From NCBI GenBank assembly GCA_017503065.1, contig JAFVTT010000023.1, forward strand, positions 1-64,000: a stretch of 64,000 nt of DNA. The letters run 5' to 3'. The position numbers and the translations under genes are program-made. How positions within the stretch are numbered: the stretch's first letter is position 1; each line of letters begins with the position of its first letter. This document shows, piece after piece, positions 1-64,000 of the stretch. The DNA comes from Bacteroidaceae bacterium. GTDB lineage: Bacteria; Bacteroidota; Bacteroidia; Bacteroidales; Bacteroidaceae. The notes below the pieces were generated by a model. That model made no database searches. It was given only the letters and a program-made list of their open reading frames with translations, and had not been told where the DNA came from.

Positions 1-371
1 CACCATGACTAATGTTATGATTAATCTCTCAAACTTCTACTTCAGATTCCTGAAATCAATCTGGTTTCTTTTACCTTAAACAAGTATCAGTTGAGTGGTG
101 TTAACCTAAACAAACTTAACCTAATCTAATATCATGAAAAAACCTAAAACAATTTCTCTTATCTATTATCCTTTTATGCGTTCCTCCCGGAAGGCATTGC
201 AAAGGTACGGCTTTTTAGGATATACGCAATAGCGCCACAGAATAATTGTGCAAAAAACACTTATTTGTTGATTTATGTCAAAGAGTATTGACGGAAATCA
301 AAGGGTTATGGCTGTCTTGTGTTCGCTAATAGACTTCTTTAGCACATAATAGTATATTGGCAGATTTGACC
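1..371. other. Intergenic region at the left edge
   Basis: No convincing gene lies here. A 32-codon open frame starts with ATG at 134 and stops at 232; it begins MKKPKTISLIYY, looks like the first residues of a signal peptide, and sits after the AT-rich, CCTAA-rich leader typical of starts in this genome, so it could be a leader peptide or a gene remnant. On the minus strand 200..207 reads TACCTTTG, a match to the Bacteroidetes -7 box, pointing left towards a possible ATG at position 6. That would be the start of a gene running off the window with a leader of about 190 nt. Both readings are weak. Confidence 0.3.
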
Positions 372-1127
372 TCATCGCATCCACCCCTCCACGGCATAGA
401 CCTTCTCCATGAGTTTACTTTCCTTCCCGTTGGAGTCCTTGAACCACACCTCTATCCTTGCGGCATAGTACTCTCCCCAATCTCCTTCGGATATTTTGAA
501 CCGTTTTGAATTTACATGGCAAGTGAAATGATCGGAACCTTCGGTCTTTTGTGTAGTGGCCTTTCTTATACTTTTCTCTGATAAGGGAAGATTTTCTGTC
601 ACTTCATAGCATCGCAGGAATATGGTTCCCTCGGGTAGTTGGGGATAGAAGAAGGAATATTCGTAAATGCCTCCTTGGAAGGCGTTGCGTATTTGCAACC
701 AGGTTGTGGAATCGGTACTGTCAACTTCCTTCTCCATGTCTGTACCCTCGTCTTTGGGCGTATGATACATCAAACCTTCCGGAATGGGATGCTCCTCGGC
801 AAATCCTGTCGGTGCAGATTGCAGAGCTAACCCAAGGAAAGCGGTGACAAGAAGCTGGATTACCAGCCCAAAAGCGGCAATGCACAGTTGAACGGCCTTA
901 CGTCTGATCAAAAGGAACAGGGCGGCTATGATGAGCAGAAGGAATGCCCACAGGTAAATTGCCAGAAAGAAATCTGTCTTGGCGGGAGAATCGTCCATAT
1001 TCAACGATATCCCCCTGAAGCAGTAGATGGAAACGATGGGCAGAAGAAACCATACGAGCGACAGGTAGTAACCGGCCTTGTAAAGGAGTTTATATACCTC
1101 TTTAATAATTTCGGATAATTGTCCCAT
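372..1127 (-). CDS. Hypothetical membrane protein, 251 aa
   Basis: I do not recognise the family. The start is set at the ATG at 1127 (MGQLSEIIKEVYK); a longer reading frame to 1304 would only re-read tsaE. Three hydrophobic segments occupy roughly residues 18-40, 53-75 and 80-102, followed by a soluble C-terminal region of about 140 residues rich in charged and aromatic residues. The predicted picture is an inner-membrane anchor with a single globular domain. It lies 80 nt downstream of tsaE on the same strand and may be the last gene of the psd-pssA-tsaE operon, but no functional link is evident. Confidence 0.6.
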   Translation of the reverse strand: MGQLSEIIKEVYKLLYKAGYYLSLVWFLLPIVSIYCFRGISLNMDDSPAKTDFFLAIYLWAFLLLIIAALFLLIRRKAVQLCIAAFGLVIQLLVTAFLGLALQSAPTGFAEEHPIPEGLMYHTPKDEGTDMEKEVDSTDSTTWLQIRNAFQGGIYEYSFFYPQLPEGTIFLRCYEVTENLPLSEKSIRKATTQKTEGSDHFTCHVNSKRFKISEGDWGEYYAARIEVWFKDSNGKESKLMEKVYAVEGWMR

Positions 1128-1207
1128 GATGTATCGGAAGCAAGTGGTTGGTGGGGGCAGGAAGTGGTGGTGGGGCAGGTGGTGTCTGGGGCGGGTGCAA
1201 GGTCTTG

Positions 1208-1621
1208 TCAGCCTACGGTAACCTTGCGCATGCCATTGTCGGTTTCCTCGATGTGTACGCTGACGGTATTGTCGGGAAGCAGGTCCTCTATCAGTTCCGG
1301 CCATTCCATCAGGCAGAGGTGACCGCTATAGGCATAGTCGTCAAAACCGAGGTCCATGACCTCAACAAGGTTCTTGATGCGGTAAAAGTCGAAATGATAG
1401 ATGGGACCTATGTCGGAACCGTATTCGTTGACGATGGCGAAGGTGGGGCTTGTTACGGCATCCTTCACGCCCAGTTGCTGGCAGAGGGCCTTTATGAATG
1501 TTGTCTTGCCTGCCCCCATGCCGCCATAGAAGGCAAATACGCGCCTATGCCCCATCTGTGCCACAAACTCCTGTGCGGCATCGGCAATCTTGTCCAGTGA
1601 AGGGATGAGGATTTCAGTCAT
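1208..1621 (-). CDS. tsaE: tRNA threonylcarbamoyladenosine biosynthesis ATPase TsaE
   Basis: TsaE is the ATPase of the TsaBDE complex that installs the universal t6A modification at position 37 of ANN-decoding tRNAs. The 137-aa length is normal for the family. The Walker A motif GGMGAGKTT follows a short strand (VFAFYG), and the family-typical SPTFAIVNEY and the late LMEWPEL segment are present. Its start overlaps the end of pssA by 8 nt, so the two are translationally coupled. Identification is secure. Confidence 0.95.
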   Translation of the reverse strand: MTEILIPSLDKIADAAQEFVAQMGHRRVFAFYGGMGAGKTTFIKALCQQLGVKDAVTSPTFAIVNEYGSDIGPIYHFDFYRIKNLVEVMDLGFDDYAYSGHLCLMEWPELIEDLLPDNTVSVHIEETDNGMRKVTVG

Positions 1622-2336
1622 CTGCTCTGTCGGAGTTTATCAGGGGAGATACGATGGAGAGGATAACATACCACAGGATGATGCCGGCAAAGCAACTTTC
1701 CTCCAGCAGGAAGCACGGCAGGCAGCCCAGCAGGAAGAGGTACTTTACCTTGTTGTCCTTCCAGGAAAGGTTCTTGAACTTCAGGGCAAACAGGGGCAAC
1801 TCTGCCACCAGCAGGAAGCAGAAGAGCATCATGAAGAGGAAGAGGAACATGGCATTGAACTTGCCGCTTACCAGGAAGGCATGCTGCCCTACGATGAGGC
1901 TGCCCCAGAACAATGCGTTGGCAGGTGTGGGCAGGCCTATGAACGAGGTGGTTTGTCGGGTGTCGATGTTGAACTTTGCCAGTCTCAGGGCAGAGAATGC
2001 CGCCATGATGAAGGCGGTGTAGGGCATGAAGCCACGCAGGGGTTCCATGAACTGGGGGTACTGTACCTCCTGGAACAGGCTGAAGAGCATGGCGCTGGGT
2101 GCCACGCCGAAGGTCACCACGTCTGCCAGCGAGTCAAGTTCCTTGCCGATAGGAGAAGAGACTCCCAGAGCGCGGGCCACCATACCGTCGAAGAAGTCGA
2201 AGATGGCTCCCAAAAGGATGAATACTATAGCCCAGAAGTAATTGACGGGAATGGGGTTCTGGAATGCCGCACCCACGGCGATGCAGCCGCAAATCAGGTT
2301 GCAGCAGGTGATGATGTTGGGGATGTGTTTCTTCAT
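1614..2336 (-). CDS. pssA: CDP-diacylglycerol-serine O-phosphatidyltransferase
   Basis: Makes phosphatidylserine from CDP-diacylglycerol and L-serine in the inner membrane; the product is the substrate of the neighbouring Psd. The protein is 240 aa with multiple membrane segments. The CDP-alcohol phosphotransferase signature is seen as DGMVARALG followed by GKELDSLAD, which carries the metal-binding aspartates. The start ATG at 2336 overlaps the psd stop in an ATGA arrangement; an upstream extension to 2609 would only re-read psd. The order psd-pssA is standard in Bacteroidales. Confidence 0.95.
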
Positions 2337-3031
2337 GACAATCTGGCGATAATGGTTTCGTTGCCCGTGGTGCGCTGGCCGAGTTCCACGTTCACTTTGG
2401 TGCCTACGGGAAGATAGATGTCCACACGGCTGCCGAACTTGATGAAGCCCATGTGCTCGTCTATCTCGCATGTCTCGCCCTCCTGCAGATAGGTGACGAT
2501 GCGTCTGGCCATGGCTCCGGCAACCTGTCTGACCAGGATGTCCTGACCGGTGGATGCGGTGATTACCACGGTGCTGCGCTCGTTCTCGGTACTGGCCTTG
2601 GGAAGCCATGCGGCCTTGAAGCGGCCGTCGTGGTGGCGCACCAGTTTCACCTTGCCGTCGCAGGGAACCCAGTTGGCATGTACGTTGAACAGGCTCATGA
2701 AAATGCTTACCATCAACCGGCGGTCATGGAAGTATTCGTTCTCCTCCACCTCTTCGATGACCACAACCTTTCCGTCGGCGGGAGCGATAATCAGCCCGTC
2801 GGTGTCATCGTCTTCATAGTGCCTGATGGGGCAACGGAAGAAGTTGACAACGATAAGGTAGATTATGCCGGTTATGCCCAAGAATATGTAACTTGCCATC
2901 GGGCAGTTGGAGCCTGCCCAATAATAGACCAAGGCATTCAGTGCGGCAAACGCGATGAAGCCCAATATCAGTGTGGCGGTTCCTTCCCGGTGCAGTCGGA
3001 TTTTCTTAAGTTTGCGGAGTCTTTTGCCCAT
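2333..3031 (-). CDS. psd: Phosphatidylserine decarboxylase
   Basis: Converts phosphatidylserine to phosphatidylethanolamine, the main zwitterionic lipid of these bacteria. It is 232 aa, the shorter Psd type found in Bacteroidetes. One or two N-terminal hydrophobic segments (about residues 20-65) anchor it in the membrane. The self-cleavage site is visible as KFGSRVD, with G200-S201 expected to yield the beta chain and a pyruvoyl-carrying alpha chain. It is the first gene of the psd-pssA-tsaE operon, and a -7 promoter box lies 21 nt upstream of the start. Confidence 0.96.
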
Positions 3032-3051
3032 TATTCAATAATTTTTACGTA

Positions 3052-3059
3052 CAAAGATA
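3052..3059 (-). promoter_or_regulatory. -7 promoter box for the psd operon
   Basis: The minus strand reads TATCTTTG, matching the Bacteroidetes sigma-ABfr -7 consensus TAnnTTTG. It would give a transcription start near 3046 and a leader of about 15 nt before psd. No clear -33 TTTG was found at the usual spacing. Confidence 0.55.
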
Positions 3060-3186
3060 CAAATTTATGTGAATAAACGGTAGCGTAGCCCTGTTTTTTT
3101 ACTAATTAGACCTAAAAAACACGAAGTCTCCTGCATTAGCAAACTAAAATGCTATATCTTTATGCCGTAAATCAGAATTTAGACTA

Positions 3187-6100
3187 ATGGAAGATTTCGT
3201 ACATCTTCATGTACATACCCAATACTCTTTGCTGGACGGACAGGCCAGCATACCGCGTCTTGTGGACAAGGCCATCTCCGACGGAATGCGCGGAATGGCC
3301 ATCACGGACCACGGCAACATGTTCGGCATAAAGGACTTTTTCGACTATTGCGCCAAGGTGAACGGAAAACGCAAGAAGGAAGGCCTGGAACCGTTCAAGC
3401 CCATTTTCGGATGCGAGATGTATGTGGCACGCCGTGGCGACAAGTCCCTGCGCGAAATCAAGCAGGACCAGAGCGGTTGGCATCTGGTGGTTCTGGCAAA
3501 GAACGAGACGGGTTACCATAATCTTGTGAAACTCGTCAGCCGAGCGTGGGTGGACGGTTATTATATGCGTCCACGCACTGACCATGCCGACCTTGAAAAG
3601 TTCCACGAAGGGCTTATCATTGCCTCTGCCTGTCTGGGCGGTGAGATTCCCAAGAAGATAATGTCGGGCGACATAGCCGCCGCAGAGGAGGCCATACAGT
3701 GGTTCAAGGCCATTTGGGGCGACGACTACTACCTGGAGGTTCAGCGCCATCAGGTCCGCGACCCTCGCCAAAGGGCAAACCGAGAGGTCTTCGAATTGCA
3801 GCAGAAGGTGAACAAGGTTATCTTGGACTTGGCAAAGAAACACGACGTTAAGGTAATAGCCACCAACGACGTGCATTTCGTTGATGAGGACAATGCCGAG
3901 GCCCATGACCACCTGCTTTGCCTCTCCACCAACAAGGACCTGAACGACCCCACACGTATGCTTTATACCAAGCAGGAGTGGTTCAAGACACGCGAGGAGA
4001 TGAACGAGGTGTTTGCCGACCTGCCCGAGGTGCTTGCCAACACGGCAGAGATTCTGGATAAGGTGGAAACCTACAATCTGGACTCCAACCCCATCATGCC
4101 CTTCTTTCCCATTCCCGAAGACTTCGGCACAGAGGAACAATGGCGCGAGCGCTTCACCACAGAGGACCTTTTCAGGGAGTTCACCTCCGACGAGAACGGA
4201 GAGAATCCCATGCCTCGCGAGGAGGGCGAGAAGAAGATTGCCAAACTGGGCGGACTGGACAAACTGTACCGCATAAAGTTCGAGGCCGACTATCTTGGTT
4301 TCCTTGCATACCAAGGTGCAAGGAAACTCTACGGAGAGAATCTTTCCAAGGAAGTGGACGACCGCATACGCTTTGAGTTGCACATAATGAAGACCATGGG
4401 TTTCCCCGGTTACTTCCTTATCGTGCAGGATTTCATCAACTCCGCACGCAACGAACTTGGCGTATGGGTGGGTCCCGGCCGTGGTTCAGCTGCCGGCAGT
4501 GTGGTGGCATATTGTCTGGGCATCACCCGTCTGGACCCCATGAAGTACGACCTTCTGTTCGAGCGTTTCCTGAACCCTGACCGTATATCTCTTCCTGATA
4601 TAGATACCGACTTCGACGACGATGGGCGCGGACGTGTACTCCAATGGGTAATGGACAAGTACGGCAAGGAGAACTGCGCCCACATCATCACATACTCCAC
4701 CATGGCCACGAAGAACAGCCTGAAGGATGTGGCACGAATAGAGAAACTGCCTCTGGACAAGGCAAATGCTCTTTGCAAGGCCATCCCCGACAGACTCAGT
4801 CTGGACGGCAAGGACCTGAAGATGAACCTTACCAATGCCATCAAGTGTACCGTGGAGTTGCAACAGGCAGAGGCCAGTTCCGACCCAGTACTTGCAAACA
4901 CCATCAAATACGCCCGCATGCTGGAGGGCAATATCCGAGGTACGGGCATACACGCCTGCGGTTTCATCATCTGCCGCGACCCGATATCGGAGCACGTTCC
5001 AGTCAGCACGGCCGATGACCCGGATTTTCCTGGGCAGAAGACAGCCGTCACACAGTACGACGGTCATGTCATAGAGTCCACCGGCCTTATCAAGATGGAC
5101 TTCCTCGGCCTGAAGACCCTGTCCGAGATGAAGGAGGCCTGCCGCGTGATAAAGGAAGCCCACGGCATAGACATCGACCCGGACACGCTTCCCATAGACG
5201 ATGAACTGACATACAAACTCTACCAGGAAGGCCGCACCGTCGGTACCTTCCAGTTCGAGTCTGCTGGCATGCAGAAGTACCTCAAGGAACTCCGCCCCAC
5301 GGTGTTCGAGGACCTCATTGCCATGAACGCCCTGTATCGTCCGGGTCCTATGGACTATATCCCGTCCTTCATTGCCAGAAAGAACGGACAGGAGGAAATC
5401 AAGTACGACATCCCCATCATGGAGAAGTACTTGAAGGACACCTACGGCATTACCGTGTATCAGGAGCAGGTCATGCTGCTGAGCCGTCTGCTGGCCGACT
5501 TCACCCGAGGCGAGAGCGATGCCCTGCGTAAGGCCATGGGTAAGAAGAAGAAGGACATTGTAGACGCCATGAAGCCCAAGTTCATCGAGGGTGGCGTGCG
5601 CAACGGCCACGACCCCAAGGTACTGGAAAAGATATGGGGCGACTGGGAGAAGTTCGCCTCCTATGCCTTCAACAAGTCGCATGCCGCCTGCTACTCCTGG
5701 GTGGCATACCAGACGGCCTACCTGAAGGCGCACTACCCAGCCGAATTCATGGCGGCACTGCTTACCCGACGAAAGGACGACATCAAGGAAATAACAAAAC
5801 TTCTGGACGAATGCCGTGCGCTGAAGATAGAGGTGCTGGGACCCGACGTGAACGAGTCGCATGCCAACTTCGGTGTGAACAGTAAATCGCAGATACGTTT
5901 CGGTCTGATGGCTATTAAGGGTCTTGGCGAATCGGCGGCGGAAGCCATCGTGAAGGAAAGGGAGAATAACGGCCCGTACAAGGACCTCTTCGACTTCGTC
6001 CAGCGCGTGCCCATGTCGTCCGTTAAGCGAAGTGGCATGGAATGCCTTGCCCTCAGCGGAGCGTTTGACGCCTTCAAGGAGCAGATCAGGCGTGAGCAGT

Positions 6101-6903
6101 TTTTCGGTCTGAATGCCAAGGGAGAATTGTTCCTGGACACGCTTACGCGTTATGGTAACAGCTACCAGCAGAGCATGATGGAAGCCCAGTTCTCGCTCTT
6201 CGGAACAGACATGGTGGAGGTAAGTACCCCTCCTATTCCTCATGCCGAGTCATGGAGCATGTTGGAACGTCTGAATAAGGAGCGTGACCTTGTAGGCATA
6301 TACCTTTCGGGACATCCTTTGGACGAATATGCAGTGATTATACGCGATATCTGCACCATGCATGCCACCGATTTGGAGGACCCTTCTGAGTTCGTCGATT
6401 GCGACTTTTCGCTTGGCGGTATCGTCACCAATGTGAAGACCGGCATCAGCAAGCGCGGATCGGGCTATGGCATAGTTACCATCGAGGATTATAGCGGACA
6501 GGGCGAAATCGCATTGTTCGGTCAGGACTGGCCCAAATGGAGCGGTTACATGATGGTGGGCAGTACCCTGTATATTACCGGACAAGTGCAGCCAGGCCGA
6601 TACGATGCCACACGTGTTCAGTTGAGCATAGGTGACATACAGTACCTTGGCGATGTCAAGGACAACCTTATACAGAAGATTACCATTCACCTACAGATAG
6701 AGACGCTGACCGAAGAACTGGTGATGCTGCTGGGTGACACGCTTAAAAAAGAGACAGGCAATGTGGCGGTGGAGGTTGTTTTCCACAGTGCTGACGGTAC
6801 GACCCTTACCATGAAACCAACTGATTTGAAGGTCAAGGTGTCTCGTCATCTTATGGACTTTCTGCAGACAAACGATGGCATAGAATACACAGTAAACGAT
6901 TGA
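3187..6903 (+). CDS. dnaE: DNA polymerase III alpha subunit
   Basis: Replicative polymerase catalytic subunit, 1238 aa, in the normal size range. The N-terminal PHP domain begins at once (FVHLHVHTQYSLLDG, and AITDHGNMFG). The polymerase active site is seen as PDIDTDFDDDGRGR with catalytic D471 and D473, followed by the fingers region and GTGIHACGFII. The tandem helix-hairpin-helix region and an OB-fold (about residues 1070-1160) lie near the C-terminus. It is divergent from psd with 155 nt between. A near-match to the -7 box (TATCTTTA, about 3153-3160) could be its promoter. trxA follows after 37 nt. Confidence 0.97.
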   Translation: MEDFVHLHVHTQYSLLDGQASIPRLVDKAISDGMRGMAITDHGNMFGIKDFFDYCAKVNGKRKKEGLEPFKPIFGCEMYVARRGDKSLREIKQDQSGWHLVVLAKNETGYHNLVKLVSRAWVDGYYMRPRTDHADLEKFHEGLIIASACLGGEIPKKIMSGDIAAAEEAIQWFKAIWGDDYYLEVQRHQVRDPRQRANREVFELQQKVNKVILDLAKKHDVKVIATNDVHFVDEDNAEAHDHLLCLSTNKDLNDPTRMLYTKQEWFKTREEMNEVFADLPEVLANTAEILDKVETYNLDSNPIMPFFPIPEDFGTEEQWRERFTTEDLFREFTSDENGENPMPREEGEKKIAKLGGLDKLYRIKFEADYLGFLAYQGARKLYGENLSKEVDDRIRFELHIMKTMGFPGYFLIVQDFINSARNELGVWVGPGRGSAAGSVVAYCLGITRLDPMKYDLLFERFLNPDRISLPDIDTDFDDDGRGRVLQWVMDKYGKENCAHIITYSTMATKNSLKDVARIEKLPLDKANALCKAIPDRLSLDGKDLKMNLTNAIKCTVELQQAEASSDPVLANTIKYARMLEGNIRGTGIHACGFIICRDPISEHVPVSTADDPDFPGQKTAVTQYDGHVIESTGLIKMDFLGLKTLSEMKEACRVIKEAHGIDIDPDTLPIDDELTYKLYQEGRTVGTFQFESAGMQKYLKELRPTVFEDLIAMNALYRPGPMDYIPSFIARKNGQEEIKYDIPIMEKYLKDTYGITVYQEQVMLLSRLLADFTRGESDALRKAMGKKKKDIVDAMKPKFIEGGVRNGHDPKVLEKIWGDWEKFASYAFNKSHAACYSWVAYQTAYLKAHYPAEFMAALLTRRKDDIKEITKLLDECRALKIEVLGPDVNESHANFGVNSKSQIRFGLMAIKGLGESAAEAIVKERENNGPYKDLFDFVQRVPMSSVKRSGMECLALSGAFDAFKEQIRREQFFGLNAKGELFLDTLTRYGNSYQQSMMEAQFSLFGTDMVEVSTPPIPHAESWSMLERLNKERDLVGIYLSGHPLDEYAVIIRDICTMHATDLEDPSEFVDCDFSLGGIVTNVKTGISKRGSGYGIVTIEDYSGQGEIALFGQDWPKWSGYMMVGSTLYITGQVQPGRYDATRVQLSIGDIQYLGDVKDNLIQKITIHLQIETLTEELVMLLGDTLKKETGNVAVEVVFHSADGTTLTMKPTDLKVKVSRHLMDFLQTNDGIEYTVND

Positions 6904-6940
6904 ATTATTATAATAAGTATAACGCTAAAACATTGTTATT

Positions 6941-7255
6941 ATGGCACAAGTTATCAACAGCGCTAATTTCGAGGAACTGATTGCAACAGGCAAACCCGTA
7001 GTATTGGACTTTTGGGCAACATGGTGTGGCCCTTGCAAGCGTGTCGCTCCTCTGGTAGAGCAACTCGCTGACGAGTATGCCGGACAGGCTATCATAGGCA
7101 AGTGCGACATTGAGGAGGACGAGGAGCTCCCAATGCGCTTCGGCGTACGCAACATCCCCACCATCCTGTTCATCAAGAATGGTGAGGTAGTGGACAAGCA
7201 GGTAGGCGCATGCACCAAGGCTGTGCTTGAGGAGAAACTCAAGGCTATCCTGTAA
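6941..7255 (+). CDS. trxA: Thioredoxin
   Basis: Cytoplasmic thioredoxin of 104 aa. The redox site WCGPCK is present with C29 and C32, and the cis-proline segment is NIPTILF. It has no signal peptide. It is expected to be reduced by the thioredoxin reductase encoded at 22751-23659. It follows dnaE closely on the same strand, and a small acidic protein follows 40 nt later. Confidence 0.95.
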   Translation: MAQVINSANFEELIATGKPVVLDFWATWCGPCKRVAPLVEQLADEYAGQAIIGKCDIEEDEELPMRFGVRNIPTILFIKNGEVVDKQVGACTKAVLEEKLKAIL

Positions 7256-7295
7256 TGTCGCAGAAAGTAGGATTATCAATAAACACATACAAACG

Positions 7296-7613
7296 ATGAG
7301 CGAATTCAACGAAGAACTCCTGTTTGCCGAGGAGGACCGCCAGACCGTGGCCTTCATCCAGGGCTATCTGCCACAGGAGATAAAGGAGAAGTTCACAGAA
7401 GACGACCTCTACTATTTCCTGGATGCCTTTGCAGAATACTGCGAGACATCCGGCCTTATGGACAATGAGGACGAGGAGGCAGAGATAGACATCGAAGAGG
7501 CTGCCGCCTTTATGGTGAAGCAGGCCAAGAAGGAGAAGATAGGTTCCTTCGATGCCGAGGATGTCCGTTGGATAGTAGACGGCCAGTTGGAGTTCTGGGA
7601 AACACAGGAATGA
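7296..7613 (+). CDS. Hypothetical acidic protein, 105 aa
   Basis: A small, very acidic soluble protein starting MSEFNEELLFAEED. It is predicted to be mostly helical, with an acidic run EDEEAEIDIEE near the middle, and no membrane segment or metal site. I recognise no domain; proteins like it occur between trxA and tadA in related Bacteroidales as far as I recall, but that is from memory. The stop codon overlaps the tadA start (ATGA), so it is translated in one operon with tadA. The start at 7296 is preferred over an in-frame upstream start that overlaps trxA. Confidence 0.7.
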   Translation: MSEFNEELLFAEEDRQTVAFIQGYLPQEIKEKFTEDDLYYFLDAFAEYCETSGLMDNEDEEAEIDIEEAAAFMVKQAKKEKIGSFDAEDVRWIVDGQLEFWETQE

Positions 7614-8041
7614 CCGACGAGCAGTACATGAAGCAGGCCCTTCAGGAAGCGCATAAGGCGCTTTCCGAAGGTGAAGTGCCCATTGGGGCCGTCATAGTGT
7701 GCCGTGGGCAGATTATTGCCCGTGGGCACAACCTCACCGAGCGCCTGCACGATGTCACTGCCCATGCCGAAATGCAGGCCATCACCGCCGCAACGGAACG
7801 CCTTGGGGGCAAGTACCTGACGGACTGCACCCTGTATGTCACCGTGGAACCGTGCATAATGTGTGCCGGTGCTCTAGGGTGGAGCCAGATACCTCGTGTG
7901 GTATATGGGGCAGGCGATGACAAGCGCGGTTTCCGACGCTTTGCGCCTCAGGCCCTGCATCCCCGGTGCGAGGTGGTGGCAGGTGTGCTGGAGGAGGAGT
8001 GTGCCATGCTGATGAAGTCCTTTTTCCAAAAGAAACGGTAA
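7610..8041 (+). CDS. tadA: tRNA-specific adenosine deaminase TadA
   Basis: Deaminates A34 of tRNA-Arg(ACG) to inosine. The protein is 143 aa from the ATG at 7610. The cytidine-deaminase-fold zinc site is seen as HAE (H52, catalytic E54) and PCIMCAG (C82, C85). The context LTERLHDVTAHAEMQAI is characteristic of tRNA-acting members. Its start overlaps the preceding stop by 4 nt, and yraN begins 5 nt after its stop. Confidence 0.94.
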   Translation: MTDEQYMKQALQEAHKALSEGEVPIGAVIVCRGQIIARGHNLTERLHDVTAHAEMQAITAATERLGGKYLTDCTLYVTVEPCIMCAGALGWSQIPRVVYGAGDDKRGFRRFAPQALHPRCEVVAGVLEEECAMLMKSFFQKKR

Positions 8042-8046
8042 TATCC

Positions 8047-8415
8047 ATGGCGCAGCACAACGACTTCGGCGTACAGGGCGAGGACATAGCCATAGACTAT
8101 CTCCGCAGGAAGGGCTACGTAATTCTGGACAGGAACTGGCGTAGCGGTCACAAGGAGATAGACATCGTGGCACGCAAGGACGATACCGTGGTGTTTGTGG
8201 AGGTGAAGGCCCGTGCCAATGCCTTCTACGGCAACCCCGAGGATGCCGTCACTCGCAGGAAGATGCACTTGCTGGTGCTTGCCGCGGATGCATATCTGCG
8301 CTACAACGCCATCGACCTGGAGGTCCGCTTCGACGTGATTACCATCACCGGCACAACCGGGAAGCCATACATAAGACACTATGAACGTGCATTCAGACCC
8401 GGCATTGGAATATAG
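8047..8415 (+). CDS. YraN family (UPF0102) endonuclease-like protein
   Basis: A 122-aa protein with the UPF0102 pattern: an N-terminal GxxGEDIAIDYL helix, then GHKEIDIVARKD and VFVEVKAR, which reproduce the E...D...ExK core of restriction-endonuclease-like folds. The cellular role of the family is not settled. It starts 5 nt after tadA and its 3' end overlaps birA by 35 nt, so it belongs to the trxA-to-birA transcription unit. Confidence 0.88.
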   Translation: MAQHNDFGVQGEDIAIDYLRRKGYVILDRNWRSGHKEIDIVARKDDTVVFVEVKARANAFYGNPEDAVTRRKMHLLVLAADAYLRYNAIDLEVRFDVITITGTTGKPYIRHYERAFRPGIGI

Positions 8416-9133
8416 GAACCTGGACGAGGTCAGTTCCACCAACGACTTCCTCCGCGCCTATGCCCCCTCTGCCGACATCACCGTGGTGTCGGCGTCGTTC
8501 CAAACGAAAGGGCGCGGACAGATGGGCAACACGTGGGTGAGCAACCCAGGAGAGAATGCCCTGTTTAGCGTGCTTGTGTGCCCCGAGAACCTGAAGGCCA
8601 CGGACGGTTTCATTCTCAGTCAGGCCATGGCCTTGAGCATCAAGGAGGAACTGGACCTATACCTTGAAGGAGTATGCATCAAGTGGCCCAACGACATATA
8701 CGTGAACGGAGAGAAAATCTGCGGTACGCTCATAGAGAACTCCCTCATGGGCAAGAACGTGGGCCGTTCCGTCATAGGCAGCGGGATAAACGTTAACCAG
8801 ACGGTATTTCCCGAAGGACTTGCGGTACCGCCTACCTCCCTGTGCCTGCATACGGGCAAGGACATGCCACCTTCCGACCTGATACGTGCCGTAGTGCTTC
8901 GCTTCGCTGACTACTACAAGGAGATACAGCAGGGATGCTATGACCGTATTAGGGAACTTTATCACCGTGCCATGTATCTGAGGGGAGTGCAGTGTCGTTT
9001 TCTGGACGAGGGCGGAATGTTCATGGGTACCATATCCCATGTGGAGGCGGACGGCCACATCATCATCGTAGACACCGAGGGCAGGGCAAGGCGCTATGCC
9101 TTCAAGCAGGTGAAGTTAGTACGTACTATATAA
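8381..9133 (+). CDS. birA: Biotin-[acetyl-CoA-carboxylase] ligase
   Basis: Attaches biotin to biotin-carboxyl-carrier protein through biotinyl-5'-AMP. The 250-aa protein has only the catalytic and small C-terminal domains; the DNA-binding N-terminal domain of the E. coli BirA repressor is absent. The ligase motifs are GRGQMGNTW, IKWPNDIYV and the lysine-containing EKICGTLIE, followed by GSGINVNQ. It overlaps yraN by 35 nt; pyrH follows 29 nt downstream. Confidence 0.94.
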   Translation: MNVHSDPALEYRNLDEVSSTNDFLRAYAPSADITVVSASFQTKGRGQMGNTWVSNPGENALFSVLVCPENLKATDGFILSQAMALSIKEELDLYLEGVCIKWPNDIYVNGEKICGTLIENSLMGKNVGRSVIGSGINVNQTVFPEGLAVPPTSLCLHTGKDMPPSDLIRAVVLRFADYYKEIQQGCYDRIRELYHRAMYLRGVQCRFLDEGGMFMGTISHVEADGHIIIVDTEGRARRYAFKQVKLVRTI

Positions 9134-9162
9134 AATAAGGAAACAACCAAATATCTACAACT

Positions 9163-9870
9163 ATGAAATTCAACCGTATCTTATTGAAACTCTCCGGCGA
9201 AAGCCTGGCAGGAGAGCAGAAACAGGGCATCAACACCGAGCGTCTCAACGACTATGCCCGCCAGATCAAGGAAATAGCCGAGATGGGAGTGCAGATAGGC
9301 ATCGTCATCGGTGGAGGCAACATCTTCCGTGGCCTTACCGGTGCAGGCAAGGGTTTTGACCGCGTGAAGGGCGACCAGATGGGCATGTGCGCTACGGTTA
9401 TCAACTCTTTGGCACTGAGCAGTGCCCTTGGTGCAATCGGGCAGAAGAACCGTGTCCTTACCGCTATCCGCATGGAGCCTATCGGCGAGTTCTACACCAA
9501 GTGGAAGGCCATCGAGGCCATGGAACGCGGCGAGGTTGTCATCATGAGTGCCGGCACAGGTTCTCCCTATTTCACCACCGACACGGGTTCTTCCCTGCGT
9601 GGCATAGAGATAGAGGCCGACGTGATGCTGAAGGGAACCCGTGTGGACGGCATCTACACCGCCGACCCCGAGAAGGACCCCACCGCCACCAAGTTCCAGG
9701 ACATCACCTATCAGGATGTCATTGCCAAGGGCCTGAAGGTAATGGACATCACCGCCACAGCCATGTGCATGCAGAACGACCTCCCCATCTACGTGTTCAA
9801 CATGGACATCGTGGGCAACCTCAAGAAGGTCATCTCCGGCGAGGACATCGGCACTCTTGTGCATAACTAG
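9163..9870 (+). CDS. pyrH: UMP kinase
   Basis: Phosphorylates UMP to UDP in pyrimidine nucleotide synthesis. The 235-aa protein shows the amino-acid-kinase fold with LLKLSGESLAGE at the N-terminus, IGGGNIFRG, the GTGSPYFTTDT nucleotide region and DGIYTADPEKDP. It ends the plus-strand cluster; hairpins lie between it and the convergent gene at 10030. Confidence 0.97.
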   Translation: MKFNRILLKLSGESLAGEQKQGINTERLNDYARQIKEIAEMGVQIGIVIGGGNIFRGLTGAGKGFDRVKGDQMGMCATVINSLALSSALGAIGQKNRVLTAIRMEPIGEFYTKWKAIEAMERGEVVIMSAGTGSPYFTTDTGSSLRGIEIEADVMLKGTRVDGIYTADPEKDPTATKFQDITYQDVIAKGLKVMDITATAMCMQNDLPIYVFNMDIVGNLKKVISGEDIGTLVHN

Positions 9871-9950
9871 GCAACACGCATTTAACCTTCCTATAAACAA
9901 CGCCGTCTGCCCATGGAGGAGATGGCGTTGCGTCATGATGCCCCTACTTT

Positions 9951-9988
9951 TGTTGTCGTATCAACAAAGTTCTGTTGATACGACAACA
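9951..9988. terminator. Inverted repeat between convergent genes
   Basis: A perfect 16-bp stem (left arm 9951-9966, right arm 9973-9988, core GTTGTCGTATCAACA) with a 6-nt loop. It sits between the ends of pyrH (plus) and the gene at 10030 (minus), so a bidirectional terminator is the simplest reading, although no long T-run follows. A weaker stem, AACGCCGTCT/AGATGGCGTT, lies just upstream at about 9899-9930. A further related half-motif, TTGTTGATAGTGCAACAA, begins at about 9993. Confidence 0.5.
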
Positions 9989-10029
9989 CTGCCTTGTTGA
10001 TAGTGCAACAAAACTTCATCATCACAGAT

Positions 10030-11940
10030 TCAATACGTCATCCTCACCTGCACGGAGATGTCCTGACGGGTGGGGGAGAGTATCTCTTGCAGGCCCGAGG
10101 AGATGCTGCTACGGTCAAGCATGTGCGTCAGTGCATACTTGGCCTCTATCATCCAGTGGGAGCGGGGGAAGGTGTAGCGGATGGTGGTGGCAAACCTGAG
10201 GCCGTGGCCGTAGTAGGAGGTGGAGGAGGTGCTGTTCCACAGGGAGGGCTCGTAGATGTAGATGCGTGTCAGGTAGTCGGGGGCATGGAAGTATCCTGCC
10301 ATCAAACCGAGACGTAGGGCATCCTCCTTCAGCATCCTGCCCTGTACGAGTTGGCTGAACCCGAAACCGGGTTCATTTGTAGGTGCCATGTGCACGAGGG
10401 CGGTGCTTTGCAGTTTCCATTTCCCCGAGGGGAGGCAGGTCCATTGTGCCTTCACACGGTGGCGGGGCAGTATGAGGTCGTTGGCCGCCTTGCGCTTCAT
10501 CTGGTAGCGCAGGGACAGGGTGTGCTTTCCCGAAACCTCGAACTTTCCTTCCAACATCAGTTCCTGACCGTTGCTGGACCTTGTCATGCCGTATCTGGGC
10601 CAGTAGTCGGCGAAGAAGTCGGCATAGGCGATGAGGCTGAACCTGTCCCATGGTCTGGCCTCTATGCGGAGCATTGCCCCTGTCTCGTTCTGCACCCTGG
10701 AATTCTCGCAGATGGCGGCTGCCTGAAAGGAGTAGAACCTATGGTCGTAGTACCGCCCCAATACCCCTATCTTCAGGTTCCTGTTCGCAAGCCATTGCAC
10801 ACGCCCCAGTGTGGCCATGCCTCCGTGCACGGTGCTGTATGCCACCTCTGCCGATGCCGTCCAGCGGTAATAACTGTAACCGCCATGCAGGCCTATGACT
10901 CCGAAGTTCTGCCCCTGAGGATACCACCGGCGGTATTTGTCGTTGCCTGGAGCGAGGGGACGGTCGAAGTGCTGCCAGTATCCTGTCGCACCGATGCTGA
11001 AGTGCCCGATGTCTGCCTGGAGGTGTGCTCCCACCAGGGCGGAGCGGGTGTTGTTCTTCTTTGCAATCTCCGTTTCCGTACGGTGATAACCGTTCTCCAC
11101 GATGGTCTTGGCGTTACCCTCTGCGTCCAGTGTGGCGTCTAAGGCGCGATACGAGGCAAACAGCGTTCCGCTCATGCTGAACTTAGGGCGCCTGCTCCAG
11201 TCTTCCTGCCTGCCCAAGGTTATGGCAATGCCGCGCAGGAAACCGCTTTCGGACATGCCGGTCATTGGACGCACGCCCTGACTGGTATTGCTCATCATAT
11301 TGCTCTTGCCGGTGGATGTTCCGCGGCTGACAACCAGTCCCTCGCCCCAACCGGCACGGTAGTCGCCGATGACGGCGGAGTGGACAATGCCCTTGTTGCG
11401 TATCATGGCATAGCCTCCGAAACTGTCGTAAAACCCTTCGCCCGGGTCCTTCTTGGCATGTGCGCCGATGTTCACATGGTCGCTCTCCAGCGAGTACCTG
11501 ACGCGGCTGTACAGAGGGTTGCCCCTGTACTTCCCCGTCTGGTAGCCTTTCCTGTAATATAAAGGTATGTCCATGCGGCTGTCCAAGGTGTTCTGCATAT
11601 TGCGGAACCAACCGTCCTTCCTTTTCTGGCGCCTTTCCGTGTGCCCCACGGTGAAGAACAACGGCAGCACCTGGCGTGTCTGGTAGTCAATGGCAGGAAT
11701 CAGTGCCAGTTCGCCCAAGGACTTCATGGGACCGTCCAGATGGACGTAGGCCTGTATGGCCTCTATCTGTGCTGGGGTGAGGAAGGGCAGCAGTGCCATC
11801 TCCCCGGGAGTGGCGGTGTTTATATCCATGGGGTGGGAGTGCAGCCATTCCAACTGCTCGAGATACTGTTGCCATGCCTCCTCGCCCATGCTCTCCTCGT
11901 CGTAGGTCAGCGACTGAACGAAATCGTCCCACGACATATT
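10030..11940 (-). CDS. Helix-hairpin-helix domain outer-membrane-type protein
   Basis: Starting from the ATG at 11940 (MSWDDFVQSL) the protein is 636 aa. Its N-terminal region carries ComEA-like helix-hairpin-helix motifs (DINTATPGEMALLPFLTP and a second SLGELALIPAI segment). The rest is rich in alternating aromatic and polar residues and ends in a beta-strand with a terminal aromatic (VQVRMTY), as in outer-membrane beta-barrels. Homologues known to me carry a signal peptide, but none follows this start. The same frame stays open upstream through tRNA-Leu to a GTG at 12162, and the residues coded upstream of the tRNA resemble a signal peptide; see findings. Function unknown. Confidence 0.7.
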   Translation of the reverse strand, partial: NMSWDDFVQSLTYDEESMGEEAWQQYLEQLEWLHSHPMDINTATPGEMALLPFLTPAQIEAIQAYVHLDGPMKSLGELALIPAIDYQTRQVLPLFFTVGHTERRQKRKDGWFRNMQNTLDSRMDIPLYYRKGYQTGKYRGNPLYSRVRYSLESDHVNIGAHAKKDPGEGFYDSFGGYAMIRNKGIVHSAVIGDYRAGWGEGLVVSRGTSTGKSNMMSNTSQGVRPMTGMSESGFLRGIAITLGRQEDWSRRPKFSMSGTLFASYRALDATLDAEGNAKTIVENGYHRTETEIAKKNNTRSALVGAHLQADIGHFSIGATGYWQHFDRPLAPGNDKYRRWYPQGQNFGVIGLHGGYSYYRWTASAEVAYSTVHGGMATLGRVQWLANRNLKIGVLGRYYDHRFYSFQAAAICENSRVQNETGAMLRIEARPWDRFSLIAYADFFADYWPRYGMTRSSNGQELMLEGKFEVSGKHTLSLRYQMKRKAANDLILPRHRVKAQWTCLPSGKWKLQSTALVHMAPTNEPGFGFSQLVQGRMLKEDALRLGLMAGYFHAPDYLTRIYIYEPSLWNSTSSTSYYGHGLRFATTIRYTFPRSHWMIEAKYALTHMLDRSSISSGLQEILSPTRQDISVQVRMTY

Positions 11941-11978
11941 TGTGTATGTCGCAGGACGATTGTCTTCTGACGTGTTTG

Positions 11979-12063
11979 TGCCCGGAACGGGACTCGAACC
12001 CGTACGACCGCAATGGTCAAGGGATTTTAAGTCCCTCGTGTCTACCAATTCCACCATCTGGGC
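11979..12063 (-). tRNA. tRNA-Leu (anticodon TAA)
   Basis: An 85-nt class II tRNA on the minus strand. The acceptor 5' strand GCCCAGA pairs with the 3' strand TCCGGGC apart from one A-C mismatch; the discriminator is A. The D-arm contains TGGAATTGGTAGACA, the anticodon stem-loop is AGGGA-CTTAAAA-TCCCT, a variable arm follows, and the T-arm is ACGGGTTCGAGTCCCGT. The anticodon TAA reads UUA and UUG leucine codons. CCA is not encoded. Confidence 0.96.
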
Positions 12064-12107
12064 GCAACTCGTGTCTGCATGGGAGGCAGAATGCCCCTCT
12101 GCGGATG

Positions 12108-12115
12108 CAAAGATA
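12108..12115 (-). promoter_or_regulatory. -7 promoter box upstream of tRNA-Leu
   Basis: The minus strand reads TATCTTTG, matching TAnnTTTG, about 45 nt upstream of the mature tRNA 5' end. It would provide a dedicated start for the tRNA and possibly for the downstream outer-membrane gene. No clear -33 element was found. Confidence 0.45.
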
Positions 12116-12175
12116 TGAAGAAATACCGAAACACAGAGTATGTTTAACGAAAAATGTTTCACATCCTTATGTGTT

Positions 12176-12769
12176 TTATTTGTTATGCGCTTCTTCCAGT
12201 GCCTTCCTGTAGCAGTCGCGGCATAGAGGTTCGTACTCGGTCTTCTCGCCGAGCAGCACCTGTTTGTCTACGTTGACAAGGCGGTGGCTTACGTATGCCA
12301 GTGCACCGCAACGTACACATATGGCGTGCACCTTGCTCACCTCGTCGGCGATGGCCAGCAGGCGCGGCATGGGACCGAAGGGTTCGCCCTTGAAGTCGAG
12401 GTCGAGACCTGCCACGATGACCCTGATGCCCTGGTAGGCAAGTTGGTTGCATACCTCCACTATGTGCTCGTCGAAGAATTGTGCCTCGTCTATGCCGATG
12501 ACATCGTTGCCCTGTGCCATGAGCAGGATGCTGGCGCTGGAGTCTATGGGAGTGCTGGGGATGCTGTTGCCTTCGTGGCTCACCACATCCTCGTCGCTGT
12601 ATCTGGTGTCCATGGCAGGCTTGAATATCTCCACCTTCTGCCTTGCGAACATGGCACGCTTCATGCGGCGGATAAGTTCTTCCGTCTTGCCAGAGAACAT
12701 GGATCCGCATATCACCTCTATGCGTCCCCGGCGCATCATCTCGCCGTTGCTGTTGGTTACATCTTTCAT
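12176..12769 (-). CDS. tdk: Thymidine kinase
   Basis: Salvage kinase converting thymidine to dTMP. From the ATG at 12769 ([10 protein letters not shown]) it is 197 aa. The P-loop is [14 protein letters not shown], the lasso and catalytic region includes GIDEAQFF, and a zinc site is formed by CVRCG and a later CRDC pair, as in type II thymidine kinases. A second ATG at 12739 is possible. A -7 promoter box lies only 5 nt upstream of the 12769 start. Confidence 0.94.
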
Positions 12770-12774
12770 GTGGG

Positions 12775-12782
12775 CAAAGGTA
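12775..12782 (-). promoter_or_regulatory. -7 promoter box for tdk
   Basis: The minus strand reads TACCTTTG, an exact TAnnTTTG match. Its downstream edge is 5 nt from the chosen tdk ATG at 12769, so transcription would begin at or next to the start codon, giving a leaderless mRNA unless translation begins at 12739. Confidence 0.55.
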
Positions 12783-12887
12783 CAAATTATATTAAAGGTA
12801 CGGCACGGATACACGGCAAATGCTTAATAAATATTAGCGAAAGGCAATTTTAGTCCTCGGCGGACACGGGAATTAAAATAATATGCT

Positions 12888-12895
12888 TAAATTTG
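12888..12895 (+). promoter_or_regulatory. -7 promoter box for rsmI
   Basis: TAAATTTG matches TAnnTTTG on the plus strand, 31 nt upstream of the rsmI start. It would drive the rsmI-lipoprotein-hflX-transporter-peptidase series. Confidence 0.5.
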
Positions 12896-12926
12896 TACAC
12901 ACAAAGAAATACTAATCCCGACATTG

Positions 12927-13691
12927 ATGGGAACATTATATTTGGTGCCGACACCGGTCGGCAATCTGGAGGACATCACGGCCCGTGCATTGAGGATTCT
13001 GCGCGAGTGCGACCTGATATTGGCTGAGGATACCCGTACCAGCGGTAACCTGTTGCGTCATTTCGACATTCACAAACCCATGGTGTCCTACCATAAGTTC
13101 AACGAGCATCAGACGGTCACCCGTGTGGTGGAGCGCCTTATGGGCGGAGAGACTATTGCCGTGGTCAGCGATGCCGGTACACCGGGAATCAGTGACCCAG
13201 GTTTCCTCGTTGCACGCGAAGCCGTGAAGGCCGGGGTGGAGGTGATAACGTTGCCCGGAGCCACGGCATTTGTTCCTGCTTTGGTGAGCAGCGGTCTGCC
13301 CTGCGACAGGTTTTGTTTCGAGGGTTTCCTGCCACAGAAGAAAGGACGGCAGACACGTATAGAGGCGTTGAAGAACGAATCCCGCACCATGATTTTCTAT
13401 GAAAGCCCCCACAGGGTGGTTAAGGCCCTGCAACAGTTTGCCGAGGCCTTTGGCGAGGAACGCCAGTGCAGTGCCTGCAGGGAGATAAGCAAGTTGCACG
13501 AAGAAAGCGTGCGGGGCACACTGGCCGAGGTGCTTGCCCACTTTATGGAAAACGAGCCTCGTGGCGAGTTCGTCATTGTCGTTGCCGGCAGGGATGAGGC
13601 CGATGTGCAGGAGGATAAACTTCAGGCTGAGCAAGGCTCGGAGTCGGGAAAGGAGAAACATTTCAGTAAATACAGAAACAAGCAATTATAG
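12927..13691 (+). CDS. rsmI: 16S rRNA (cytidine-1402-2'-O)-methyltransferase RsmI
   Basis: Methylates the 2'-hydroxyl of C1402 in 16S rRNA. The start is the ATG at 12927 (MGTLYLVPTPVGNLED). The tetrapyrrole-methylase fold is marked by LVPTPVGNL, LILAEDTRTSG, VVSDAGTPGISDPG and FEGFLPQKKG. At 254 aa it is longer than most RsmI proteins because of a charged C-terminal tail of about 25 residues. The coiled-coil lipoprotein follows after 16 nt. Confidence 0.95.
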   Translation: MGTLYLVPTPVGNLEDITARALRILRECDLILAEDTRTSGNLLRHFDIHKPMVSYHKFNEHQTVTRVVERLMGGETIAVVSDAGTPGISDPGFLVAREAVKAGVEVITLPGATAFVPALVSSGLPCDRFCFEGFLPQKKGRQTRIEALKNESRTMIFYESPHRVVKALQQFAEAFGEERQCSACREISKLHEESVRGTLAEVLAHFMENEPRGEFVIVVAGRDEADVQEDKLQAEQGSESGKEKHFSKYRNKQL

Positions 13692-13707
13692 GAATCAGAA
13701 TCAGATT

Positions 13708-14559
13708 ATGAAAAAGATTGTTATCATTGTGGCAGGTATCATCATGATGACTTCCTGCCAAAACCAGAACGCGAGTAATACACGCATGCAACAGCAGATA
13801 GATTCTCTGCAGACAATAGTTGATGGTAAGGATGCGGAACTGAATGACATTATAGCAACAATGACTGAGGTTCAGACAGGCATACGCCGCATAGCCGAGG
13901 CAGAGGGACGTGTCACTGTGGCCGACGGTAGCCAGGAGAGCGCTTCCAACCGTGAGATTATCCGCGACAACCTGGAATATATATGCGAGGCCATGCAACA
14001 GAACCGTGACCTTGTTGCCCAGTTGAGGGAGAAACTCAATGCCAGCCGTTTCAAGGGTGATAAGTTGAAGAACCTGGTGGACGGTTTGCAGACTCAGGTA
14101 GAGGCACAGAACCAGCGCATACAGGAACTGCAGGCTACTTTGGCAGAGAAGGATTCCACTATTCTTGTACAGATCGGACGTATTGATTCCTTGTCTCAGA
14201 GCGTGGCTTCGCTTACAGAGGTAAGTAAGGAACAGTCTGGTACATTGGCGCGTCAGGAAAAGCAAATCAATAATGCCTGGTTCGTTTATGGAACAAAGGC
14301 CGAACTCAAGGAACAGGGTATCCTGAAGGGTGGTGAGGTCCTGAAGGACAATGACTTCAATAAGGACTACTTCACAGAGATAGACATCCGCCACGTCAAG
14401 GACATAAAGACCTATAGCAAGTCCGCACGCCTGCTTACCACACATCCCGACGGCAGTTACGTCCTCGCCAAGGACGGCAACGGATACTACGAACTGCACA
14501 TCTCCAACCCCAGCCGTTTCTGGAGCGTAAGCAAGTACCTTGTGATGCTTGTCAAGTAA
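13708..14559 (+). CDS. Coiled-coil lipoprotein, 283 aa
   Basis: An exported lipoprotein: MKKIVIIVAGIIMMTSC forms a signal peptide with a lipobox ending in C17. Residues of about 25-190 are heptad-rich and predicted coiled coil (MQQQIDSLQTIVDGKDAEL and later segments). The C-terminal 90 residues are a compact domain with GTKAELKEQGILKGGEVLKD. The layout resembles the many cell-envelope lipoproteins of Bacteroidetes with no assigned function. It sits between rsmI and hflX, with 8 nt to hflX. Confidence 0.75.
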   Translation: MKKIVIIVAGIIMMTSCQNQNASNTRMQQQIDSLQTIVDGKDAELNDIIATMTEVQTGIRRIAEAEGRVTVADGSQESASNREIIRDNLEYICEAMQQNRDLVAQLREKLNASRFKGDKLKNLVDGLQTQVEAQNQRIQELQATLAEKDSTILVQIGRIDSLSQSVASLTEVSKEQSGTLARQEKQINNAWFVYGTKAELKEQGILKGGEVLKDNDFNKDYFTEIDIRHVKDIKTYSKSARLLTTHPDGSYVLAKDGNGYYELHISNPSRFWSVSKYLVMLVK

Positions 14560-14567
14560 AAATATAG

Positions 14568-15890
14568 ATGAAGACAACAAGAAGCAAATACTACAACGCC
14601 TCACGCTCAAGTCTTCCTTTCGAGGACGGCATGGGCAAGGTGGCGCATAGCGACTTCGTTGGCGAACAGGAGGAAACCGCCGTGCTGGTGGGTATCATCA
14701 CTCCGCAGCAGAACGAGCGCAAGACAACGGAATACTTGGACGAGTTGCAGTTCTTGGCCGAGACGGCCGGGGCACGCACTGTGAAGCGCTTCACCCAGCG
14801 CCTGAATGGACCGTCCAGCGTTACATATCTGGGTATAGGAAAGTTGCAGGAGATACGCGCATGGATAGAGGCGGAGGAAGATGCCGAACGATATGTGTCC
14901 ATGGTAATCTTCGATGATGAACTTTCCGCCAAGCAACTGCGTAACATCGAGAAGGAACTGAAGGTGAAGGTGCTGGACAGGACATCGCTGATTCTGGACA
15001 TCTTTGCCATGCGTGCCCAGACGGCCAATGCCAAGACCCAAGTGGAGTTGGCACAGTACCGCTACATGCTCCCCCGTCTGCAACGCCTGTGGACCCATCT
15101 GGAACGTCAGGGTGGTGGTTCCGGCAGCGGTGGTGGTAAGGGCTCGGTGGGCTTGCGTGGTCCCGGTGAGACACAGTTGGAAATGGACCGCCGTATCATC
15201 CTGAACCGCATGTCCCTGCTCAAGCAGCGTCTGGCCGAGATAGACAGGCAGAAGACCACGCAGCGTAGCAATCGCGGACGCATGATCCGTGTTGCCCTTG
15301 TGGGATACACCAACGTGGGCAAGTCCACGCTGATGAACCTTCTGTCCAAGAGCGAGGTGTTTGCAGAGAACAAACTGTTCGCCACCTTGGATACCACCGT
15401 GCGCAAGGTCATTGTGGACAACCTCCCGTTCCTCCTGTCCGACACTGTGGGATTCATACGCAAGTTGCCGCACGACCTTGTGGATTCCTTCAAGAGCACT
15501 TTGGACGAGGTGCGCGAAGCCGACCTGCTTCTGCATGTCGTGGACATCTCGCATCCCGAGTTCGAGGACCAGATAAAGGTAGTGGAAAAGACCTTGGCCG
15601 ACCTTGGTTGTGCAGAGAAACCCTCGATGATAATCTTCAACAAGGTGGATGCCTACCGCTGGGTGGAGAAGGATGAGGACGACCTCACCCCGGCCACACG
15701 CGAGAATGTCTCCTTGGACGATCTGATAAAGACTTGGATGACGCGCCTGTCCGGTGAGTGCCTGTTCATTTCTGCTATAGAGAAGACCGGTTACGACACG
15801 TTGCGTCAGGTACTCTACAACAAGGTGCGCGAACTGCATGTCCAGAAGTATCCCTATAACGATTTCCTGTTTGAACACTACGAGGAATAG
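14568..15890 (+). CDS. hflX: GTPase HflX
   Basis: Ribosome-associated GTPase that helps recycle stalled or stressed ribosomes. The 440-aa protein has the HflX N-terminal domain (GARTVKRFTQRLNGP, YLGIGKLQEIR), a glycine-rich linker at about residues 182-198, the signature GLRGPGETQLEMDRR, and the G domain with G1 GYTNVGKST, G3 DTVGF and G4 NKVD. The start lies 8 nt after the lipoprotein stop; the transporter gene follows 9 nt after its stop. Confidence 0.96.
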   Translation: MKTTRSKYYNASRSSLPFEDGMGKVAHSDFVGEQEETAVLVGIITPQQNERKTTEYLDELQFLAETAGARTVKRFTQRLNGPSSVTYLGIGKLQEIRAWIEAEEDAERYVSMVIFDDELSAKQLRNIEKELKVKVLDRTSLILDIFAMRAQTANAKTQVELAQYRYMLPRLQRLWTHLERQGGGSGSGGGKGSVGLRGPGETQLEMDRRIILNRMSLLKQRLAEIDRQKTTQRSNRGRMIRVALVGYTNVGKSTLMNLLSKSEVFAENKLFATLDTTVRKVIVDNLPFLLSDTVGFIRKLPHDLVDSFKSTLDEVREADLLLHVVDISHPEFEDQIKVVEKTLADLGCAEKPSMIIFNKVDAYRWVEKDEDDLTPATRENVSLDDLIKTWMTRLSGECLFISAIEKTGYDTLRQVLYNKVRELHVQKYPYNDFLFEHYEE

Positions 15891-15899
15891 TACATAGAT

Positions 15900-17063
15900 A
15901 TGCCAAAGACCAAGAAACATACACTGCCGCCTGAGGAACAGCAGACAGGGACATACGTCAGGAAGGATCATTCTTTCCTGGACGAGAAGATTACGTTTGA
16001 CCGTTTTGTCCGTGGCTTGCTGCTGGTCATGGGAGTTGTGGGCCTGTATTACCTGCTCGATGCCCTCAGCGGTGTCCTGTTGCCGTTTTTCGTGGCATGG
16101 CTGCTGGCCTATATGATGTATCCGCTGATTATATTCCTGGAGCAGAAGTGCCGCATACGCTACCGTCTGCTGAGTATAATGGTGGCCATTGTCGTGGTCT
16201 TCGGGGTACTTGCTGCTTTGATAGTGTTTACCGTACCGCCCGCGGTGCAACAGATGGTACGGCTTTCGGACGACCTGCTGCATTATGCCTCCACATATCT
16301 GTCGGGTACAGACATTCCGGAGCAGATAGAGTTCTTCCTGCGTCAGAACTTTGACCGCAATACCATAGTGCAGTTCTTCCGCCAGGACGAGGTTGTGGAT
16401 GCCATTCATGCAGCGGCAACGCAGGCTTGGGAATTCCTTTCGGGAACCATGAGCATTGTGTGGTTCTTCGTGGATGTGATGATGGTGCTTCTGTATCTGC
16501 TCTTTTTCCTTCTTGACTATGAGAAAGTGAACAAGAACTGGCTTATGGTTGTCCCCAAGGCGCATCGTGCCGTGGCGAACCACATAGCCTCCGATATCAA
16601 GCGCGAGATGAACGCATATTTCCGCGGGCAGGCCCTTGTGGCATTTCTTGTAGGTGTGCTGTTCAGCATAGGTTTCCTCATCACAGACTTCCCCATGGCC
16701 ATAGGTCTCGGGCTGTTCATCGGCCTGCTCAACATGGTGCCGTATGCACAGACCTTAGGTTTCATACCTGCCATAATATTGGCTCTCTTGAAGTCCAATG
16801 ACACGGGCCAGAGTTTTTGGCTTATATTACTCATGGCCATAGTGGTCTTCTGCGTAGTGCAGGCCATACAGGACCTTTTCCTCGTTCCCAAGATAATGGG
16901 CAAGGCGATGGGCCTGAAACCTGCCATCATACTGCTGGCCCTTTCGGTGTGGGGCTCGTTGTTGGGTATAATAGGCTTTATCATAGCATTGCCGATGACC
17001 ACGCTCGGGTGGGCCTATTACCAGCGCTTTGTGCTGAAGGAACCGGTGGAAGAAACGAAATAG
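15900..17063 (+). CDS. AI-2E family transporter-like membrane protein
   Basis: A 387-aa polytopic inner-membrane protein of the AI-2E/PerM (UPF0118) family. About eight hydrophobic segments are seen, arranged as two N-terminal pairs, a periplasmic or amphipathic middle, and a C-terminal group containing the family-typical GLFIGLLNMVPY and KIMGKAMGLKPAIILLAL. Family members have been implicated in autoinducer export or Na+/H+ exchange; the substrate here is unknown. It sits between hflX and the M15 peptidase with single-digit spacing. Confidence 0.88.
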   Translation: MPKTKKHTLPPEEQQTGTYVRKDHSFLDEKITFDRFVRGLLLVMGVVGLYYLLDALSGVLLPFFVAWLLAYMMYPLIIFLEQKCRIRYRLLSIMVAIVVVFGVLAALIVFTVPPAVQQMVRLSDDLLHYASTYLSGTDIPEQIEFFLRQNFDRNTIVQFFRQDEVVDAIHAAATQAWEFLSGTMSIVWFFVDVMMVLLYLLFFLLDYEKVNKNWLMVVPKAHRAVANHIASDIKREMNAYFRGQALVAFLVGVLFSIGFLITDFPMAIGLGLFIGLLNMVPYAQTLGFIPAIILALLKSNDTGQSFWLILLMAIVVFCVVQAIQDLFLVPKIMGKAMGLKPAIILLALSVWGSLLGIIGFIIALPMTTLGWAYYQRFVLKEPVEETK

Positions 17064-17064
17064 T

Positions 17065-17712
17065 ATGACTATGAGACGCTGTCTGCGATGTTTGCTGCCC
17101 ATACTGCTGTTGCTTATGCCGCTGGCGTCAGAAGGACAGGTATTCACCTCAGTGGAGGTGCCTGACAGCATCTGGGACAAGATGCAGGGACGTTCATATC
17201 CTCGGGGATGTGGCGTGCCGAGAGCAGAGTTGCGATTCCTGCAACTGTCGCATTACGACTTTGACGGGAACAGGCATGTGGGCCAGATGGTTTGTAACCG
17301 CCTCATCGCAGACGACCTGGTGTTCATATTCAGGAGACTCTATGAAGCCCGCTATCCGATAGCACGAATGCGACTCATTGACGAGTACAAGGCCGATGAC
17401 CTTCGCTCCATGGCCGACAACAATACATCCTGCTTCTGCTATCGCCCGGTGGCTGGCGGCAAGCAGTTGTCCAAGCATAGCCGCGGCATGGCAGTGGACA
17501 TAAATCCGCTATACAACCCTTGCCTCTATGTGCGTAGCGGACAGATACTTCCGCCAGAGGGCGAGGTCTATGCCCACAATCGTGACAAACGCAAGGACAT
17601 TCCCGGAAAGATAGATACTGCCGACCTGTGCTATCGCCTCTTTACTTCCAGAGGTTTCCGATGGGGTGGCAGTTGGCGAAGTCTGAAGGACTACCAGCAC
17701 TTTGAGAAGTGA
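17065..17712 (+). CDS. M15 family peptidoglycan peptidase
   Basis: A 215-aa exported protein with a signal peptide (about residues 1-24, LLPILLLLMPLASEGQ). The zinc site of the VanY/D-Ala-D-Ala or endolysin-type M15 fold is seen as SKHSRGMAVDINP (His and Asp ligands) and a final DYQHFEK (His ligand). It probably trims peptidoglycan cross-bridges or stem peptides in the periplasm. It starts 1 nt after the transporter stop and closes the rsmI-to-peptidase run. Confidence 0.85.
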   Translation: MTMRRCLRCLLPILLLLMPLASEGQVFTSVEVPDSIWDKMQGRSYPRGCGVPRAELRFLQLSHYDFDGNRHVGQMVCNRLIADDLVFIFRRLYEARYPIARMRLIDEYKADDLRSMADNNTSCFCYRPVAGGKQLSKHSRGMAVDINPLYNPCLYVRSGQILPPEGEVYAHNRDKRKDIPGKIDTADLCYRLFTSRGFRWGGSWRSLKDYQHFEK

Positions 17713-17713
17713 C

Positions 17714-17731
17714 AGGAAAACGGAAAGGTGA
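17714..17731 (+). repeat. 18-nt repeat abutting a stop codon
   Basis: AGGAAAACGGAAAGGTGA occurs here directly after the peptidase stop. An exact copy in reverse orientation lies at 62952..62969, directly after the typA stop. The same purine-rich unit is echoed after the RNase H gene (about 42160-42192). Each copy begins within a few bases of a stop codon. Confidence 0.6.
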
Positions 17732-17850
17732 AATCTGCGAGTAAGCGAGAGCAATCAAACTCGTTTGAATTGCCGAGCGGGAGCAGGTTCAAGACGACGA
17801 ACCAAAGGTCGACGTAAGTCAAGTCGGATTAAAACGGAAAACTATCGCCA

Positions 17851-17890
17851 ACTTTCTCCCCCGGTGGAGTCCCGAAGGGGAGGGGGTATG
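17851..17890 (+). repeat. Dispersed hairpin module, copy 1
   Basis: The module begins ACTTTCTCCCCC and ends GGGGAGGGGGTATG, with inner arms that can pair. A homologous copy lies on the minus strand at 62787..62835. The surrounding intergenic stretch 17713-17990 holds no gene. It also contains a near-palindrome, CAATCAAACTCGTTTGAATTG-like (about 17755-17775), and a 7-nt tandem ACCGCAA repeated three times near 17904-17925. Confidence 0.6.
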
Positions 17891-17990
17891 ATGTAAACTG
17901 GAAACCGCAAACCGCAAACCGCAAACAGTATATATATAATAAGGTATAGACGCATATAAACATATAAACCTAAATCCAAATATCACAACT

Positions 17991-19640
17991 ATGGCACAAG
18001 CACCAGAGTTCAAGTACGCTCCTATGTTCCAGTTGGGCAAGGACGAGACCGAGTATTATCTGCTGACCAAGGAGGGTGTCTCCGTCAGCGAGTTCGAGGG
18101 CCACAAGATTCTGAAGGTCACACCCGAGGCATTGACCCGCATGTCCAATCAGGCTTTCCGCGACGTGAGTTTCATGCTGCGCCGTTCGCACAACGAACAG
18201 GTGGCAAAGATTCTGCGCGACCCTGAGGCCAGCGAGAACGACAAGTACGTGGCATTGACCTTCCTCCGCAACGCCGAGGTTTCATGCAAGGGACTGTTGC
18301 CTCTTTGTCAGGACACGGGTACTGCCATCATTCATGGCGAGAAGGGCCAGCAGGTTTGGACAGGCTTCTGTGATGAAGAGGCCCTCTCACTGGGTGTCTA
18401 CAAGACCTACACCGAGTGCAACCTGCGCTACAGTCAGAATGCTCCTCTGGACATGTACAACGAGGTTAATACCAAGTGCAACCTGCCTGCGCAGATTGAC
18501 ATCGAGGCTACCGAGGGTATGGAATACCACTTCCTCTGCGTAACCAAGGGTGGCGGTTCTGCCAACAAGACCTACCTCTATCAGGAGACAAAGGCCCGCA
18601 TACAGAATCCCGGCACGCTCATCCCCTTCCTTGTGGAGAAGATGAAGAGCCTGGGCACTGCCGCTTGTCCTCCCTACCACATTGCCATCGTTATCGGCGG
18701 TACCAGTGCAGAGAAGAACCTGCTCACCGTGAAACTGGCCTCCACACACTACTATGACTCACTGCCCACCACCGGCGATGAGACAGGACGTGCCTTCCGC
18801 GATGTCGAGTTGGAGAAGCAGTTGCTTCAGGAATGCTACAAGATAGGCCTTGGTGCACAGTTCGGTGGCAAGTATATGGCTCACGACGTGCGCGTGGTTC
18901 GTCTGCCCCGTCATGGTGCTAGCTGTCCCATTGGTTTGGGCGTAAGCTGCTCTGCCGACCGCAACATCAAGTGCAAGATCAACGAGCAGGGTATCTGGAT
19001 TGAGAAGATGGACGACAAGCCATACGAACTCATCCCCGAGGAACTGCGCAATGCAGGCGAGGGCGACGTGGTGAAGATTGACCTGAACCAGCCCATGGCC
19101 GACGTTTGCAAGATACTGACCAACTATCCCATCGGCACACGCCTCAGCCTGAATGGTACCATCATCGTGGGCCGCGACATCGCCCATGCCAAGCTGAAGG
19201 CCCGTCTGGATGCCGGCGAGGGTATGCCCCAGTACATGAAGGACCACCCCGTTTACTATGCTGGTCCTGCCAAGACTCCTGCCGGAATGGCATGCGGTTC
19301 CATGGGTCCCACCACAGCCGGACGTATGGACCCCTACGTGTATGAGTTCCAGGACAACGGAGGTTCCATGATTATGTTGGCCAAGGGTAATCGTAGCGAG
19401 GACGTGACCCGTGCCTGCAAGGATCACGGTGGTTTCTATCTCGGCTCCATTGGCGGTCCTGCCGCCATCCTGGCACAGAACAACATCAAGTCCATCGAGT
19501 GCGTAGAGTATCCCGAACTGGGCATGGAGGCCATCTGGAAGATAGAGGTTGAGGACTTCCCTGCCTTTATCCTGGTGGACGACAAGGGCAACGACTTCTT
19601 CAAGCAGTTGAAGCCTTGCGCCGGTTGCACAATCCTGTAA
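17991..19640 (+). CDS. Class I (iron-sulfur) fumarate hydratase
   Basis: Interconverts fumarate and malate, the step needed in the reductive branch that makes succinate in fermenting Bacteroidales. The 549-aa protein is the single-chain class I type combining N-terminal and C-terminal domains. Likely [4Fe-4S] ligands are C106 ([10 protein letters not shown]), C226 (ACPPYHIA) and C320 (GVSCSADRN); their spacing matches that of class I fumarases. The substrate region includes [12 protein letters not shown], and the protein ends CAGCTIL. It is monocistronic by spacing. Confidence 0.95.
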
Positions 19641-19770
19641 CTGAACTTAGGTAAAGTCATTCTCTGCTTTGCATTCTCCCGCAATGGATGCCATGGATTT
19701 GGAAGGAACATTGCGAGTGGATGTAAAGTAGAGTCTGGCATTAATCATTACGTAAAAGTAACAACACTAT

Positions 19771-21972
19771 ATGACAAGAGCCAGAGAACTTGTAATGGCA
19801 GCATTTGGTCTGTTGCCTGTTGCCGTAAATGCGCATGCTCCGTCACCTGTTGCAGACGGCAACGATACCGCACGTCGTCCTAACATCATCTTCATCATGT
19901 GCGATGATATGGGTTATGCCGATCTCGGATGCTACGGGCAACGTCGTATTGAGACACCTAATCTGGACCGTATGGCCCAGGAGGGTATGCGTTTTACTCA
20001 GGCATACGCCGCTAGCCCTGTCAGTGCTCCCTCACGAGCATCCTTCATGACAGGTCAGCATGCAGGTCACACACATGTTCGTGGTAATCGTGAGTATTGG
20101 AACAAGTCCGGTGTACTGAAGGCAAATGCCTTTGGTTCTAATTCCGACTATAGCATCATCGGTCAGGAACCCTATCTGATGACCCACCAGATTATCCCTG
20201 AGGTGATGAAGGAGGCAGGATATACCACCGGTATGTTCGGCAAGTGGGCTGGCGGTTACTACAACATGCAGTATCCTGACACCTATGCGGTGGATGCCAA
20301 CGGCAATTCAGATACCTCCAAGTTCAAACAGAGCAGCAGTGCCTCGCTTCCAAACAAGCGTGGAGTGGATTGCTACTACGGCTACATCTGTCAGTTCCAG
20401 GCCCACACCTACTATCCCAACTTCCTGAACCGTTACGATCCCGTGAAGTATGGTGACAGGCACGTGGTGCTTGACACCCTGAAGCAGAACATCCGGCACA
20501 AGGACGTGGCTTCGGGCAACAAGGACTACGAGAACCGCGAGCAGTACACCAGCGACCTCATACACCAGTATGCCCTGGATTGGATTGACCGTCAGACAGG
20601 CGAGCAACCCTTCATGGGCATATTCACCTACACCTTGCCTCATGCCGAACTTTGGCAACCCAACGACAGCCTGGTGCAGAGGTACACGGAGAAGTTCCAG
20701 GGCGAGGATGGTGCTTATAGCGGTAATTTCGGTTCATGGTACTATCGCAACTATGGTCGCCGTGCACAGTTTGCCGCCATGGTGAGCCGTCTGGACGCCC
20801 AGGTTGGCGAGATATTCGACAAACTGAAGGAGAAGGGTTTTGACGAGAACACTCTAGTTATCTTTACCTCGGACAATGGTCCTCATGAGGAGGGCGGTGC
20901 AGATCCTGCATGGTTCAACCACGATGGACTTTTGCGTGGCACAAAACGCTCTACCCACGAGGGTGGTATCCGTGTTCCTTTCATTGCCAAGGGTCCTGGC
21001 GTGCCTGCTGGCACGGTGAATGACCACCAACTGGCGTTCTACGATGTGATGCCCACACTTCTGGACTATGCCGGACTGGACGGCGACCGTTACAGCAAGA
21101 AGGCAAGCACTGAGGAACGTTGCTACGACGGCATCTCTTTCCACGAGACATTGACAGGCAATGATGCCGCTCAGGAGAAGCATGATTTCCTGTACTGGGA
21201 GTTCCACGAGACCAATATGATGGCCGTGCGCATGGGAGACTGGAAACTGGTAGTAAAGGGCGGTACGCCTTATCTATATGACCTTTCCAAGGACCTGCAC
21301 GAGGATAGCGACGTGGCCGCACAGAATCCCGGTATCGTGCGCCAGATGATAGAGATCATTCACGAGCAACACACCGAAAGCAGTATGTTTGGCGTAACAC
21401 TGCCTGAGATACCCGATGAGTCTGTGGTAGTGACCGAGGTGAAGACAGACAGACTCTACACCATAGAGTGCCAGCCCAACGACGGACACACCACACGCTT
21501 CATCTCCGACAACGACGGTACCGTGAACGGTCAGACGGCAAAGGGCACCAAGTTTCGTTTCGAGGAGGCAATAGGCGGCGGTTATTACATCAAGAGTACT
21601 GTTTCAGGCAAGTATATCAATGCCAACGTTGGACAGACCGACATCAGTTTTGATGCCGAGGCAAAGTCAGCGTGGACCCTTGGCCAACTCAGCAAGAGCG
21701 ATGCCTATGTGTACTTCACTGTTGGTGGCAACAAGTATCTCAACAACCATCAGGGTGGTGCTGACAATTTGCGACTTGCCACTCACAACCCCATAGGCCA
21801 GAACAACAAGTGTTCGCTTTGGACCCTGCACCAGTACGAAGAGGGTGAAACCGGTATCAACTCTGCTAATGCAGCCATGCGGATGAAGGATGGCAAATTC
21901 ATCGAGGATGAGCAGTTGGTAATCATCAGGAACGGAGTGAAGTACAACATCAAGGGCCAGAGGACAATGTAG
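19771..21972 (+). CDS. Secreted Ser-type sulfatase with C-terminal trefoil-like domain
   Basis: A 733-aa exported sulfatase (signal peptide about residues 1-22). Metal-binding D45-D46 lie in MCDDMGYAD. The formylglycine site is SPVSAPSRASFMTG, with S85 as the residue to be oxidised, so a radical-SAM anaerobic activase is needed; one is encoded at 57974. A later FTSDNGPH provides further ligands. After the catalytic part (to about residue 540) comes a beta-rich domain resembling ricin-type trefoils, also echoed in the giant glycosidase, and a short tail GVKYNIKGQRTM typical of Prevotella exported proteins. Substrate is unknown; sulfated host glycans are plausible. Confidence 0.9.
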   Translation: MTRARELVMAAFGLLPVAVNAHAPSPVADGNDTARRPNIIFIMCDDMGYADLGCYGQRRIETPNLDRMAQEGMRFTQAYAASPVSAPSRASFMTGQHAGHTHVRGNREYWNKSGVLKANAFGSNSDYSIIGQEPYLMTHQIIPEVMKEAGYTTGMFGKWAGGYYNMQYPDTYAVDANGNSDTSKFKQSSSASLPNKRGVDCYYGYICQFQAHTYYPNFLNRYDPVKYGDRHVVLDTLKQNIRHKDVASGNKDYENREQYTSDLIHQYALDWIDRQTGEQPFMGIFTYTLPHAELWQPNDSLVQRYTEKFQGEDGAYSGNFGSWYYRNYGRRAQFAAMVSRLDAQVGEIFDKLKEKGFDENTLVIFTSDNGPHEEGGADPAWFNHDGLLRGTKRSTHEGGIRVPFIAKGPGVPAGTVNDHQLAFYDVMPTLLDYAGLDGDRYSKKASTEERCYDGISFHETLTGNDAAQEKHDFLYWEFHETNMMAVRMGDWKLVVKGGTPYLYDLSKDLHEDSDVAAQNPGIVRQMIEIIHEQHTESSMFGVTLPEIPDESVVVTEVKTDRLYTIECQPNDGHTTRFISDNDGTVNGQTAKGTKFRFEEAIGGGYYIKSTVSGKYINANVGQTDISFDAEAKSAWTLGQLSKSDAYVYFTVGGNKYLNNHQGGADNLRLATHNPIGQNNKCSLWTLHQYEEGETGINSANAAMRMKDGKFIEDEQLVIIRNGVKYNIKGQRTM

Positions 21973-21996
21973 TCCGACATACAGGACTGTAGAAAG

Positions 21997-22059
21997 CATA
22001 TACAAGGACACGGGACACCTTTTGCACATGTGCAGGGGTGTCCCGTGTCCTTGTATATG
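21997..22059. terminator. 23-bp perfect hairpin between convergent genes
   Basis: Arms 21997-22019 and 22037-22059 are perfect reverse complements over 23 bp (core CAAGGACACGGGACACC). The 17-nt loop itself contains the palindrome TGCACATGTGCA. Placed 24 nt after the sulfatase stop and 12 nt before the rnhB stop on the other strand, it should terminate transcription from both sides. Confidence 0.75.
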
Positions 22060-22071
22060 ATGATGTCGGGG

Positions 22072-22695
22072 TCAGAAGTCGAACTCCATTTGAGGACTGT
22101 CGCCTGTAAGGTTGAATGTCATGCGGTGGTATGGCGTAGGTCCGTACATTCGTATGGCGGCGCGGTGTGCCGCCGACGGATAACCCTTGTTGCGGTCCCA
22201 TGCGTATTGCGGATGCTCCTGGTGCAGATGCAGCATGTACTCGTCGCGGTGTGTCTTTGCCAGAATGGATGCCGCCGCAATGCTCATATACTTTCCGTCG
22301 CCCTTCACTACGGTGGCATACGGAATGTCGGCATAGGGATAAAAGCGGTTGCCGTCCACTATGATATGTTGCGGACGTAGGTTCAGGTTGTCAAGGGCAC
22401 GATGCATGGCCGTGATGCTGGAGCGGAGTATGTTCAACTTGTCTATTTCCCTGTTGTCCACGGCCACCACAGCCCATGCCAGTGCTTCCCTTTCTATTAC
22501 GGAGCGCAATGCTGTGCGTCGTCGCTCAGTGAGTTGTTTGGAGTCGTTCAGGCCTTGTGCCAGTTCCGTGTTGCGCTCGCAGATGTCCTGTGGTAATATC
22601 ACGGCAGCAGCAAATACCGGTCCTGCCAGACATCCTCGTCCGGCCTCGTCGCATCCTGCCTCGATGCAGTTTGCCTTGAAGAAAGGTTCCAGCAT
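22072..22695 (-). CDS. rnhB: Ribonuclease HII
   Basis: Removes ribonucleotides embedded in DNA. The start is the ATG at 22695 (MLEPFFKANCIEAG), giving 207 aa; a longer frame would run into the intergenic region and trxB. Catalytic acidic residues lie in GCDEAGRGCLAGPV and the later DGNRFYPYAD segment; SIAAASILAKTHRD is the usual C-terminal motif. It lies 55 nt downstream of trxB on the same strand. Confidence 0.95.
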   Translation of the reverse strand: MLEPFFKANCIEAGCDEAGRGCLAGPVFAAAVILPQDICERNTELAQGLNDSKQLTERRRTALRSVIEREALAWAVVAVDNREIDKLNILRSSITAMHRALDNLNLRPQHIIVDGNRFYPYADIPYATVVKGDGKYMSIAAASILAKTHRDEYMLHLHQEHPQYAWDRNKGYPSAAHRAAIRMYGPTPYHRMTFNLTGDSPQMEFDF

Positions 22696-22750
22696 GATTG
22701 GAGTGTTATGGTTTGCTAAGTCCGTTTGTCCCTCTCCGGATTGTGTGGAG

Positions 22751-23659
22751 TTACTTTTCCGACAGGTACTTGCGTGCATCCATGGCGGCATGGCATCCGC
22801 TTCCGGCGGCAGAGATGGCCTGGCGGTATATGGGGTCTGCAACGTCGCCGCAGGCAAACACACCGGGGATGTTGGTTTCTGTGGTGGGATGGTGTACTAT
22901 TATGTAGCCCTCCGCATCACATTCCAGTGCAGGACGGAACACGTCGCTGTTGGGATGATGGCCGATAGCCAGGAACAGACCGTCTATGGGCAAATCCTCA
23001 CCGGTGGACAAGTGCGCACCTTCCACCCCGTCGTTACCATACAAGCCACGAACTTGTGTGTTCCATAGGATTTCTATGTTCTCTGTCTCTTTGACCTTCT
23101 TCTGCATCGCTTCTGAGGCACGCAGGACGTTGCGGCGAACTATCATGTAGACTTTCTTGCACAGACCGGCCAGATACTGGGCCTCCTCGCATGCGGTGTC
23201 GCCACCGCCAACTACGGCCACAGTCTTCTTGCGGTAGAAGAACCCGTCGCAGGTTGCGCAGGCGCTTACGCCCATGCCCTGGTACTTCTTCTCGTCCTCC
23301 AGACCAAGGTATTTTGCTGATGCTCCGGTGGAGATAATTACTGTGTCAGCCTCAATGGTGGTGCCGTCGTCGATGCTAAGGATATGTGGGCGGCTACCAT
23401 CCATGGAGAAGTCCACGGCGGTGATTGTTCCCATGCGTATGTCCGTGCCAAGGCGTTCTGCCTGTGCACGAAGGTCGTCCATCAGTTCGTTGCCGGTGGT
23501 TCCCTCGGGATAACCGGGGAAGTTGTCTATCTCTGTGGTCTGTGTCAGCTGTCCTCCGGGCTGGTTGCCTTCGTAGAGGACTGGTTCCAAACCGCTGCGG
23601 CTGGCATAGATGGCTGCAGTGTAGCCCGCAGGGCCACTGCCAATGATAACTGTTTTCAT
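22751..23659 (-). CDS. trxB: Thioredoxin-disulfide reductase
   Basis: NADPH-dependent flavoprotein that reduces thioredoxin. The 302-aa protein begins MKTVIIGSGPAGYTAA (FAD-binding GxGxxG). The redox-active disulfide is CATCDG, followed by the NADPH site VVGGGDTACEEA and a C-terminal GVFACGDVAD. The start at 23659 is used because an upstream extension would re-read a tandem repeat and rsgA. Its partner could be TrxA at 6941-7255. Confidence 0.95.
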   Translation of the reverse strand: MKTVIIGSGPAGYTAAIYASRSGLEPVLYEGNQPGGQLTQTTEIDNFPGYPEGTTGNELMDDLRAQAERLGTDIRMGTITAVDFSMDGSRPHILSIDDGTTIEADTVIISTGASAKYLGLEDEKKYQGMGVSACATCDGFFYRKKTVAVVGGGDTACEEAQYLAGLCKKVYMIVRRNVLRASEAMQKKVKETENIEILWNTQVRGLYGNDGVEGAHLSTGEDLPIDGLFLAIGHHPNSDVFRPALECDAEGYIIVHHPTTETNIPGVFACGDVADPIYRQAISAAGSGCHAAMDARKYLSEK

Positions 23660-23671
23660 TTCTTGTGTTTT

Positions 23672-23716
23672 TAGGGTCTTTAAAGTCCTTAGAGTCCTTA
23701 GAGTCTTTAGAGTTTG
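23672..23716. repeat. Five tandem 9-nt repeats
   Basis: Five consecutive degenerate units of TAGAGTCCT (TAGGGTCTT, TAAAGTCCT, TAGAGTCCT, TAGAGTCTT, TAGAGTTTG) fill the gap between rsgA and trxB. The last unit overlaps the rsgA stop codon. Copy number may vary by slippage. Confidence 0.7.
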
Positions 23717-24675
23717 GTGCGGTATTTGTCTTCGTCCTTGTCTTCCAGCATGGAGAGGTAGCTGTTGTAGCGGCTTTGGTCGATACGTTGTTCTTTCAAG
23801 GCTTCCAACACGGCGCAACCGGGTTCGTGCGTGTGTGTGCAGTTGCTGAAGCGGCATTCCTTGCTTGTCTGGAAGATTTCCCTGAAATAGTGGCCTACCT
23901 CTTCCCGTTCCATGTCAAAGGTGCCGAAACCTTTTATGCCAGGGGTGTCTATGATACGTCCAGGTTCCTCGTCACTTGATACGGGCAGGTCAAACATCTC
24001 CGAGAAGGTGGTTGTGTGCATGCCGGTGTCGTGCGAATCGGAAATCTCTGCCGTCTTTACGTCCAGTCCTGGAATGAGTGCGTTCAGCAGTGTGCTTTTG
24101 CCCACTCCGCTGTTGCCGGAGAACAATGTGGTCTTGCCATTGAGGACTTTTCGCAGGGAATTGACACTGCACAGTCCTTCACCGTCGTTTAGGGCCGAGA
24201 CTCCATAGCATGGGTAGCCTATGCCTTCATACAGGCGGAAGAAGAGTTCCAGCAGGTGACGGTCTTCCTCATCGAGCAAGTCTACCTTGTTGAATATGAT
24301 GATTACCGGAACACGGTATGCCTCGGCACTTGCCAGGAAGCGGTCAATGAACGTTGTGCTTGTCTCCGGATGTCGCAGGGTCACCACCAATGCCGCCTGG
24401 TCCACGTTGGCCGCTATTATGTGGCTTTGTTTGGATAGGTTGGATGCCTTGCGTATGATGTAGTTGCGGCGGTCAAGGATTTCCGTTATCATTCCCACCT
24501 GTCCGGCATTGGCCTCTGTGTGGACAATGCGGACATTGTCGCCCACGGCAACGGGGTTGGTGCTGCGTATTCCCTTTAGACGGAAGTTGCCCTTCACCTT
24601 ACACTGGAAAAGCTGGCCATCGTCCATACGGACAACGTACCAGCTTCCTGTGTTCTTTATGACAATGCCCTGCAT
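23707..24675 (-). CDS. rsgA: Ribosome small subunit-dependent GTPase A
   Basis: Late 30S assembly factor. The 322-aa protein has an N-terminal OB-fold ([13 protein letters not shown]), a circularly permuted G domain with G4 NKVD preceding G1 [10 protein letters not shown]3 DTPGIKGFG, and a C-terminal zinc site with [14 protein letters not shown]. Its start and the frr stop share one nucleotide at 24675, so the two genes are coupled. Confidence 0.96.
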
Positions 24676-25235
24676 CAGACAGTCATGATTTCTTTCTCCT
24701 TGTTGGCCAGGAGTTCTTCTACCTTCTTGATGTACTTGTCGTGCATCTTCTGCAGGTCTGCTTCCGCATCCTTCTCCAGATCCTCGGAAAGTCCGTCCTT
24801 GATGGCTTTCTTCAACTTGTCGTTAGTGTCACGACGTGCGTTGCGGATGCTGACTTTTGCCTGCTCGCACTCTTTGCCGCACTGCTTGGCCAACTGCTTG
24901 CGTCGTTCCTCGGTCAGTGGCGGTATGGTCAGGCGGATGATTTCACCGTTGTTGTCGGGTGTGATACCCACATCGCTGTCCATAATGGCCTTTTCAATGG
25001 CGCGGAACATGCTCTTGTCCCAGGGTTTGATGGCGATGGTACGTGCATCGGGGGTGTTGATGCTTGCCACGTTGTTAAGGGGAACCATGCTGCCGTAACT
25101 ATCCACACGGATACCGTCTAGAATCTTGACATTTGCCTTGCCTGCACGGATGTGAGCCAGTGCCTCGTCCAGGTACATCACGGCCTCTTCCATCTTTTCC
25201 TCAGCTTCAGCGAGGGTAACTTTAACGTCAATCAT
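24675..25235 (-). CDS. frr: Ribosome recycling factor
   Basis: Splits post-termination ribosomes together with EF-G. At 186 aa it has the normal length. The family segments [19 protein letters not shown], the [14 protein letters not shown] region and the C-terminal long helices with [13 protein letters not shown] are clear. A -7 box lies 36 nt upstream. It heads an frr-rsgA-trxB-rnhB gene run. Confidence 0.97.
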
Positions 25236-25271
25236 ATTATGTTCTTCTTTGATTATTTCGGAAATTCAGAA

Positions 25272-25279
25272 CAAATGTA
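25272..25279 (-). promoter_or_regulatory. -7 promoter box for frr
   Basis: The minus strand reads TACATTTG, matching TAnnTTTG, 36 nt upstream of the frr start. It predicts a leader of roughly 30 nt. Confidence 0.5.
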
Positions 25280-25343
25280 GGTCTTTTCTTTCAATAATGC
25301 AAGTGGATACTATGCTTTTATTGCTATTTTACGTCTTGACTGC

Positions 25344-25859
25344 CTATTTTTGTTCTGCAGGAACCTCTGTGGCAATGATATGAGGAGTCGCTTCGAATTT
25401 CAGATTGACATATTCTTCTGCTTGTGCGCACCATACATACTTTATGTACGTGTGTACTTCTGCCCTTGTTAGTTCCTTCATTATTGCAGTATATGAATTG
25501 GGATACTTTTCTGCAACAGTGTTCATGTTTTCCTGCAACATGGAGTGGAAGGTCTCTTCAGCATGGACTGGACTTTCATAGAGATTTGTCTCGTTGTCGC
25601 TCTTTCTCTCGAATGCGTTTTCAGTCTTTATAATTACGGCATGCCAGATTCCGCGTACTTCCATGGCGCTCATTGTGGCAGTGCCTTCACCTGCTGTGTA
25701 TTCTATGTCCTTGATTTTATCGTCGTTGCGGTAGTCGTTTTCCTTCAGACGGATTTCTCCGGGTAGCATGTCCTCGTACTCGTTCTTGCATCCTGTTGTC
25801 CCGATGGTTGTCCCGATGGAGAGTATGACGATAAGGATACGGAATAGATGTTTCTTCAT
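25344..25859 (-). CDS. Small lipoprotein, 171 aa
   Basis: An exported lipoprotein starting at the ATG at 25859; MKKHLFRILIVILSIG leads to a lipobox TTGC at about residue 24. The mature part is charged, with no recognised domain; one cysteine pair is not evident. It lies 48 nt downstream of the AraC-type regulator gene on the same strand, so it may be its target or companion. Function unknown. Confidence 0.65.
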   Translation of the reverse strand: MKKHLFRILIVILSIGTTIGTTGCKNEYEDMLPGEIRLKENDYRNDDKIKDIEYTAGEGTATMSAMEVRGIWHAVIIKTENAFERKSDNETNLYESPVHAEETFHSMLQENMNTVAEKYPNSYTAIMKELTRAEVHTYIKYVWCAQAEEYVNLKFEATPHIIATEVPAEQK

Positions 25860-25907
25860 ATTGTTCAAAATAAGATTGTGTGTGATGTTCTGAATGTCTT
25901 ATGCTTT

Positions 25908-26780
25908 TCAAATTTGTTTCTTGCGTAGGAATTGTGGTGAGACTCCTGTTTCTTTCCTGATGAAGGAACCGAAGTGCGACTGGTTGGTAAACCCTAACAT
26001 GGACGACACCTGTTTGATGCTCAGGTCAGGATCCTTTAGCATCAGTTGGGCTTGCGTCACTATTTCCTCGTTGATAAGTTTGCTTGCTGTCTTTCCGGAG
26101 ACTTGCTTGCAGATGGTATTGAAGTATTTTGGTGTGATGTTGAGTTTGTCGGCATAGAACTGCACAGTACGGCCTTCGGGGTGTTCGTGCAGAATACGTG
26201 TAAATTTCCTGAACAGGACTTCTGCTGACGTGCCTTTGTTCTTTGGAGATGTGTAGCCGCGACGCATGAAAAGACCTACGAAGGTGTATGCAAATGACTT
26301 CAACAGGTGATGCACCGTGTATTCCCTCACTTTGTCGTCAGGTAGTGGGTGTAAGGAGGATAGCAATCTGTAGAACCCTTTCACAGTCTCCTGTTCTTCA
26401 CGGGTGAGTCGTATTGACTGTACCACTTTGCTCATGAGATAGTGCGATATGCTCATGGGTGTTCCCTTGAGGATGTCTCCTGTGTGTTCGGATGACATGA
26501 TGAAAATGCGGCAGTGGAAGTTAATGCTCACCATGCCGTGTTCCAGTACGTTGCCCGGTGTGCATATCAGCAGGTCCCCTTCGTTCAGAGAGTATTCATT
26601 GTTATTTATAGTGGCTGTGCATTCACCGTCCTCTACCAGTATTATTATGAAGGACTCATTGAGAATAGTTTCCTGGGTATGCTGCACTTGGTGTACATTG
26701 TCCAGCAGTACAATGTACTTGTCCTGATAGTCAAGATGCAGTTCCTGAGGGATTGTTGTGTTGAAATTTACCTTTTTCAT
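25908..26780 (-). CDS. AraC family transcriptional regulator
   Basis: A 290-aa regulator from the ATG at 26780 (MKKVNFNTT). The N-terminal part is cupin-like (LNEGDLLICTPGNVLEH), and the C-terminal two-helix-turn-helix DNA-binding domain includes YADKLNITPKYFNTICKQ and QVSSMLGFTNQSHFGSFIRK. The effector and targets are unknown; the neighbouring lipoprotein and acyl-CoA synthetase genes are candidates. A -7 box is 5 nt from the start, implying a leaderless transcript. Confidence 0.9.
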   Translation of the reverse strand: MKKVNFNTTIPQELHLDYQDKYIVLLDNVHQVQHTQETILNESFIIILVEDGECTATINNNEYSLNEGDLLICTPGNVLEHGMVSINFHCRIFIMSSEHTGDILKGTPMSISHYLMSKVVQSIRLTREEQETVKGFYRLLSSLHPLPDDKVREYTVHHLLKSFAYTFVGLFMRRGYTSPKNKGTSAEVLFRKFTRILHEHPEGRTVQFYADKLNITPKYFNTICKQVSGKTASKLINEEIVTQAQLMLKDPDLSIKQVSSMLGFTNQSHFGSFIRKETGVSPQFLRKKQI

Positions 26781-26784
26781 AATG

Positions 26785-26792
26785 CAAAGATA
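26785..26792 (-). promoter_or_regulatory. -7 promoter box for the AraC gene
   Basis: The minus strand reads TATCTTTG, an exact match to TAnnTTTG, ending 4 nt before the ATG. As with tdk, this predicts transcription starting at the start codon. Confidence 0.5.
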
Positions 26793-26936
26793 ACGAAAAC
26801 TGTTTGGTTTAGCGTTATCCAAACGGAAAAGTTGTTCTGTTTGCGCGCTATAGACCAATTATTGTCCGAAACGGAGTGTGTTTTGGCACCAAACAGAGAA
26901 CAGGCAGGAGGGTATGGTGCAGGCCGTGTGGTCGTT

Positions 26937-28838
26937 TCAGAATATGGAATCCACGTTCTGTGGATTCATGGTCTGTTTGCCTTCGCTGGTGTACATGTAG
27001 TCTATGCGTTCCTTGTAGGCTTTCTCTATCTTGGGGCGGACCATCTTCATGGTGGAGTTTATCATCTGGTTTTGTTCAGTGAACGGTTCTGCCAGTACGG
27101 CAAAGGAACTGGGCAGCCAGCGTTCGGGGAACATGCCATGAAATTCGCCACCTTTCTTGAAGCGGGCCAGTTCTGCTTCCAGTTGTTGCAGGGCTGCCTT
27201 GCGCCCGTCCTCGTTTCCGGGATTTAGTCCGCACTCTTTCAGATGACGGCGCAGTGCATCTCTGTTTGGCACAATCAGGGCTGTGGTGGTGGTGCACTGG
27301 TTGTTGTAGAGCATCACCTGGTCTATGTAGGCGGACTTCTCCACCAGAGCCTCCTCTATGCCTTCTGGACTGTATTTTTCGCCGTCGCTGGAGATGAGCA
27401 GACTCTTGAAGCGTCCCTTCACATATAGCAGACCTTCCTTGCTCATGTAGCCGAGGTCGCCAGTATAGAGATAGCCGTTGCGCACTGTGTCGGCTGTGGA
27501 TTCCGGGTTCTTCCAGTATCCTGCCATCACGTTCTCTCCCTTAACCACAATTTCTCCCATCTCACCCACGGGCAGTTCCTTGCCTTCCATATCGCAAATC
27601 TTAAGTTCTATTGGCTTGACCAGTTTGCCGCTGGAACCGAAACGGTACAGTTTTGGTCCGTTGCTGGAGATGACAGGAGTTGCTTCGGACAGGCCGTAAC
27701 CCTGGTACATGGGTATGCCTATGCCCACGTAGAATTTCTGCAGGTCTTTATCTAGCAGTGCGCCACCCCCGATAAAGAACTTCAGTTCTCCGCCGAAGTT
27801 GTCGCGGACCTTTGAGAACAGTATCTTGTCGAACAGGCAGACAAGCGGTTTCAGCGCATGGCGCCATCCCTTGAAGTCAAGGTTGCTGTCGCCATAGTAT
27901 GTCTGCTTTATTTTCATGCCCCAGTTGAACAGACGTATGGCACCGGTTCCTTTTGCCCTGATACCCTGTTCTATGTTCTTCTTGAATGTCTTTGCCAAAG
28001 CCGGCACGCTGAGGATGAAGTGTGGACGTACTTCCTTGATGTTCAGGGGAATGTTCTTCAATGTCTCCATGGGTGTGCGGCCTACCTGTACGGTTGCTAC
28101 CGTAGCGCCCTTGCTCATCATTATGTAGAAACCCACTACGTGTGCAAAGCAATGGTCCAAAGGCAGGATGATGAGTGTGCGCCATGTCTGGTCTATGTCC
28201 ACCAGTGTGCAAGCCTGCTCCACGTTGGCAGTATAGTTGCGGTGCGTGAGTACCACACCCTTTGGGTCGGCCGTAGTGCCACTGGTATATGTAATGGTGG
28301 CATAGTCGTCGTTCTGTATAGATTGTCCCACGGCCAGGAATTCTTCCGTGGTGTGTGTGGCAAGGTACTTGTCGCCCATCTTGAAGACATCTTCTACGTA
28401 AATCTCCTTCTCTTCATATTTGTCCTGTGCATCTAGCACGATAATCTGCTGCACAAGGGGCAGGTCTTCTTTTATCTGGCGTATTTTCTTGAGTTGTGTG
28501 CCCGAAACCATGATGAATTTTACATCTCCGTGTTGCAGGCGGAAGAAAAGGTCGTTGCTTTCCTCCAGTTTGATGGACAGAGGCACGTTTACGGCACCGG
28601 CATAGAACATGGCCAGTTCGCCTATGATCCACAAATTGCGCCCCTCGCTGAGCAGAGCCATGGTGTCGCCTTTCTTCACTCCCAATGTCTGTAGTCCGGC
28701 ACCCAGACGGTATACTTGTCTTTGCACCTCGGTGTACGTGGTGGGCTGGAACTTCCCATTGCTCTTTTCTAATAGGAATGTGTTTTGCGGGTATGTCTTT
28801 ACTGATGATTCGAACAGGTCTATGATAGTCTTTTTCAT
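26937..28838 (-). CDS. Long-chain fatty acid-CoA ligase (AMP-binding)
   Basis: Activates fatty acids to acyl-CoA through an acyl-adenylate. The 633-aa protein shows the AMP-binding signature TYTSGTTADPKGVVLTH, the A5 motif YQGYGLSEATPVIS, YTGDLGY and a C-terminal lysine region (KGRFKSLLISSDGEKYSPE), as in the FadD/long-chain group. No transmembrane segment is obvious. It is likely transcribed from its own promoter at about 28875. Confidence 0.92.
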   Translation of the reverse strand: MKKTIIDLFESSVKTYPQNTFLLEKSNGKFQPTTYTEVQRQVYRLGAGLQTLGVKKGDTMALLSEGRNLWIIGELAMFYAGAVNVPLSIKLEESNDLFFRLQHGDVKFIMVSGTQLKKIRQIKEDLPLVQQIIVLDAQDKYEEKEIYVEDVFKMGDKYLATHTTEEFLAVGQSIQNDDYATITYTSGTTADPKGVVLTHRNYTANVEQACTLVDIDQTWRTLIILPLDHCFAHVVGFYIMMSKGATVATVQVGRTPMETLKNIPLNIKEVRPHFILSVPALAKTFKKNIEQGIRAKGTGAIRLFNWGMKIKQTYYGDSNLDFKGWRHALKPLVCLFDKILFSKVRDNFGGELKFFIGGGALLDKDLQKFYVGIGIPMYQGYGLSEATPVISSNGPKLYRFGSSGKLVKPIELKICDMEGKELPVGEMGEIVVKGENVMAGYWKNPESTADTVRNGYLYTGDLGYMSKEGLLYVKGRFKSLLISSDGEKYSPEGIEEALVEKSAYIDQVMLYNNQCTTTTALIVPNRDALRRHLKECGLNPGNEDGRKAALQQLEAELARFKKGGEFHGMFPERWLPSSFAVLAEPFTEQNQMINSTMKMVRPKIEKAYKERIDYMYTSEGKQTMNPQNVDSIF

Positions 28839-28874
28839 AACGGTTAATTGGTCTTTATTCTATGTAAATTGCCG

Positions 28875-28882
28875 CAAATGTA
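28875..28882 (-). promoter_or_regulatory. -7 promoter box for the acyl-CoA ligase
   Basis: The minus strand reads TACATTTG, matching TAnnTTTG, 36 nt upstream of the start codon, the same spacing as at frr. Confidence 0.5.
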
Positions 28883-29055
28883 GCGACATTTCCTGATGAA
28901 CATGGCAAATGTACAAATAAAATCAGAAAACTCAAATCTTCAGGTAGGATAATTTGGTGCAGCGGTTCATTTTCAGGTTACTGCAGTGTACGTGAAACGC
29001 AATATACGTCAAGGGGCCGGCACATGTATGTGACGCATCGTATTTATCATCGGTA

Positions 29056-29096
29056 ATGGTAAACTTTACCATCAGTAATGGTTCGGCGAACGAACG
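29056..29096 (+). repeat. Paired-palindrome element, copy 1
   Basis: ATGGTAAACTTTACCAT (8-bp arms around one base) is followed by a second palindromic unit GTTCGGCGAAC. A matching element lies on the minus strand at 57823..57863, upstream of the sulfatase-maturating enzyme, with identical 8-bp arms and a related second unit. Confidence 0.6.
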
Positions 29097-29399
29097 GTAA
29101 TGGTTCGTGTGCGTCGTCGTGGGAACAAATACATGTTCCAGTGGGGGCGAGACATTATCAGTGTGATGACATATGATAGTACAACTATTGCCAACCCTTT
29201 TCCTCTTAGTCCCGGAAATGCAGGAATATGTTAACTTAAGTTAAAAAACGGGGGGGGGTAACGGAAGTATACTAATAATGTGTATTTTTACATGCAAGTA
29301 GGATAAGGAAATAACGCAGACAAGGACTAAACAATATAATATTCTGGTACTAAAACCGGAATTCAATCTCCCCCGAACAATCTAACCTAAACATAACTT

Positions 29400-32300
29400 A
29401 TGAAAAAGAAACTATTCGCTGTGGCTATGGCGGCCATACTTTTGGCACCCTCGGCTTTGCAGGCAAAGGTGAAACACCTGTTGCCCAAACCACAGCAGAT
29501 TACCGCAACGGAGAATGCGGCAGCGTTCACCTTGGGTGGCAGTGTGACAATCAATTATTCTGGTGGCGCTGAGAAATGTGCCTTGCTGGAAGAGTTCTTT
29601 ACCACCAACGGCTGTACTCTGGCAGAAAGCGGAGGAACGGCCGTGAACGTGAGTCTGGTAGAAAGCATAGAGGGGGCATACGACTATGAACTCCATGGCT
29701 ACGAGAACGAGGCATATACACTTGATGTCTCCGCCTCCGGTATAACCATCACCGCTATCAAGCCCACAGGTATCATCCGTGCAGCGCAGACTCTGACACA
29801 GATGGCCGAGGGATGGGACGGACAGGCTTCTCTGGAGGCTGTAAGCATCAAGGACTGGCCTGCATTCAAGTTGCGCGGTTACATGCACGACGTGGGTCGT
29901 TCGTTCATTTCTGCTGACGAACTGGTGAAGCAGGTGGAGAAGTTCTCGCGTTTCAAGGTGAATACCTTCCACTGGCACATGACCGAGAACCAGGCATGGC
30001 GCTTCGAGGTGAAGGCTTATTCCCAGTTGACATCTTCAGAGAGCATGACACGCTTCCCTGGTCAGTACTACACCCAGGATGACTGCAAGAAGGTATTGGC
30101 TGCCGCCAAGAAGCACGGCATGCTGGTGATACCCGAGATTGATATGCCTGGCCATAGCGAGGCTTTCCAGCGTGCCATGGGCTTCGGCATGCAGACCGAG
30201 GAGGGCAAGGCGGTGCTGAAGAAGGTACTGGACGAGGTGTGTGAGGTATTTGCCGATGCTCCATATATCCACATCGGTGGTGACGAGGTGGCAACTACTG
30301 CTGCATACCTGAACGAAATGATTGCCTACGTGGAGAGCAAGGGCAAAAAGGTGGAGATATGGAATCCCATCAATGGCGTTGGTCAGGATGCCCTCAATGC
30401 CACCTATGCACAGATGTGGGGTACTCGCGGTTATCTTGCTTCTGACAAGGCCAACATAGACAGCCGTTACAATTATACCAACCACTTCGACGTGTTTGCC
30501 GACCTGGTGGGTATCTACAAGAGCAGTATCTACTATTCCGAAAAGGGTAATCCCGAGGTGGCCGGTGCTGTGTCGGGGTGCTGGAACGACCGCAAGGTGG
30601 CCGATGAAAAGGCCATTATGGCACAGAACAACGTGTGGGCGAATGTCATCGCTACTGCCGAGCGTGCATGGATAGGCGGTGGCAAGCAGTATATCGACAA
30701 TGCCACAAACACTCCAGCGGCCTATAAAGCAAACCCCTATGGCGGCGGTGTCATGCTCCCCAACTCTGGCGAGGAGTACGAGGAGTTCAAGAGTTGGGAG
30801 GAACGCTTTCTCTTCCACAAGGCAAACTCCTTGAATGGCGAGCCCATCCCATACGTGAAGCAGACCAATGTTCGCTGGCGCATTACCGACGCCTTCCCCA
30901 ACGGCGGTTCTGAGACTGCTGCCTTTGGACCCGAAGAGGCTGGCATGACTGCTTCTACAGACTTGCTGCCCGAGGTGTTCAATCATGATGGCAAGACCTA
31001 CTACACAGGTATGGCTACAGGTGCCGGCATCTACCTTGCACACACATGGGGCAACTCTATCATCAATGCCTACTATAGCAATCCCCAATACAACCACACA
31101 GCATACGCATGGACTTATGTCTACAGCGACAAGGAGCAGAAGGTTGGCGCACAGATAGAGTTCCAGAACTACAGCCGCTCTGAGCAGGACGGTGCAGCTC
31201 CCGCAGGCAAGTGGGACCACTTCGGCTCCAAGATATGGATAAATGGCGAGGAGATTGCCGCTCCCACATGGGACAACACAGGCGTGAGCATCAGCAGCAA
31301 GGAAGTGGAATTGAAGAACGAGAACTTCCCCGGCCGCAAACCCATTGAGGTGACTCTGAAGCAGGGTTGGAATAAGGTGTTTCTGAAGTTGCCTTACTTC
31401 AACAAGGGTTATCGTCTGAAGAAGTGGATGTTTACCTGTGTCTTCACCGACACAGAGGGCGTGAATGCCGTTGAGGGCCTTATCTACTCTCCCAACCAGT
31501 GCAAGGACGAGGCCACCGAACTGGTGGCTGCCAAGATAAGCGAGATAAAGCGCGACCGTGGCAACCTCATAGGCACGGCCATCGGACTTTGGCCAGAAAG
31601 TGCCGCAACTGCAATGGACAGCAAAATTGCTGAGATAGAGGGCACATACGATGAAACAAAGACTGACGAGGAACGTGCCGCACAGATTACCGCACTGGAA
31701 GATGCATGGACCGCCTTTGCAGCATCACTCACCGATGCCAACATGAACCAGCCCATCGACGGCAACTACTACCGCATGTACACACCGTTGCGCGATAGTC
31801 GCTACCCTACCTCCAAGGGTGCCGGCAATGCCATCATTGGCGAACAGAATCCCACAACCAAGGCCTCTATCTGGCAATTCGTGAAGCGTAGTGACAATTC
31901 GTACGACATCATCAACCTTGCCGACGGCACCTATATCTCACCTGCCAGTAGTAACAACACCGCACTGAATGCTGTTGTCGAGCAACCTCAGGTTGGCTGG
32001 ACACTAAAGTCTGTAGGCGCAGGAAAGGTTATAATCACCAGCGGAACAAACCAGTTCAACCAAACAAGTAGTGCCCAAAGTTATAAATTGTACAACTGGG
32101 GATACAATAGTAGTGGTTTCCCCAATACGTTCAATACTACCGACGGCGGTTGTCAATATACCTTTATCGACGTTACAGACCAGGTTCCTCCCCAGCCCAT
32201 TGTGAAATTGGAAAACTTGGGCGACCAGACCTACCCCTATGCCATTGACGACGCTTTGGCCGACAAGGTGTTTGCCAAGGAGAATATCACCATCGCAGTG

Positions 32301-35300
32301 GATGTTGTAACAGCCAGTAGCATGAGTAGCCGTGGTGCCATCGTATGCGCATCAGAACCTACAGAACCTGCCGCTGCTACAGCAATAGGCACAAATATAT
32401 CGCCATATATCGCATTTGGTCAACATAGTGACAGGCGTATATCATACCTTCGTTCAGCACGCAGTGGTGACCAATATTCAGGAACACAATTGGATGCATC
32501 AACCAATTACAAACTGATATACGTAATAGACGGCACTAAATCAATACAGATGTACAAGTGCGTTGATGGAGTTGTGACGTCATTGATGAACCGTGGTACT
32601 ACAAATAATAACGAATCTATCAACTGGTTGCAGAATTTGAAGCAAGTGGCCGATAACTATAATGGAGCTAAACTATACATAGGTGGTGGTGTCACAAAAG
32701 AAGGCAACAAAGATGTCTTTGCCGGTAGAATACGCTCGGTCCAATTCTTCGATGAGGCGCTCAGCGCTGAGAAGATCGCACAACTGGAGTATCCCATCAA
32801 CCCGGAGGACATCATCCTTGAAAAGGCGGCAGAGGCTAATGCCAATATGAACATCTTTGGCATGCAACGCTATCTTGGTTTGGTACAGAATGTAGGTACC
32901 GGCATTGATGGCAATGGCCAATTAGTATGCAACAATCCTGCGTCCGTTTCGCAAGAGAGTGGCAATGCCTATGCTAACCTGATTGACGGTGACTACACCA
33001 CTTTCTTTCACAGCGGATACAACAACAGCAACGGTAATACCCTGGGCACAGAAAGCCACAATCTTCAGGCCGACCTGGGCAAGGCAGTAAACAGTTTTCG
33101 ATTCTACTTCAAGAAACGCAGTCAGAACAACAATAACCGCCCCACCAAGATTACTATCGAGGGATCCAATGACGGCGCCACATGGGCGGAAGTAAAGGTG
33201 ATAAGCAACGGACTTCCCACAGATGCGGCCGTGACCGACTACTACTCCGAGGAGATTAGCAGCGCCACAGCATACAGCAAACTACGCTTTACGATAAACA
33301 CTACCAACGCTACATCCAGCGGTATAGCATTCTTCACCTTCTCCGAGTTCTACATCCTTCCCAATGACTACGGCAAGGTGGCAGAAACATTTGATGTCGT
33401 GCGTGCCTACCGCGCCGGTGCTACCGTGGAGACCGCAACAGCCCTGAATAGCGTTTATGCCTGGAACAAGGGAGTCAACGAAGGTTCACCCATTGTTGGG
33501 GTAGAGTCGTATATCTATGCAGACACCTACAAAGACGGTGGCTTCGTAAACCGCTTCCTCTACAATAACAACGGCACGCTTACACTCACTACCGAGTCTC
33601 AGAATACGGATGCCTTCATCTGGACACCTGCTGTAACGGAAGATGGCAAATATAACTTCGCAAACAAGGCTGGCAAGTTCCTTGCCCACAAGGAAATGAA
33701 GGACAATGCCCACGATTTCACCGTGGCTGCCAGTACTCATCACATGGGTGTGACCCTGCACACACAGGGAAGCAACTACTTTGTCATACTTAATGCCAAT
33801 GGCGATTTCAGCCAGTCGTCTATTACCTACGACCAGACAACAACAGCCTACTGTACCGACTTCGTCTTCATCCCTGCAGACCTTTACAAGGAAGCAAAAA
33901 TGTATGTAAAGGCAGAGGTTGAAGGGTTGGAGGCAAACAACCCCAATACGCATTTGGGCGACATCAGAGTGAATGGCGCAGGCAAGAAGTTTACTCTGAC
34001 AACCGGTGTTACTCAGTATGCATACAACGGTATGCTTCCCGCAACCATCGACTTTACCAGAGGATACCGCGGTTTCGAACTGGTCGGTTTCTTCCTGGGC
34101 GGGCAGAACCTGGGCAAGAACGTAACACTTACCGAGGAACAGAAAACTCTCATCACCGAAGCAAATCCCCTCGTGGCAAAGTTCACTCCTACCGATGAGG
34201 CAACCCTCTTCTACGATGACGACGAGTTCTCATACCGCATCCCTGCCATTGCAACTACAAGCACGGGACGCCTCATTGCCGTGAGCGACTATCGCCACAG
34301 TCTTGATGACATAGGCCGCTACAATTTCGGTACAACCTATCCCGGTATTGACCTGGTTATACGTACCAGCGACGACAACGGCAAGACATGGAGCGCCACG
34401 AAGACCATTGCTGAAGGCTCCGGCAAGCGAGGAAGCGACGACTGTGCTTATGGTGATGCCGCCATTGCCGTAGTGGGCGAAAAGGTGCTCGTAATGGGAG
34501 CTGCCGGCGACGTGATGTTCGGTAATGGCAGTGCTACTGCACACAACCGCACCGTACGCATCCTCAGCGAGGACAATGGCGCCACATGGACAGCGCCTCA
34601 GGACATCTCGGAAACTCTGTTTATCGGTGATGACGCTACCATCCAGAACGGTTACACTGCTTTCTTCGGCAGCGGCAAACTGGCGGTTGACGAGAACTAC
34701 AATGGTACCGGCAAGGCACGCATCTATGGTGCCATGCTCATCAAGAAGGAAGGCGTGGGCAATGCCATCTACGTAATCTATACCGATGACCTCGGACTCT
34801 CATGGAGCATCCTTGGCGGCAGCCAGACGCATGTGACAGCCAACGACGAACCGAAGGTGGAAATACTTCCCGGCGGACAGATCCTGCTCAGCGTGCGACG
34901 TGGTGGCGGACGCCAGTTCAACGTGTTCACCTACACAGACAAGGCAACCAATGCCGGTTCATGGGCAAACAATGTAAATGGTTGCGGCAATGGCGGCAGC
35001 AATACCTGTAACGGTGAAATCTTCTGCATTGATGCAAAGAAGGCAGATGGAAGTGCCGTAAAACTGCTCCTGCAGTCACAGCCTAAGGGGGGTGGCGGTC
35101 TGTACGACCGCCGAAACGTGACCATCTGGTACAAGGAGGTTACTGATGCCGCCTACACCTCTGAGCAGATTGCCGCAGACTGGACCGAAGGCATGCAGGT
35201 AAGCACCCAGTTGAGTTCATACAGCACAATGAGTTTGCAGAAGGATGGCAAGATAGCCTTCTTCTTCGAGGAAGCACCATGCTATGACGACAACTATGCC

Positions 35301-37421
35301 AAGGGATACAGCATGGTATACATCCCTCTGACCATAGAGCAGATTACCAAGGGTAATTACAGCACACCCGAAGTCAAGGACGATGACGATAATGAAGGTG
35401 GCGACATAGAGGTAAGCACCGAAGATGCACTCCCCGGAGACGGGACACTGCGTTTCTATCGCCTGGCCATTCCAGTTACCCTGAGCGCATTCGAGAATGA
35501 CCTTCAGGGTGATTATGGCCTTTTCGATGATGATTATCAGGACAAGGTGATACCTTTTTGGCAGGCCTGTGAGGACTTCGTCAACGAGGTGTTCGTCCCC
35601 CTGGGCATGTGCTTTGATGTGGTGATGGACGAGAAGTTGGTAATGAGAGAACGTATCAACGATCTAGACAAGTCCGTGGAATTATTGGCAATCGGCAACT
35701 GCACGAACTATATCAACGATGCTATCGGTGAAGGCAGCTACGATGTGGGCATGTGGGTTACCCATCGCGAAACCTATGCCGAGAACTCCGGTCTCTCTGT
35801 TGAGGGCGGTGCATACAATGCCAACACCAAGGGCAGCGGCTATGCCAAGACCGACAAGTGGGTGGTGGCCCACGAACTTGGCCATATGTTTGGCGCACCG
35901 CATACCACTACGGGCGAGGGCAGTCTGATGGACTCCGGCGGTGATGACTTCTTTGCCTACCCCTCCATCAAGACTATTCGCAGCAAGGCAAAAGGCACCT
36001 CATCATACAAAAATGTCAAGGTGGACAACAATGCCCCCAAGTTCAATGCCGAGGCGATGCAGGAGACCTACCGCATTCCCCAAGGCGCCTGCCTTTCTAT
36101 CGACGTGCAGGCTACCGATGCCGAGGACCATCGCCTGCTCTACACCGCCATCGGATGCAGCAGTGCCAATGTGGACAACATCGTGGAGGGAGGTTCCATG
36201 CCCCACTTCGCTTCGTTCGTCCCACAGGAAAGCAATGTCATCACCTACCAGCCCACCTACATTGCTGATATTTTTAACGATGACGAATTCTACCTGAAGG
36301 ATGGCACCAACGTGCCAAAAATGGAATCGGGCAACTATGCACTCAGCATACTTGTCAACGATGTGCCAAGCACAGCATGGAGTTACTCTGAATTGCTGGC
36401 AACTCCATTCTACAGCACCTATGCCATCTGGGAAAGCCAGGTGCAGATTGTCGGGGGTACAGCCTTCAATGCTACACTAACTCCAGTCAAGAGCCAGTAC
36501 ACGGCAGGTGAACAGGTGACTGTATCTTGGGGTGTCAACGAGAGCTACTTCACCGCCGACAGCCGTTTGCGCATCAGCCTCTCCACCGACTATGGCAAGA
36601 CCTTCAAGTATGTGTTGGCCGAGAGCGTTGAGGCTCTCGCTGGTGAATGCACCGTGACCCTGCCCAACGTGAACATCGGTCAGGTAGATGTGGACTTCAC
36701 CACTGCTGTGCGTGAGATGAATGGTGGTGTCATCAAGGTGGAGGAGATAGGTGGAGCAGCCTACACGCTTACCGCACTCGACCCCAACAACGACAAGGGT
36801 TTCACCGTAACTGGAGGAGTAGATGAAAGCGATGTCATCATCACTACCCTTGGAGAATATGAGATAGGTACCTTCTATGCTAACGAACCGATGACTATCC
36901 CTGCTGGTGTGACAGCCTATGTGGCCACCACAACGCCTGTGATGAATGACACAGAGGGCACCATCACCATGACCGCCATCGCCGATGGCATCATCCCTGC
37001 TGAGACAGGTGTAGTCATCCGTGGCGAGGCAGGGCAATACCTATTCACCAAGGCAAGCACAGAGGGGACTACCGTCACGGGCAACCTCCTGCTCGGCTAT
37101 GCCGGTACTGAAGAGTATGCCAATGTGGACCTACCTAACGACGGCTCCGTGAACTACGTGCTTACTGTAAAGAACGACGTTGCTGGATTCTACCGCAAGG
37201 ATGCTGGTTTCAAAGTCTATAACAACAAGTCATATCTGAATGTTCCTGGCAGTGCAGGTGCCCGTGCTATCTACTTCTCGTTTGATGATGGTGCCACAGG
37301 CATATTTGAAACTGAAGACGGAGAACTGAAGACAGAGAACTGCTATGACCTGTCCGGCCGCCGTGTCGAGAAGGCACAGAAGGGTGTCTATATTGTGAAC
37401 GGCAAGAAGGTCTTGAAGTAA
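29400..37421 (+). CDS. Giant secreted GH20 hexosaminidase / GH33 sialidase / zinc metalloprotease
   Basis: A 2673-aa exported protein with three enzyme modules. Signal peptide about 1-22. GH20 beta-N-acetylhexosaminidase domain about 25-470 with the acid/base pair D295-E296 in HIGGDEV. A beta-rich domain (about 485-700), a trefoil-like domain (785-925), a LamG-like domain (935-1135) and an F5/8 type C (CBM32-like) domain (1180-1320) follow. Sialidase about 1600-1990: YRIP at 1612-1615 and Asp boxes SDDNGKTW (1657) and SEDNGATW (1723). Reprolysin-like metalloprotease about 2015-2190: HELGHMFGAPH with zinc ligands H2158, H2162 and H2168. Ig/cadherin-like regions and a tail YDLSGRRVEKAQKG typical of type IX-like sorted proteins end it. 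Likely role: stripping sialic acid and HexNAc from mucin-type glycoproteins and cutting the peptide core. Confidence 0.9.
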   Translation: MKKKLFAVAMAAILLAPSALQAKVKHLLPKPQQITATENAAAFTLGGSVTINYSGGAEKCALLEEFFTTNGCTLAESGGTAVNVSLVESIEGAYDYELHGYENEAYTLDVSASGITITAIKPTGIIRAAQTLTQMAEGWDGQASLEAVSIKDWPAFKLRGYMHDVGRSFISADELVKQVEKFSRFKVNTFHWHMTENQAWRFEVKAYSQLTSSESMTRFPGQYYTQDDCKKVLAAAKKHGMLVIPEIDMPGHSEAFQRAMGFGMQTEEGKAVLKKVLDEVCEVFADAPYIHIGGDEVATTAAYLNEMIAYVESKGKKVEIWNPINGVGQDALNATYAQMWGTRGYLASDKANIDSRYNYTNHFDVFADLVGIYKSSIYYSEKGNPEVAGAVSGCWNDRKVADEKAIMAQNNVWANVIATAERAWIGGGKQYIDNATNTPAAYKANPYGGGVMLPNSGEEYEEFKSWEERFLFHKANSLNGEPIPYVKQTNVRWRITDAFPNGGSETAAFGPEEAGMTASTDLLPEVFNHDGKTYYTGMATGAGIYLAHTWGNSIINAYYSNPQYNHTAYAWTYVYSDKEQKVGAQIEFQNYSRSEQDGAAPAGKWDHFGSKIWINGEEIAAPTWDNTGVSISSKEVELKNENFPGRKPIEVTLKQGWNKVFLKLPYFNKGYRLKKWMFTCVFTDTEGVNAVEGLIYSPNQCKDEATELVAAKISEIKRDRGNLIGTAIGLWPESAATAMDSKIAEIEGTYDETKTDEERAAQITALEDAWTAFAASLTDANMNQPIDGNYYRMYTPLRDSRYPTSKGAGNAIIGEQNPTTKASIWQFVKRSDNSYDIINLADGTYISPASSNNTALNAVVEQPQVGWTLKSVGAGKVIITSGTNQFNQTSSAQSYKLYNWGYNSSGFPNTFNTTDGGCQYTFIDVTDQVPPQPIVKLENLGDQTYPYAIDDALADKVFAKENITIAVDVVTASSMSSRGAIVCASEPTEPAAATAIGTNISPYIAFGQHSDRRISYLRSARSGDQYSGTQLDASTNYKLIYVIDGTKSIQMYKCVDGVVTSLMNRGTTNNNESINWLQNLKQVADNYNGAKLYIGGGVTKEGNKDVFAGRIRSVQFFDEALSAEKIAQLEYPINPEDIILEKAAEANANMNIFGMQRYLGLVQNVGTGIDGNGQLVCNNPASVSQESGNAYANLIDGDYTTFFHSGYNNSNGNTLGTESHNLQADLGKAVNSFRFYFKKRSQNNNNRPTKITIEGSNDGATWAEVKVISNGLPTDAAVTDYYSEEISSATAYSKLRFTINTTNATSSGIAFFTFSEFYILPNDYGKVAETFDVVRAYRAGATVETATALNSVYAWNKGVNEGSPIVGVESYIYADTYKDGGFVNRFLYNNNGTLTLTTESQNTDAFIWTPAVTEDGKYNFANKAGKFLAHKEMKDNAHDFTVAASTHHMGVTLHTQGSNYFVILNANGDFSQSSITYDQTTTAYCTDFVFIPADLYKEAKMYVKAEVEGLEANNPNTHLGDIRVNGAGKKFTLTTGVTQYAYNGMLPATIDFTRGYRGFELVGFFLGGQNLGKNVTLTEEQKTLITEANPLVAKFTPTDEATLFYDDDEFSYRIPAIATTSTGRLIAVSDYRHSLDDIGRYNFGTTYPGIDLVIRTSDDNGKTWSATKTIAEGSGKRGSDDCAYGDAAIAVVGEKVLVMGAAGDVMFGNGSATAHNRTVRILSEDNGATWTAPQDISETLFIGDDATIQNGYTAFFGSGKLAVDENYNGTGKARIYGAMLIKKEGVGNAIYVIYTDDLGLSWSILGGSQTHVTANDEPKVEILPGGQILLSVRRGGGRQFNVFTYTDKATNAGSWANNVNGCGNGGSNTCNGEIFCIDAKKADGSAVKLLLQSQPKGGGGLYDRRNVTIWYKEVTDAAYTSEQIAADWTEGMQVSTQLSSYSTMSLQKDGKIAFFFEEAPCYDDNYAKGYSMVYIPLTIEQITKGNYSTPEVKDDDDNEGGDIEVSTEDALPGDGTLRFYRLAIPVTLSAFENDLQGDYGLFDDDYQDKVIPFWQACEDFVNEVFVPLGMCFDVVMDEKLVMRERINDLDKSVELLAIGNCTNYINDAIGEGSYDVGMWVTHRETYAENSGLSVEGGAYNANTKGSGYAKTDKWVVAHELGHMFGAPHTTTGEGSLMDSGGDDFFAYPSIKTIRSKAKGTSSYKNVKVDNNAPKFNAEAMQETYRIPQGACLSIDVQATDAEDHRLLYTAIGCSSANVDNIVEGGSMPHFASFVPQESNVITYQPTYIADIFNDDEFYLKDGTNVPKMESGNYALSILVNDVPSTAWSYSELLATPFYSTYAIWESQVQIVGGTAFNATLTPVKSQYTAGEQVTVSWGVNESYFTADSRLRISLSTDYGKTFKYVLAESVEALAGECTVTLPNVNIGQVDVDFTTAVREMNGGVIKVEEIGGAAYTLTALDPNNDKGFTVTGGVDESDVIITTLGEYEIGTFYANEPMTIPAGVTAYVATTTPVMNDTEGTITMTAIADGIIPAETGVVIRGEAGQYLFTKASTEGTTVTGNLLLGYAGTEEYANVDLPNDGSVNYVLTVKNDVAGFYRKDAGFKVYNNKSYLNVPGSAGARAIYFSFDDGATGIFETEDGELKTENCYDLSGRRVEKAQKGVYIVNGKKVLK

Positions 37422-37472
37422 CATGCTTTAATTAATCAACACGCTTACACCTTATTAATATATATATATGAC

Positions 37473-37661
37473 ATGAACAAGAAGAAGTATATAATTCCAT
37501 ATTGCAATTGCATGGCTGTAGGGAGCATTAACATGATGGCCACCTCAGGTGCATTGGGAAATAACGAAGTAGGAGTCTATAATGAGGTCACCGAGGATGA
37601 CGCAGTCATGGGCAATACAGACCGTGGCAGTAGTGCCAATATATGGGATACAGAATGGTAG
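37473..37661 (+). CDS. Small hypothetical protein, 62 aa
   Basis: Begins MNKKKYIIPYCNCMAVGS, lies 51 nt downstream of the giant glycosidase and ends in an aromatic-acidic WDTEW. It has two cysteines near the N-terminus and an acidic second half. Short proteins of this style (an N-terminal lysine-rich start with a P-x-C/V patch and a W-D-rich end) are common in Prevotella, but their function is unknown to me. A strong hairpin follows, so it is probably the last gene of the giant glycosidase unit. Confidence 0.55.
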   Translation: MNKKKYIIPYCNCMAVGSINMMATSGALGNNEVGVYNEVTEDDAVMGNTDRGSSANIWDTEW

Positions 37662-37697
37662 AAAATTCATTAAGCGTAAAAGTACGTTTTATATTTT

Positions 37698-37742
37698 AGG
37701 AAGCGAGGTACAGTAGCAATAACGCACTGTACCTCGCTTCCT
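37698..37742. terminator. Bidirectional terminator hairpin
   Basis: Perfect 17-bp arms (37698-37714 and 37726-37742, core GAAGCGAGGTACAGT) with an 11-nt loop, flanked by T-rich sequence on both sides. It separates the plus-strand 62-aa gene from the convergent TonB receptor gene. Confidence 0.85.
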
Positions 37743-37776
37743 TTATTTTAGGCTATTTCGTCCTTGTATGTGTTGC

Positions 37777-40110
37777 CTAATATACTAGTTTCACTCCCAA
37801 GTGATAGCTGCGTGGAGTGCTGGGGCCGTACATATAGTCGGAGTCGCGCTCCCAACCCTGGTCGAAGTCGTTCTGATAGGCATTGGCAATATTCTGCACA
37901 CCACCGCTTATTTGCATGCGGAAGGAGTCCACGATGGGCATTTCATAGGTAACCTTGGCATTGAGGGTCATGAATGCTGGGGTCTCCACTATCTCGGGGA
38001 CTGGAGTGCCGGAACCTGCATTGTGGCCTATGTGCATGCTGCCGGTGTAGTTGCCTGTCAGGGCAACGGTGAGGTTGCGTATGGGGGTCAGCGATGCGGT
38101 GAAGTATCCGTAGGCGTCGGGGCTGCGCAGTATTCGCTTGGTCTTCTGGTCGGGAACGTCCTCGTTCCACACTATCTCGCGGTCGTACTGGCTGCGCTGC
38201 AGGGTGAAGCCTGCCTGCAACTGGAACCACTTGGTCAGGGAGGCACGTGCCTCGAGGTTCACGCCGTAGACGTGGGCGCCGTAGGCATTGTAGCGCTCCT
38301 GCACGATATTGCCCTGTGCATCCGTGCCGCTAAGTTTGCGGAGTGCGAATACGTTGTTCAGTTTGGTATAGAAGCCCTCCACGAGGAAATTGGTCTGCAC
38401 GTTGCCGAAGCGGAAGTACATGTCGGAAGAAAGGCTGAAACTATGCGAGCGTTCCTCCTTCAGGTTGTCGGCCAGCACGGTGACAAGGCGTTCACCGCCT
38501 ACCACACCCACATGCAGGTCCTCGTCGAAAGCCTGTGGCGCGCGGAAACCGCCGGCATAGGAGGCACGGAGGTTCACAGACTCCGTGGGGTTGTAACGGA
38601 GGTTTACACGGGGGCTGAAGATGACATTGTCAATGAGATTGTGCTTGTCCAGACGGCCGCCAATGAGGAAACTCCACTGCTTGTTCTTCCATTCGTTCTG
38701 CAGGAAGGCGCTGGTGATGTGGATGTCCTGGTTGAAGTTGCGGTTGTAGCCCAGGATGACATCGTCCAGACCGTCGAAGTTGTACTCTATGCCGGCGGTA
38801 AGGTCGGCAGGCATGAACAGGCAACGGTCGAACTTGTAGACATACTGTGTTCCCAGCACATAGGTAAAGTCCTTGGTATTGCCATAGGCCAGGTTTGCCG
38901 CCTCCACCTCTTCGGGCGAACCGGAACCGATGCCGCCGTAGTAACTGTCGCGGTTGGTGTACTGGAAGGAGAAGTAGGCATTCAGGTGGTGCTTGGTGTT
39001 GTCGCTGAAGAAGTCGTAGCCCAGACCGCCGCCATGGATGTCGTGCTCTGTCTGCTCGGCAATGTTGGCCATGTGGGGAGGCTGCTCCATCAGGTTGCCG
39101 CCACGGCGGAACTCGTTGATGCCATGGTATTCCAGGGTCAGGCGCGAGTTGGTGCTCAGGCGCAGGAAGGAGTTGAAGCCAAGGGTCTTGTTTTTCATGC
39201 CGGGCAGTTCCGTGTAGCCGTCCCCGTCGTGGTCATACTCGTCACGGTTGCGTATCTGTCCGTACAGGAAGATGCCGGCCTTGCGGTTGTCCGTTACCAG
39301 CGAGGCATTGGCCGTGGTAACGTTCTCAAAAGATGAACTCCCCCCGATGTTCATGAGCGTGTGTCCCACCTCGGCAGAGTTGTGCAAGGGGTCCTTGGTG
39401 ATGACGTTGATGGTACCGCCTATGGCAGATGCGCCATAGAGGGCAGAGCCGCCGCCTCTCACCACCTCCACGCGCTCTATCATGTTGGCAGGAATCTGCT
39501 CCAGACCGTACACTCCGGTCAGGGCGGAGAAGATGGGGCGCGAATTGATGAGGATCTGAGAGTAGTGACCGTCCAGACCATTGATGCGTACCTGTGTGAA
39601 ACCGCAGTTCTGGCAATCGTCCTCGGTGCGCACGCCGGGCTGGAAGTTAAGCCCCTGTGCCAGACAGGTGGACTGGGTGGTCTCGAACTCCTTGCCGTCC
39701 AGCACGTTCACCAGGTTGGGCGCTTCGCGGCGCTTTGTCTCGCTGCGGTTGGCGGAAACCACAACCTCGTCCAGCGATATGTCGTCGGGTTGCATGACGA
39801 AGTTTATCTCGCGTGTCTCGTTCCTTCGGATGACTACCTTGCGCGTGATAGTGCGGAACCCAGTGTAACGGACCTCCAGTGTGACGGTGTCCTTGGGCAG
39901 GTTCTTGAAGAAATAGTGTCCGGTGCCGTCGGTCATGGTGGAGATGGTGGTTCCGAGCACGCGTATTACAACGTGAGGAAGATGCTGCTTCTCGTCAGCA
40001 TCGATTACGTGCCCGATGATGTTGGCATCGGTGTGCTTGTCGTCGGCCCATACGAAGGTGGTGGGAAACAATAGTGTCAGTAACAGGAAAATGCGTAATA
40101 ATTTTATCAT
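37777..40110 (-). CDS. TonB-dependent outer-membrane receptor
   Basis: A 777-aa receptor: signal peptide (1-22), a CarboxypepD_reg-like domain (about 28-110; IIGHVIDADEKQHLPHVVI), a TonB-dependent plug (about 120-240, with the CQNCGF cysteine pair and INGLDG and VEVVRGGGSALYGASAIGGTINV) and a beta-barrel ending in a C-terminal aromatic (GVKLVY). It stands alone without a SusD partner, so it more likely takes up an iron compound, haem or a cofactor than a glycan. A near -7 box (TAACTTCG) lies about 21 nt upstream. Confidence 0.92.
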   Translation of the reverse strand: MIKLLRIFLLLTLLFPTTFVWADDKHTDANIIGHVIDADEKQHLPHVVIRVLGTTISTMTDGTGHYFFKNLPKDTVTLEVRYTGFRTITRKVVIRRNETREINFVMQPDDISLDEVVVSANRSETKRREAPNLVNVLDGKEFETTQSTCLAQGLNFQPGVRTEDDCQNCGFTQVRINGLDGHYSQILINSRPIFSALTGVYGLEQIPANMIERVEVVRGGGSALYGASAIGGTINVITKDPLHNSAEVGHTLMNIGGSSSFENVTTANASLVTDNRKAGIFLYGQIRNRDEYDHDGDGYTELPGMKNKTLGFNSFLRLSTNSRLTLEYHGINEFRRGGNLMEQPPHMANIAEQTEHDIHGGGLGYDFFSDNTKHHLNAYFSFQYTNRDSYYGGIGSGSPEEVEAANLAYGNTKDFTYVLGTQYVYKFDRCLFMPADLTAGIEYNFDGLDDVILGYNRNFNQDIHITSAFLQNEWKNKQWSFLIGGRLDKHNLIDNVIFSPRVNLRYNPTESVNLRASYAGGFRAPQAFDEDLHVGVVGGERLVTVLADNLKEERSHSFSLSSDMYFRFGNVQTNFLVEGFYTKLNNVFALRKLSGTDAQGNIVQERYNAYGAHVYGVNLEARASLTKWFQLQAGFTLQRSQYDREIVWNEDVPDQKTKRILRSPDAYGYFTASLTPIRNLTVALTGNYTGSMHIGHNAGSGTPVPEIVETPAFMTLNAKVTYEMPIVDSFRMQISGGVQNIANAYQNDFDQGWERDSDYMYGPSTPRSYHLGVKLVY

Positions 40111-40169
40111 ACTTGCTATATTTTGGCGTGCGAAGTTACGAAAAAACTACATGAATACATACAATATAC

Positions 40170-40201
40170 CCCCGCATTACCTACTATTGGGTATTGCGGG
40201 G
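40170..40201. terminator. Hairpin between LtaS-like and TonB receptor genes
   Basis: 12-nt arms CCCCGCATTACC / GGTATTGCGGGG with one mismatch and an 8-nt loop. It lies 70 nt beyond the stop of the gene at 40272, in the right place to terminate it. The T-tract is weak. Confidence 0.5.
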
Positions 40202-40271
40202 CTATATGTATAATAATGTATTATAGGGATTAGGAGCAGATGGTAATCAAGAGTGATTAGTTGGGCTTCAG

Positions 40272-42146
40272 TCACTCTGTCTTGTCTGCCTGCGGTATGG
40301 TGTCGTATGTTTTCTGGAGCATTACCTGCAGGTGCTTCAACCTTTCCCCACTTGGCTTCGGTTCGTCGGCCATTATGTAGCCGGATTGTACATCCATCAT
40401 GGTCTTGCCGCTGCCGTCCACAAACAGGGCACCGGCAGGATAGTTGCAATAGGCAAAGGGATAGGTGTAGTTGCGGCTGAAGACATTGCGGCTCCAGGGG
40501 AATTCCTCGTTGTGAGGGATGCCCATCTGGCTCAGTATGGTGGCAACCATATCGTTCTGTGCAATGATGGTGTCATAGGTACGCACCTTGCTTACGGCAC
40601 CTCCAATGAAGAACAGTGGCATGTGGAAGAATTCCGGATTGTCGAACGTCAGTCCGTAGGTATGTCCGTGGTCGGCATATACCACCACAAGCAGATTGTC
40701 CCAAACGGGAGTGTGGCTCAGGCTGTCCAGGAACTGTCCCACACAATGGTCGGTATAGGCAAAGGCATTATGCACCTTGTTGTCCAGGCGCTGGTAGGGA
40801 ACCTCCCACGGTTCGTGGCTGCTGATGGTCTGGCATGCCCAGAAGAAAGGCTTGTCGGGACCGTTCTCCTGCTTGGTACGCCGGATAAGGCCCAGCATGC
40901 GGTTCATGGCAATGCTGTCGTTGGCACCCCACACATCGCGCTCTTCGGGGGCAACGTCGATGTCTTCTATATCCCACATGCGGAATCCCACCGCCTCCAT
41001 GTACTTGCGCTTGTTCATGTGGTTGGAGTTGCCGCTATACATGTAGTCGGCTGTGTAGCCATATCCCTTCAGCGTCTTTGCCAGGCTTGGCAGCAGTGGC
41101 AGGCATGAGTCTGTCATCATCAGTGAGGTGGTGGGGTAGGACACGTAACCCGACAGGGCGCTGACAGTGCCTCGGTCGGTGCGGAAACTCGTGGCCCATG
41201 CGTTGGTAAAGTTTACGCCGCGTGTCATCCACTGGCATAGCTCCGGTGCCACGTTCTTTGCTCCTCCGAGACTTTCAATGAAAGGCGCTCCCATGCTTTC
41301 CAACTGGATGGTCAGTATGTCGGGTCGTCTGGTACGAAGCAGCGTGTCGGTAATGTCCTCTGTGTCTGTGGGGAATATCTGTGCGAAGATGGTATTGCAC
41401 TCGTCCTCGGGCATGAGACGGAACTGCTCGTTGAAGTCCTTGCTGTAAGCCCACAGGGAGCGTACCATGTGCCCCACTGGATTTATGGCGGCATGGTTGA
41501 GCATTATCTTCTCGCTATGGAAGGCACTGCGCTCGTCGGCACGACGCCCGTTCACCCCCCAAAGCATGAAACAGAGCAACAAGCCTGTCAGCAGGTAGGC
41601 GGTAGTATGGCGTTGCGGAGCATGCTGTTGTCTGCGTCCGCCGCCTCCGTATCTGCTCTTCCGGGGAGCAATGCTTTTGGGTGTGATGGCTACCGACAGG
41701 AACGACAACAGGATGGAGGACAGCAGGATAAGGCCGATGCGTGTGACGATGTAGTACACCGATGCACTGGCAGTGGCATTGCCCGGAGAGGACATGTAAC
41801 TGAAAATGGAGGCATCAAGCAGGAACTTCCAGTTCTCGTACATGATTATGGTGGCTCCGGTTACGCATCCCATCAGGAAGGTCACTATGCCGATGTATGG
41901 TCCCACTATCCATCGCAGGGGCATGGAGGGCCATTTCACGGTAAGCAGTGTTATGAACCATACAGGCAGTACGGCCATGGCCACGGTGCTTATGTCCAGC
42001 GGCAGTCCGTGCCACAGTACCTGCATCATTTCTGGCATGGTGAAGAAAGTGATGTCCCTGTTGTAGGCAAGGAACTCCACCTTGCCTATGATTGTGGCGA
42101 CAAGCAGAAGCGTTGTCAGTGAAAGGATGTATAGTGTGCGTTTCAA
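40272..42146 (-). CDS. LtaS-like phosphoglycerol transferase family membrane protein
   Basis: A 624-aa inner-membrane protein of the LTA synthase/sulfatase-fold family. Five N-terminal membrane segments occupy about residues 1-205, followed by a periplasmic alkaline-phosphatase-like domain with ILTIQLESMG, the nucleophile region TDRGTVSALSG and VVYADHGHTYG. In Gram-negatives such proteins modify envelope glycans or lipids with phosphoglycerol or phosphoethanolamine; the acceptor here is unknown. Translation appears to start at a TTG at 42146 (TTG-AAA-CGC), as no ATG is close. Confidence 0.85.
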   Translation of the reverse strand: MKRTLYILSLTTLLLVATIIGKVEFLAYNRDITFFTMPEMMQVLWHGLPLDISTVAMAVLPVWFITLLTVKWPSMPLRWIVGPYIGIVTFLMGCVTGATIIMYENWKFLLDASIFSYMSSPGNATASASVYYIVTRIGLILLSSILLSFLSVAITPKSIAPRKSRYGGGGRRQQHAPQRHTTAYLLTGLLLCFMLWGVNGRRADERSAFHSEKIMLNHAAINPVGHMVRSLWAYSKDFNEQFRLMPEDECNTIFAQIFPTDTEDITDTLLRTRRPDILTIQLESMGAPFIESLGGAKNVAPELCQWMTRGVNFTNAWATSFRTDRGTVSALSGYVSYPTTSLMMTDSCLPLLPSLAKTLKGYGYTADYMYSGNSNHMNKRKYMEAVGFRMWDIEDIDVAPEERDVWGANDSIAMNRMLGLIRRTKQENGPDKPFFWACQTISSHEPWEVPYQRLDNKVHNAFAYTDHCVGQFLDSLSHTPVWDNLLVVVYADHGHTYGLTFDNPEFFHMPLFFIGGAVSKVRTYDTIIAQNDMVATILSQMGIPHNEEFPWSRNVFSRNYTYPFAYCNYPAGALFVDGSGKTMMDVQSGYIMADEPKPSGERLKHLQVMLQKTYDTIPQADKTE

Positions 42147-42194
42147 TGTTTAGAGATATTGGGGTTTTCCGTTTTCCGTTCTCAGATTTCCGTT

Positions 42195-42602
42195 TTATTT
42201 ACGTCCGAAGTCGGCAGGAATCTCTCCCCACTCTTCGGTGTCCCATTTCAGTATGGGCACGCTTACGGTGTGCGTGCGAAGCCAGTTTTCTGCCCTTGCA
42301 ACAAGGTCGAGTGCCTTTTCTGTCTCCGGGGTGCGTGCAAGGGTGGTCTTGGCCTTCTTGTTCCTGACCCATGCCTGGCCACTGACACTGTCGCTGTAGA
42401 TGGGCATGCGGATGCCCTTCTGTTCCATCAGTGCCAGACCGTGCACTATGGCCAGGAACTCGCCGATGTTGTTAGTCCCTTGTATGGGGCCGAAGCGGAA
42501 AACCTCCTTGCCACTTGGCATGTGTACCCCACGGTATTCCATGGGGCCGGGGTTTCCGCTACATGCGGCGTCCACACAAAGGGCTTCTTTTATTTCGTTC
42601 AT
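42195..42602 (-). CDS. Ribonuclease H-type protein, 135 aa
   Basis: Short RNase HI-fold protein. The catalytic carboxylates are visible as D in CVDAACSGNPG, E in NNIGEFLAI and D in YSDSVSGQ, plus a C-terminal acidic WDTEEWGEIPADFG. This is the compact RNase H type common in Bacteroidetes, distinct from the HII enzyme at 22072. It follows argS after 3 nt. Confidence 0.85.
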   Translation of the reverse strand: MNEIKEALCVDAACSGNPGPMEYRGVHMPSGKEVFRFGPIQGTNNIGEFLAIVHGLALMEQKGIRMPIYSDSVSGQAWVRNKKAKTTLARTPETEKALDLVARAENWLRTHTVSVPILKWDTEEWGEIPADFGRK

Positions 42603-42605
42603 TAC

Positions 42606-44405
42606 TTACATTCTCTCGGGAACCTCAATGCCCAAAAGTGACATGCCGTTCTTCACCACCTGTGCCACGGCAGAACTCAAGGCCAGACGTACTGCCTGCT
42701 TGTTGGCATTCTCTTCGCGCAGGACACTGAAGTCGTGATAGAACTGGTTGTACTCCTTTACCAACTCGTAGCAGTAGTTGGCGATGGAGGCAGGGTTGTA
42801 GTCGGCACCGGCCTGGCGCAGAGTGGCGGTGAAACCGTTGAGGTGCTGTATGAGACTGATTTCCTTGTCGCTCAGTTCTGCACTTGTGGGCAAGGTTTCG
42901 GGGATGGATATTCCCTGCTCTGCAGCCTTGCGCAGGATACTGCGGATACGGGCATAGGTGTACTGGATGAAGGGACCGGTGTTGCCGTTGAAGTCGATGC
43001 TTTCCTCGGGGTCAAAGAGCATGTTCTTACGTGCGTCCACCTTCAGGATGAAGTACTTCAGGGCGCCCATGCCCACGATGCGTGCTATCTCGCGCGTCTC
43101 CTCCTCGGTGATGCCCTCCAGTTTCTTTATCTTGTCCTCAGACATCTGCAGTGCATCCTCTATCATGGTTGCCACCAGATCGTCGGCATCCACCACGGTG
43201 CCTTCGCGCGACTTCATTTTGCCGTTGGGAAGTTCCACCATGCCGTAACTGAAGTGTACGAGGTCCTTGCCCCACTTGAAACCCAGTTTGTCCAGCAGTA
43301 TGGAGAGCACCTGGAAGTGATAGTTCTGCTCGTTGCCCACCACGTATATCATCTTGTCGATGGGGAAGTCCTGGAAGCGGAGTTTGGCGGTACCTATGTC
43401 CTGTGTCATGTACACAGAGGTGCCGTCGCTGCGCAGGAGCAACTTCTCGTCAAGACCCTCCTTTGTGAGGTCTGCCCATACGGAGCCGTCCTCGCGGCGA
43501 TAGAAGAAGCCCTTCTCCAGACCTTCCTCCACCTTTTCGCGTCCCTCCAGATAGGTGTCACTCTCGTAGTATATCTTGTCAAAGCCAACGCCAAGGGCCT
43601 TGTATGTCTCGTCGAAGCCGGCATACACCCAGTCGTTCATGGTCTTCCAAAGGCCACGCACCTCGGGGTCGTTCTGTTCCCAGCGTACCAGCATGTCGTG
43701 TGCCTCCTTTATGAGGGGAGCCTCCTGCTTGGCCTTCTCCTCGTCCATGCCCTGAGCCACGAGTTGCTTCACCTCCTCGCGGTAGTGCTTGTCGAAGGCC
43801 ACGTAGTAGTCGCCGATAAGGTGGTCGCCCTTCTTGCCGCTGGTTTCGGGAGTCTCGCCGTTGCCATACTTCTGCCATGCCAGCATGCTCTTGCAGATGT
43901 GTATGCCACGGTCGTTCACGATGTTGGTCTTCACCACACGGTTGCCGTTGGCCTCCATGACCTGTGCCAGGGCCCAGCCCAGCAGGTTGTTGCGCACGTG
44001 TCCCAGATGCAGGGGTTTGTTGGTGTTGGGACTGGAGTATTCTATCATTACCAGGGGAGACTCGTCGGTGACGGGAAGGAAACCGAACTTGGGATTGTGC
44101 TCTATCTCCTGCAGCAACTGTATCCACTGGGCACTGGCAATGGAAAGGTTCAGAAAACCCTTCACCACGTTGAACTTGCTTATCAGGTCGGGACACTTCT
44201 GGGTCAGGTATTCGCCCATGTTCTGTGCCGTGGCTTCGGGAGCCTTCTTGCTGGTCTTCAGCAGAGGGAATACCACCAGTGTCAGTTCGCCCTCAAACTC
44301 GGGGCGTGTTTCCTGCAACTGTATCATCTTCTCGGGAACCTCTGCACCATAGAGGTCTTTCACGCCGTTCAGTGCGGCAGAGATAATCTTTTCTTGTATG
44401 CTCAT
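42606..44405 (-). CDS. argS: Arginyl-tRNA synthetase
   Basis: Charges tRNA-Arg. The 599-aa class I enzyme contains the HIGH-type motif SSPNTNKPLHLGHVRNN and a C-terminal DALR anticodon-binding region (EYNQFYHDFSVL). The KMSKS loop is replaced by the KMKSREGTVV segment normal for ArgRS. Its start lies only 9 nt after the stop of the 802-aa RING/FHA gene, so it may be co-transcribed with the unusual conjugation operon. Confidence 0.97.
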   Translation of the reverse strand: MSIQEKIISAALNGVKDLYGAEVPEKMIQLQETRPEFEGELTLVVFPLLKTSKKAPEATAQNMGEYLTQKCPDLISKFNVVKGFLNLSIASAQWIQLLQEIEHNPKFGFLPVTDESPLVMIEYSSPNTNKPLHLGHVRNNLLGWALAQVMEANGNRVVKTNIVNDRGIHICKSMLAWQKYGNGETPETSGKKGDHLIGDYYVAFDKHYREEVKQLVAQGMDEEKAKQEAPLIKEAHDMLVRWEQNDPEVRGLWKTMNDWVYAGFDETYKALGVGFDKIYYESDTYLEGREKVEEGLEKGFFYRREDGSVWADLTKEGLDEKLLLRSDGTSVYMTQDIGTAKLRFQDFPIDKMIYVVGNEQNYHFQVLSILLDKLGFKWGKDLVHFSYGMVELPNGKMKSREGTVVDADDLVATMIEDALQMSEDKIKKLEGITEEETREIARIVGMGALKYFILKVDARKNMLFDPEESIDFNGNTGPFIQYTYARIRSILRKAAEQGISIPETLPTSAELSDKEISLIQHLNGFTATLRQAGADYNPASIANYCYELVKEYNQFYHDFSVLREENANKQAVRLALSSAVAQVVKNGMSLLGIEVPERM

Positions 44406-44414
44406 TATATATAA

Positions 44415-46823
44415 TTATGTATAGTGTTCGATATATGTGAATGTAGTCTGACCTATGGAGAACCTGTCGCCATGATACAGTCTCACACGCTTGCCAATGG
44501 CAAGGTTCTTCGTATCCTTGGCAACACCGTCCTCGCAGGCTACCAGGTAAATGTTGCCGCGTGCAGAAACTATCTCGGCATGTATGGGGGCAATGTGGCT
44601 GTTTACGTCCCAAGACATCTGCAGGTTGCAGTCCACGGACTTGCCTATGGTAACTCTTCTGTGAATGGTCTGGGCATTCATCCATTTGTACAAGGCCACC
44701 TCCATGGTCTTTATCGGTCCCTCAACACGCAGGAAATACCTCTTGGCCTGTGGTGCCTGCGTAGCAAGACTGATGGACAGGCCTATGCTGTATATGAGAC
44801 TGCTGACGAGCAGCAAATCGCGCGAATCCACTTGCGAATCCAGGGCATAGTCCCAGACATACATGGAACCGAGGGCGAAGACGATGGCTACAAGTGCCCC
44901 GAACAAAGCCTTGCTCAGCTTGATGTCGGTGCCGTAGGAAACCACGTATGCTATCATGAAACCGTTAAGCGTCCATGGTATCCAGTCTATGAATATTACA
45001 TCGCCGGAAAGATTGAATACATGCTTGACGATGTTGGCAAGTACGAAGGCAATGAAACCGCAACATCCGGCTATAAGTGCCTTGGCAATGACCGCCATTA
45101 TGCGCTTCCACCACCAGTTGCCGGAACTGGAAAGGATACTGAGCAGGAGTGTAAGGAAGGAGCAGATGTACAGGCCGAAGTATGGTGTGTGCGACAAATC
45201 TGCCAACTTTATCCTTACCATGCTGGCAGAAATGTTGTTGTCAGTGGATATGTTGGGAATCCTTGAAACCATGTCTATGAGGTACTCATATCCTGTACCA
45301 AACAGGTTAAGCAGGAAGAAGAGCCAGGCCAGAGCGCCGGCACATGCGCCTGCCAGAAGCCATTTCATATAGTACGGCGCATTGAGCGAGTCATACAGTT
45401 TGTGCGTATTATAGTAGTGGCTACCAGTCTGGCATTTACGCCCGTATTCTGGACATTTGTATTCGTTCTCGTCCCAACAGGACTTGTGCATGACATGCTC
45501 GCAACGAACCACGATGTCATCATCTTCTTGGAAAGGTGCCTTACAGAAATAACATACTTCGTCGACCTGTATGCCATTGAACCCCATATTGCGACCGGTG
45601 TATTTCGTTACGTACTTCCTGAGGAAGAGCCTGTATCGTATCCAGGGCACGATGAACTGGAACACGAGATAGATAATCAGTAACAGGCAAACAACCATAA
45701 CCACACCCTGCACTATTACCCTCCAATCGGAAATGCCGTTCACAGTGATGGGGTTATATACGCTGCCTACAGCGTAATGCCTGTATCCTACGGCAAAGAC
45801 GGTGTCACTGTTGAGCATCTCCACCTTAAACCATCTCTGCTGGCCACGGAAAACCTTGTTGTCGGGATTCTCCAGGTATATGCGTGTGTCGGCACAACTG
45901 TCGCCTTCCAGGCTGAGGATACTTCTGGAGAGGTTTATCCATGCAGATGACGAGATGTATTTGCCTCCCGTATGTCGGGTGAAAATGCCCAACAGCGCTT
46001 CTGCATTGTTCTGGTTGTCCTCAGATTCGGTATCCTTGGCAGCATAGTCCACATAGTACACCGGGAACTTGCAGATGGTATCCTTGTCGTTAAGCAGCAT
46101 GCGCTGCAGGTCGAAATGCATGGGGTCCATGGGACGGTCTCCAGAATAGGTGCTGCCGTCGGACAGGACTATCATCACCTTTTGCCTGTCATTAAGATTC
46201 CTCCAGACGGAATCCTGCCTGATGGAAGGATAGAAACGGGACTTCCTGCCATTCATCTCATCCAGTTTGGACAGCATGGCACGGTAAAGCATCTTGTCGC
46301 CATATTCCTCCGTTACTGGCTGGAAGAAGTTCTCTATGAGATAATCGGTCACGGGAAATGACTCGGTAAGTTCGCTGCCCTTGATGAATGCAATGCGGAG
46401 ATTGTTCTCAGGAAAAACCTCTCTTAGGTTGCTGACCAGTATCATCTGGGTCCTGATGTCCTTTTCGCCCAATGTGAGGTCAGACAGGATAAGGGCATGC
46501 TGGTTGCGTTCTCCTATCAGGTCGGAGATAAGGCTGTGCTTACCCGTCACCTTGGGCTGGGCCTTTTCGTCCACTTCGTCCATGGTGATGTCCAGTTCCC
46601 GGACAGCAACATCCATCTTCTCTATAATGGCTGGAGACGGGGCGAATTCGTCCTTTATCTTTATATCCATCCAGAACTTCTTGTGGCTCTCGTCAAACCC
46701 CAGATTCCAAACCTCCAAGCCTTCTTTCTCGGAATTGGGCCTTGCCGCATGCTCCCGGTTGCCGGAACATGCAGTTGCCAGAATCATCGGCAATACTATC
46801 CAAAGGTATTTGTAGAATCTCAT
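44415..46823 (-). CDS. RING-like / von Willebrand-like / FHA membrane protein
   Basis: An 802-aa protein with an unusual layout. N-terminal lipoprotein-type signal with lipobox LATAC (C19). Residues about 100-310 look like a von Willebrand factor A-type fold (HALILSDLTLGEKD, VMIVLSDGSTYSGD). A membrane segment at about 367-394 is followed by a cysteine/histidine cluster at C424, C427, C441, H443, H446, C449, C457 and C464, which fits a RING-H2/treble-clef order except that the last pair is spaced by six residues. Five or six more membrane segments lie at about 485-690. The C-terminus (722-799) is an FHA domain (VTIGKSVDCNLQ, IAPIHAEIV, GDRFSIGQTTF). It is the candidate E3 and membrane hub of the locus; last gene of the operon before argS. 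Confidence 0.75.
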   Translation of the reverse strand: MRFYKYLWIVLPMILATACSGNREHAARPNSEKEGLEVWNLGFDESHKKFWMDIKIKDEFAPSPAIIEKMDVAVRELDITMDEVDEKAQPKVTGKHSLISDLIGERNQHALILSDLTLGEKDIRTQMILVSNLREVFPENNLRIAFIKGSELTESFPVTDYLIENFFQPVTEEYGDKMLYRAMLSKLDEMNGRKSRFYPSIRQDSVWRNLNDRQKVMIVLSDGSTYSGDRPMDPMHFDLQRMLLNDKDTICKFPVYYVDYAAKDTESEDNQNNAEALLGIFTRHTGGKYISSSAWINLSRSILSLEGDSCADTRIYLENPDNKVFRGQQRWFKVEMLNSDTVFAVGYRHYAVGSVYNPITVNGISDWRVIVQGVVMVVCLLLIIYLVFQFIVPWIRYRLFLRKYVTKYTGRNMGFNGIQVDEVCYFCKAPFQEDDDIVVRCEHVMHKSCWDENEYKCPEYGRKCQTGSHYYNTHKLYDSLNAPYYMKWLLAGACAGALAWLFFLLNLFGTGYEYLIDMVSRIPNISTDNNISASMVRIKLADLSHTPYFGLYICSFLTLLLSILSSSGNWWWKRIMAVIAKALIAGCCGFIAFVLANIVKHVFNLSGDVIFIDWIPWTLNGFMIAYVVSYGTDIKLSKALFGALVAIVFALGSMYVWDYALDSQVDSRDLLLVSSLIYSIGLSISLATQAPQAKRYFLRVEGPIKTMEVALYKWMNAQTIHRRVTIGKSVDCNLQMSWDVNSHIAPIHAEIVSARGNIYLVACEDGVAKDTKNLAIGKRVRLYHGDRFSIGQTTFTYIEHYT

Positions 46824-46845
46824 CGTGTCAATAGTTTGTTATGTT

Positions 46846-47670
46846 TCAGATGGACGGGATGTCTTCGTCGTTCCCCATCATCGCTTTCTTGTATTCTTCA
46901 GCACTCTTGCGCAGCTGCTTGTATGACTGTATCTTGGCATGCACCATGTTGATGAACATCAGTATGATTGCCACGGCGGCAAAACTGAGCAGGTAATCCT
47001 TAATCCTCTCGATTAGAGGTTTGTATTCAGTCTCCTGTATGGTCTCGGATATGCTTTTCAGTTCTATGTAGTTTTCTTCAACCTTCTTCATGCGGTCCTG
47101 CAACTGGGCGTAGGTCTGTGCCGCCGCTCTTGCCGTTTCATAGTTCCTGTCCAACTCGGCAACGGCCAGTTGCTCCTTTACCTTCAGTTTCTCCAGCATG
47201 GGAGCCAGTTGCTCCAACTGCGAATACTGCCTTGCCTCTTCCAACCATTTATGGTATGGTTCCTGTTGTCCCTTTATATACTTCTCTGCCGTCAGGAAAG
47301 CCTCAAACGACTCCAGCCTTTGCCTTAGGGACTGTATGGTGTCGGTCAGTTGCTGCTTGTCCTCCTGGTATTTTGTCGTCAGGTCCAAGAGTTTTTCGTC
47401 CGAGGCTATATCCAGTTGGTACGCTTGTGTGAACACGTTCCATTTGTTGTCGATGGCAGCCATTTCCTTGTCTGCCTTTTCCAGTTGCTTCAGATTGGCA
47501 TAAGGCACATCTGCCGCTATGGCATTTATCTTGTCCACAAAGAGCAACAGTTTCCCTTCCAGTTCCAGCATATCAAAGGAAATGCTGTCTCCGGCAGTCT
47601 GTGCCTTAATCCCCGAACCAAGGAAAATCAGCACAGTACAAACAAAGGCTGTCAGTCCGTTTCTTCTCAT
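46846..47670 (-). CDS. Periplasmic coiled-coil, membrane-anchored protein
   Basis: A 274-aa protein from the ATG at 47670, which overlaps the stop of the preceding gene (ATGA). Signal peptide about 1-23 (VLIFLGSGIKAQ). Residues about 55-215 are long heptad-rich helices, and one membrane segment at about 224-243 (LLSFAAVAIILMFINMV) is followed by a short basic and acidic cytoplasmic tail. It thus spans the periplasm as a coiled coil anchored in the inner membrane, resembling structural parts of envelope-spanning complexes. I recognise no named family; it may be part of the membrane complex of the locus. Confidence 0.6.
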   Translation of the reverse strand: MRRNGLTAFVCTVLIFLGSGIKAQTAGDSISFDMLELEGKLLLFVDKINAIAADVPYANLKQLEKADKEMAAIDNKWNVFTQAYQLDIASDEKLLDLTTKYQEDKQQLTDTIQSLRQRLESFEAFLTAEKYIKGQQEPYHKWLEEARQYSQLEQLAPMLEKLKVKEQLAVAELDRNYETARAAAQTYAQLQDRMKKVEENYIELKSISETIQETEYKPLIERIKDYLLSFAAVAIILMFINMVHAKIQSYKQLRKSAEEYKKAMMGNDEDIPSI

Positions 47671-48818
47671 TTGTCTTTCTCGCAAGTCGTCTTAAAGTAC
47701 CTTTCGGCTTTCTGGAACACATCTACGGCAATCTGTTGCTCTTCGTTCAATTCCACGTCGGTGTACAGATATTGGTTCACCTCGTCAAGCAGTGCCCGGC
47801 ATCTTTTTATCAGGTCCTCCTTCTCCACAACATCAGACGATGTAACCCATCTTATCACATTCCGGTCAATAATCTTGGCAATACCCATTATCCTTTCTGC
47901 AGGCAGGGGCATCTCGGGCCTTTCATTCCTGATGGAGATGAAGATGTCTTTCAAGCGGCAGATGGAATCTACATAGTTGTTGTAATCCCGTATATAGGCG
48001 TTAATGGTAGGGCACGGATAAGTGTCCTTCCGTTTGGGGAACTGCTGTTCCAGCAACTGCCTCATTTCCTCCAGTACCTGCACAGACTCCTTGTTCATGC
48101 TTTCCTCCGACACATATCGCTGGTGCAGGTTCTCATAGGCGGTCCGTATGGTCTCGGCAGACAGTCGGGCCGCTTCTATTTCCTCTTCCTTGCCAAAGCA
48201 CGGGTTGCGGACAATCCGTATGTTGTACTTGCGGTCCAGTCTTGCAAGGTGCAGCACATCATAACGGTTCCTTTTTTTTGCCGATGGCTCCATTACAAAT
48301 ATGTCGTGCAGTGATATGGAGGCCAGCGTGTCCATGCCTGCAATGTCGAACTTCTGCTCTATGTAGTCGTTCTCCATTTTGTAGTCTGTGGGCTGTGGCG
48401 TCAGTCCATCGTAGTTTAGCCAACGCTGGAATACGAACTTCTTGTTGCAGCCCGGAATCTGGTCTTTAAGTTCATCGGTAAGCTTGTATTTCATATCAGG
48501 TGCGCTTTCCACCACATAGGGAAAATGCTCGGGGCGCAACTTGCCTCTGCGTACAACCTGCTTGTAACGTACGTTCTCGTTGAAGACAAACAGACTGCGG
48601 TACGACACCAGACTGACCGTCAGTGAATTTGTCGGTTCGTCAAAGATAATCTTCAGTATCATGTCCATGTCCCTTGCATCCTTCTTCAGTGAAATGGATT
48701 CTGCATAGGACTTTCCGTGTGCTACCGTAACGGTCTTCTGGTTCTGTGCCTTTAACGGACATAGGCCGCACAACACGGAAACCAGAACTGCTGCAATATA
48801 ATATAAGTGTCTTTTCAT
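47667..48818 (-). CDS. Exported protein of the conjugation/baseplate locus, 383 aa
   Basis: The ATG at 48818 gives MKRHLYYIAAVLVSVLCGL, a signal peptide to about residue 24. The first part (about 25-215) is beta-rich; the second half is predicted helical with coiled-coil character. Two or three cysteines in the mature part (PGCNKKF, RNPCFG, PCPTI) could form disulfides. No family is recognised. Spacing (20 nt after the E2 gene; 4-nt overlap with the next) makes it part of the operon, and its predicted periplasmic location suggests an envelope component. Confidence 0.6.
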   Translation of the reverse strand: MKRHLYYIAAVLVSVLCGLCPLKAQNQKTVTVAHGKSYAESISLKKDARDMDMILKIIFDEPTNSLTVSLVSYRSLFVFNENVRYKQVVRRGKLRPEHFPYVVESAPDMKYKLTDELKDQIPGCNKKFVFQRWLNYDGLTPQPTDYKMENDYIEQKFDIAGMDTLASISLHDIFVMEPSAKKRNRYDVLHLARLDRKYNIRIVRNPCFGKEEEIEAARLSAETIRTAYENLHQRYVSEESMNKESVQVLEEMRQLLEQQFPKRKDTYPCPTINAYIRDYNNYVDSICRLKDIFISIRNERPEMPLPAERIMGIAKIIDRNVIRWVTSSDVVEKEDLIKRCRALLDEVNQYLYTDVELNEEQQIAVDVFQKAERYFKTTCEKDK

Positions 48819-48838
48819 TGTTGTCTGTAGGTCTTTAT

Positions 48839-49441
48839 TCAGTCGAAGGCAATCCAGCCCATCGGCTCTCCTTGTCTCATCACCCATCTTGCCACTTTCA
48901 TGTCTTCCGGATAGGGAGGTTCCTGTCTGGCATGGTAGCGGTCGTATCTCAGGTACGATGCTATCCTCTCCACATACCAAGCCAGATCCATGTAGGAATC
49001 CGGTACATTCAGGCAAACCCTGCCGGCGAAGTCCCCGAAGTACCGTATATTGGGATGCCAGGGGTGGGGGATGGGGTTGCCTTCTTCGTCCTGTGTCAGG
49101 AAACGGAAGGCAGGCTGGCTGTCAATACAAGGATAGTCCTCGGGGATATCTATTGCCATCCTGAAGGTTGTTGCAAATACAGGTTCGTTGCTTACACCCG
49201 GTTCGTCCAGCCTCTCCAGGCGTTCCACTCCGCATATACTGCGGATGAGGTATGTTACCAGATACCGTGTCGGCAGTCCTGCCGCGTTCAGACCGGTAAC
49301 CTCAATTCCGATGTCCTGCCTTGCAGCCACACGCTCCTCCAACCGCTTCCATTCGTAAAGAAGCCTGCGGTTGCGCCCGGTCAGTTTTTGTCCGTCTATG
49401 CTTTCCGGCCCTGGTGTCAGGAGAGTGTTCTGTGCAGTCAT
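48839..49441 (-). CDS. E2 ubiquitin-conjugating enzyme-like protein
   Basis: A 200-aa protein with the E2 (UBC) fold signature. The proline-rich strand DIPEDYPCIDSQPAFRFLT matches the F-P-x-x-Y-P...F-x-T core of eukaryotic E2s. It is followed by HPWHPNIRYFG, in which H129-P130-N131 is the E2 HPN motif, and GRVCLN with the catalytic cysteine C143. N131 and C143 are 12 residues apart, longer than in common eukaryotic E2s. The tail WYVERIASYL matches the helix after the active site. It lies 5 nt after the ubiquitin-like gene. It is expected to receive the Ubl from the E1-like protein and pass it to targets, perhaps guided by the RING-like 802-aa protein. Confidence 0.85.
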   Translation of the reverse strand: MTAQNTLLTPGPESIDGQKLTGRNRRLLYEWKRLEERVAARQDIGIEVTGLNAAGLPTRYLVTYLIRSICGVERLERLDEPGVSNEPVFATTFRMAIDIPEDYPCIDSQPAFRFLTQDEEGNPIPHPWHPNIRYFGDFAGRVCLNVPDSYMDLAWYVERIASYLRYDRYHARQEPPYPEDMKVARWVMRQGEPMGWIAFD

Positions 49442-49446
49442 CTGTC

Positions 49447-49764
49447 TTATCCCGGGAACGGGTCAGGGACCAAGAACAGGGAATCCCCGTTCTGGATGTT
49501 ATAGTCTGCCAAGGTCTGGTCGGTCTTGCCTATGCGGGGTCTCAGCACCCTTATTTCATTCACTTCTGTATCCTCCTTGCCGAAAAAGTAGTCGAGGGGA
49601 GCGCCTGTTTCGTCTATTGAGGGGAAGTCGAATATCAGCCTTCCGTCCTTGCCGATAGCATGCTTCAGGTTGCTCATCAGCGTTGAAAGCGGAGCTTCGG
49701 GGTTTACTATGCGGAACTTCACTTTCTTGTTCTTGTAGATTATGTTCAGAAAAAAGTCTTCCAT
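49447..49764 (-). CDS. Ubiquitin-like protein
   Basis: A 105-aa beta-grasp protein. The N-terminal hairpin FFLNIIYKNKKVKFRIV and the C-terminal half match ubiquitin-like folds. Residues 84-99, TLADYNIQNGDSLFLV, align directly with the ubiquitin segment TLSDYNIQKESTLHLV. The chain ends DPFPG with a single exposed C-terminal glycine (G105) instead of Gly-Gly and no extra residues after it, so no processing protease would be needed. A loop insertion of about 15 residues (around 48-65) is larger than in ubiquitin. YukD/EsaB proteins of type VII systems are the nearest secretion-linked analogues. Confidence 0.85.
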   Translation of the reverse strand: MEDFFLNIIYKNKKVKFRIVNPEAPLSTLMSNLKHAIGKDGRLIFDFPSIDETGAPLDYFFGKEDTEVNEIRVLRPRIGKTDQTLADYNIQNGDSLFLVPDPFPG

Positions 49765-49796
49765 ATCTCTTTCCTTGTATTATTCACTTTATGTTG

Positions 49797-51467
49797 TTAC
49801 CCGATGACAATTTTCAACTGTATCGGGTACATTGACGCGCTGCGTACTTCCATCATCTTCTGCAACACCATTTCTGCCTGCGGAATCTTGTCGGCAAAAC
49901 TTCGCTGCACAAAGATGTCGTCCGCCAGCGTTATGACCACTTCCGTTTCAAAGCCGCCGCCCTGGTCTGCACTTACGCTGTTCCTTACGCTGATATTCCT
50001 GATCTGTGATGAGGCAATGTTGTATCTTACCAGCATCTCATTGTAGCAGAATATCTTCAGGTCGGCAGGTGTCACCAGTCTGTTTCCCGTTACCATGAAG
50101 TAGCGCGACAGACTATGCTGGGCATCTGCTCCCTGCACTTCATCATGGCCGGGCACATACCCGCCGGTCCTTTTCGTCCCGGCAAGCGACAAACCTGTGG
50201 GCACGCCGGTAATGTTGCCTCCCTCCAGTACGTTGTTGGCGGCACTTCCCTGTGTGGTCAGATAGTTTACGTGAAGCGACTCCTCCTCGTGACCTTCCGC
50301 CTTCTTCAGTATCAGGTACATCCCGGAGGTGAAGGCATCCGGCGTTTCCTCCACGTATTTCACCAGAGTCTTCAGCCATTGGTACAGGCGTGCCCCATCC
50401 AGTCCGTTCCGTGCCCTCTCAACCTGCATGAAGGCATAGTAGTCTGTGGAATACTTGTCCAGTATGCAGTGCAACAGTCTCAGGAGACCGTTCACGTTGA
50501 AGCGTTGTGTTGCCGCACGGCGTATCACGAATGGGGTGTCTCCGCCAAACATCTGGTCGGCAGACGGTCTCAGCAGATGCAGCATCTGCTCCTTGGGGGC
50601 AATGTGGGCTATGGGGGCATCGGAGGACAAGCGCACGCTTCTTTGCGCCACATTAACCAGTACGGTGGTGTTTAACAGAAGTTTTGTCTTGTCGAAGGCA
50701 AAGTCTGTGCCGATTCCCTTGAATTCGAAAATCAGGTTCAGGCTGTCGTTGGCCTGCTTTACCGGCTCCTCCTGCCAACGGTCCACCACGAACATCCTCT
50801 TGTTGTGCCGGGCAAACAGGTCGAACCATGTTGCACCGGCATCAAACGCCAATGCCGTGTTGTACAGTTGTGTGTCTATGGAGAAGCAGTCTGCCAGCGG
50901 CAGGTTAGCGTATTGCCAAGGCTTTACCAGTTCCACCCGGCGCCCGTTCAGTGTAACCTCCAGATCCTTGAATTGCTCGTTGTCCACCATGAAGGCCAGC
51001 CCTCCCAGACTGGTAACAGGTTCCTTGAAGTTCAAAGTTACCTTCCATCTTCGTGCATCCATCCTCTCAATGGCTTTCACGGAAGCATGGAAGACCTTTG
51101 TCTTCAGCAATGGCATGAAGTCGCACTCGGCACCTCCGATCTGGAATGTATGCCGGCTGTCCAGTTCCATTTCCGCAACGCTTTCGTCGGTAGAGGTCTG
51201 TATGATCGTGCTTGCGGGTATGGCATGCGTCAGTTCGTGTGGAATCAGCATTTGTGCAAAGTCATCCAGCACCTCAGCCTTCAGACGTTCCAGTTCGCCC
51301 TCGGCGATATATTCCTGGTAAGCCAATGCCGTCATCAGCAGCGACACTACGGGATCTTTCTCTATCCCTTCCAGGTGCTCTGCCTGATTTCCCTGCTTCC
51401 AGATGGCTATGGCTTCCTTTGTCAGTTCCTCCGCAATCTGCTGGGTTGCATATATCTTCTGTCTCAT
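49797..51467 (-). CDS. tssF: TssF-like baseplate protein
   Basis: A 556-aa protein with the TssF N-terminal pattern: HLEGIEKDPVVSLLMTALAY, LERLKAEVLDDFAQMLIP, and HAIPASTIIQ, corresponding to the family's DPxVxxLLxxxAfl and the P-x-P-S segment. The middle is beta-rich with cysteine-poor repeats; the C-terminus includes LVTPADLKIFCYNEML. TssF is the large baseplate wedge of type VI systems, forming a TssF2-TssG core. Here it sits between the TssE-like and Ubl genes, 30 and 32 nt apart. The short relative length and the absence of a sheath gene nearby mean it could belong to a divergent system. Confidence 0.7.
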   Translation of the reverse strand: MRQKIYATQQIAEELTKEAIAIWKQGNQAEHLEGIEKDPVVSLLMTALAYQEYIAEGELERLKAEVLDDFAQMLIPHELTHAIPASTIIQTSTDESVAEMELDSRHTFQIGGAECDFMPLLKTKVFHASVKAIERMDARRWKVTLNFKEPVTSLGGLAFMVDNEQFKDLEVTLNGRRVELVKPWQYANLPLADCFSIDTQLYNTALAFDAGATWFDLFARHNKRMFVVDRWQEEPVKQANDSLNLIFEFKGIGTDFAFDKTKLLLNTTVLVNVAQRSVRLSSDAPIAHIAPKEQMLHLLRPSADQMFGGDTPFVIRRAATQRFNVNGLLRLLHCILDKYSTDYYAFMQVERARNGLDGARLYQWLKTLVKYVEETPDAFTSGMYLILKKAEGHEEESLHVNYLTTQGSAANNVLEGGNITGVPTGLSLAGTKRTGGYVPGHDEVQGADAQHSLSRYFMVTGNRLVTPADLKIFCYNEMLVRYNIASSQIRNISVRNSVSADQGGGFETEVVITLADDIFVQRSFADKIPQAEMVLQKMMEVRSASMYPIQLKIVIG

Positions 51468-51497
51468 ACGCTCCTGTGCTTAATGCATCCTGTGCCG

Positions 51498-51938
51498 TCA
51501 GGCCCAGATGTCAAGTGTGTTCTGGTACTTGTATTCACTGCCGGTTTCAGCCAATGTGCCCTTCACCACTATGTATATTTTCTTGTGTTCGCGGATGTAG
51601 GACATCGTCACTGCCACATCACGCAATCTTGTCTCGTACCGTTCTATCAGTTGTTTCAGGTCCACGGCAAAGGTGTTCACATTCCTTGATGAGCCTGAAA
51701 TCTTCTTGTTGTACACGTCTGTAGTATCGTGCTCTGTGGAGTCCAGAACCACGCCCTCCTTTTCGTCGAATATCTCGAACTTCAGGTTATTGAAGATGAA
51801 TCCCATTTCCTGGTCCGACGGATTTCCGCCCACCTGTGTGGTAAGCAGCATGTCCAGGTGCTGGTCTATCGACTGCTTGTCCGAGGATGTACGTTTCAGT
51901 CTTCCCCTTTCTATGGTCAGAGGTATGTTCAGTCTCAT
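51498..51938 (-). CDS. tssE: TssE/gp25-like baseplate protein
   Basis: A 146-aa protein with a gp25-type core: DMLLTTQVGGNPSDQEMGF corresponds to the family's LLxTRxGExxxxPExG. The following helix and strands (TFAVDLKQLIERYETRLRDVAVTM) complete the wedge fold. gp25/TssE nucleates sheath assembly on the baseplate. It is 7 nt downstream of the TssK-like gene and 30 nt upstream of TssF. Confidence 0.65.
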   Translation of the reverse strand: MRLNIPLTIERGRLKRTSSDKQSIDQHLDMLLTTQVGGNPSDQEMGFIFNNLKFEIFDEKEGVVLDSTEHDTTDVYNKKISGSSRNVNTFAVDLKQLIERYETRLRDVAVTMSYIREHKKIYIVVKGTLAETGSEYKYQNTLDIWA

Positions 51939-51945
51939 TGTCGGC

Positions 51946-53091
51946 TTAGATTAGTGGCATGAATTCGTCTTCCTCCTCCTCTTCCTGAGGCACGTACAAG
52001 GCGTTGTACAACGCATCGTAAAGCCCCTGGTACAGTTGGCCGTGCAGTTGTTTGGCCATATCCTCTTCCAGCCACTGGTACAGTTCCCGCTTGAAGTTTC
52101 CGTTTATGTATTCCGACAGGGAGTCCATCAGCGAATCATAGATTTCCCGTTTCAGCGCATCGTGCACCTCGGTGTATAGTTTCTCTTTCAGTTCGGGAAA
52201 CAGTTTCTGGTACAGTTCCTCCTTGATCTGTGCCTTCAGTTCCTCGAAGTCTATCTTGTCATCCTCTGGTGTCACCCCGTCCAGCAGGGTTGACGCCCCA
52301 TGCAGGTACTCAGCCAGCCATTTCAACCATGCCGCCACATCGTAGAAGGAACATTCCATCGGCTCTGTCCTGCCCTCCGTGTTGGGCGACATGATATAGT
52401 AGTCCACCGCCTGCACCAGTTCCTGCAAAGTCTCCACCATCTGCTGTACCCTGTTTTTCATACTGAAGTTTCTCAGCACGAAGGCATAGCGTGTCAGACT
52501 TCTTTTGGCTTCGCCTGATTGCAGGTGCCCATGAACGGCAATTGCCCCCACCTTGTCGGCCAGATCCTGTAGTATTGCTGCATATCTTTCTTCAGATTCC
52601 AGCACGAGGAACGGCGGTATATAGTCACGGTCTATGGAGAACATTCCCTCTTCCACCCTGAACTTCATCAGTGGCATGTGGCCGTTCTTTTCCAGTTCCT
52701 CCAGAGTATAGATTCCGAATTTCGTTTCCGGGCGCAGCATGGGTACACGTTCCTTGGTATAGGACTGCATCTGTTCCGTTTGCGAACATCCCAGGTAATA
52801 TTCCCTGCCGTAGAGCATGGGTATGTCCACCACCACGTTTTCGTCCACGTGAAGCAGGTCTCCCGAAGGCATCAGTGCCGTCACTGTGAGCGGAGAGATT
52901 TCCAGCGTCTTCTTGACAAAGGCGCCTGACTGGCAGAATGTGGTGCCCGGCAGGATGCCGAATTGCGTACCGTAGGCTATCCGCCTTGTCAGCGTCATGT
53001 TGCCGGCAGTGCAGTTGTCCATCTCCACAAAGGTCTGTGCGGAGAGTTCCATTCCGTTTTTCCAGTCTATTCTGGCATTAATGTCTTTCAT
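51946..53091 (-). CDS. tssK: TssK-like baseplate adaptor
   Basis: A 381-aa protein beginning with IDWKNGMELSAQTFVEMDN, which fits the TssK start motif W-x-x-G-M-x-L-x-x-Q-x-F-x-x-D. Beta-rich N-terminal and helical middle regions follow. The final third is strongly acidic and coiled-coil-like, with repeats containing YQWLEEDMAKQL and EEEEEDE near the C-terminus, which is not usual for TssK and may be a new binding module. TssK links the baseplate to the membrane complex in type VI systems. It overlaps the TssG-like gene by 14 nt and precedes the TssE-like gene by 7 nt. Confidence 0.65.
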   Translation of the reverse strand: MKDINARIDWKNGMELSAQTFVEMDNCTAGNMTLTRRIAYGTQFGILPGTTFCQSGAFVKKTLEISPLTVTALMPSGDLLHVDENVVVDIPMLYGREYYLGCSQTEQMQSYTKERVPMLRPETKFGIYTLEELEKNGHMPLMKFRVEEGMFSIDRDYIPPFLVLESEERYAAILQDLADKVGAIAVHGHLQSGEAKRSLTRYAFVLRNFSMKNRVQQMVETLQELVQAVDYYIMSPNTEGRTEPMECSFYDVAAWLKWLAEYLHGASTLLDGVTPEDDKIDFEELKAQIKEELYQKLFPELKEKLYTEVHDALKREIYDSLMDSLSEYINGNFKRELYQWLEEDMAKQLHGQLYQGLYDALYNALYVPQEEEEEDEFMPLI

Positions 53092-53869
53092 CGGTCCGTG
53101 TGTTATAGTTCAGAGTCAAGCCTGCGCCCATTGTTGCCGGGCGGTTGCATTTCAACTCTATCAGGCATTTTGTATCGAAGGGCATGAACCATTCCTGCAT
53201 GAACAGGCACAGTTCCTCCATTTGCTTCTGTTTGTCGTTATAGGCGGTGTTGTCCAGCGAAGGCATCCACACCTGGTATTCTACCAGGGGCTGGCTTCCG
53301 TTTTTCCGCCCGGTGTGATTGTATTGTCCGGTTGTCATCGTCACCCGGTGTCCGGTCAGGGCCTGCAGCACATCGCACAAAGCATGTATGTCGCCCCTCC
53401 TCCGGTTCACCACAGGCAAGAGTGCCATCATTTGGCGCACATAGACGTTCTGCTCTTCCTTGCGGTTCAGATGGAAATATGTCTCCAGGAGACTGTCCAG
53501 TTTGTTTTCCAGCAGTTCTGCCAGTTTCTCCTCGTTCCTGAGGCTCCTTCTCAGCATACGCGAATCAAAAGGCCTGAACAGTTCTTCCAGTCTTGCCTTT
53601 CTCCTCCTGACCTGCTCATACTTGCCTTTGAAGTCCTTGCCCCGGAGTTCCTGCTCTGTGGCTATCAGCCCCTGTGGCAGCAGTTTCAGCATACCGTCGC
53701 GGGCCAGAGTCACCCATCCCTCTTCCCCGTCTATCCTGATGGCATCCTCGTTGTAGTTGCGGTAGAAGGTACCTTTGCAGTTGGCCACCCACCGTTGCAT
53801 CAGTTCGGGGTAGAGATAGTTGAGCAGCACTTCCGCTCTCAGTCCCTGTATGTCGTTCTGTATGGTCAT
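53078..53869 (-). CDS. TssG-like baseplate wedge protein
   Basis: A 263-aa protein whose RRRGDIHALCDVLQALTGHRV segment (about 171-191, the first 20 shown) resembles the RGxxxGLxxxLxxxxG(x)PV stretch of TssG and phage wedge proteins. It has a GMLKLLPQGL segment and a long charged helical middle (about 90-165). TssG pairs with two TssF subunits. The match is weaker than for TssF or TssK and depends partly on position: it overlaps both the E1-like gene (ATGA) and the TssK-like gene. Confidence 0.5.
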   Translation of the reverse strand: MTIQNDIQGLRAEVLLNYLYPELMQRWVANCKGTFYRNYNEDAIRIDGEEGWVTLARDGMLKLLPQGLIATEQELRGKDFKGKYEQVRRRKARLEELFRPFDSRMLRRSLRNEEKLAELLENKLDSLLETYFHLNRKEEQNVYVRQMMALLPVVNRRRGDIHALCDVLQALTGHRVTMTTGQYNHTGRKNGSQPLVEYQVWMPSLDNTAYNDKQKQMEELCLFMQEWFMPFDTKCLIELKCNRPATMGAGLTLNYNTRTDERH

Positions 53870-55113
53870 TGCTCTTCTGCCCTGTCTTTGTTCTGTTTCT
53901 CCTGTGCCACGCTATCCGCCGGGGCCAGTTCCACAAAGTGTTCTCCGTTGTCCGTCCTCACGTGCAGCACGTCCATGTCCGGTATGCCCAGTTGCTGCAA
54001 GGTCAGGTTGCCGTACGGGAAGTCTGTTCCCATCACCCTGAACTCGTGCTGGCAGGACCCTTCAATCTCATCCGGTTCCAATCCCAAGGCATCGGTCAGG
54101 AAGCGTGCCACCTTGCTTTCGGGGAGCATCACCTGCACTTTCCTGCCGTCGCTCCTTTGTTCTATGTAGTCTACCCAGGCCTGGTTCCTGAGCACTATTC
54201 TTGTGCCTCGTCCGCCCAAGTGCCCTTCCAACAGTTTCAGTGCTTCCTGCAACGTGTGGCGGAAGGTCAGTGTGGGGTGTACCGTTATAGGCTCCCATTT
54301 GTCATGCACGGGGCAGTCGTCGTCCCATCCTCTGTGTTCTATCAGGCGTGAGGTCAGATGCTGTCCTTCATAGTAGAACATTTTGCCGCACAACGAGGTC
54401 AGTTCTCCCCGCAGGGTTTCTTCCCCGTGTATCAGTTTCATTGCCTCTTGTGCCTGTACGGCTCCTATTACCGAAGCCACCACCGGTGTTGTGGGTACTC
54501 GCCGTGCCTCCACGTCCTGCTTTATCAGTTCCCGGCACGACACGTTTCGTTTCAGTTCCTTCCATGCCCCGGGTTCCATGGTGCATGCGTAGCAGTTCTT
54601 GCCGGGAACAAACACCTTTGCCACGCCTTCCATGCCTTTTATGCCTCCGTCCACCCAGGGCACTCCTGCCCTCATGCACAGACGGTTCAGCATGTACCTG
54701 GCCTTTCTGTTGTCCAGACATCCCACTACGGCATCCATGCGCCTTATCAGTCCCAACCCAACTTCCGTACAGATGTCGGCCACCAATGGCGTTACCTCTA
54801 CATTGGGGTTGAGCCTTTTTATGGCATGTGCAGCGGCATGGACTTTATGGCATGCTTCTCTGGCATCCTCTTGCGTAAACAGCACGGAGCGTGTCAGGTT
54901 GCTGTATTCCACCCTGTCGAAGTCTACCAGCCACAAATGCCCCACTCCGAAGAGGGCAAGGTCCTTGGCAACTTCGTTTCCCAAGGCTCCGCATCCGACC
55001 ACCATCACGCGGGCACCGCTCACCTTGTGCTGCTTCCACCACGAGAGTTTCGGGAAGATGTCTTCTCCCCATCCCATGTGTGCTTCTTCAAGGCTGGTGT
55101 TGGCCGTTTCCAT
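53866..55113 (-). CDS. E1-like (ThiF/MoeB-fold) activating enzyme with C-terminal beta-grasp-like domain
   Basis: A 415-aa protein. The Rossmann adenylation domain has VVGCGALGNEVAKDLALFG (G40-G45), VDFDRVEYSNLTR and CLDNRKARYMLN. Zinc ligands are likely C174 and C177 (NCYACT) with C267 and H270 (DCPVH). C193 (RNVSCREL) sits where E1s such as UBA3 carry the catalytic cysteine and is the candidate for Ubl thioester formation. Residues about 275-400 form an extra domain ending in LTLQQLGIPDMDVLHVR, which resembles the last strand of ubiquitin-like folds and may correspond to an E2-recruiting module. It is the first gene of the minus-strand operon, with a -7 box 27 nt upstream. Confidence 0.85.
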   Translation of the reverse strand: METANTSLEEAHMGWGEDIFPKLSWWKQHKVSGARVMVVGCGALGNEVAKDLALFGVGHLWLVDFDRVEYSNLTRSVLFTQEDAREACHKVHAAAHAIKRLNPNVEVTPLVADICTEVGLGLIRRMDAVVGCLDNRKARYMLNRLCMRAGVPWVDGGIKGMEGVAKVFVPGKNCYACTMEPGAWKELKRNVSCRELIKQDVEARRVPTTPVVASVIGAVQAQEAMKLIHGEETLRGELTSLCGKMFYYEGQHLTSRLIEHRGWDDDCPVHDKWEPITVHPTLTFRHTLQEALKLLEGHLGGRGTRIVLRNQAWVDYIEQRSDGRKVQVMLPESKVARFLTDALGLEPDEIEGSCQHEFRVMGTDFPYGNLTLQQLGIPDMDVLHVRTDNGEHFVELAPADSVAQEKQNKDRAEEQ

Positions 55114-55139
55114 TGCTCGCGCTCGCGTTTTATTAGGTA

Positions 55140-55147
55140 CAAAGGTA
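55140..55147 (-). promoter_or_regulatory. -7 promoter box for the E1-led operon
   Basis: The minus strand reads TACCTTTG, matching TAnnTTTG, 27 nt upstream of the E1-like gene. A hairpin ACGTTTTT...AAAAACGT (55178-55198) lies a little further upstream, close to the divergent PEGA gene start. Confidence 0.55.
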
Positions 55148-55271
55148 GGAAAACATTGGGAAATACTGCGCTTTGTAACGTTTTTTTTTCAAAAACGTCA
55201 AAAAGACGGCGCCATTTCTCTCTACTTATTGCAAAAAAGCGTACCTTCGGACTCAAAATGTTGGAAATCAT

Positions 55272-56606
55272 ATGCCGAGAGGAATGAACCTGCTTCTTCG
55301 TGTCATACTATGCATGTTGTGCCTAGTCCCTGTGTTGATGTCTGCCCAACAAATCAAGGTGGCAGACTTTGCAAGGCTCAGGAAACCGTTTCTGCGTCCA
55401 AGGCCATACACCGTGGACAAGCAGTTTGCATTGCTGGACCTTTACACACAGGAGAAGGTTTTTGAATTCCTCATCGGTCAGCAACCCGTGCAGGTTCAGG
55501 AGGGGGAGGGCATGGTAACTCTGATGTTGCCCGACATGACCGCATTTTTTACCATAAGGCATCCCGATTACGGACAACTCGTATGGAAGGTTCCCGATGG
55601 TCCCCTGCACAGGAAGAAACGCTACCATGCGCAACTTCTTACGGACAGTCCTGACAAGGAATTTTCCATCGCCCATCAGTGGGCGGTGTTCCGCCTGCAG
55701 CCTGCTCAGGCAATAGTAGCTATAGACAGCACCATGCACCGTACCCTGTCGGGGCAGATACAGGTCTTGCTGCCTGTCGGCAGTCACAGCATCAGAGTGG
55801 AGGCTCCGTTCTACGAGGAACTTACAGACACCTTCGTCATTTCGGATGCCGCCCGATTGGACATGCACATCAGTCTGCATCCGTTGTATTCATATTTGGA
55901 GGTGACTTCCGAAGTACCAGGGGCGGAAATCCGTCTCGACGGTTATCCGATTGGTAAGGGCGAGGCACGCAGCGGACGCATCTCCCCCGGGGTACACGAA
56001 CTTTCACTGTACCGTGGTCCTTTATGCATTCACCGCAGTTCTGTTACCCTGGCTTCGGGCGAACGGCGAATCCTGTCCATCGGTGGTGAAACAGCAGAAA
56101 ACCGCTCCGACGCCTTGTCTGCCAACGATACGCTTTCCGCTCATGATGCCGCCACATCCCTCATTGCACATGACGAGCAGCCCGATTCCTTCCATATCCG
56201 TGCCTTTGACGACAGTACGGAGATTTGGGTGAACCGCGAAAAGGTGGGCTACGGCTCGTGGAAAGGACAACTGGAGTCTGGCATATATGCCGTAAGCACG
56301 CGCAAGGACGGTATGGAGTCGCGTACCCAGTATGTGCAGGTAGGAGGCGGAATCCGGCAGCAAGTGAAGATGCCCACTCCATACGCCTCCTATGGCTGGC
56401 TGAGCGTATCATGCAACGTGGTGGACGCCCAGGTGTGGCTGGACGGAGTGCCGGCCGGCAGGACACCATGCATATTGCCTCCCATGCCTGCTTCCAGACG
56501 CTATGTCATTAAGGTAGGCAAGGAGGGATACAAAACCAAGGAAATAACCGTTTCGCCAAGAGGCAACGACATCTGTGATATAAAAGTAAAACTGAAAAGG
56601 AAATGA
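55272..56606 (+). CDS. PEGA-repeat exported protein
   Basis: A 444-aa protein with an N-terminal signal peptide (LLRVILCMLCLVPVLMSAQ). Four PEGA-like repeats of about 45-70 residues follow the N-terminal third; two clear ones begin YLEVTSEVPGAEIRLDGYPI and LSVSCNVVDAQVWLDGVPAG. PEGA domains are surface or periplasmic binding folds found in secretion and carbohydrate-related proteins. It is the first gene of the divergent operon shared with a 233-aa protein and the PAAR-like protein, 158 nt from the E1-like gene. A second ATG at 55284 would also give a signal peptide. Confidence 0.7.
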   Translation: MPRGMNLLLRVILCMLCLVPVLMSAQQIKVADFARLRKPFLRPRPYTVDKQFALLDLYTQEKVFEFLIGQQPVQVQEGEGMVTLMLPDMTAFFTIRHPDYGQLVWKVPDGPLHRKKRYHAQLLTDSPDKEFSIAHQWAVFRLQPAQAIVAIDSTMHRTLSGQIQVLLPVGSHSIRVEAPFYEELTDTFVISDAARLDMHISLHPLYSYLEVTSEVPGAEIRLDGYPIGKGEARSGRISPGVHELSLYRGPLCIHRSSVTLASGERRILSIGGETAENRSDALSANDTLSAHDAATSLIAHDEQPDSFHIRAFDDSTEIWVNREKVGYGSWKGQLESGIYAVSTRKDGMESRTQYVQVGGGIRQQVKMPTPYASYGWLSVSCNVVDAQVWLDGVPAGRTPCILPPMPASRRYVIKVGKEGYKTKEITVSPRGNDICDIKVKLKRK

Positions 56607-56625
56607 CCCCCCAAAAAACTGAGGT

Positions 56626-57327
56626 ATGAGCGATAAATCTGTAAACGAACTCTTCAATGAGACCAAGTCAAAACTGAACGGCTATGCCATGCTGTTCTAC
56701 TTTCATCTGGCCAACATCTGTATCAAGGCCGATCCCCTGGCACTGCTCTCCACTACAGTGGAAATGGATGGCGCAGAACTGAATCTGGAGGATGTGGCCG
56801 ACGCCGGACTGGCCGATGACTATACATTCTACATTACTCCCAGAGCAGCGGAATATGTCTTCCCCGTATGCAAGGCCATAAAAATGGCGCATCCTGAATT
56901 CAAGATGGAGGAGAAGGTGGAGCGCAATGAACTCTCCGACGAGGAGGAGACCGTCATCTACTACACCATGCCCATAGTGAACGAAGACCGTCGCGACGTG
57001 TGCAATGACTTCATAAAGACCGAGTACGATGTCATCGCCGCCAAGATGGATGTTGCCTTCACCGCAGGTTCAGCCAAGATAGTGGCGACAATGGCAGGTG
57101 CAGAAGCCGAGGCAGTGGACAGGGTGAAGGAAAAACTTCAGGAGGTCTATGACCAGCACAAGCAGATGTGCGACAAGTTACGTGACGAGAAGATGCAGGA
57201 GGTGGAAGAGGCGTACCAGAAATATCTTTCCGAACAGACAGAGCAGAACAAGCAGGCGGAAGAGAAACAGGCTGCCGAGGGCGGTCAGAGTATCTTCAGC
57301 ATGAACATGAACGACGACGACGAATAA
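56626..57327 (+). CDS. Hypothetical helical protein, 233 aa
   Basis: Begins MSDKSVNELFNETK. A globular N-terminal half (about 1-150) and a coiled-coil C-terminal half (about 150-215) end in an acidic tail, NMNDDDE. No membrane segment or signal peptide, so it is cytoplasmic. I recognise no family. It lies 19 nt after the PEGA gene and 38 nt before the PAAR-like gene, so it could be a chaperone, adaptor or substrate for the putative injection apparatus. Confidence 0.6.
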   Translation: MSDKSVNELFNETKSKLNGYAMLFYFHLANICIKADPLALLSTTVEMDGAELNLEDVADAGLADDYTFYITPRAAEYVFPVCKAIKMAHPEFKMEEKVERNELSDEEETVIYYTMPIVNEDRRDVCNDFIKTEYDVIAAKMDVAFTAGSAKIVATMAGAEAEAVDRVKEKLQEVYDQHKQMCDKLRDEKMQEVEEAYQKYLSEQTEQNKQAEEKQAAEGGQSIFSMNMNDDDE

Positions 57328-57365
57328 CGCTAAGTTTCCATTGACCTCGAAAACCCTAAACTACT

Positions 57366-57755
57366 ATGGCAAAATATGTTTGTATGGGCGCCATGTTAAA
57401 GTGCAGTTTTGGCATGACACCTTCCATGCTGATGGTCACAGTCCCCATGCGCCCTATGATACAGAATAAGCCCAAGGCCACCATCATGGACTTCGTTCCG
57501 ATGATGAACATAATGCCTTTCGGTATGTGTCGCTCTATGGCAAATCCCACGGTTGCATCGGCCACGGCAGCCGCTATGGGAGTCCTGACGCCGATGCCGT
57601 GCATTCCGGTTACGGTTGCACCCTGGGCACCAGGAGGCAAGGAACTGATAACTAACATGCCGGCATTGTTGGACAACTGCAAATTGATGTGCGCATATGG
57701 AGGTAATATCTCTATAACCAATCCAGGGCACACGGAGAATACCAAGGCAAAATAA
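57366..57755 (+). CDS. PAAR-like (DUF4280) tip protein
   Basis: A 129-aa protein starting AKYVCMGAMLKCSFG and containing paired cysteines C6, C13, C54, C79, C104 and C109 with MNIMPFGMC and LMCAYGGNIS. This is the DUF4280 pattern, regarded as a PAAR-like spike tip for type VI and other contractile systems. Such proteins sharpen the spike and may carry effectors. It is the last gene of the plus-strand unit beside the E1/E2/Ubl operon and is the strongest sign that the neighbourhood encodes an injection system. Confidence 0.75.
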   Translation: MAKYVCMGAMLKCSFGMTPSMLMVTVPMRPMIQNKPKATIMDFVPMMNIMPFGMCRSMANPTVASATAAAMGVLTPMPCIPVTVAPWAPGGKELITNMPALLDNCKLMCAYGGNISITNPGHTENTKAK

Positions 57756-57973
57756 CAGCCTGTTGCGGCATTGTTCCTAAGGATCACTTTTTGTTCTCAT
57801 GATGATGCAAACGAATCATTAGTGATCGTTAGCCGAACGATTTCCGATGGTAAAATTTACCATTATTGAGGATATAGGCAAAGTGTCGTGAAGTTCGGAT
57901 GTCTTCTTTAATAATAAATACATGTATCTTTTATTATTGTAATGACTTTTACGATAATGTAGATTAAGCACCA
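57756..57973. other. Intergenic region with paired-palindrome element
   Basis: No gene. It contains the second copy of the ATGGTAAA(N)TTTACCAT element (57847-57863) with its partner palindrome just to the left, in the opposite orientation to the copy at 29056. No clear TAnnTTTG box for the downstream radical-SAM gene was found. Confidence 0.5.
57823..57863 (-). repeat. Paired-palindrome element, copy 2
   Basis: On the minus strand the sequence ATGGTAAATTTTACCAT is followed by CGGAAATCGTTCGGCTAACG, homologous to the element at 29056-29096. The 8-bp arms are identical; only the central base and scattered linker bases differ. Confidence 0.6.
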
Positions 57974-59164
57974 ATGAGCAGTATTATCAATCCATTCGCA
58001 CGTCCGCTGTACGTGATGACAAAACCGGCCGGAGCACATTGCAACTTGGCCTGTGACTATTGCTACTATTTGGAAAAGCAGAACCTGTACAAGAATGAGG
58101 ATAGGCATGTTATGTCCGACCAGCTTACGGAGGTGTTTATCCGCGAATACATTCAGTCTCAGTTCGTTCGTGAAGTGAACTTTACCTGGCATGGCGGCGA
58201 ACCCATGATACGTCCGCTAGACTACTACAGGAAGGTGGTTCGATGGCAGCGGCAATATGCAGAGGGTAGGCTTATCCTGAACTGCCTTCAGACCAATGGT
58301 ACATTGCTTACTCCGGAATGGTGCCGCTTTCTGCACGACGAGGGGTGGCTGGTTGGCATAAGCATAGATGGTCCGCAGGATATGCACGACGCATACCGTA
58401 CGAAGCGTAATGGTGCTCCGACATGGGAAAAGGTTATGCGAGGTATTGAAATGCTTGAGCGTTATGACGTGGAGTGGAACGCAATGGCTGTGGTGAACGA
58501 TATTACAGTTGCACGTCCGCTGGATTTCTACAGGTTCTTCCGAGACGAACTGGAGTGCCGGTATTTGCAGTTTACTCCTGTGGTGGAAAGGATACACCGG
58601 CATAGCGACGGACGCCATCTGGCACATGTTATGGATGGCGAGGAATATGAGGTGGCTCCTTTCAGCGTGACTCCCGAGGCTTGGGGAGAATTCCTATGTG
58701 CCATATTTGACGAGTGGTACAATAATGACGTAGGGGAGATGTTCGTGCAGACCTTTGAGGCAACGTTGGCCAATTGGGCTGGTGTAACGCCTGGGGTATG
58801 CTCCCTTTCTAACTGGTGCGGTCATGCAGCCGTGATGGAGCACAACGGAGACATTTATTGTTGCGACCATTTTGTGTTCCCGGAGTATTATTTGGGTAAT
58901 ATCCGTAACCGTGGCATTCTGGAAATGCTGAACAGTGAAAAGCAGATGGCTTTTGCAGGCATGAAAACAAAGGGGTTACCCACACAGTGCAGGCAATGTC
59001 AGTGGCAGTTCGCCTGCCATGGGGAATGTCCAAGAAACCGTTTTACCAAAACTAAGGACGGAGAAGCAGGACTGAACTACCTTTGCCGTGGTTACCAACG
59101 TTTCTTTGAACATTCGGCTCCTTTCATGGATAAACTGAAACAGAAGTTTTGCGATAAGGAATAA
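57974..59164 (+). CDS. Anaerobic sulfatase-maturating enzyme (radical SAM)
   Basis: Oxidises the active-site Ser or Cys of sulfatases to formylglycine using S-adenosylmethionine. The 396-aa protein starts at MSSIINPFARPLYV. The radical-SAM cluster is CNLACDYC (CxxxCxxC), GGEPMI follows, and the C-terminal SPASM region has extra clusters with CSLSNWCGHA, CCDHF, CRQCQWQFACHGECPRN. It can serve the Ser-type sulfatase at 19771 in trans. Confidence 0.94.
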   Translation: MSSIINPFARPLYVMTKPAGAHCNLACDYCYYLEKQNLYKNEDRHVMSDQLTEVFIREYIQSQFVREVNFTWHGGEPMIRPLDYYRKVVRWQRQYAEGRLILNCLQTNGTLLTPEWCRFLHDEGWLVGISIDGPQDMHDAYRTKRNGAPTWEKVMRGIEMLERYDVEWNAMAVVNDITVARPLDFYRFFRDELECRYLQFTPVVERIHRHSDGRHLAHVMDGEEYEVAPFSVTPEAWGEFLCAIFDEWYNNDVGEMFVQTFEATLANWAGVTPGVCSLSNWCGHAAVMEHNGDIYCCDHFVFPEYYLGNIRNRGILEMLNSEKQMAFAGMKTKGLPTQCRQCQWQFACHGECPRNRFTKTKDGEAGLNYLCRGYQRFFEHSAPFMDKLKQKFCDKE

Positions 59165-59274
59165 CTTTCAATGTAATGTGTTGTCCGATAAAGGAGGGGG
59201 TATTAAGAAGAATGTGGCACACGTTTCATTCCCTCCAACCTTTACCGGACACCAATATTCGGAAATAAAGCCTC

Positions 59275-60150
59275 TTACCTCTTCACAACCAGTCTCAGCA
59301 CAAACCATAGGTGCTGGCGTATAGCCGCTACGAAACCATAGTGGCGGCACATGATGCGGAAACGTTCGCAAAGGGACTTGCGATGGTTCTTCGTTGTCAT
59401 GCCCTCGGCCAGGTAGTCCGTAAGTATCAGGCGTGTGTTGAACAGGGGCAGGTCCTGTTGCTGTGCATCTTTCATGATACGTATGCACCAGTCGAAATCG
59501 CCGCTGAAACGGTAGCGCAGGTTGTAGTGGAACTTGCGTGCCATATCCGTTCGCACATAGAAACTCTGGTGGCACACCAGCATGCCGCTGAGGAAACTGC
59601 GCCATGAAAGGACTTCGGGAGCCTGCAAACGACGGTGACGAAGGAACTCTCCCTTGTCGTCGACGATGTCGGTCTCGCCATAGAGGACAGCCGGCCAAGT
59701 CTCCTCATCAAACTCTTTGCCGTGTACCGAGGTTACGCCCTCTACAATCCTTTCCAACGTATCATCCGAATGGAACTTGTCTCCTGCATTCAGGAAAACC
59801 AGGTAATCTCCATTGGAGTTGTCGATGGCCTTGTTCATGGCATCGTAAAGACCGTTGTCTGGTTCGCGTATAAACTGGATGTCGTGCGGGTGGGCACACA
59901 CCGAGTTGTCCTCGGCATACTCCTGTATCAGGGAGAGCGTGCTGTCGCTACTCAGCCCGTCGACTATCAGATGCTCAATGTGCGGATAGGTCTGTGATGC
60001 AACACTCTGCAACGTGCGTTCCAGAGTCTGCTCGGCATTGTACGTTACGGTAACTACAGTAAACTTTGGTTGGTAAGGTTCATCCAAAGTGTTGCTCTGT
60101 GTCTTCGTGCTCGACGGAGGCACAGGCGAAGCAGGGTCTACTTCTGGCAT
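59275..60150 (-). CDS. Glycosyltransferase family 2 protein
   Basis: A 291-aa GT-A-type glycosyltransferase: FTVVTVTYNAEQTLERTLQS at the N-terminus, IVDGLSSDST, and the donor-binding DNGLYDAMNKAIDNSNGDY with LNAGDKF as the DxD-like region. It probably adds sugars during surface polysaccharide or glycan synthesis. The start overlaps the end of the YfhO gene by 13 nt. Confidence 0.9.
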   Translation of the reverse strand: MPEVDPASPVPPSSTKTQSNTLDEPYQPKFTVVTVTYNAEQTLERTLQSVASQTYPHIEHLIVDGLSSDSTLSLIQEYAEDNSVCAHPHDIQFIREPDNGLYDAMNKAIDNSNGDYLVFLNAGDKFHSDDTLERIVEGVTSVHGKEFDEETWPAVLYGETDIVDDKGEFLRHRRLQAPEVLSWRSFLSGMLVCHQSFYVRTDMARKFHYNLRYRFSGDFDWCIRIMKDAQQQDLPLFNTRLILTDYLAEGMTTKNHRKSLCERFRIMCRHYGFVAAIRQHLWFVLRLVVKR

Positions 60151-62690
60151 TTTCTTTTCTTTAATATTAGTGTTATTATCTTTCCTACTATTATCAGTCC
60201 CAGCAATGCCAGTGCACCATAGGCTATGGCCTCGGTGGTGTGCACGGTTTGCGGGTCGAAGGTCATGACCACCTCGTGCTTGCCGGCAGGAACCTGTATG
60301 GCACGCAAGATGTAGTTGGCACGTGCCACGGGGACTTCCTCACCCGACACTGTTGCCGTCCATCCGGGATAGTATATGTCGGAGAACACCAGCACGCCAC
60401 CCTTCTCTGAGTCTATCTCGTAGGCAAGGCGGTTGGCCTCGTAACTTGTCAACTTCACACTGACACGGCATGAGTCTGCATCGGCAGGCACGCTGCCCAA
60501 CATATCCTGGAACTTCCTGTCCACAACGGCCACACGGCGGAGGTCATCCTTGCCAATGGCGGCAAGTTCGTCATCGGCATTGTCCACCCAATGTATGGAA
60601 GACACAGACCAGGCATTGCCCATGGCATGAGGGTTGAACACGGGCACCTTGTTGCCGTCGCTGGTCTTCATGATGACATACTTCATGTTGAGCATGTCCA
60701 GCACAGGGAAGAGGCTGTCGCCATTCACCTTTGCCAGGTCTCCACCGGTTTCGGCCGCAGCCTTCTGCAGGCGTACCATCTCGGGACTGATGTGCGACTC
60801 TATTACCTCCTGATAACGGCGCAACTTGGCTGCATGGTAACCGCCGATGCTCTTGTGCCAATATGATGCATCGTTGCTGTTGAAGGTGCTTACGGTCATG
60901 TCCAGTGTACGGTAATACATATCGGGGTCCAGCAGAATCATCTCATCGGCATGAGTGCGCTGGAAGTTCTGCTCCACCGGGCGTGGGTACACAAACATGT
61001 CATCGTTCAGATAACGCTTGTTCACCGACCACATATCCCACAGACAAAGGAGAATAATGAGCAGTGTCATGGGGATAGCCTTCAGTTTGCCAAAGTAATG
61101 CAGCACCATCAGGATTGTGCCGATAACGATGATCCAGAAGGAACGCATGGCGTCCACAGAGAACACATGACGGCGCATATCGCTGAGGTTATCCAGCAAA
61201 CCGTTCACAAACTGCTGGTCAACATAACCGGCACTGACCAGTCCCTGTATACCATTGTACTCGCTTGTGGACACATAGTTGCCGAAGAAGGCATCGGGCA
61301 CAAGCCAGAACAGGAGGCATATACCGCCTGTTATGGCAAAGCTGAGCCAAAGGGCATTTATCTCCTTATTTATTATAGGCACGCGCACGTGCACGCATGA
61401 GGGGTCCTCCACAAATCTCTTCAGTGCCATCATGGCCATAAGGGGGATGGTGAACTCCGCTATCACCAGGATGGATGCCACGGTACGGAACTTGTCGTAC
61501 ATGGGCACGTAGTCCAGGAAGAAGTCGGTAAGCCCCATGAAGTTCTTGCCCCACGACAATGCTATGGAAAGCATGGTGGCCAGAAGCAAGGCCCAGCATA
61601 CGGGTCCACGGACGATGAGCAGACACAGCACGAACAGCATGCACACGAAGGCACCCACATATACCGGACCGCTGGTGCCGGGCTGCTCGCCCCAATATTG
61701 CCCCAACTGCTGGTACAGGGGGCGGTACTGGCTGTCTGCCTTGGACATGGCCGTCTCGCTCTGCGACAAGGGCATGCTTGCACCACCCTTGGTGTTGGGC
61801 ACGAGCAGGGTCCATGTCTCACCTATGCCATAACTCCAGGCGGTAATGTAACTGCGCTCCAGACCGCTTGACGTCTGGTCGGCAGCATCCTTGGTCTTAT
61901 GTGTCAGTTCTGTCTTGCCACGCATGGTCTCCTTGCTGTATTCCCATGTGTGGTAAAGATTGGACAGGTTGATGGCCACGCCCAGCAGGCAACCAACGGC
62001 AAAGGCGATACTGCCCTTCAGCCAGCGCACCATACCCTTACGACTTAGGTCGGAGAGCAACCATCCTATAGACAAGGCAAAGATGGGTACAAGGAAGTAA
62101 TAGGTCATCTGCACATGGTTGGAAACAATCTGCAATGCCATGAACAGGCCGCTGACTGCTATGCCCCAACCGCGCTTGCCTCTATAACAGAGTGCCATAC
62201 CACCTATGGTGGGAGGGATGAAAGCCAGGGTGTAGAGTTTCCAGATATGTCCTGCCGCTATGATGATGAAGTAGTAACTGGAGAATGCCCATAACACTGC
62301 ACCCAAGGCCGCCATCCATACCTTGAAATCGAAGCAGCGGAGCATGATATAGAAGCCCAGCAGCATGATGAACACATAGGATGCCACGGTGGGCAGGAAC
62401 AGGCTGTACCACTGTTTCAGTTCTGCTAACGAGTCGGTACTGTCGTAGGACGGTGCCATCTGGTACGTAGGCATGCCGGAGAAGAGCGTATTGGTCCAAC
62501 GGGTACGTTCGCCGTTGTGCTTCTCACGGTACTCGTTCATCTCCACACCTGCACCTACGCCTCCGGTATGGTCGTGCCCGGACAGCACCTTGCCATCCAT
62601 GATAGGTTCCCAGAAGTATGCCACGCTGATGATGGCAAACAATGCCACCACGCCTGCTTCAATCAAATATTTCCTGTAGTTTTTCATCAT
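60138..62690 (-). CDS. YfhO family membrane protein
   Basis: An 850-aa inner-membrane protein with about 12 membrane segments and periplasmic loops, matching the bacterial YfhO family (GT-C-like fold associated with glycosylation of envelope polymers). The start is at the ATG pair 62690/62687; 62690 is given. The C-terminus is extracytoplasmic with a final membrane segment LGLIIVGKIITLIL. Its overlap with the GT2 gene suggests they act in one surface-glycan pathway. Confidence 0.88.
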   Translation of the reverse strand: MMKNYRKYLIEAGVVALFAIISVAYFWEPIMDGKVLSGHDHTGGVGAGVEMNEYREKHNGERTRWTNTLFSGMPTYQMAPSYDSTDSLAELKQWYSLFLPTVASYVFIMLLGFYIMLRCFDFKVWMAALGAVLWAFSSYYFIIIAAGHIWKLYTLAFIPPTIGGMALCYRGKRGWGIAVSGLFMALQIVSNHVQMTYYFLVPIFALSIGWLLSDLSRKGMVRWLKGSIAFAVGCLLGVAINLSNLYHTWEYSKETMRGKTELTHKTKDAADQTSSGLERSYITAWSYGIGETWTLLVPNTKGGASMPLSQSETAMSKADSQYRPLYQQLGQYWGEQPGTSGPVYVGAFVCMLFVLCLLIVRGPVCWALLLATMLSIALSWGKNFMGLTDFFLDYVPMYDKFRTVASILVIAEFTIPLMAMMALKRFVEDPSCVHVRVPIINKEINALWLSFAITGGICLLFWLVPDAFFGNYVSTSEYNGIQGLVSAGYVDQQFVNGLLDNLSDMRRHVFSVDAMRSFWIIVIGTILMVLHYFGKLKAIPMTLLIILLCLWDMWSVNKRYLNDDMFVYPRPVEQNFQRTHADEMILLDPDMYYRTLDMTVSTFNSNDASYWHKSIGGYHAAKLRRYQEVIESHISPEMVRLQKAAAETGGDLAKVNGDSLFPVLDMLNMKYVIMKTSDGNKVPVFNPHAMGNAWSVSSIHWVDNADDELAAIGKDDLRRVAVVDRKFQDMLGSVPADADSCRVSVKLTSYEANRLAYEIDSEKGGVLVFSDIYYPGWTATVSGEEVPVARANYILRAIQVPAGKHEVVMTFDPQTVHTTEAIAYGALALLGLIIVGKIITLILKKRKCQK

Positions 62691-62786
62691 ATTATAAATT
62701 CGTTCAACGCCAATCGTTATCATCCTTACACAGGGATGCTCAGCGTCGCATGTCATTCCGTTGTTGCGTTTTCGTTTCCCGCTTTT

Positions 62787-62908
62787 CATACCCCCTCCCC
62801 CTTCGGGTACTCCCCCTGTCTCAGGGGGAGAAAGTAGATGATGGCTTTCCTTGCTACTTTGTCCCCCTGAGACAGGGGGACGAGGAACGGAGTTCCGGAG
62901 GGGGTATG
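62787..62908. repeat. Nested inverted-repeat element, hairpin module copy 2
   Basis: A 122-bp imperfect palindromic element: outer arms CATACCCCCTCC / GGAGGGGGTATG enclose two mirror-related inner hairpins, CCCCCTGTCTCAGGGGG and CCCCCTGAGACAGGGGG. On the minus strand 62787-62835 is homologous to 17851-17890. It lies between YfhO and typA in a 278-nt gene-free stretch that also contains TTTCCG-type tracts (about 62918-62969). Such elements resemble REP/MITE-type dispersed repeats. Confidence 0.7.
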
Positions 62909-62968
62909 TTACCTATCCGTTCTCCGTTTCCCGTTTTCCGCTTTCCGCTTCTCACCTTTCCGTTTTCC

Positions 62969-64000
62969 TTACCTTCCAGCACGCTTTCTCTCCAGGTGGT
63001 CCAGTATCACCTTGCGCATACGCATGGAATGGGGCGTAACCTCCACATATTCGTCAGCCTTGATATACTCCAAGGCCTCCTCCAGGGAGAAGATGGTGGC
63101 AGGAATGATGCGGGCCTTCTCGTCAGTACCGCTGGCACGGACGTTGGTCAGTTGCTTTGCCTTGCATACGTTGATGACAAGGTCTATGTCGTGAACATGC
63201 TCTCCTATAACCTGACCGGCATACACCTGGTCCTGAGGTTCTATGAAGAACTTGCCCCTGTCCTGCAGATGGTCTATGGCGTATGCATATGCATTGCCGC
63301 TCTCCAGAGCAATCAGCGAACCGTTGGTACGGCGGTTTATCTCGCCCTTGAAAGGTTGGTACTCCTTGAAGCGGTGAGCCATGATGGCCTCGCCCTGAGA
63401 GGCGGTGAGCACATTGGTTCGCAGACCTATGATACCGCGCGAGGGGATGTTGAACTCTATGTTCACACGGTCGCCCTGACTGTCCATACTGGTCATTTCA
63501 CCCTTGCGGCGCGTAACCATGTCTATCATCTTGCTGCTGAACTCCTCGGGCACGTTTATGGTCAGTTCCTCGATGGGTTCGCATTTCACACCGTCAATCT
63601 CCTTGTAGATGACCTGCGGCTGGCCCACCTGCAACTCATAACCCTCGCGGCGCATGGTCTCCACCAGTACGGAGAGATGCAGCACGCCACGTCCGCTCAC
63701 AATCCAACGGTCAGTGTAACCCTCCATGGTAGAGACACGTAGGGCCAGGTTCTTCTCCAGTTCCTTGTCCAGACGTTCCTGTATGTGGCGGCTGGTGCAG
63801 AACTTGCCTTCCTTGCCGAAGAACGGAGAGTCGTTTATGGTGAAGAGCATGGACATCGTTGGCTCGTCTATGCTGATGCTGGGCAGAGCCTCGGGATTCT
63901 CGTAGTCGCAGATGGTGTCGCCAATCTCGAAGCGCTCCAGTCCTACCAGGGCACAGATGTCGCCGCTTCCTGCCTCGGCAGTCTTCTTGCGTCCCATGCC
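62969..64000 (-). CDS. typA: GTPase TypA/BipA, C-terminal part (runs off window)
   Basis: The 3' part of the translational GTPase TypA, cut by the window edge after about 343 residues; the G domain lies beyond the window. Domains II, III and V and the C-terminal domain are seen (GDICALVGLERFEIGDTI, GRGVLHLSVLVETMRREGYE, IPSRGIIGLRTNVLTASQGEA, VEVTPHSMRMRKVILD). It is a ribosome-associated factor for 50S assembly and stress adaptation. An 18-nt repeat adjoins its stop codon. Confidence 0.93.
   Translation of the reverse strand, partial: GMGRKKTAEAGSGDICALVGLERFEIGDTICDYENPEALPSISIDEPTMSMLFTINDSPFFGKEGKFCTSRHIQERLDKELEKNLALRVSTMEGYTDRWIVSGRGVLHLSVLVETMRREGYELQVGQPQVIYKEIDGVKCEPIEELTINVPEEFSSKMIDMVTRRKGEMTSMDSQGDRVNIEFNIPSRGIIGLRTNVLTASQGEAIMAHRFKEYQPFKGEINRRTNGSLIALESGNAYAYAIDHLQDRGKFFIEPQDQVYAGQVIGEHVHDIDLVINVCKAKQLTNVRASGTDEKARIIPATIFSLEEALEYIKADEYVEVTPHSMRMRKVILDHLERKRAGR

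What the first reader, a model, noticed from the sequence alone, without database searches (positions are those of the whole stretch)
44415..57755. Ubiquitin-type conjugation cascade fused to a type VI-like baseplate locus
Within one operon lie an E1-like enzyme, TssG/TssK/TssE/TssF-like proteins, a ubiquitin-like protein, an E2-like protein, two envelope proteins and a membrane protein with a RING-like cluster; PAAR-like, PEGA and unknown genes lie divergently. ATGA overlaps and gaps of 5-32 nt show it is one transcription unit. Bacterial Ubl cascades are known (computational surveys by Burroughs, Aravind and colleagues; Bil and Bub antiviral operons), and type VII systems contain the Ubl YukD/EsaB, but I know of no described system joining E1, E2, Ubl and a candidate E3 to contractile-injection baseplate genes. 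The cascade may tag effectors, control assembly or act on delivered proteins.
Basis: partly seen in the sequence, partly recalled or inferred. Interest (0 to 1): 0.96.

Follow-up and report, generated by a model that had tools for sequence, protein, structure and literature searches.

The report
Secretion machine with own ubiquitin-like system
Gut bacteria related to Bacteroides carry a branch of the type VI protein-injection machine whose genes are locked together with a full ubiquitin-style tagging pathway, in systems that seem to lack the known membrane anchor of such machines; no paper found in the searches made here describes it.

Summary
The operon 55113-44415 encodes E1, TssG, TssK, TssE, TssF, a ubiquitin-like protein (Ubl), E2, two envelope proteins and a RING/FHA membrane protein. 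AlphaFold2 models put the Ubl in the beta-grasp fold and the E2 in the UBC fold. In 80 related loci (best 80 of 100) the E2 HPN motif and Cys and the Ubl C-terminal Gly are invariant (80 of 80); the presumed E1 catalytic Cys is kept in 74 of 74 aligned and the RING ligands in 75 of 75. In 14 of 14 relatives checked, TssC lies on the same contig, 8-17 kb from E2; mapped relatives hold whole type VI clusters. Of 35 sampled TssC genomes, 22 have the canonical membrane protein TssN, 9 the E2, none both. Of 21 Ubl-system genomes one has TssN above cut-off, and it holds a second, TssN-type TssC. Older branches add a JAMM deconjugase. Most likely the cascade conjugates the Ubl at the baseplate-membrane interface, in place of TssNQOPR. 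Conjugation and its target are unproven.

The parts
53866..55113 (-). E1-like activating enzyme, 415 aa; GxGxxG 40-45, D64, K90, D134, presumed catalytic C193 (by analogy with MoeB/ThiF, recalled), presumed zinc ligands C174/C177/C267/H270; about 110-residue C-terminal domain of unknown fold
   Evidence: PF00899 1.6e-54; best PDB profile matches UBA7/UBA6/UBA1, 7e-35, over residues 22-165; listed residues up to C193 kept in 74 of 74 aligned, C267 and H270 in 75 of 75
53078..53869 (-). TssG-like baseplate protein, 263 aa
   Evidence: no TssG hit in Pfam or NCBIfam; hhalign of A5 to a PF06996 TssG of a canonical Bacteroidales system prob 94, 1.1e-7
51946..53091 (-). TssK baseplate protein, 381 aa
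   Evidence: TIGR03353 2.8e-9, PF05936 0.0049; both below curated cut-offs
51498..51938 (-). TssE / gp25 baseplate protein, 146 aa
   Evidence: PF04965 1.1e-8 above cut-off; TIGR03357 2.8e-7
49797..51467 (-). TssF baseplate protein, 556 aa
   Evidence: PF05947 2.9e-4, below cut-off; hhalign to canonical TssF prob 99, 3e-18
49447..49764 (-). ubiquitin-like protein, 105 aa, ends exactly in ...PDPFPG
48839..49441 (-). E2-like conjugating enzyme, 200 aa; H129-P130-N131, presumed catalytic C143, W155
47667..48818 (-). envelope protein Env1, 383 aa, N-terminal signal-like sequence (read by eye); start at 48818
   Evidence: start; no convincing family (run from 48830); 77 of 80 loci
46846..47670 (-). 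envelope protein Env2, 274 aa, coiled-coil-like with a C-terminal hydrophobic segment (read by eye)
   Evidence: no convincing family; 71 of 80 loci
44415..46823 (-). membrane protein, 802 aa: N-terminal region homologous to a vWA domain, RING-H2-like cluster (C424 C427 C441 H443 H446 C449 C457 C464), hydrophobic segments (read by eye), C-terminal FHA; candidate E3
   Evidence: FHA 5.4e-5, Prok-RING_1 1.7e-4; 8 ligands in 75 of 75 aligned loci; vWA seen in a homologue, VWA_2 7.2e-8, not in the window protein itself
55272..56606 (+). PEGA-domain protein, 444 aa
   Evidence: PF08308 1.3e-19; 59 of 80 loci
56626..57327 (+). RRF-like protein, 233 aa
   Evidence: PF01765 8.4e-8; 51 of 80 loci
57366..57755 (+). 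DUF4280 PAAR-like spike-tip protein, 129 aa
   Evidence: PF14107 6.1e-34; 63 of 80 loci; a relative matches IglG NF041248 1.3e-7, below its cut-off
55114..55271 (.). divergent intergenic region; TACCTTTG on the minus strand at about 55147-55140 resembles the Bacteroidales -7 element (motif recalled)
   Evidence: sequence scan; weak

Best explanation
The locus is half of a distinct type VI secretion system of Bacteroidales and near kin that carries its own ubiquitin-like conjugation cascade. Shown computationally: (1) relatives hold the whole machine TssH-TssB-TssC-Hcp-VgrG-DUF4280 next to E1-TssG-K-E-F-Ubl-E2-Env1-Env2-RING/FHA; (2) the presumed catalytic Cys of E1 and E2, the RING ligands and the Ubl C-terminal Gly are invariant in every aligned locus; (3) these systems lack recognisable TssN and TssR of the canonical Bacteroidota membrane complex; (4) older branches also carry a JAMM deconjugase. 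Inferred: E1 adenylates the Ubl C-terminal Gly and takes it on C193, passes it to C143 of E2, and the RING of the membrane protein directs its transfer onto a baseplate or membrane-complex subunit (TssK is my first candidate). The conjugated Ubl would serve as the docking or licensing element that joins the baseplate to the envelope complex, the role proposed for the TssN cytoplasmic ubiquitin-like domain in canonical systems (PMC10781749); FHA would read a phospho-Thr state. Probabilities: integrated system 0.95, active conjugation 0.85, assembly/docking as its purpose about 0.5.
For: Conserved order: all ten genes in order in 67 of 80 loci, operon genes out of order in 2 of 80. TssC on the same contig in 14 of 14 genomes, 8.3-17.1 kb from E2. 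Whole clusters mapped, e.g. G010, G001, G004, G008, G060, G331, G243. 35 TssC genomes: 22 TssN, 9 E2, 0 both; P of no overlap 7.7e-5 without the two centre genomes, kinship ignored. TssN above cut-off in 1 of 21 Ubl-system genomes (24 searched), and that one, G005, has a second TssC identical to the TssN-type one of G245; TssR_VWA likewise only in G005. Residue census. Ubl ends in Gly in 80 of 80 loci and in four divergent Ubls at 23-29% identity. Folds. JAMM motif in 7 of 7 aligned proteins, next to the RING gene also in L077, L080 and G192. The cascade genes interleave with tssGKEF in one operon, which fits an assembly role. TssN-TssK contact and EccD-like TssN domain: PMC10781749 sections 11 and 16.
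Against: No experiment; no substrate known. The Ubl profile and TssN show no sequence homology (hhalign prob 0.3), nor the RING protein and TssR (prob 0.4), so 'replacement' is an inference from gene content. G004, a Ubl-system genome, has one TssN match below the cut-off (9.2e-4). TssC genome G223 has neither TssN nor E2 but kinase, FHA and PP2C genes, so the Ubl module is not the only alternative. The same cassette lies beside eCIS_core/PAAR or SrfB/SrfC genes in three genomes without a PF17541 TssC match at 1e-20, so it can work outside a T6SS. The first half of the machine is not in the window and the window's genome is not held.
Confidence: 0.6

Rival explanations
1. The Ubl is attached to cargo (Hcp, VgrG, the ~600-aa protein next to VgrG, or effectors) as a loading or secretion tag, or is itself delivered.
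For: VgrG, several Hcp types and the ~600-aa gene are in the same clusters; variants of the cassette sit beside eCIS_core and PAAR proteins.
Against: In nearly all loci the cascade genes are interleaved with baseplate genes tssGKEF, not with vgrG/hcp; RING and JAMM proteins look like membrane proteins by sequence.
Confidence: 0.2
2. Reversible conjugation is a regulator or quality-control switch (firing threshold, disassembly, turnover), read together with Thr phosphorylation through FHA.
For: FHA domain; JAMM deconjugase in older branches; a protein kinase gene near one Ubl locus (G331) and a kinase/FHA/PP2C type of T6SS without the cascade (G223).
Against: The JAMM motif was found in 2 of the 80 loci, so reversal seems not essential in the main clade; no proteolytic partner seen.
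Confidence: 0.15
3. The Ubl, E1 and E2 are structural scaffolds only, like the Ubl YukD/EsaB or EccD domain in type VII systems, and do not conjugate.
For: Among the best structural matches of the Ubl are EccD5 domains, tied with talin F0; canonical TssN has an EccD-like domain (PMC10781749).
Against: E2 HPN+Cys 80 of 80, E1 Cys 74 of 74 aligned, Ubl ending exactly at Gly even at 23-29% identity, and JAMM proteins in relatives are hard to explain without catalysis.
Confidence: 0.05
4. It is an antiphage or cofactor (sulfur-carrier) module that happens to lie beside T6SS genes.
For: Bil, Bub and CBASS E1-E2 modules are defence systems (recalled; PMC10097602 seen as search listing and abstract start only); the E1 matches PADLOC E1-E2 models over its adenylation part, best 8.7e-24; MoeB/ThiF are E1 relatives.
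Against: Same-operon order with tssGKEF and TssC linkage in 14 of 14 genomes; the Ubl, E2 and RING protein match no PADLOC model at 0.01; E2 plus RING are not part of sulfur-carrier pathways (recalled).
Confidence: 0.03

Closest known systems
Bacteroidota T6SSiii with TssNQOPR membrane complex (PMC10781749; loci GA1-GA3 in PMC4714493)
   Same: TssH, TssB, TssC (PF17541), Hcp (PF17642), VgrG, TssE, TssF, TssG, TssK; a vWA domain in an envelope component (TssR there, a RING-protein homologue here); a ubiquitin-like fold in the system.
   Different: No TssN or TssR above cut-off in 20 of 21 Ubl-system genomes; E1/E2/Ubl/RING cascade instead; TssC lies in other branches of the tree.
Bacterial Bil, Bub and CBASS ubiquitin-like cascades (BubCD in PDB; 8tyz bacterial E1-E2-Ubl complex)
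   Same: ThiF-type E1 (BubCD 1.2e-12; PADLOC E1-E2 8.7e-24), UBC-fold E2, Ubl (8tyz at rank 16 of the Ubl Foldseek list), JAB protease in some.
   Different: Here the cascade is part of a T6SS operon, has a membrane RING-FHA candidate E3, and a JAMM motif in only 2 of 80 loci; E2, Ubl and RING protein match no PADLOC model.
Prok-RING/YukD-Ubl/E2 gene neighbourhoods surveyed by Burroughs, Iyer and Aravind (Mol Biosyst 2011, recalled; not held) and Iyer et al. 2006 (PMC1779556, passages seen)
   Same: Prediction that bacterial RING, E1, E2, JAB and YukD-like Ubls form conjugation systems; the RING here matches Prok-RING_1 weakly.
   Different: The 2006 main text has 'type VI' 0 times; whether the 2011 survey saw this neighbourhood I could not check.
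Type VII secretion EccD / YukD / EsaB
   Different: Type VII Ubl proteins have no E1-E2 partner (recalled); here an E1, E2 and RING accompany it.

Membership tests
Type VI secretion system | Baseplate TssE, TssF, TssG, TssK | tested here: met
   TssG the weakest
Type VI secretion system | Sheath TssB/TssC, tube Hcp, spike VgrG, tip, TssH/ClpV linked to the locus | tested here: met
   met in relatives, not in the window: TssC PF17541 5.3e-100, Hcp PF17642, VgrG OB domain, ClpB/ClpV-type ATPase, maps; TssB by homology and position only, no Pfam hit; absent from the window
Bacteroidota T6SSiii (TssNQOPR type) | TssN and TssR membrane-complex proteins | tested here: not met
   TssN above cut-off in 1 of 24 genomes and TssR_VWA in the same one, which has a second TssN-type TssC; one sub-threshold TssN match in G004
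Bacteroidota T6SSiii (TssNQOPR type) | TssO, TssP, TssQ | tested here: inconclusive
   pairwise searches with one canonical set gave no hit in the Ubl T6SS loci, but these proteins diverge strongly (PMC10781749); a PKD protein downstream of the G423 cassette matched TssP at 3e-8
Ubiquitin-like conjugation cascade | E1 with adenylation site and catalytic Cys | tested here: met
   R75 varies (69 R, 3 K, 2 H of 74)
Ubiquitin-like conjugation cascade | E2 with UBC fold, HPN and catalytic Cys | tested here: met
   no PDB sequence-profile hit at 0.01
Ubiquitin-like conjugation cascade | Ubl fold with free C-terminal Gly | tested here: met
   Foldseek best only 1.7e-3
Ubiquitin-like conjugation cascade | RING-type E3 | tested here: inconclusive
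   RING-H2 ligands invariant but last pair spaced C-x6-C and Prok-RING_1 below cut-off; activity untested
Ubiquitin-like conjugation cascade | Covalent conjugates formed | not testable with these tools
   needs biochemistry
Known E1-E2 antiphage systems (PADLOC, Bil/Bub/CBASS type) | Matching E2, Ubl and partner proteins | tested here: inconclusive
   E1 matches E1-E2 models over residues about 25-155; Ubl, E2 and RING protein match none at 0.01 (library of 2023)
Known E1-E2 antiphage systems (PADLOC, Bil/Bub/CBASS type) | Phage protection | not testable with these tools
   needs phage assays

The most novel reading that the evidence does not exclude
A contractile injection machine is built or licensed by its own ubiquitin-like pathway: E1, E2, a membrane RING E3 and (ancestrally) a JAMM protease covalently attach a Ubl to the baseplate or membrane complex. 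On the TssC tree the TssN clade is sister to a Ubl-bearing system (G060), so the canonical TssN membrane complex may have arisen from, or displaced, an older Ubl-licensed machine.
Probability: 0.4. Interest if true: 0.97.

Novelty: new variant of a known kind. Interest (0 to 1): 0.94.

Why it matters
It would be the first secretion machine known to me with a built-in ubiquitin-like cascade, giving bacterial Ubl conjugation a role outside defence and cofactor chemistry. It bears on how some Bacteroidota T6SSs do without TssN, and it is testable: it occurs in named strains (Xylanibacter ruminicola D31d, Bacteroides mediterraneensis An793, Mediterranea massiliensis and Millionella massiliensis type strains). 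Finding the conjugated subunit would show directly what the cascade does, and the RING, FHA and JAMM parts offer a eukaryote-like signalling set to compare with the origin of ubiquitin signalling.

Tried and rejected
Rejected: chance co-location; sulfur-carrier or antiphage by-stander (see rivals); 'Tss assignments spurious'. Tried and negative: E2 profile against PDB sequences, no hit at 0.01, so a model was made; TssG and TssF profiles against PDB sequences, nothing meaningful; Ubl profile against PDB sequences found ubiquitin only weakly, the tiny E-values being sums over polyubiquitin repeats; Ubl versus TssN and RING protein versus TssR, no sequence homology; E2 in plasmids and phages, no match; T6SS first-half genes in the window, none; JAMM motif in the window, none. 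Foldseek gave the Ubl no match at E <= 0.001, so the Ubl fold rests on topology, the VIA-align Z and sequence resemblance. A first TssC tree had 17 rows because of a strand slip in my script; it is superseded by the 30-row tree, which leaves out G243, G382 and the TssC genomes of the phylum sample other than G010. Alignment rows were chosen by hand for length and spread; L075 and L078 were dropped from A7 after a stop-codon error.

Not in print as far as searched: (open-licence PubMed Central only) found no paper joining a T6SS with an E1-E2-Ubl cascade. PMC10781749: passages and sections 11 and 16 read; PMC4714493 (ubiquitin 0, ThiF 0 occurrences), PMC1779556 and PMC11354881: passages only.


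Full report
What is there. The minus-strand genes at 55113-44415 form one unit with gaps of -14 to 32 nt. Single-sequence Pfam scans give ThiF/E1 (1.6e-54), gp25/TssE (1.1e-8, above cut-off), FHA (5.4e-5, above cut-off), and sub-threshold TssK, TssF, E2, Ubl and RING matches; NCBIfam gives TssK 2.8e-9 and TssE 2.8e-7, both below its cut-offs. TssG has no TssG hit. The divergent plus-strand genes are PEGA, an RRF-like protein and DUF4280.

Conservation. An E2 alignment (A1) gave 112 pattern matches in genome contigs, 100 of them relatives, of which the best 80 loci were kept; titles name Bacteroidales or, for a few, only Bacteroidia. Scored with the window's proteins, these hold Ubl 80, E2 80, TssF 78, TssK 77, TssE 77, Env1 77, E1 76, TssG 76, RING protein 76, Env2 71, DUF4280 63, PEGA 59 and RRF-like 51 of 80. 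All ten operon genes stand uninterrupted in the window's order in 67 of 80; of the other 13, L077 and L080 are rearranged and the rest keep the order of what they hold, most being cut by contig ends. In the 67 the largest gap inside the operon has a median of 36 nt and a maximum of 281.

Key residues. In 80 of 80 loci the E2 keeps H129, P130, N131 and C143; W155 is kept in 77. E1 was found in 76 loci; two are gapped there and 74 of 74 keep G40, G42, G45, D64, K90, D134, C174, C177 and C193, while R75 varies (69 R, 3 K, 2 H). The RING protein was found in 76; one is gapped and 75 of 75 keep all eight ligands. The Ubl keeps G105 in 80 of 80. That Gly is the last residue in each of the 80 (58 PDPFPG, 10 PDPIPG, 10 ADPFPG, 2 SDPIAG). 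Four divergent Ubls with 23-29% identity also end exactly at ...AG. Two outlying cassettes have extra residues after the Gly: G030 (AG-YLVV) and G517 (PG-GK).

The whole machine. Flanks of the loci carried TssC (PF17541 5.3e-100), Hcp (PF17642) and VgrG (PF04717). TssC was then found in 14 of 14 genomes behind loci I chose, each on the E2's contig by equal contig length, 8.3-17.1 kb away. In Millionella massiliensis one stretch of about 25 kb holds a ClpB/ClpV-type ATPase, TssB, TssC, two Hcp, an unknown, VgrG, a ~600-aa protein, DUF4280, then RRF-like and PEGA, then the ten-gene operon; the closest relative of the window (L001/G001) has nearly the same layout. In the window itself the first half is missing: none of nine query proteins (eight of G001, one of G010) hits a window ORF at 1e-3, and DUF4280 is followed by a radical-SAM gene.

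Relation to canonical T6SSiii. Bacteroidota T6SSs are described as anchored by TssNQOPR, with TssN contacting TssK and bearing an EccD-like ubiquitin-fold domain, and the complex 'or part of it' present in all 443 systems found in 1253 complete genomes (PMC10781749 sections 11 and 16). I sampled 198 Bacteroidales (E2 in 4, TssC in 6, TssN in 3), 151 genomes of the family of G008 (E2 in 6, TssC in 12, TssN in 3) and 296 Bacteroidota (E2 in 3, TssC in 18, TssN in 17). The E2 was sought with A1 at 1e-10 in the first two and with the wider A7 at 1e-8 in the third. Of 35 distinct TssC genomes, 22 have TssN, 9 have the E2, none has both and 4 have neither; leaving out the two centre genomes, P of no overlap is 7.7e-5, without correction for kinship. 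One genome, G450, has a TssN match without TssC. Of 24 genomes then checked (21 with the Ubl system) only G005 has TssN and TssR above cut-off, with a sub-threshold TssN match (9.2e-4) in G004; G005 has a second TssC identical to the TssN-type one of G245. So the exclusion is between systems, not genomes. On the 30-row TssC tree the TssN systems form one clade, whereas Ubl systems fall in three places: the window's clade of 16 rows, G242/G322/G331, and G060 as sister of the TssN clade. Either the cascade is old and was lost twice, or it was gained repeatedly as a block.

The deconjugase. The divergent cassettes carry, beside the RING gene, a protein with a JAMM motif HxHPx7Sx2D: 7 of 7 aligned, with Pfam JAB above cut-off in G423 (2.8e-8) and G517 (1.3e-7). 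The same motif is next to the RING gene in L077, L080 and G192, but in only 2 of the 80 loci and not in the window. The main clade therefore seems to have lost it.

Other contexts. G223 has a T6SS with neither TssN nor E2 but with protein kinase, FHA and PP2C genes; G250 and G307 contigs end too early to tell, though G307's TssC groups with a Ubl system. G382's TssC match (1.2e-28) looks like another kind of contractile system. E1-Ubl-E2-JAB-RING cassettes without a TssC match at 1e-20 lie beside eCIS_core and PAAR proteins (G423, G517) and SrfB/SrfC (G030).

How it probably works. E1 charges the Ubl, E2 receives it, and the RING on the membrane protein places transfer at the envelope, where the baseplate docks. 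I think the target is a baseplate or membrane-complex subunit and that the conjugated Ubl does what the TssN ubiquitin-like domain is proposed to do. Only gene content, residue conservation and folds are shown; activity, target and purpose are inferred. There is no sequence homology between the Ubl and TssN. Defence is an unlikely purpose: the E1 matches PADLOC E1-E2 models over its adenylation part, but Ubl, E2 and RING protein match none.

Novelty. Both halves are known kinds; their union in one conserved machine was not found in the papers searched. Burroughs et al. 2011, which may have noted the RING/E2/Ubl neighbourhood, could not be read.

Noticed in passing
window 56626-57327: A ribosome-recycling-factor-like protein (PF01765 8.4e-8) is a frequent member of the cluster (51 of 80 loci); role unknown.
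   Followed up: partly
L128/L129 (G223): A T6SS with neither TssN nor E2 match, accompanied by protein kinase, FHA, FHA-trypsin and PP2C genes and an M23 peptidase: possibly a third envelope/regulation type.
   Followed up: partly
L149/L150 (G423), L151/L152 (G517): E1-Ubl-E2-JAB-RING cassette beside a PAAR gene and an eCIS_core protein (PF13699 5.1e-17 and 1.7e-67), with an nSTAND1 ATPase in G423; no TssC match.
   Followed up: partly
L123/L136 (G030): The same cassette beside SrfB (PF07520 1e-213) and SrfC-like (PF10139) genes, with further Ubl-like repeats fused to other sequence.
   Followed up: partly
loci L001, L003 and others, ORF next to VgrG (e.g. L003:102-1889): A ~600-aa repeat-rich protein without a Pfam family, in one sequence cluster spanning 43 of 80 loci; next to VgrG where mapped.
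   Followed up: no
window 57974-59164: A radical-SAM/SPASM protein lies where the closest relative has the VgrG half of the machine, marking a break in the cluster.
   Followed up: partly
G005 (L012, L095, L107): Bacteroides mediterraneensis carries both a Ubl-type and a TssN-type T6SS, the latter with a TssC identical to that of G245.
   Followed up: yes
window 29400-37421: A 2673-aa ORF starting MKKKLFAVAMAAILLAPSALQAKVKHLLPKPQQ has a similar-starting ORF downstream of the cluster in G001.
   Followed up: no
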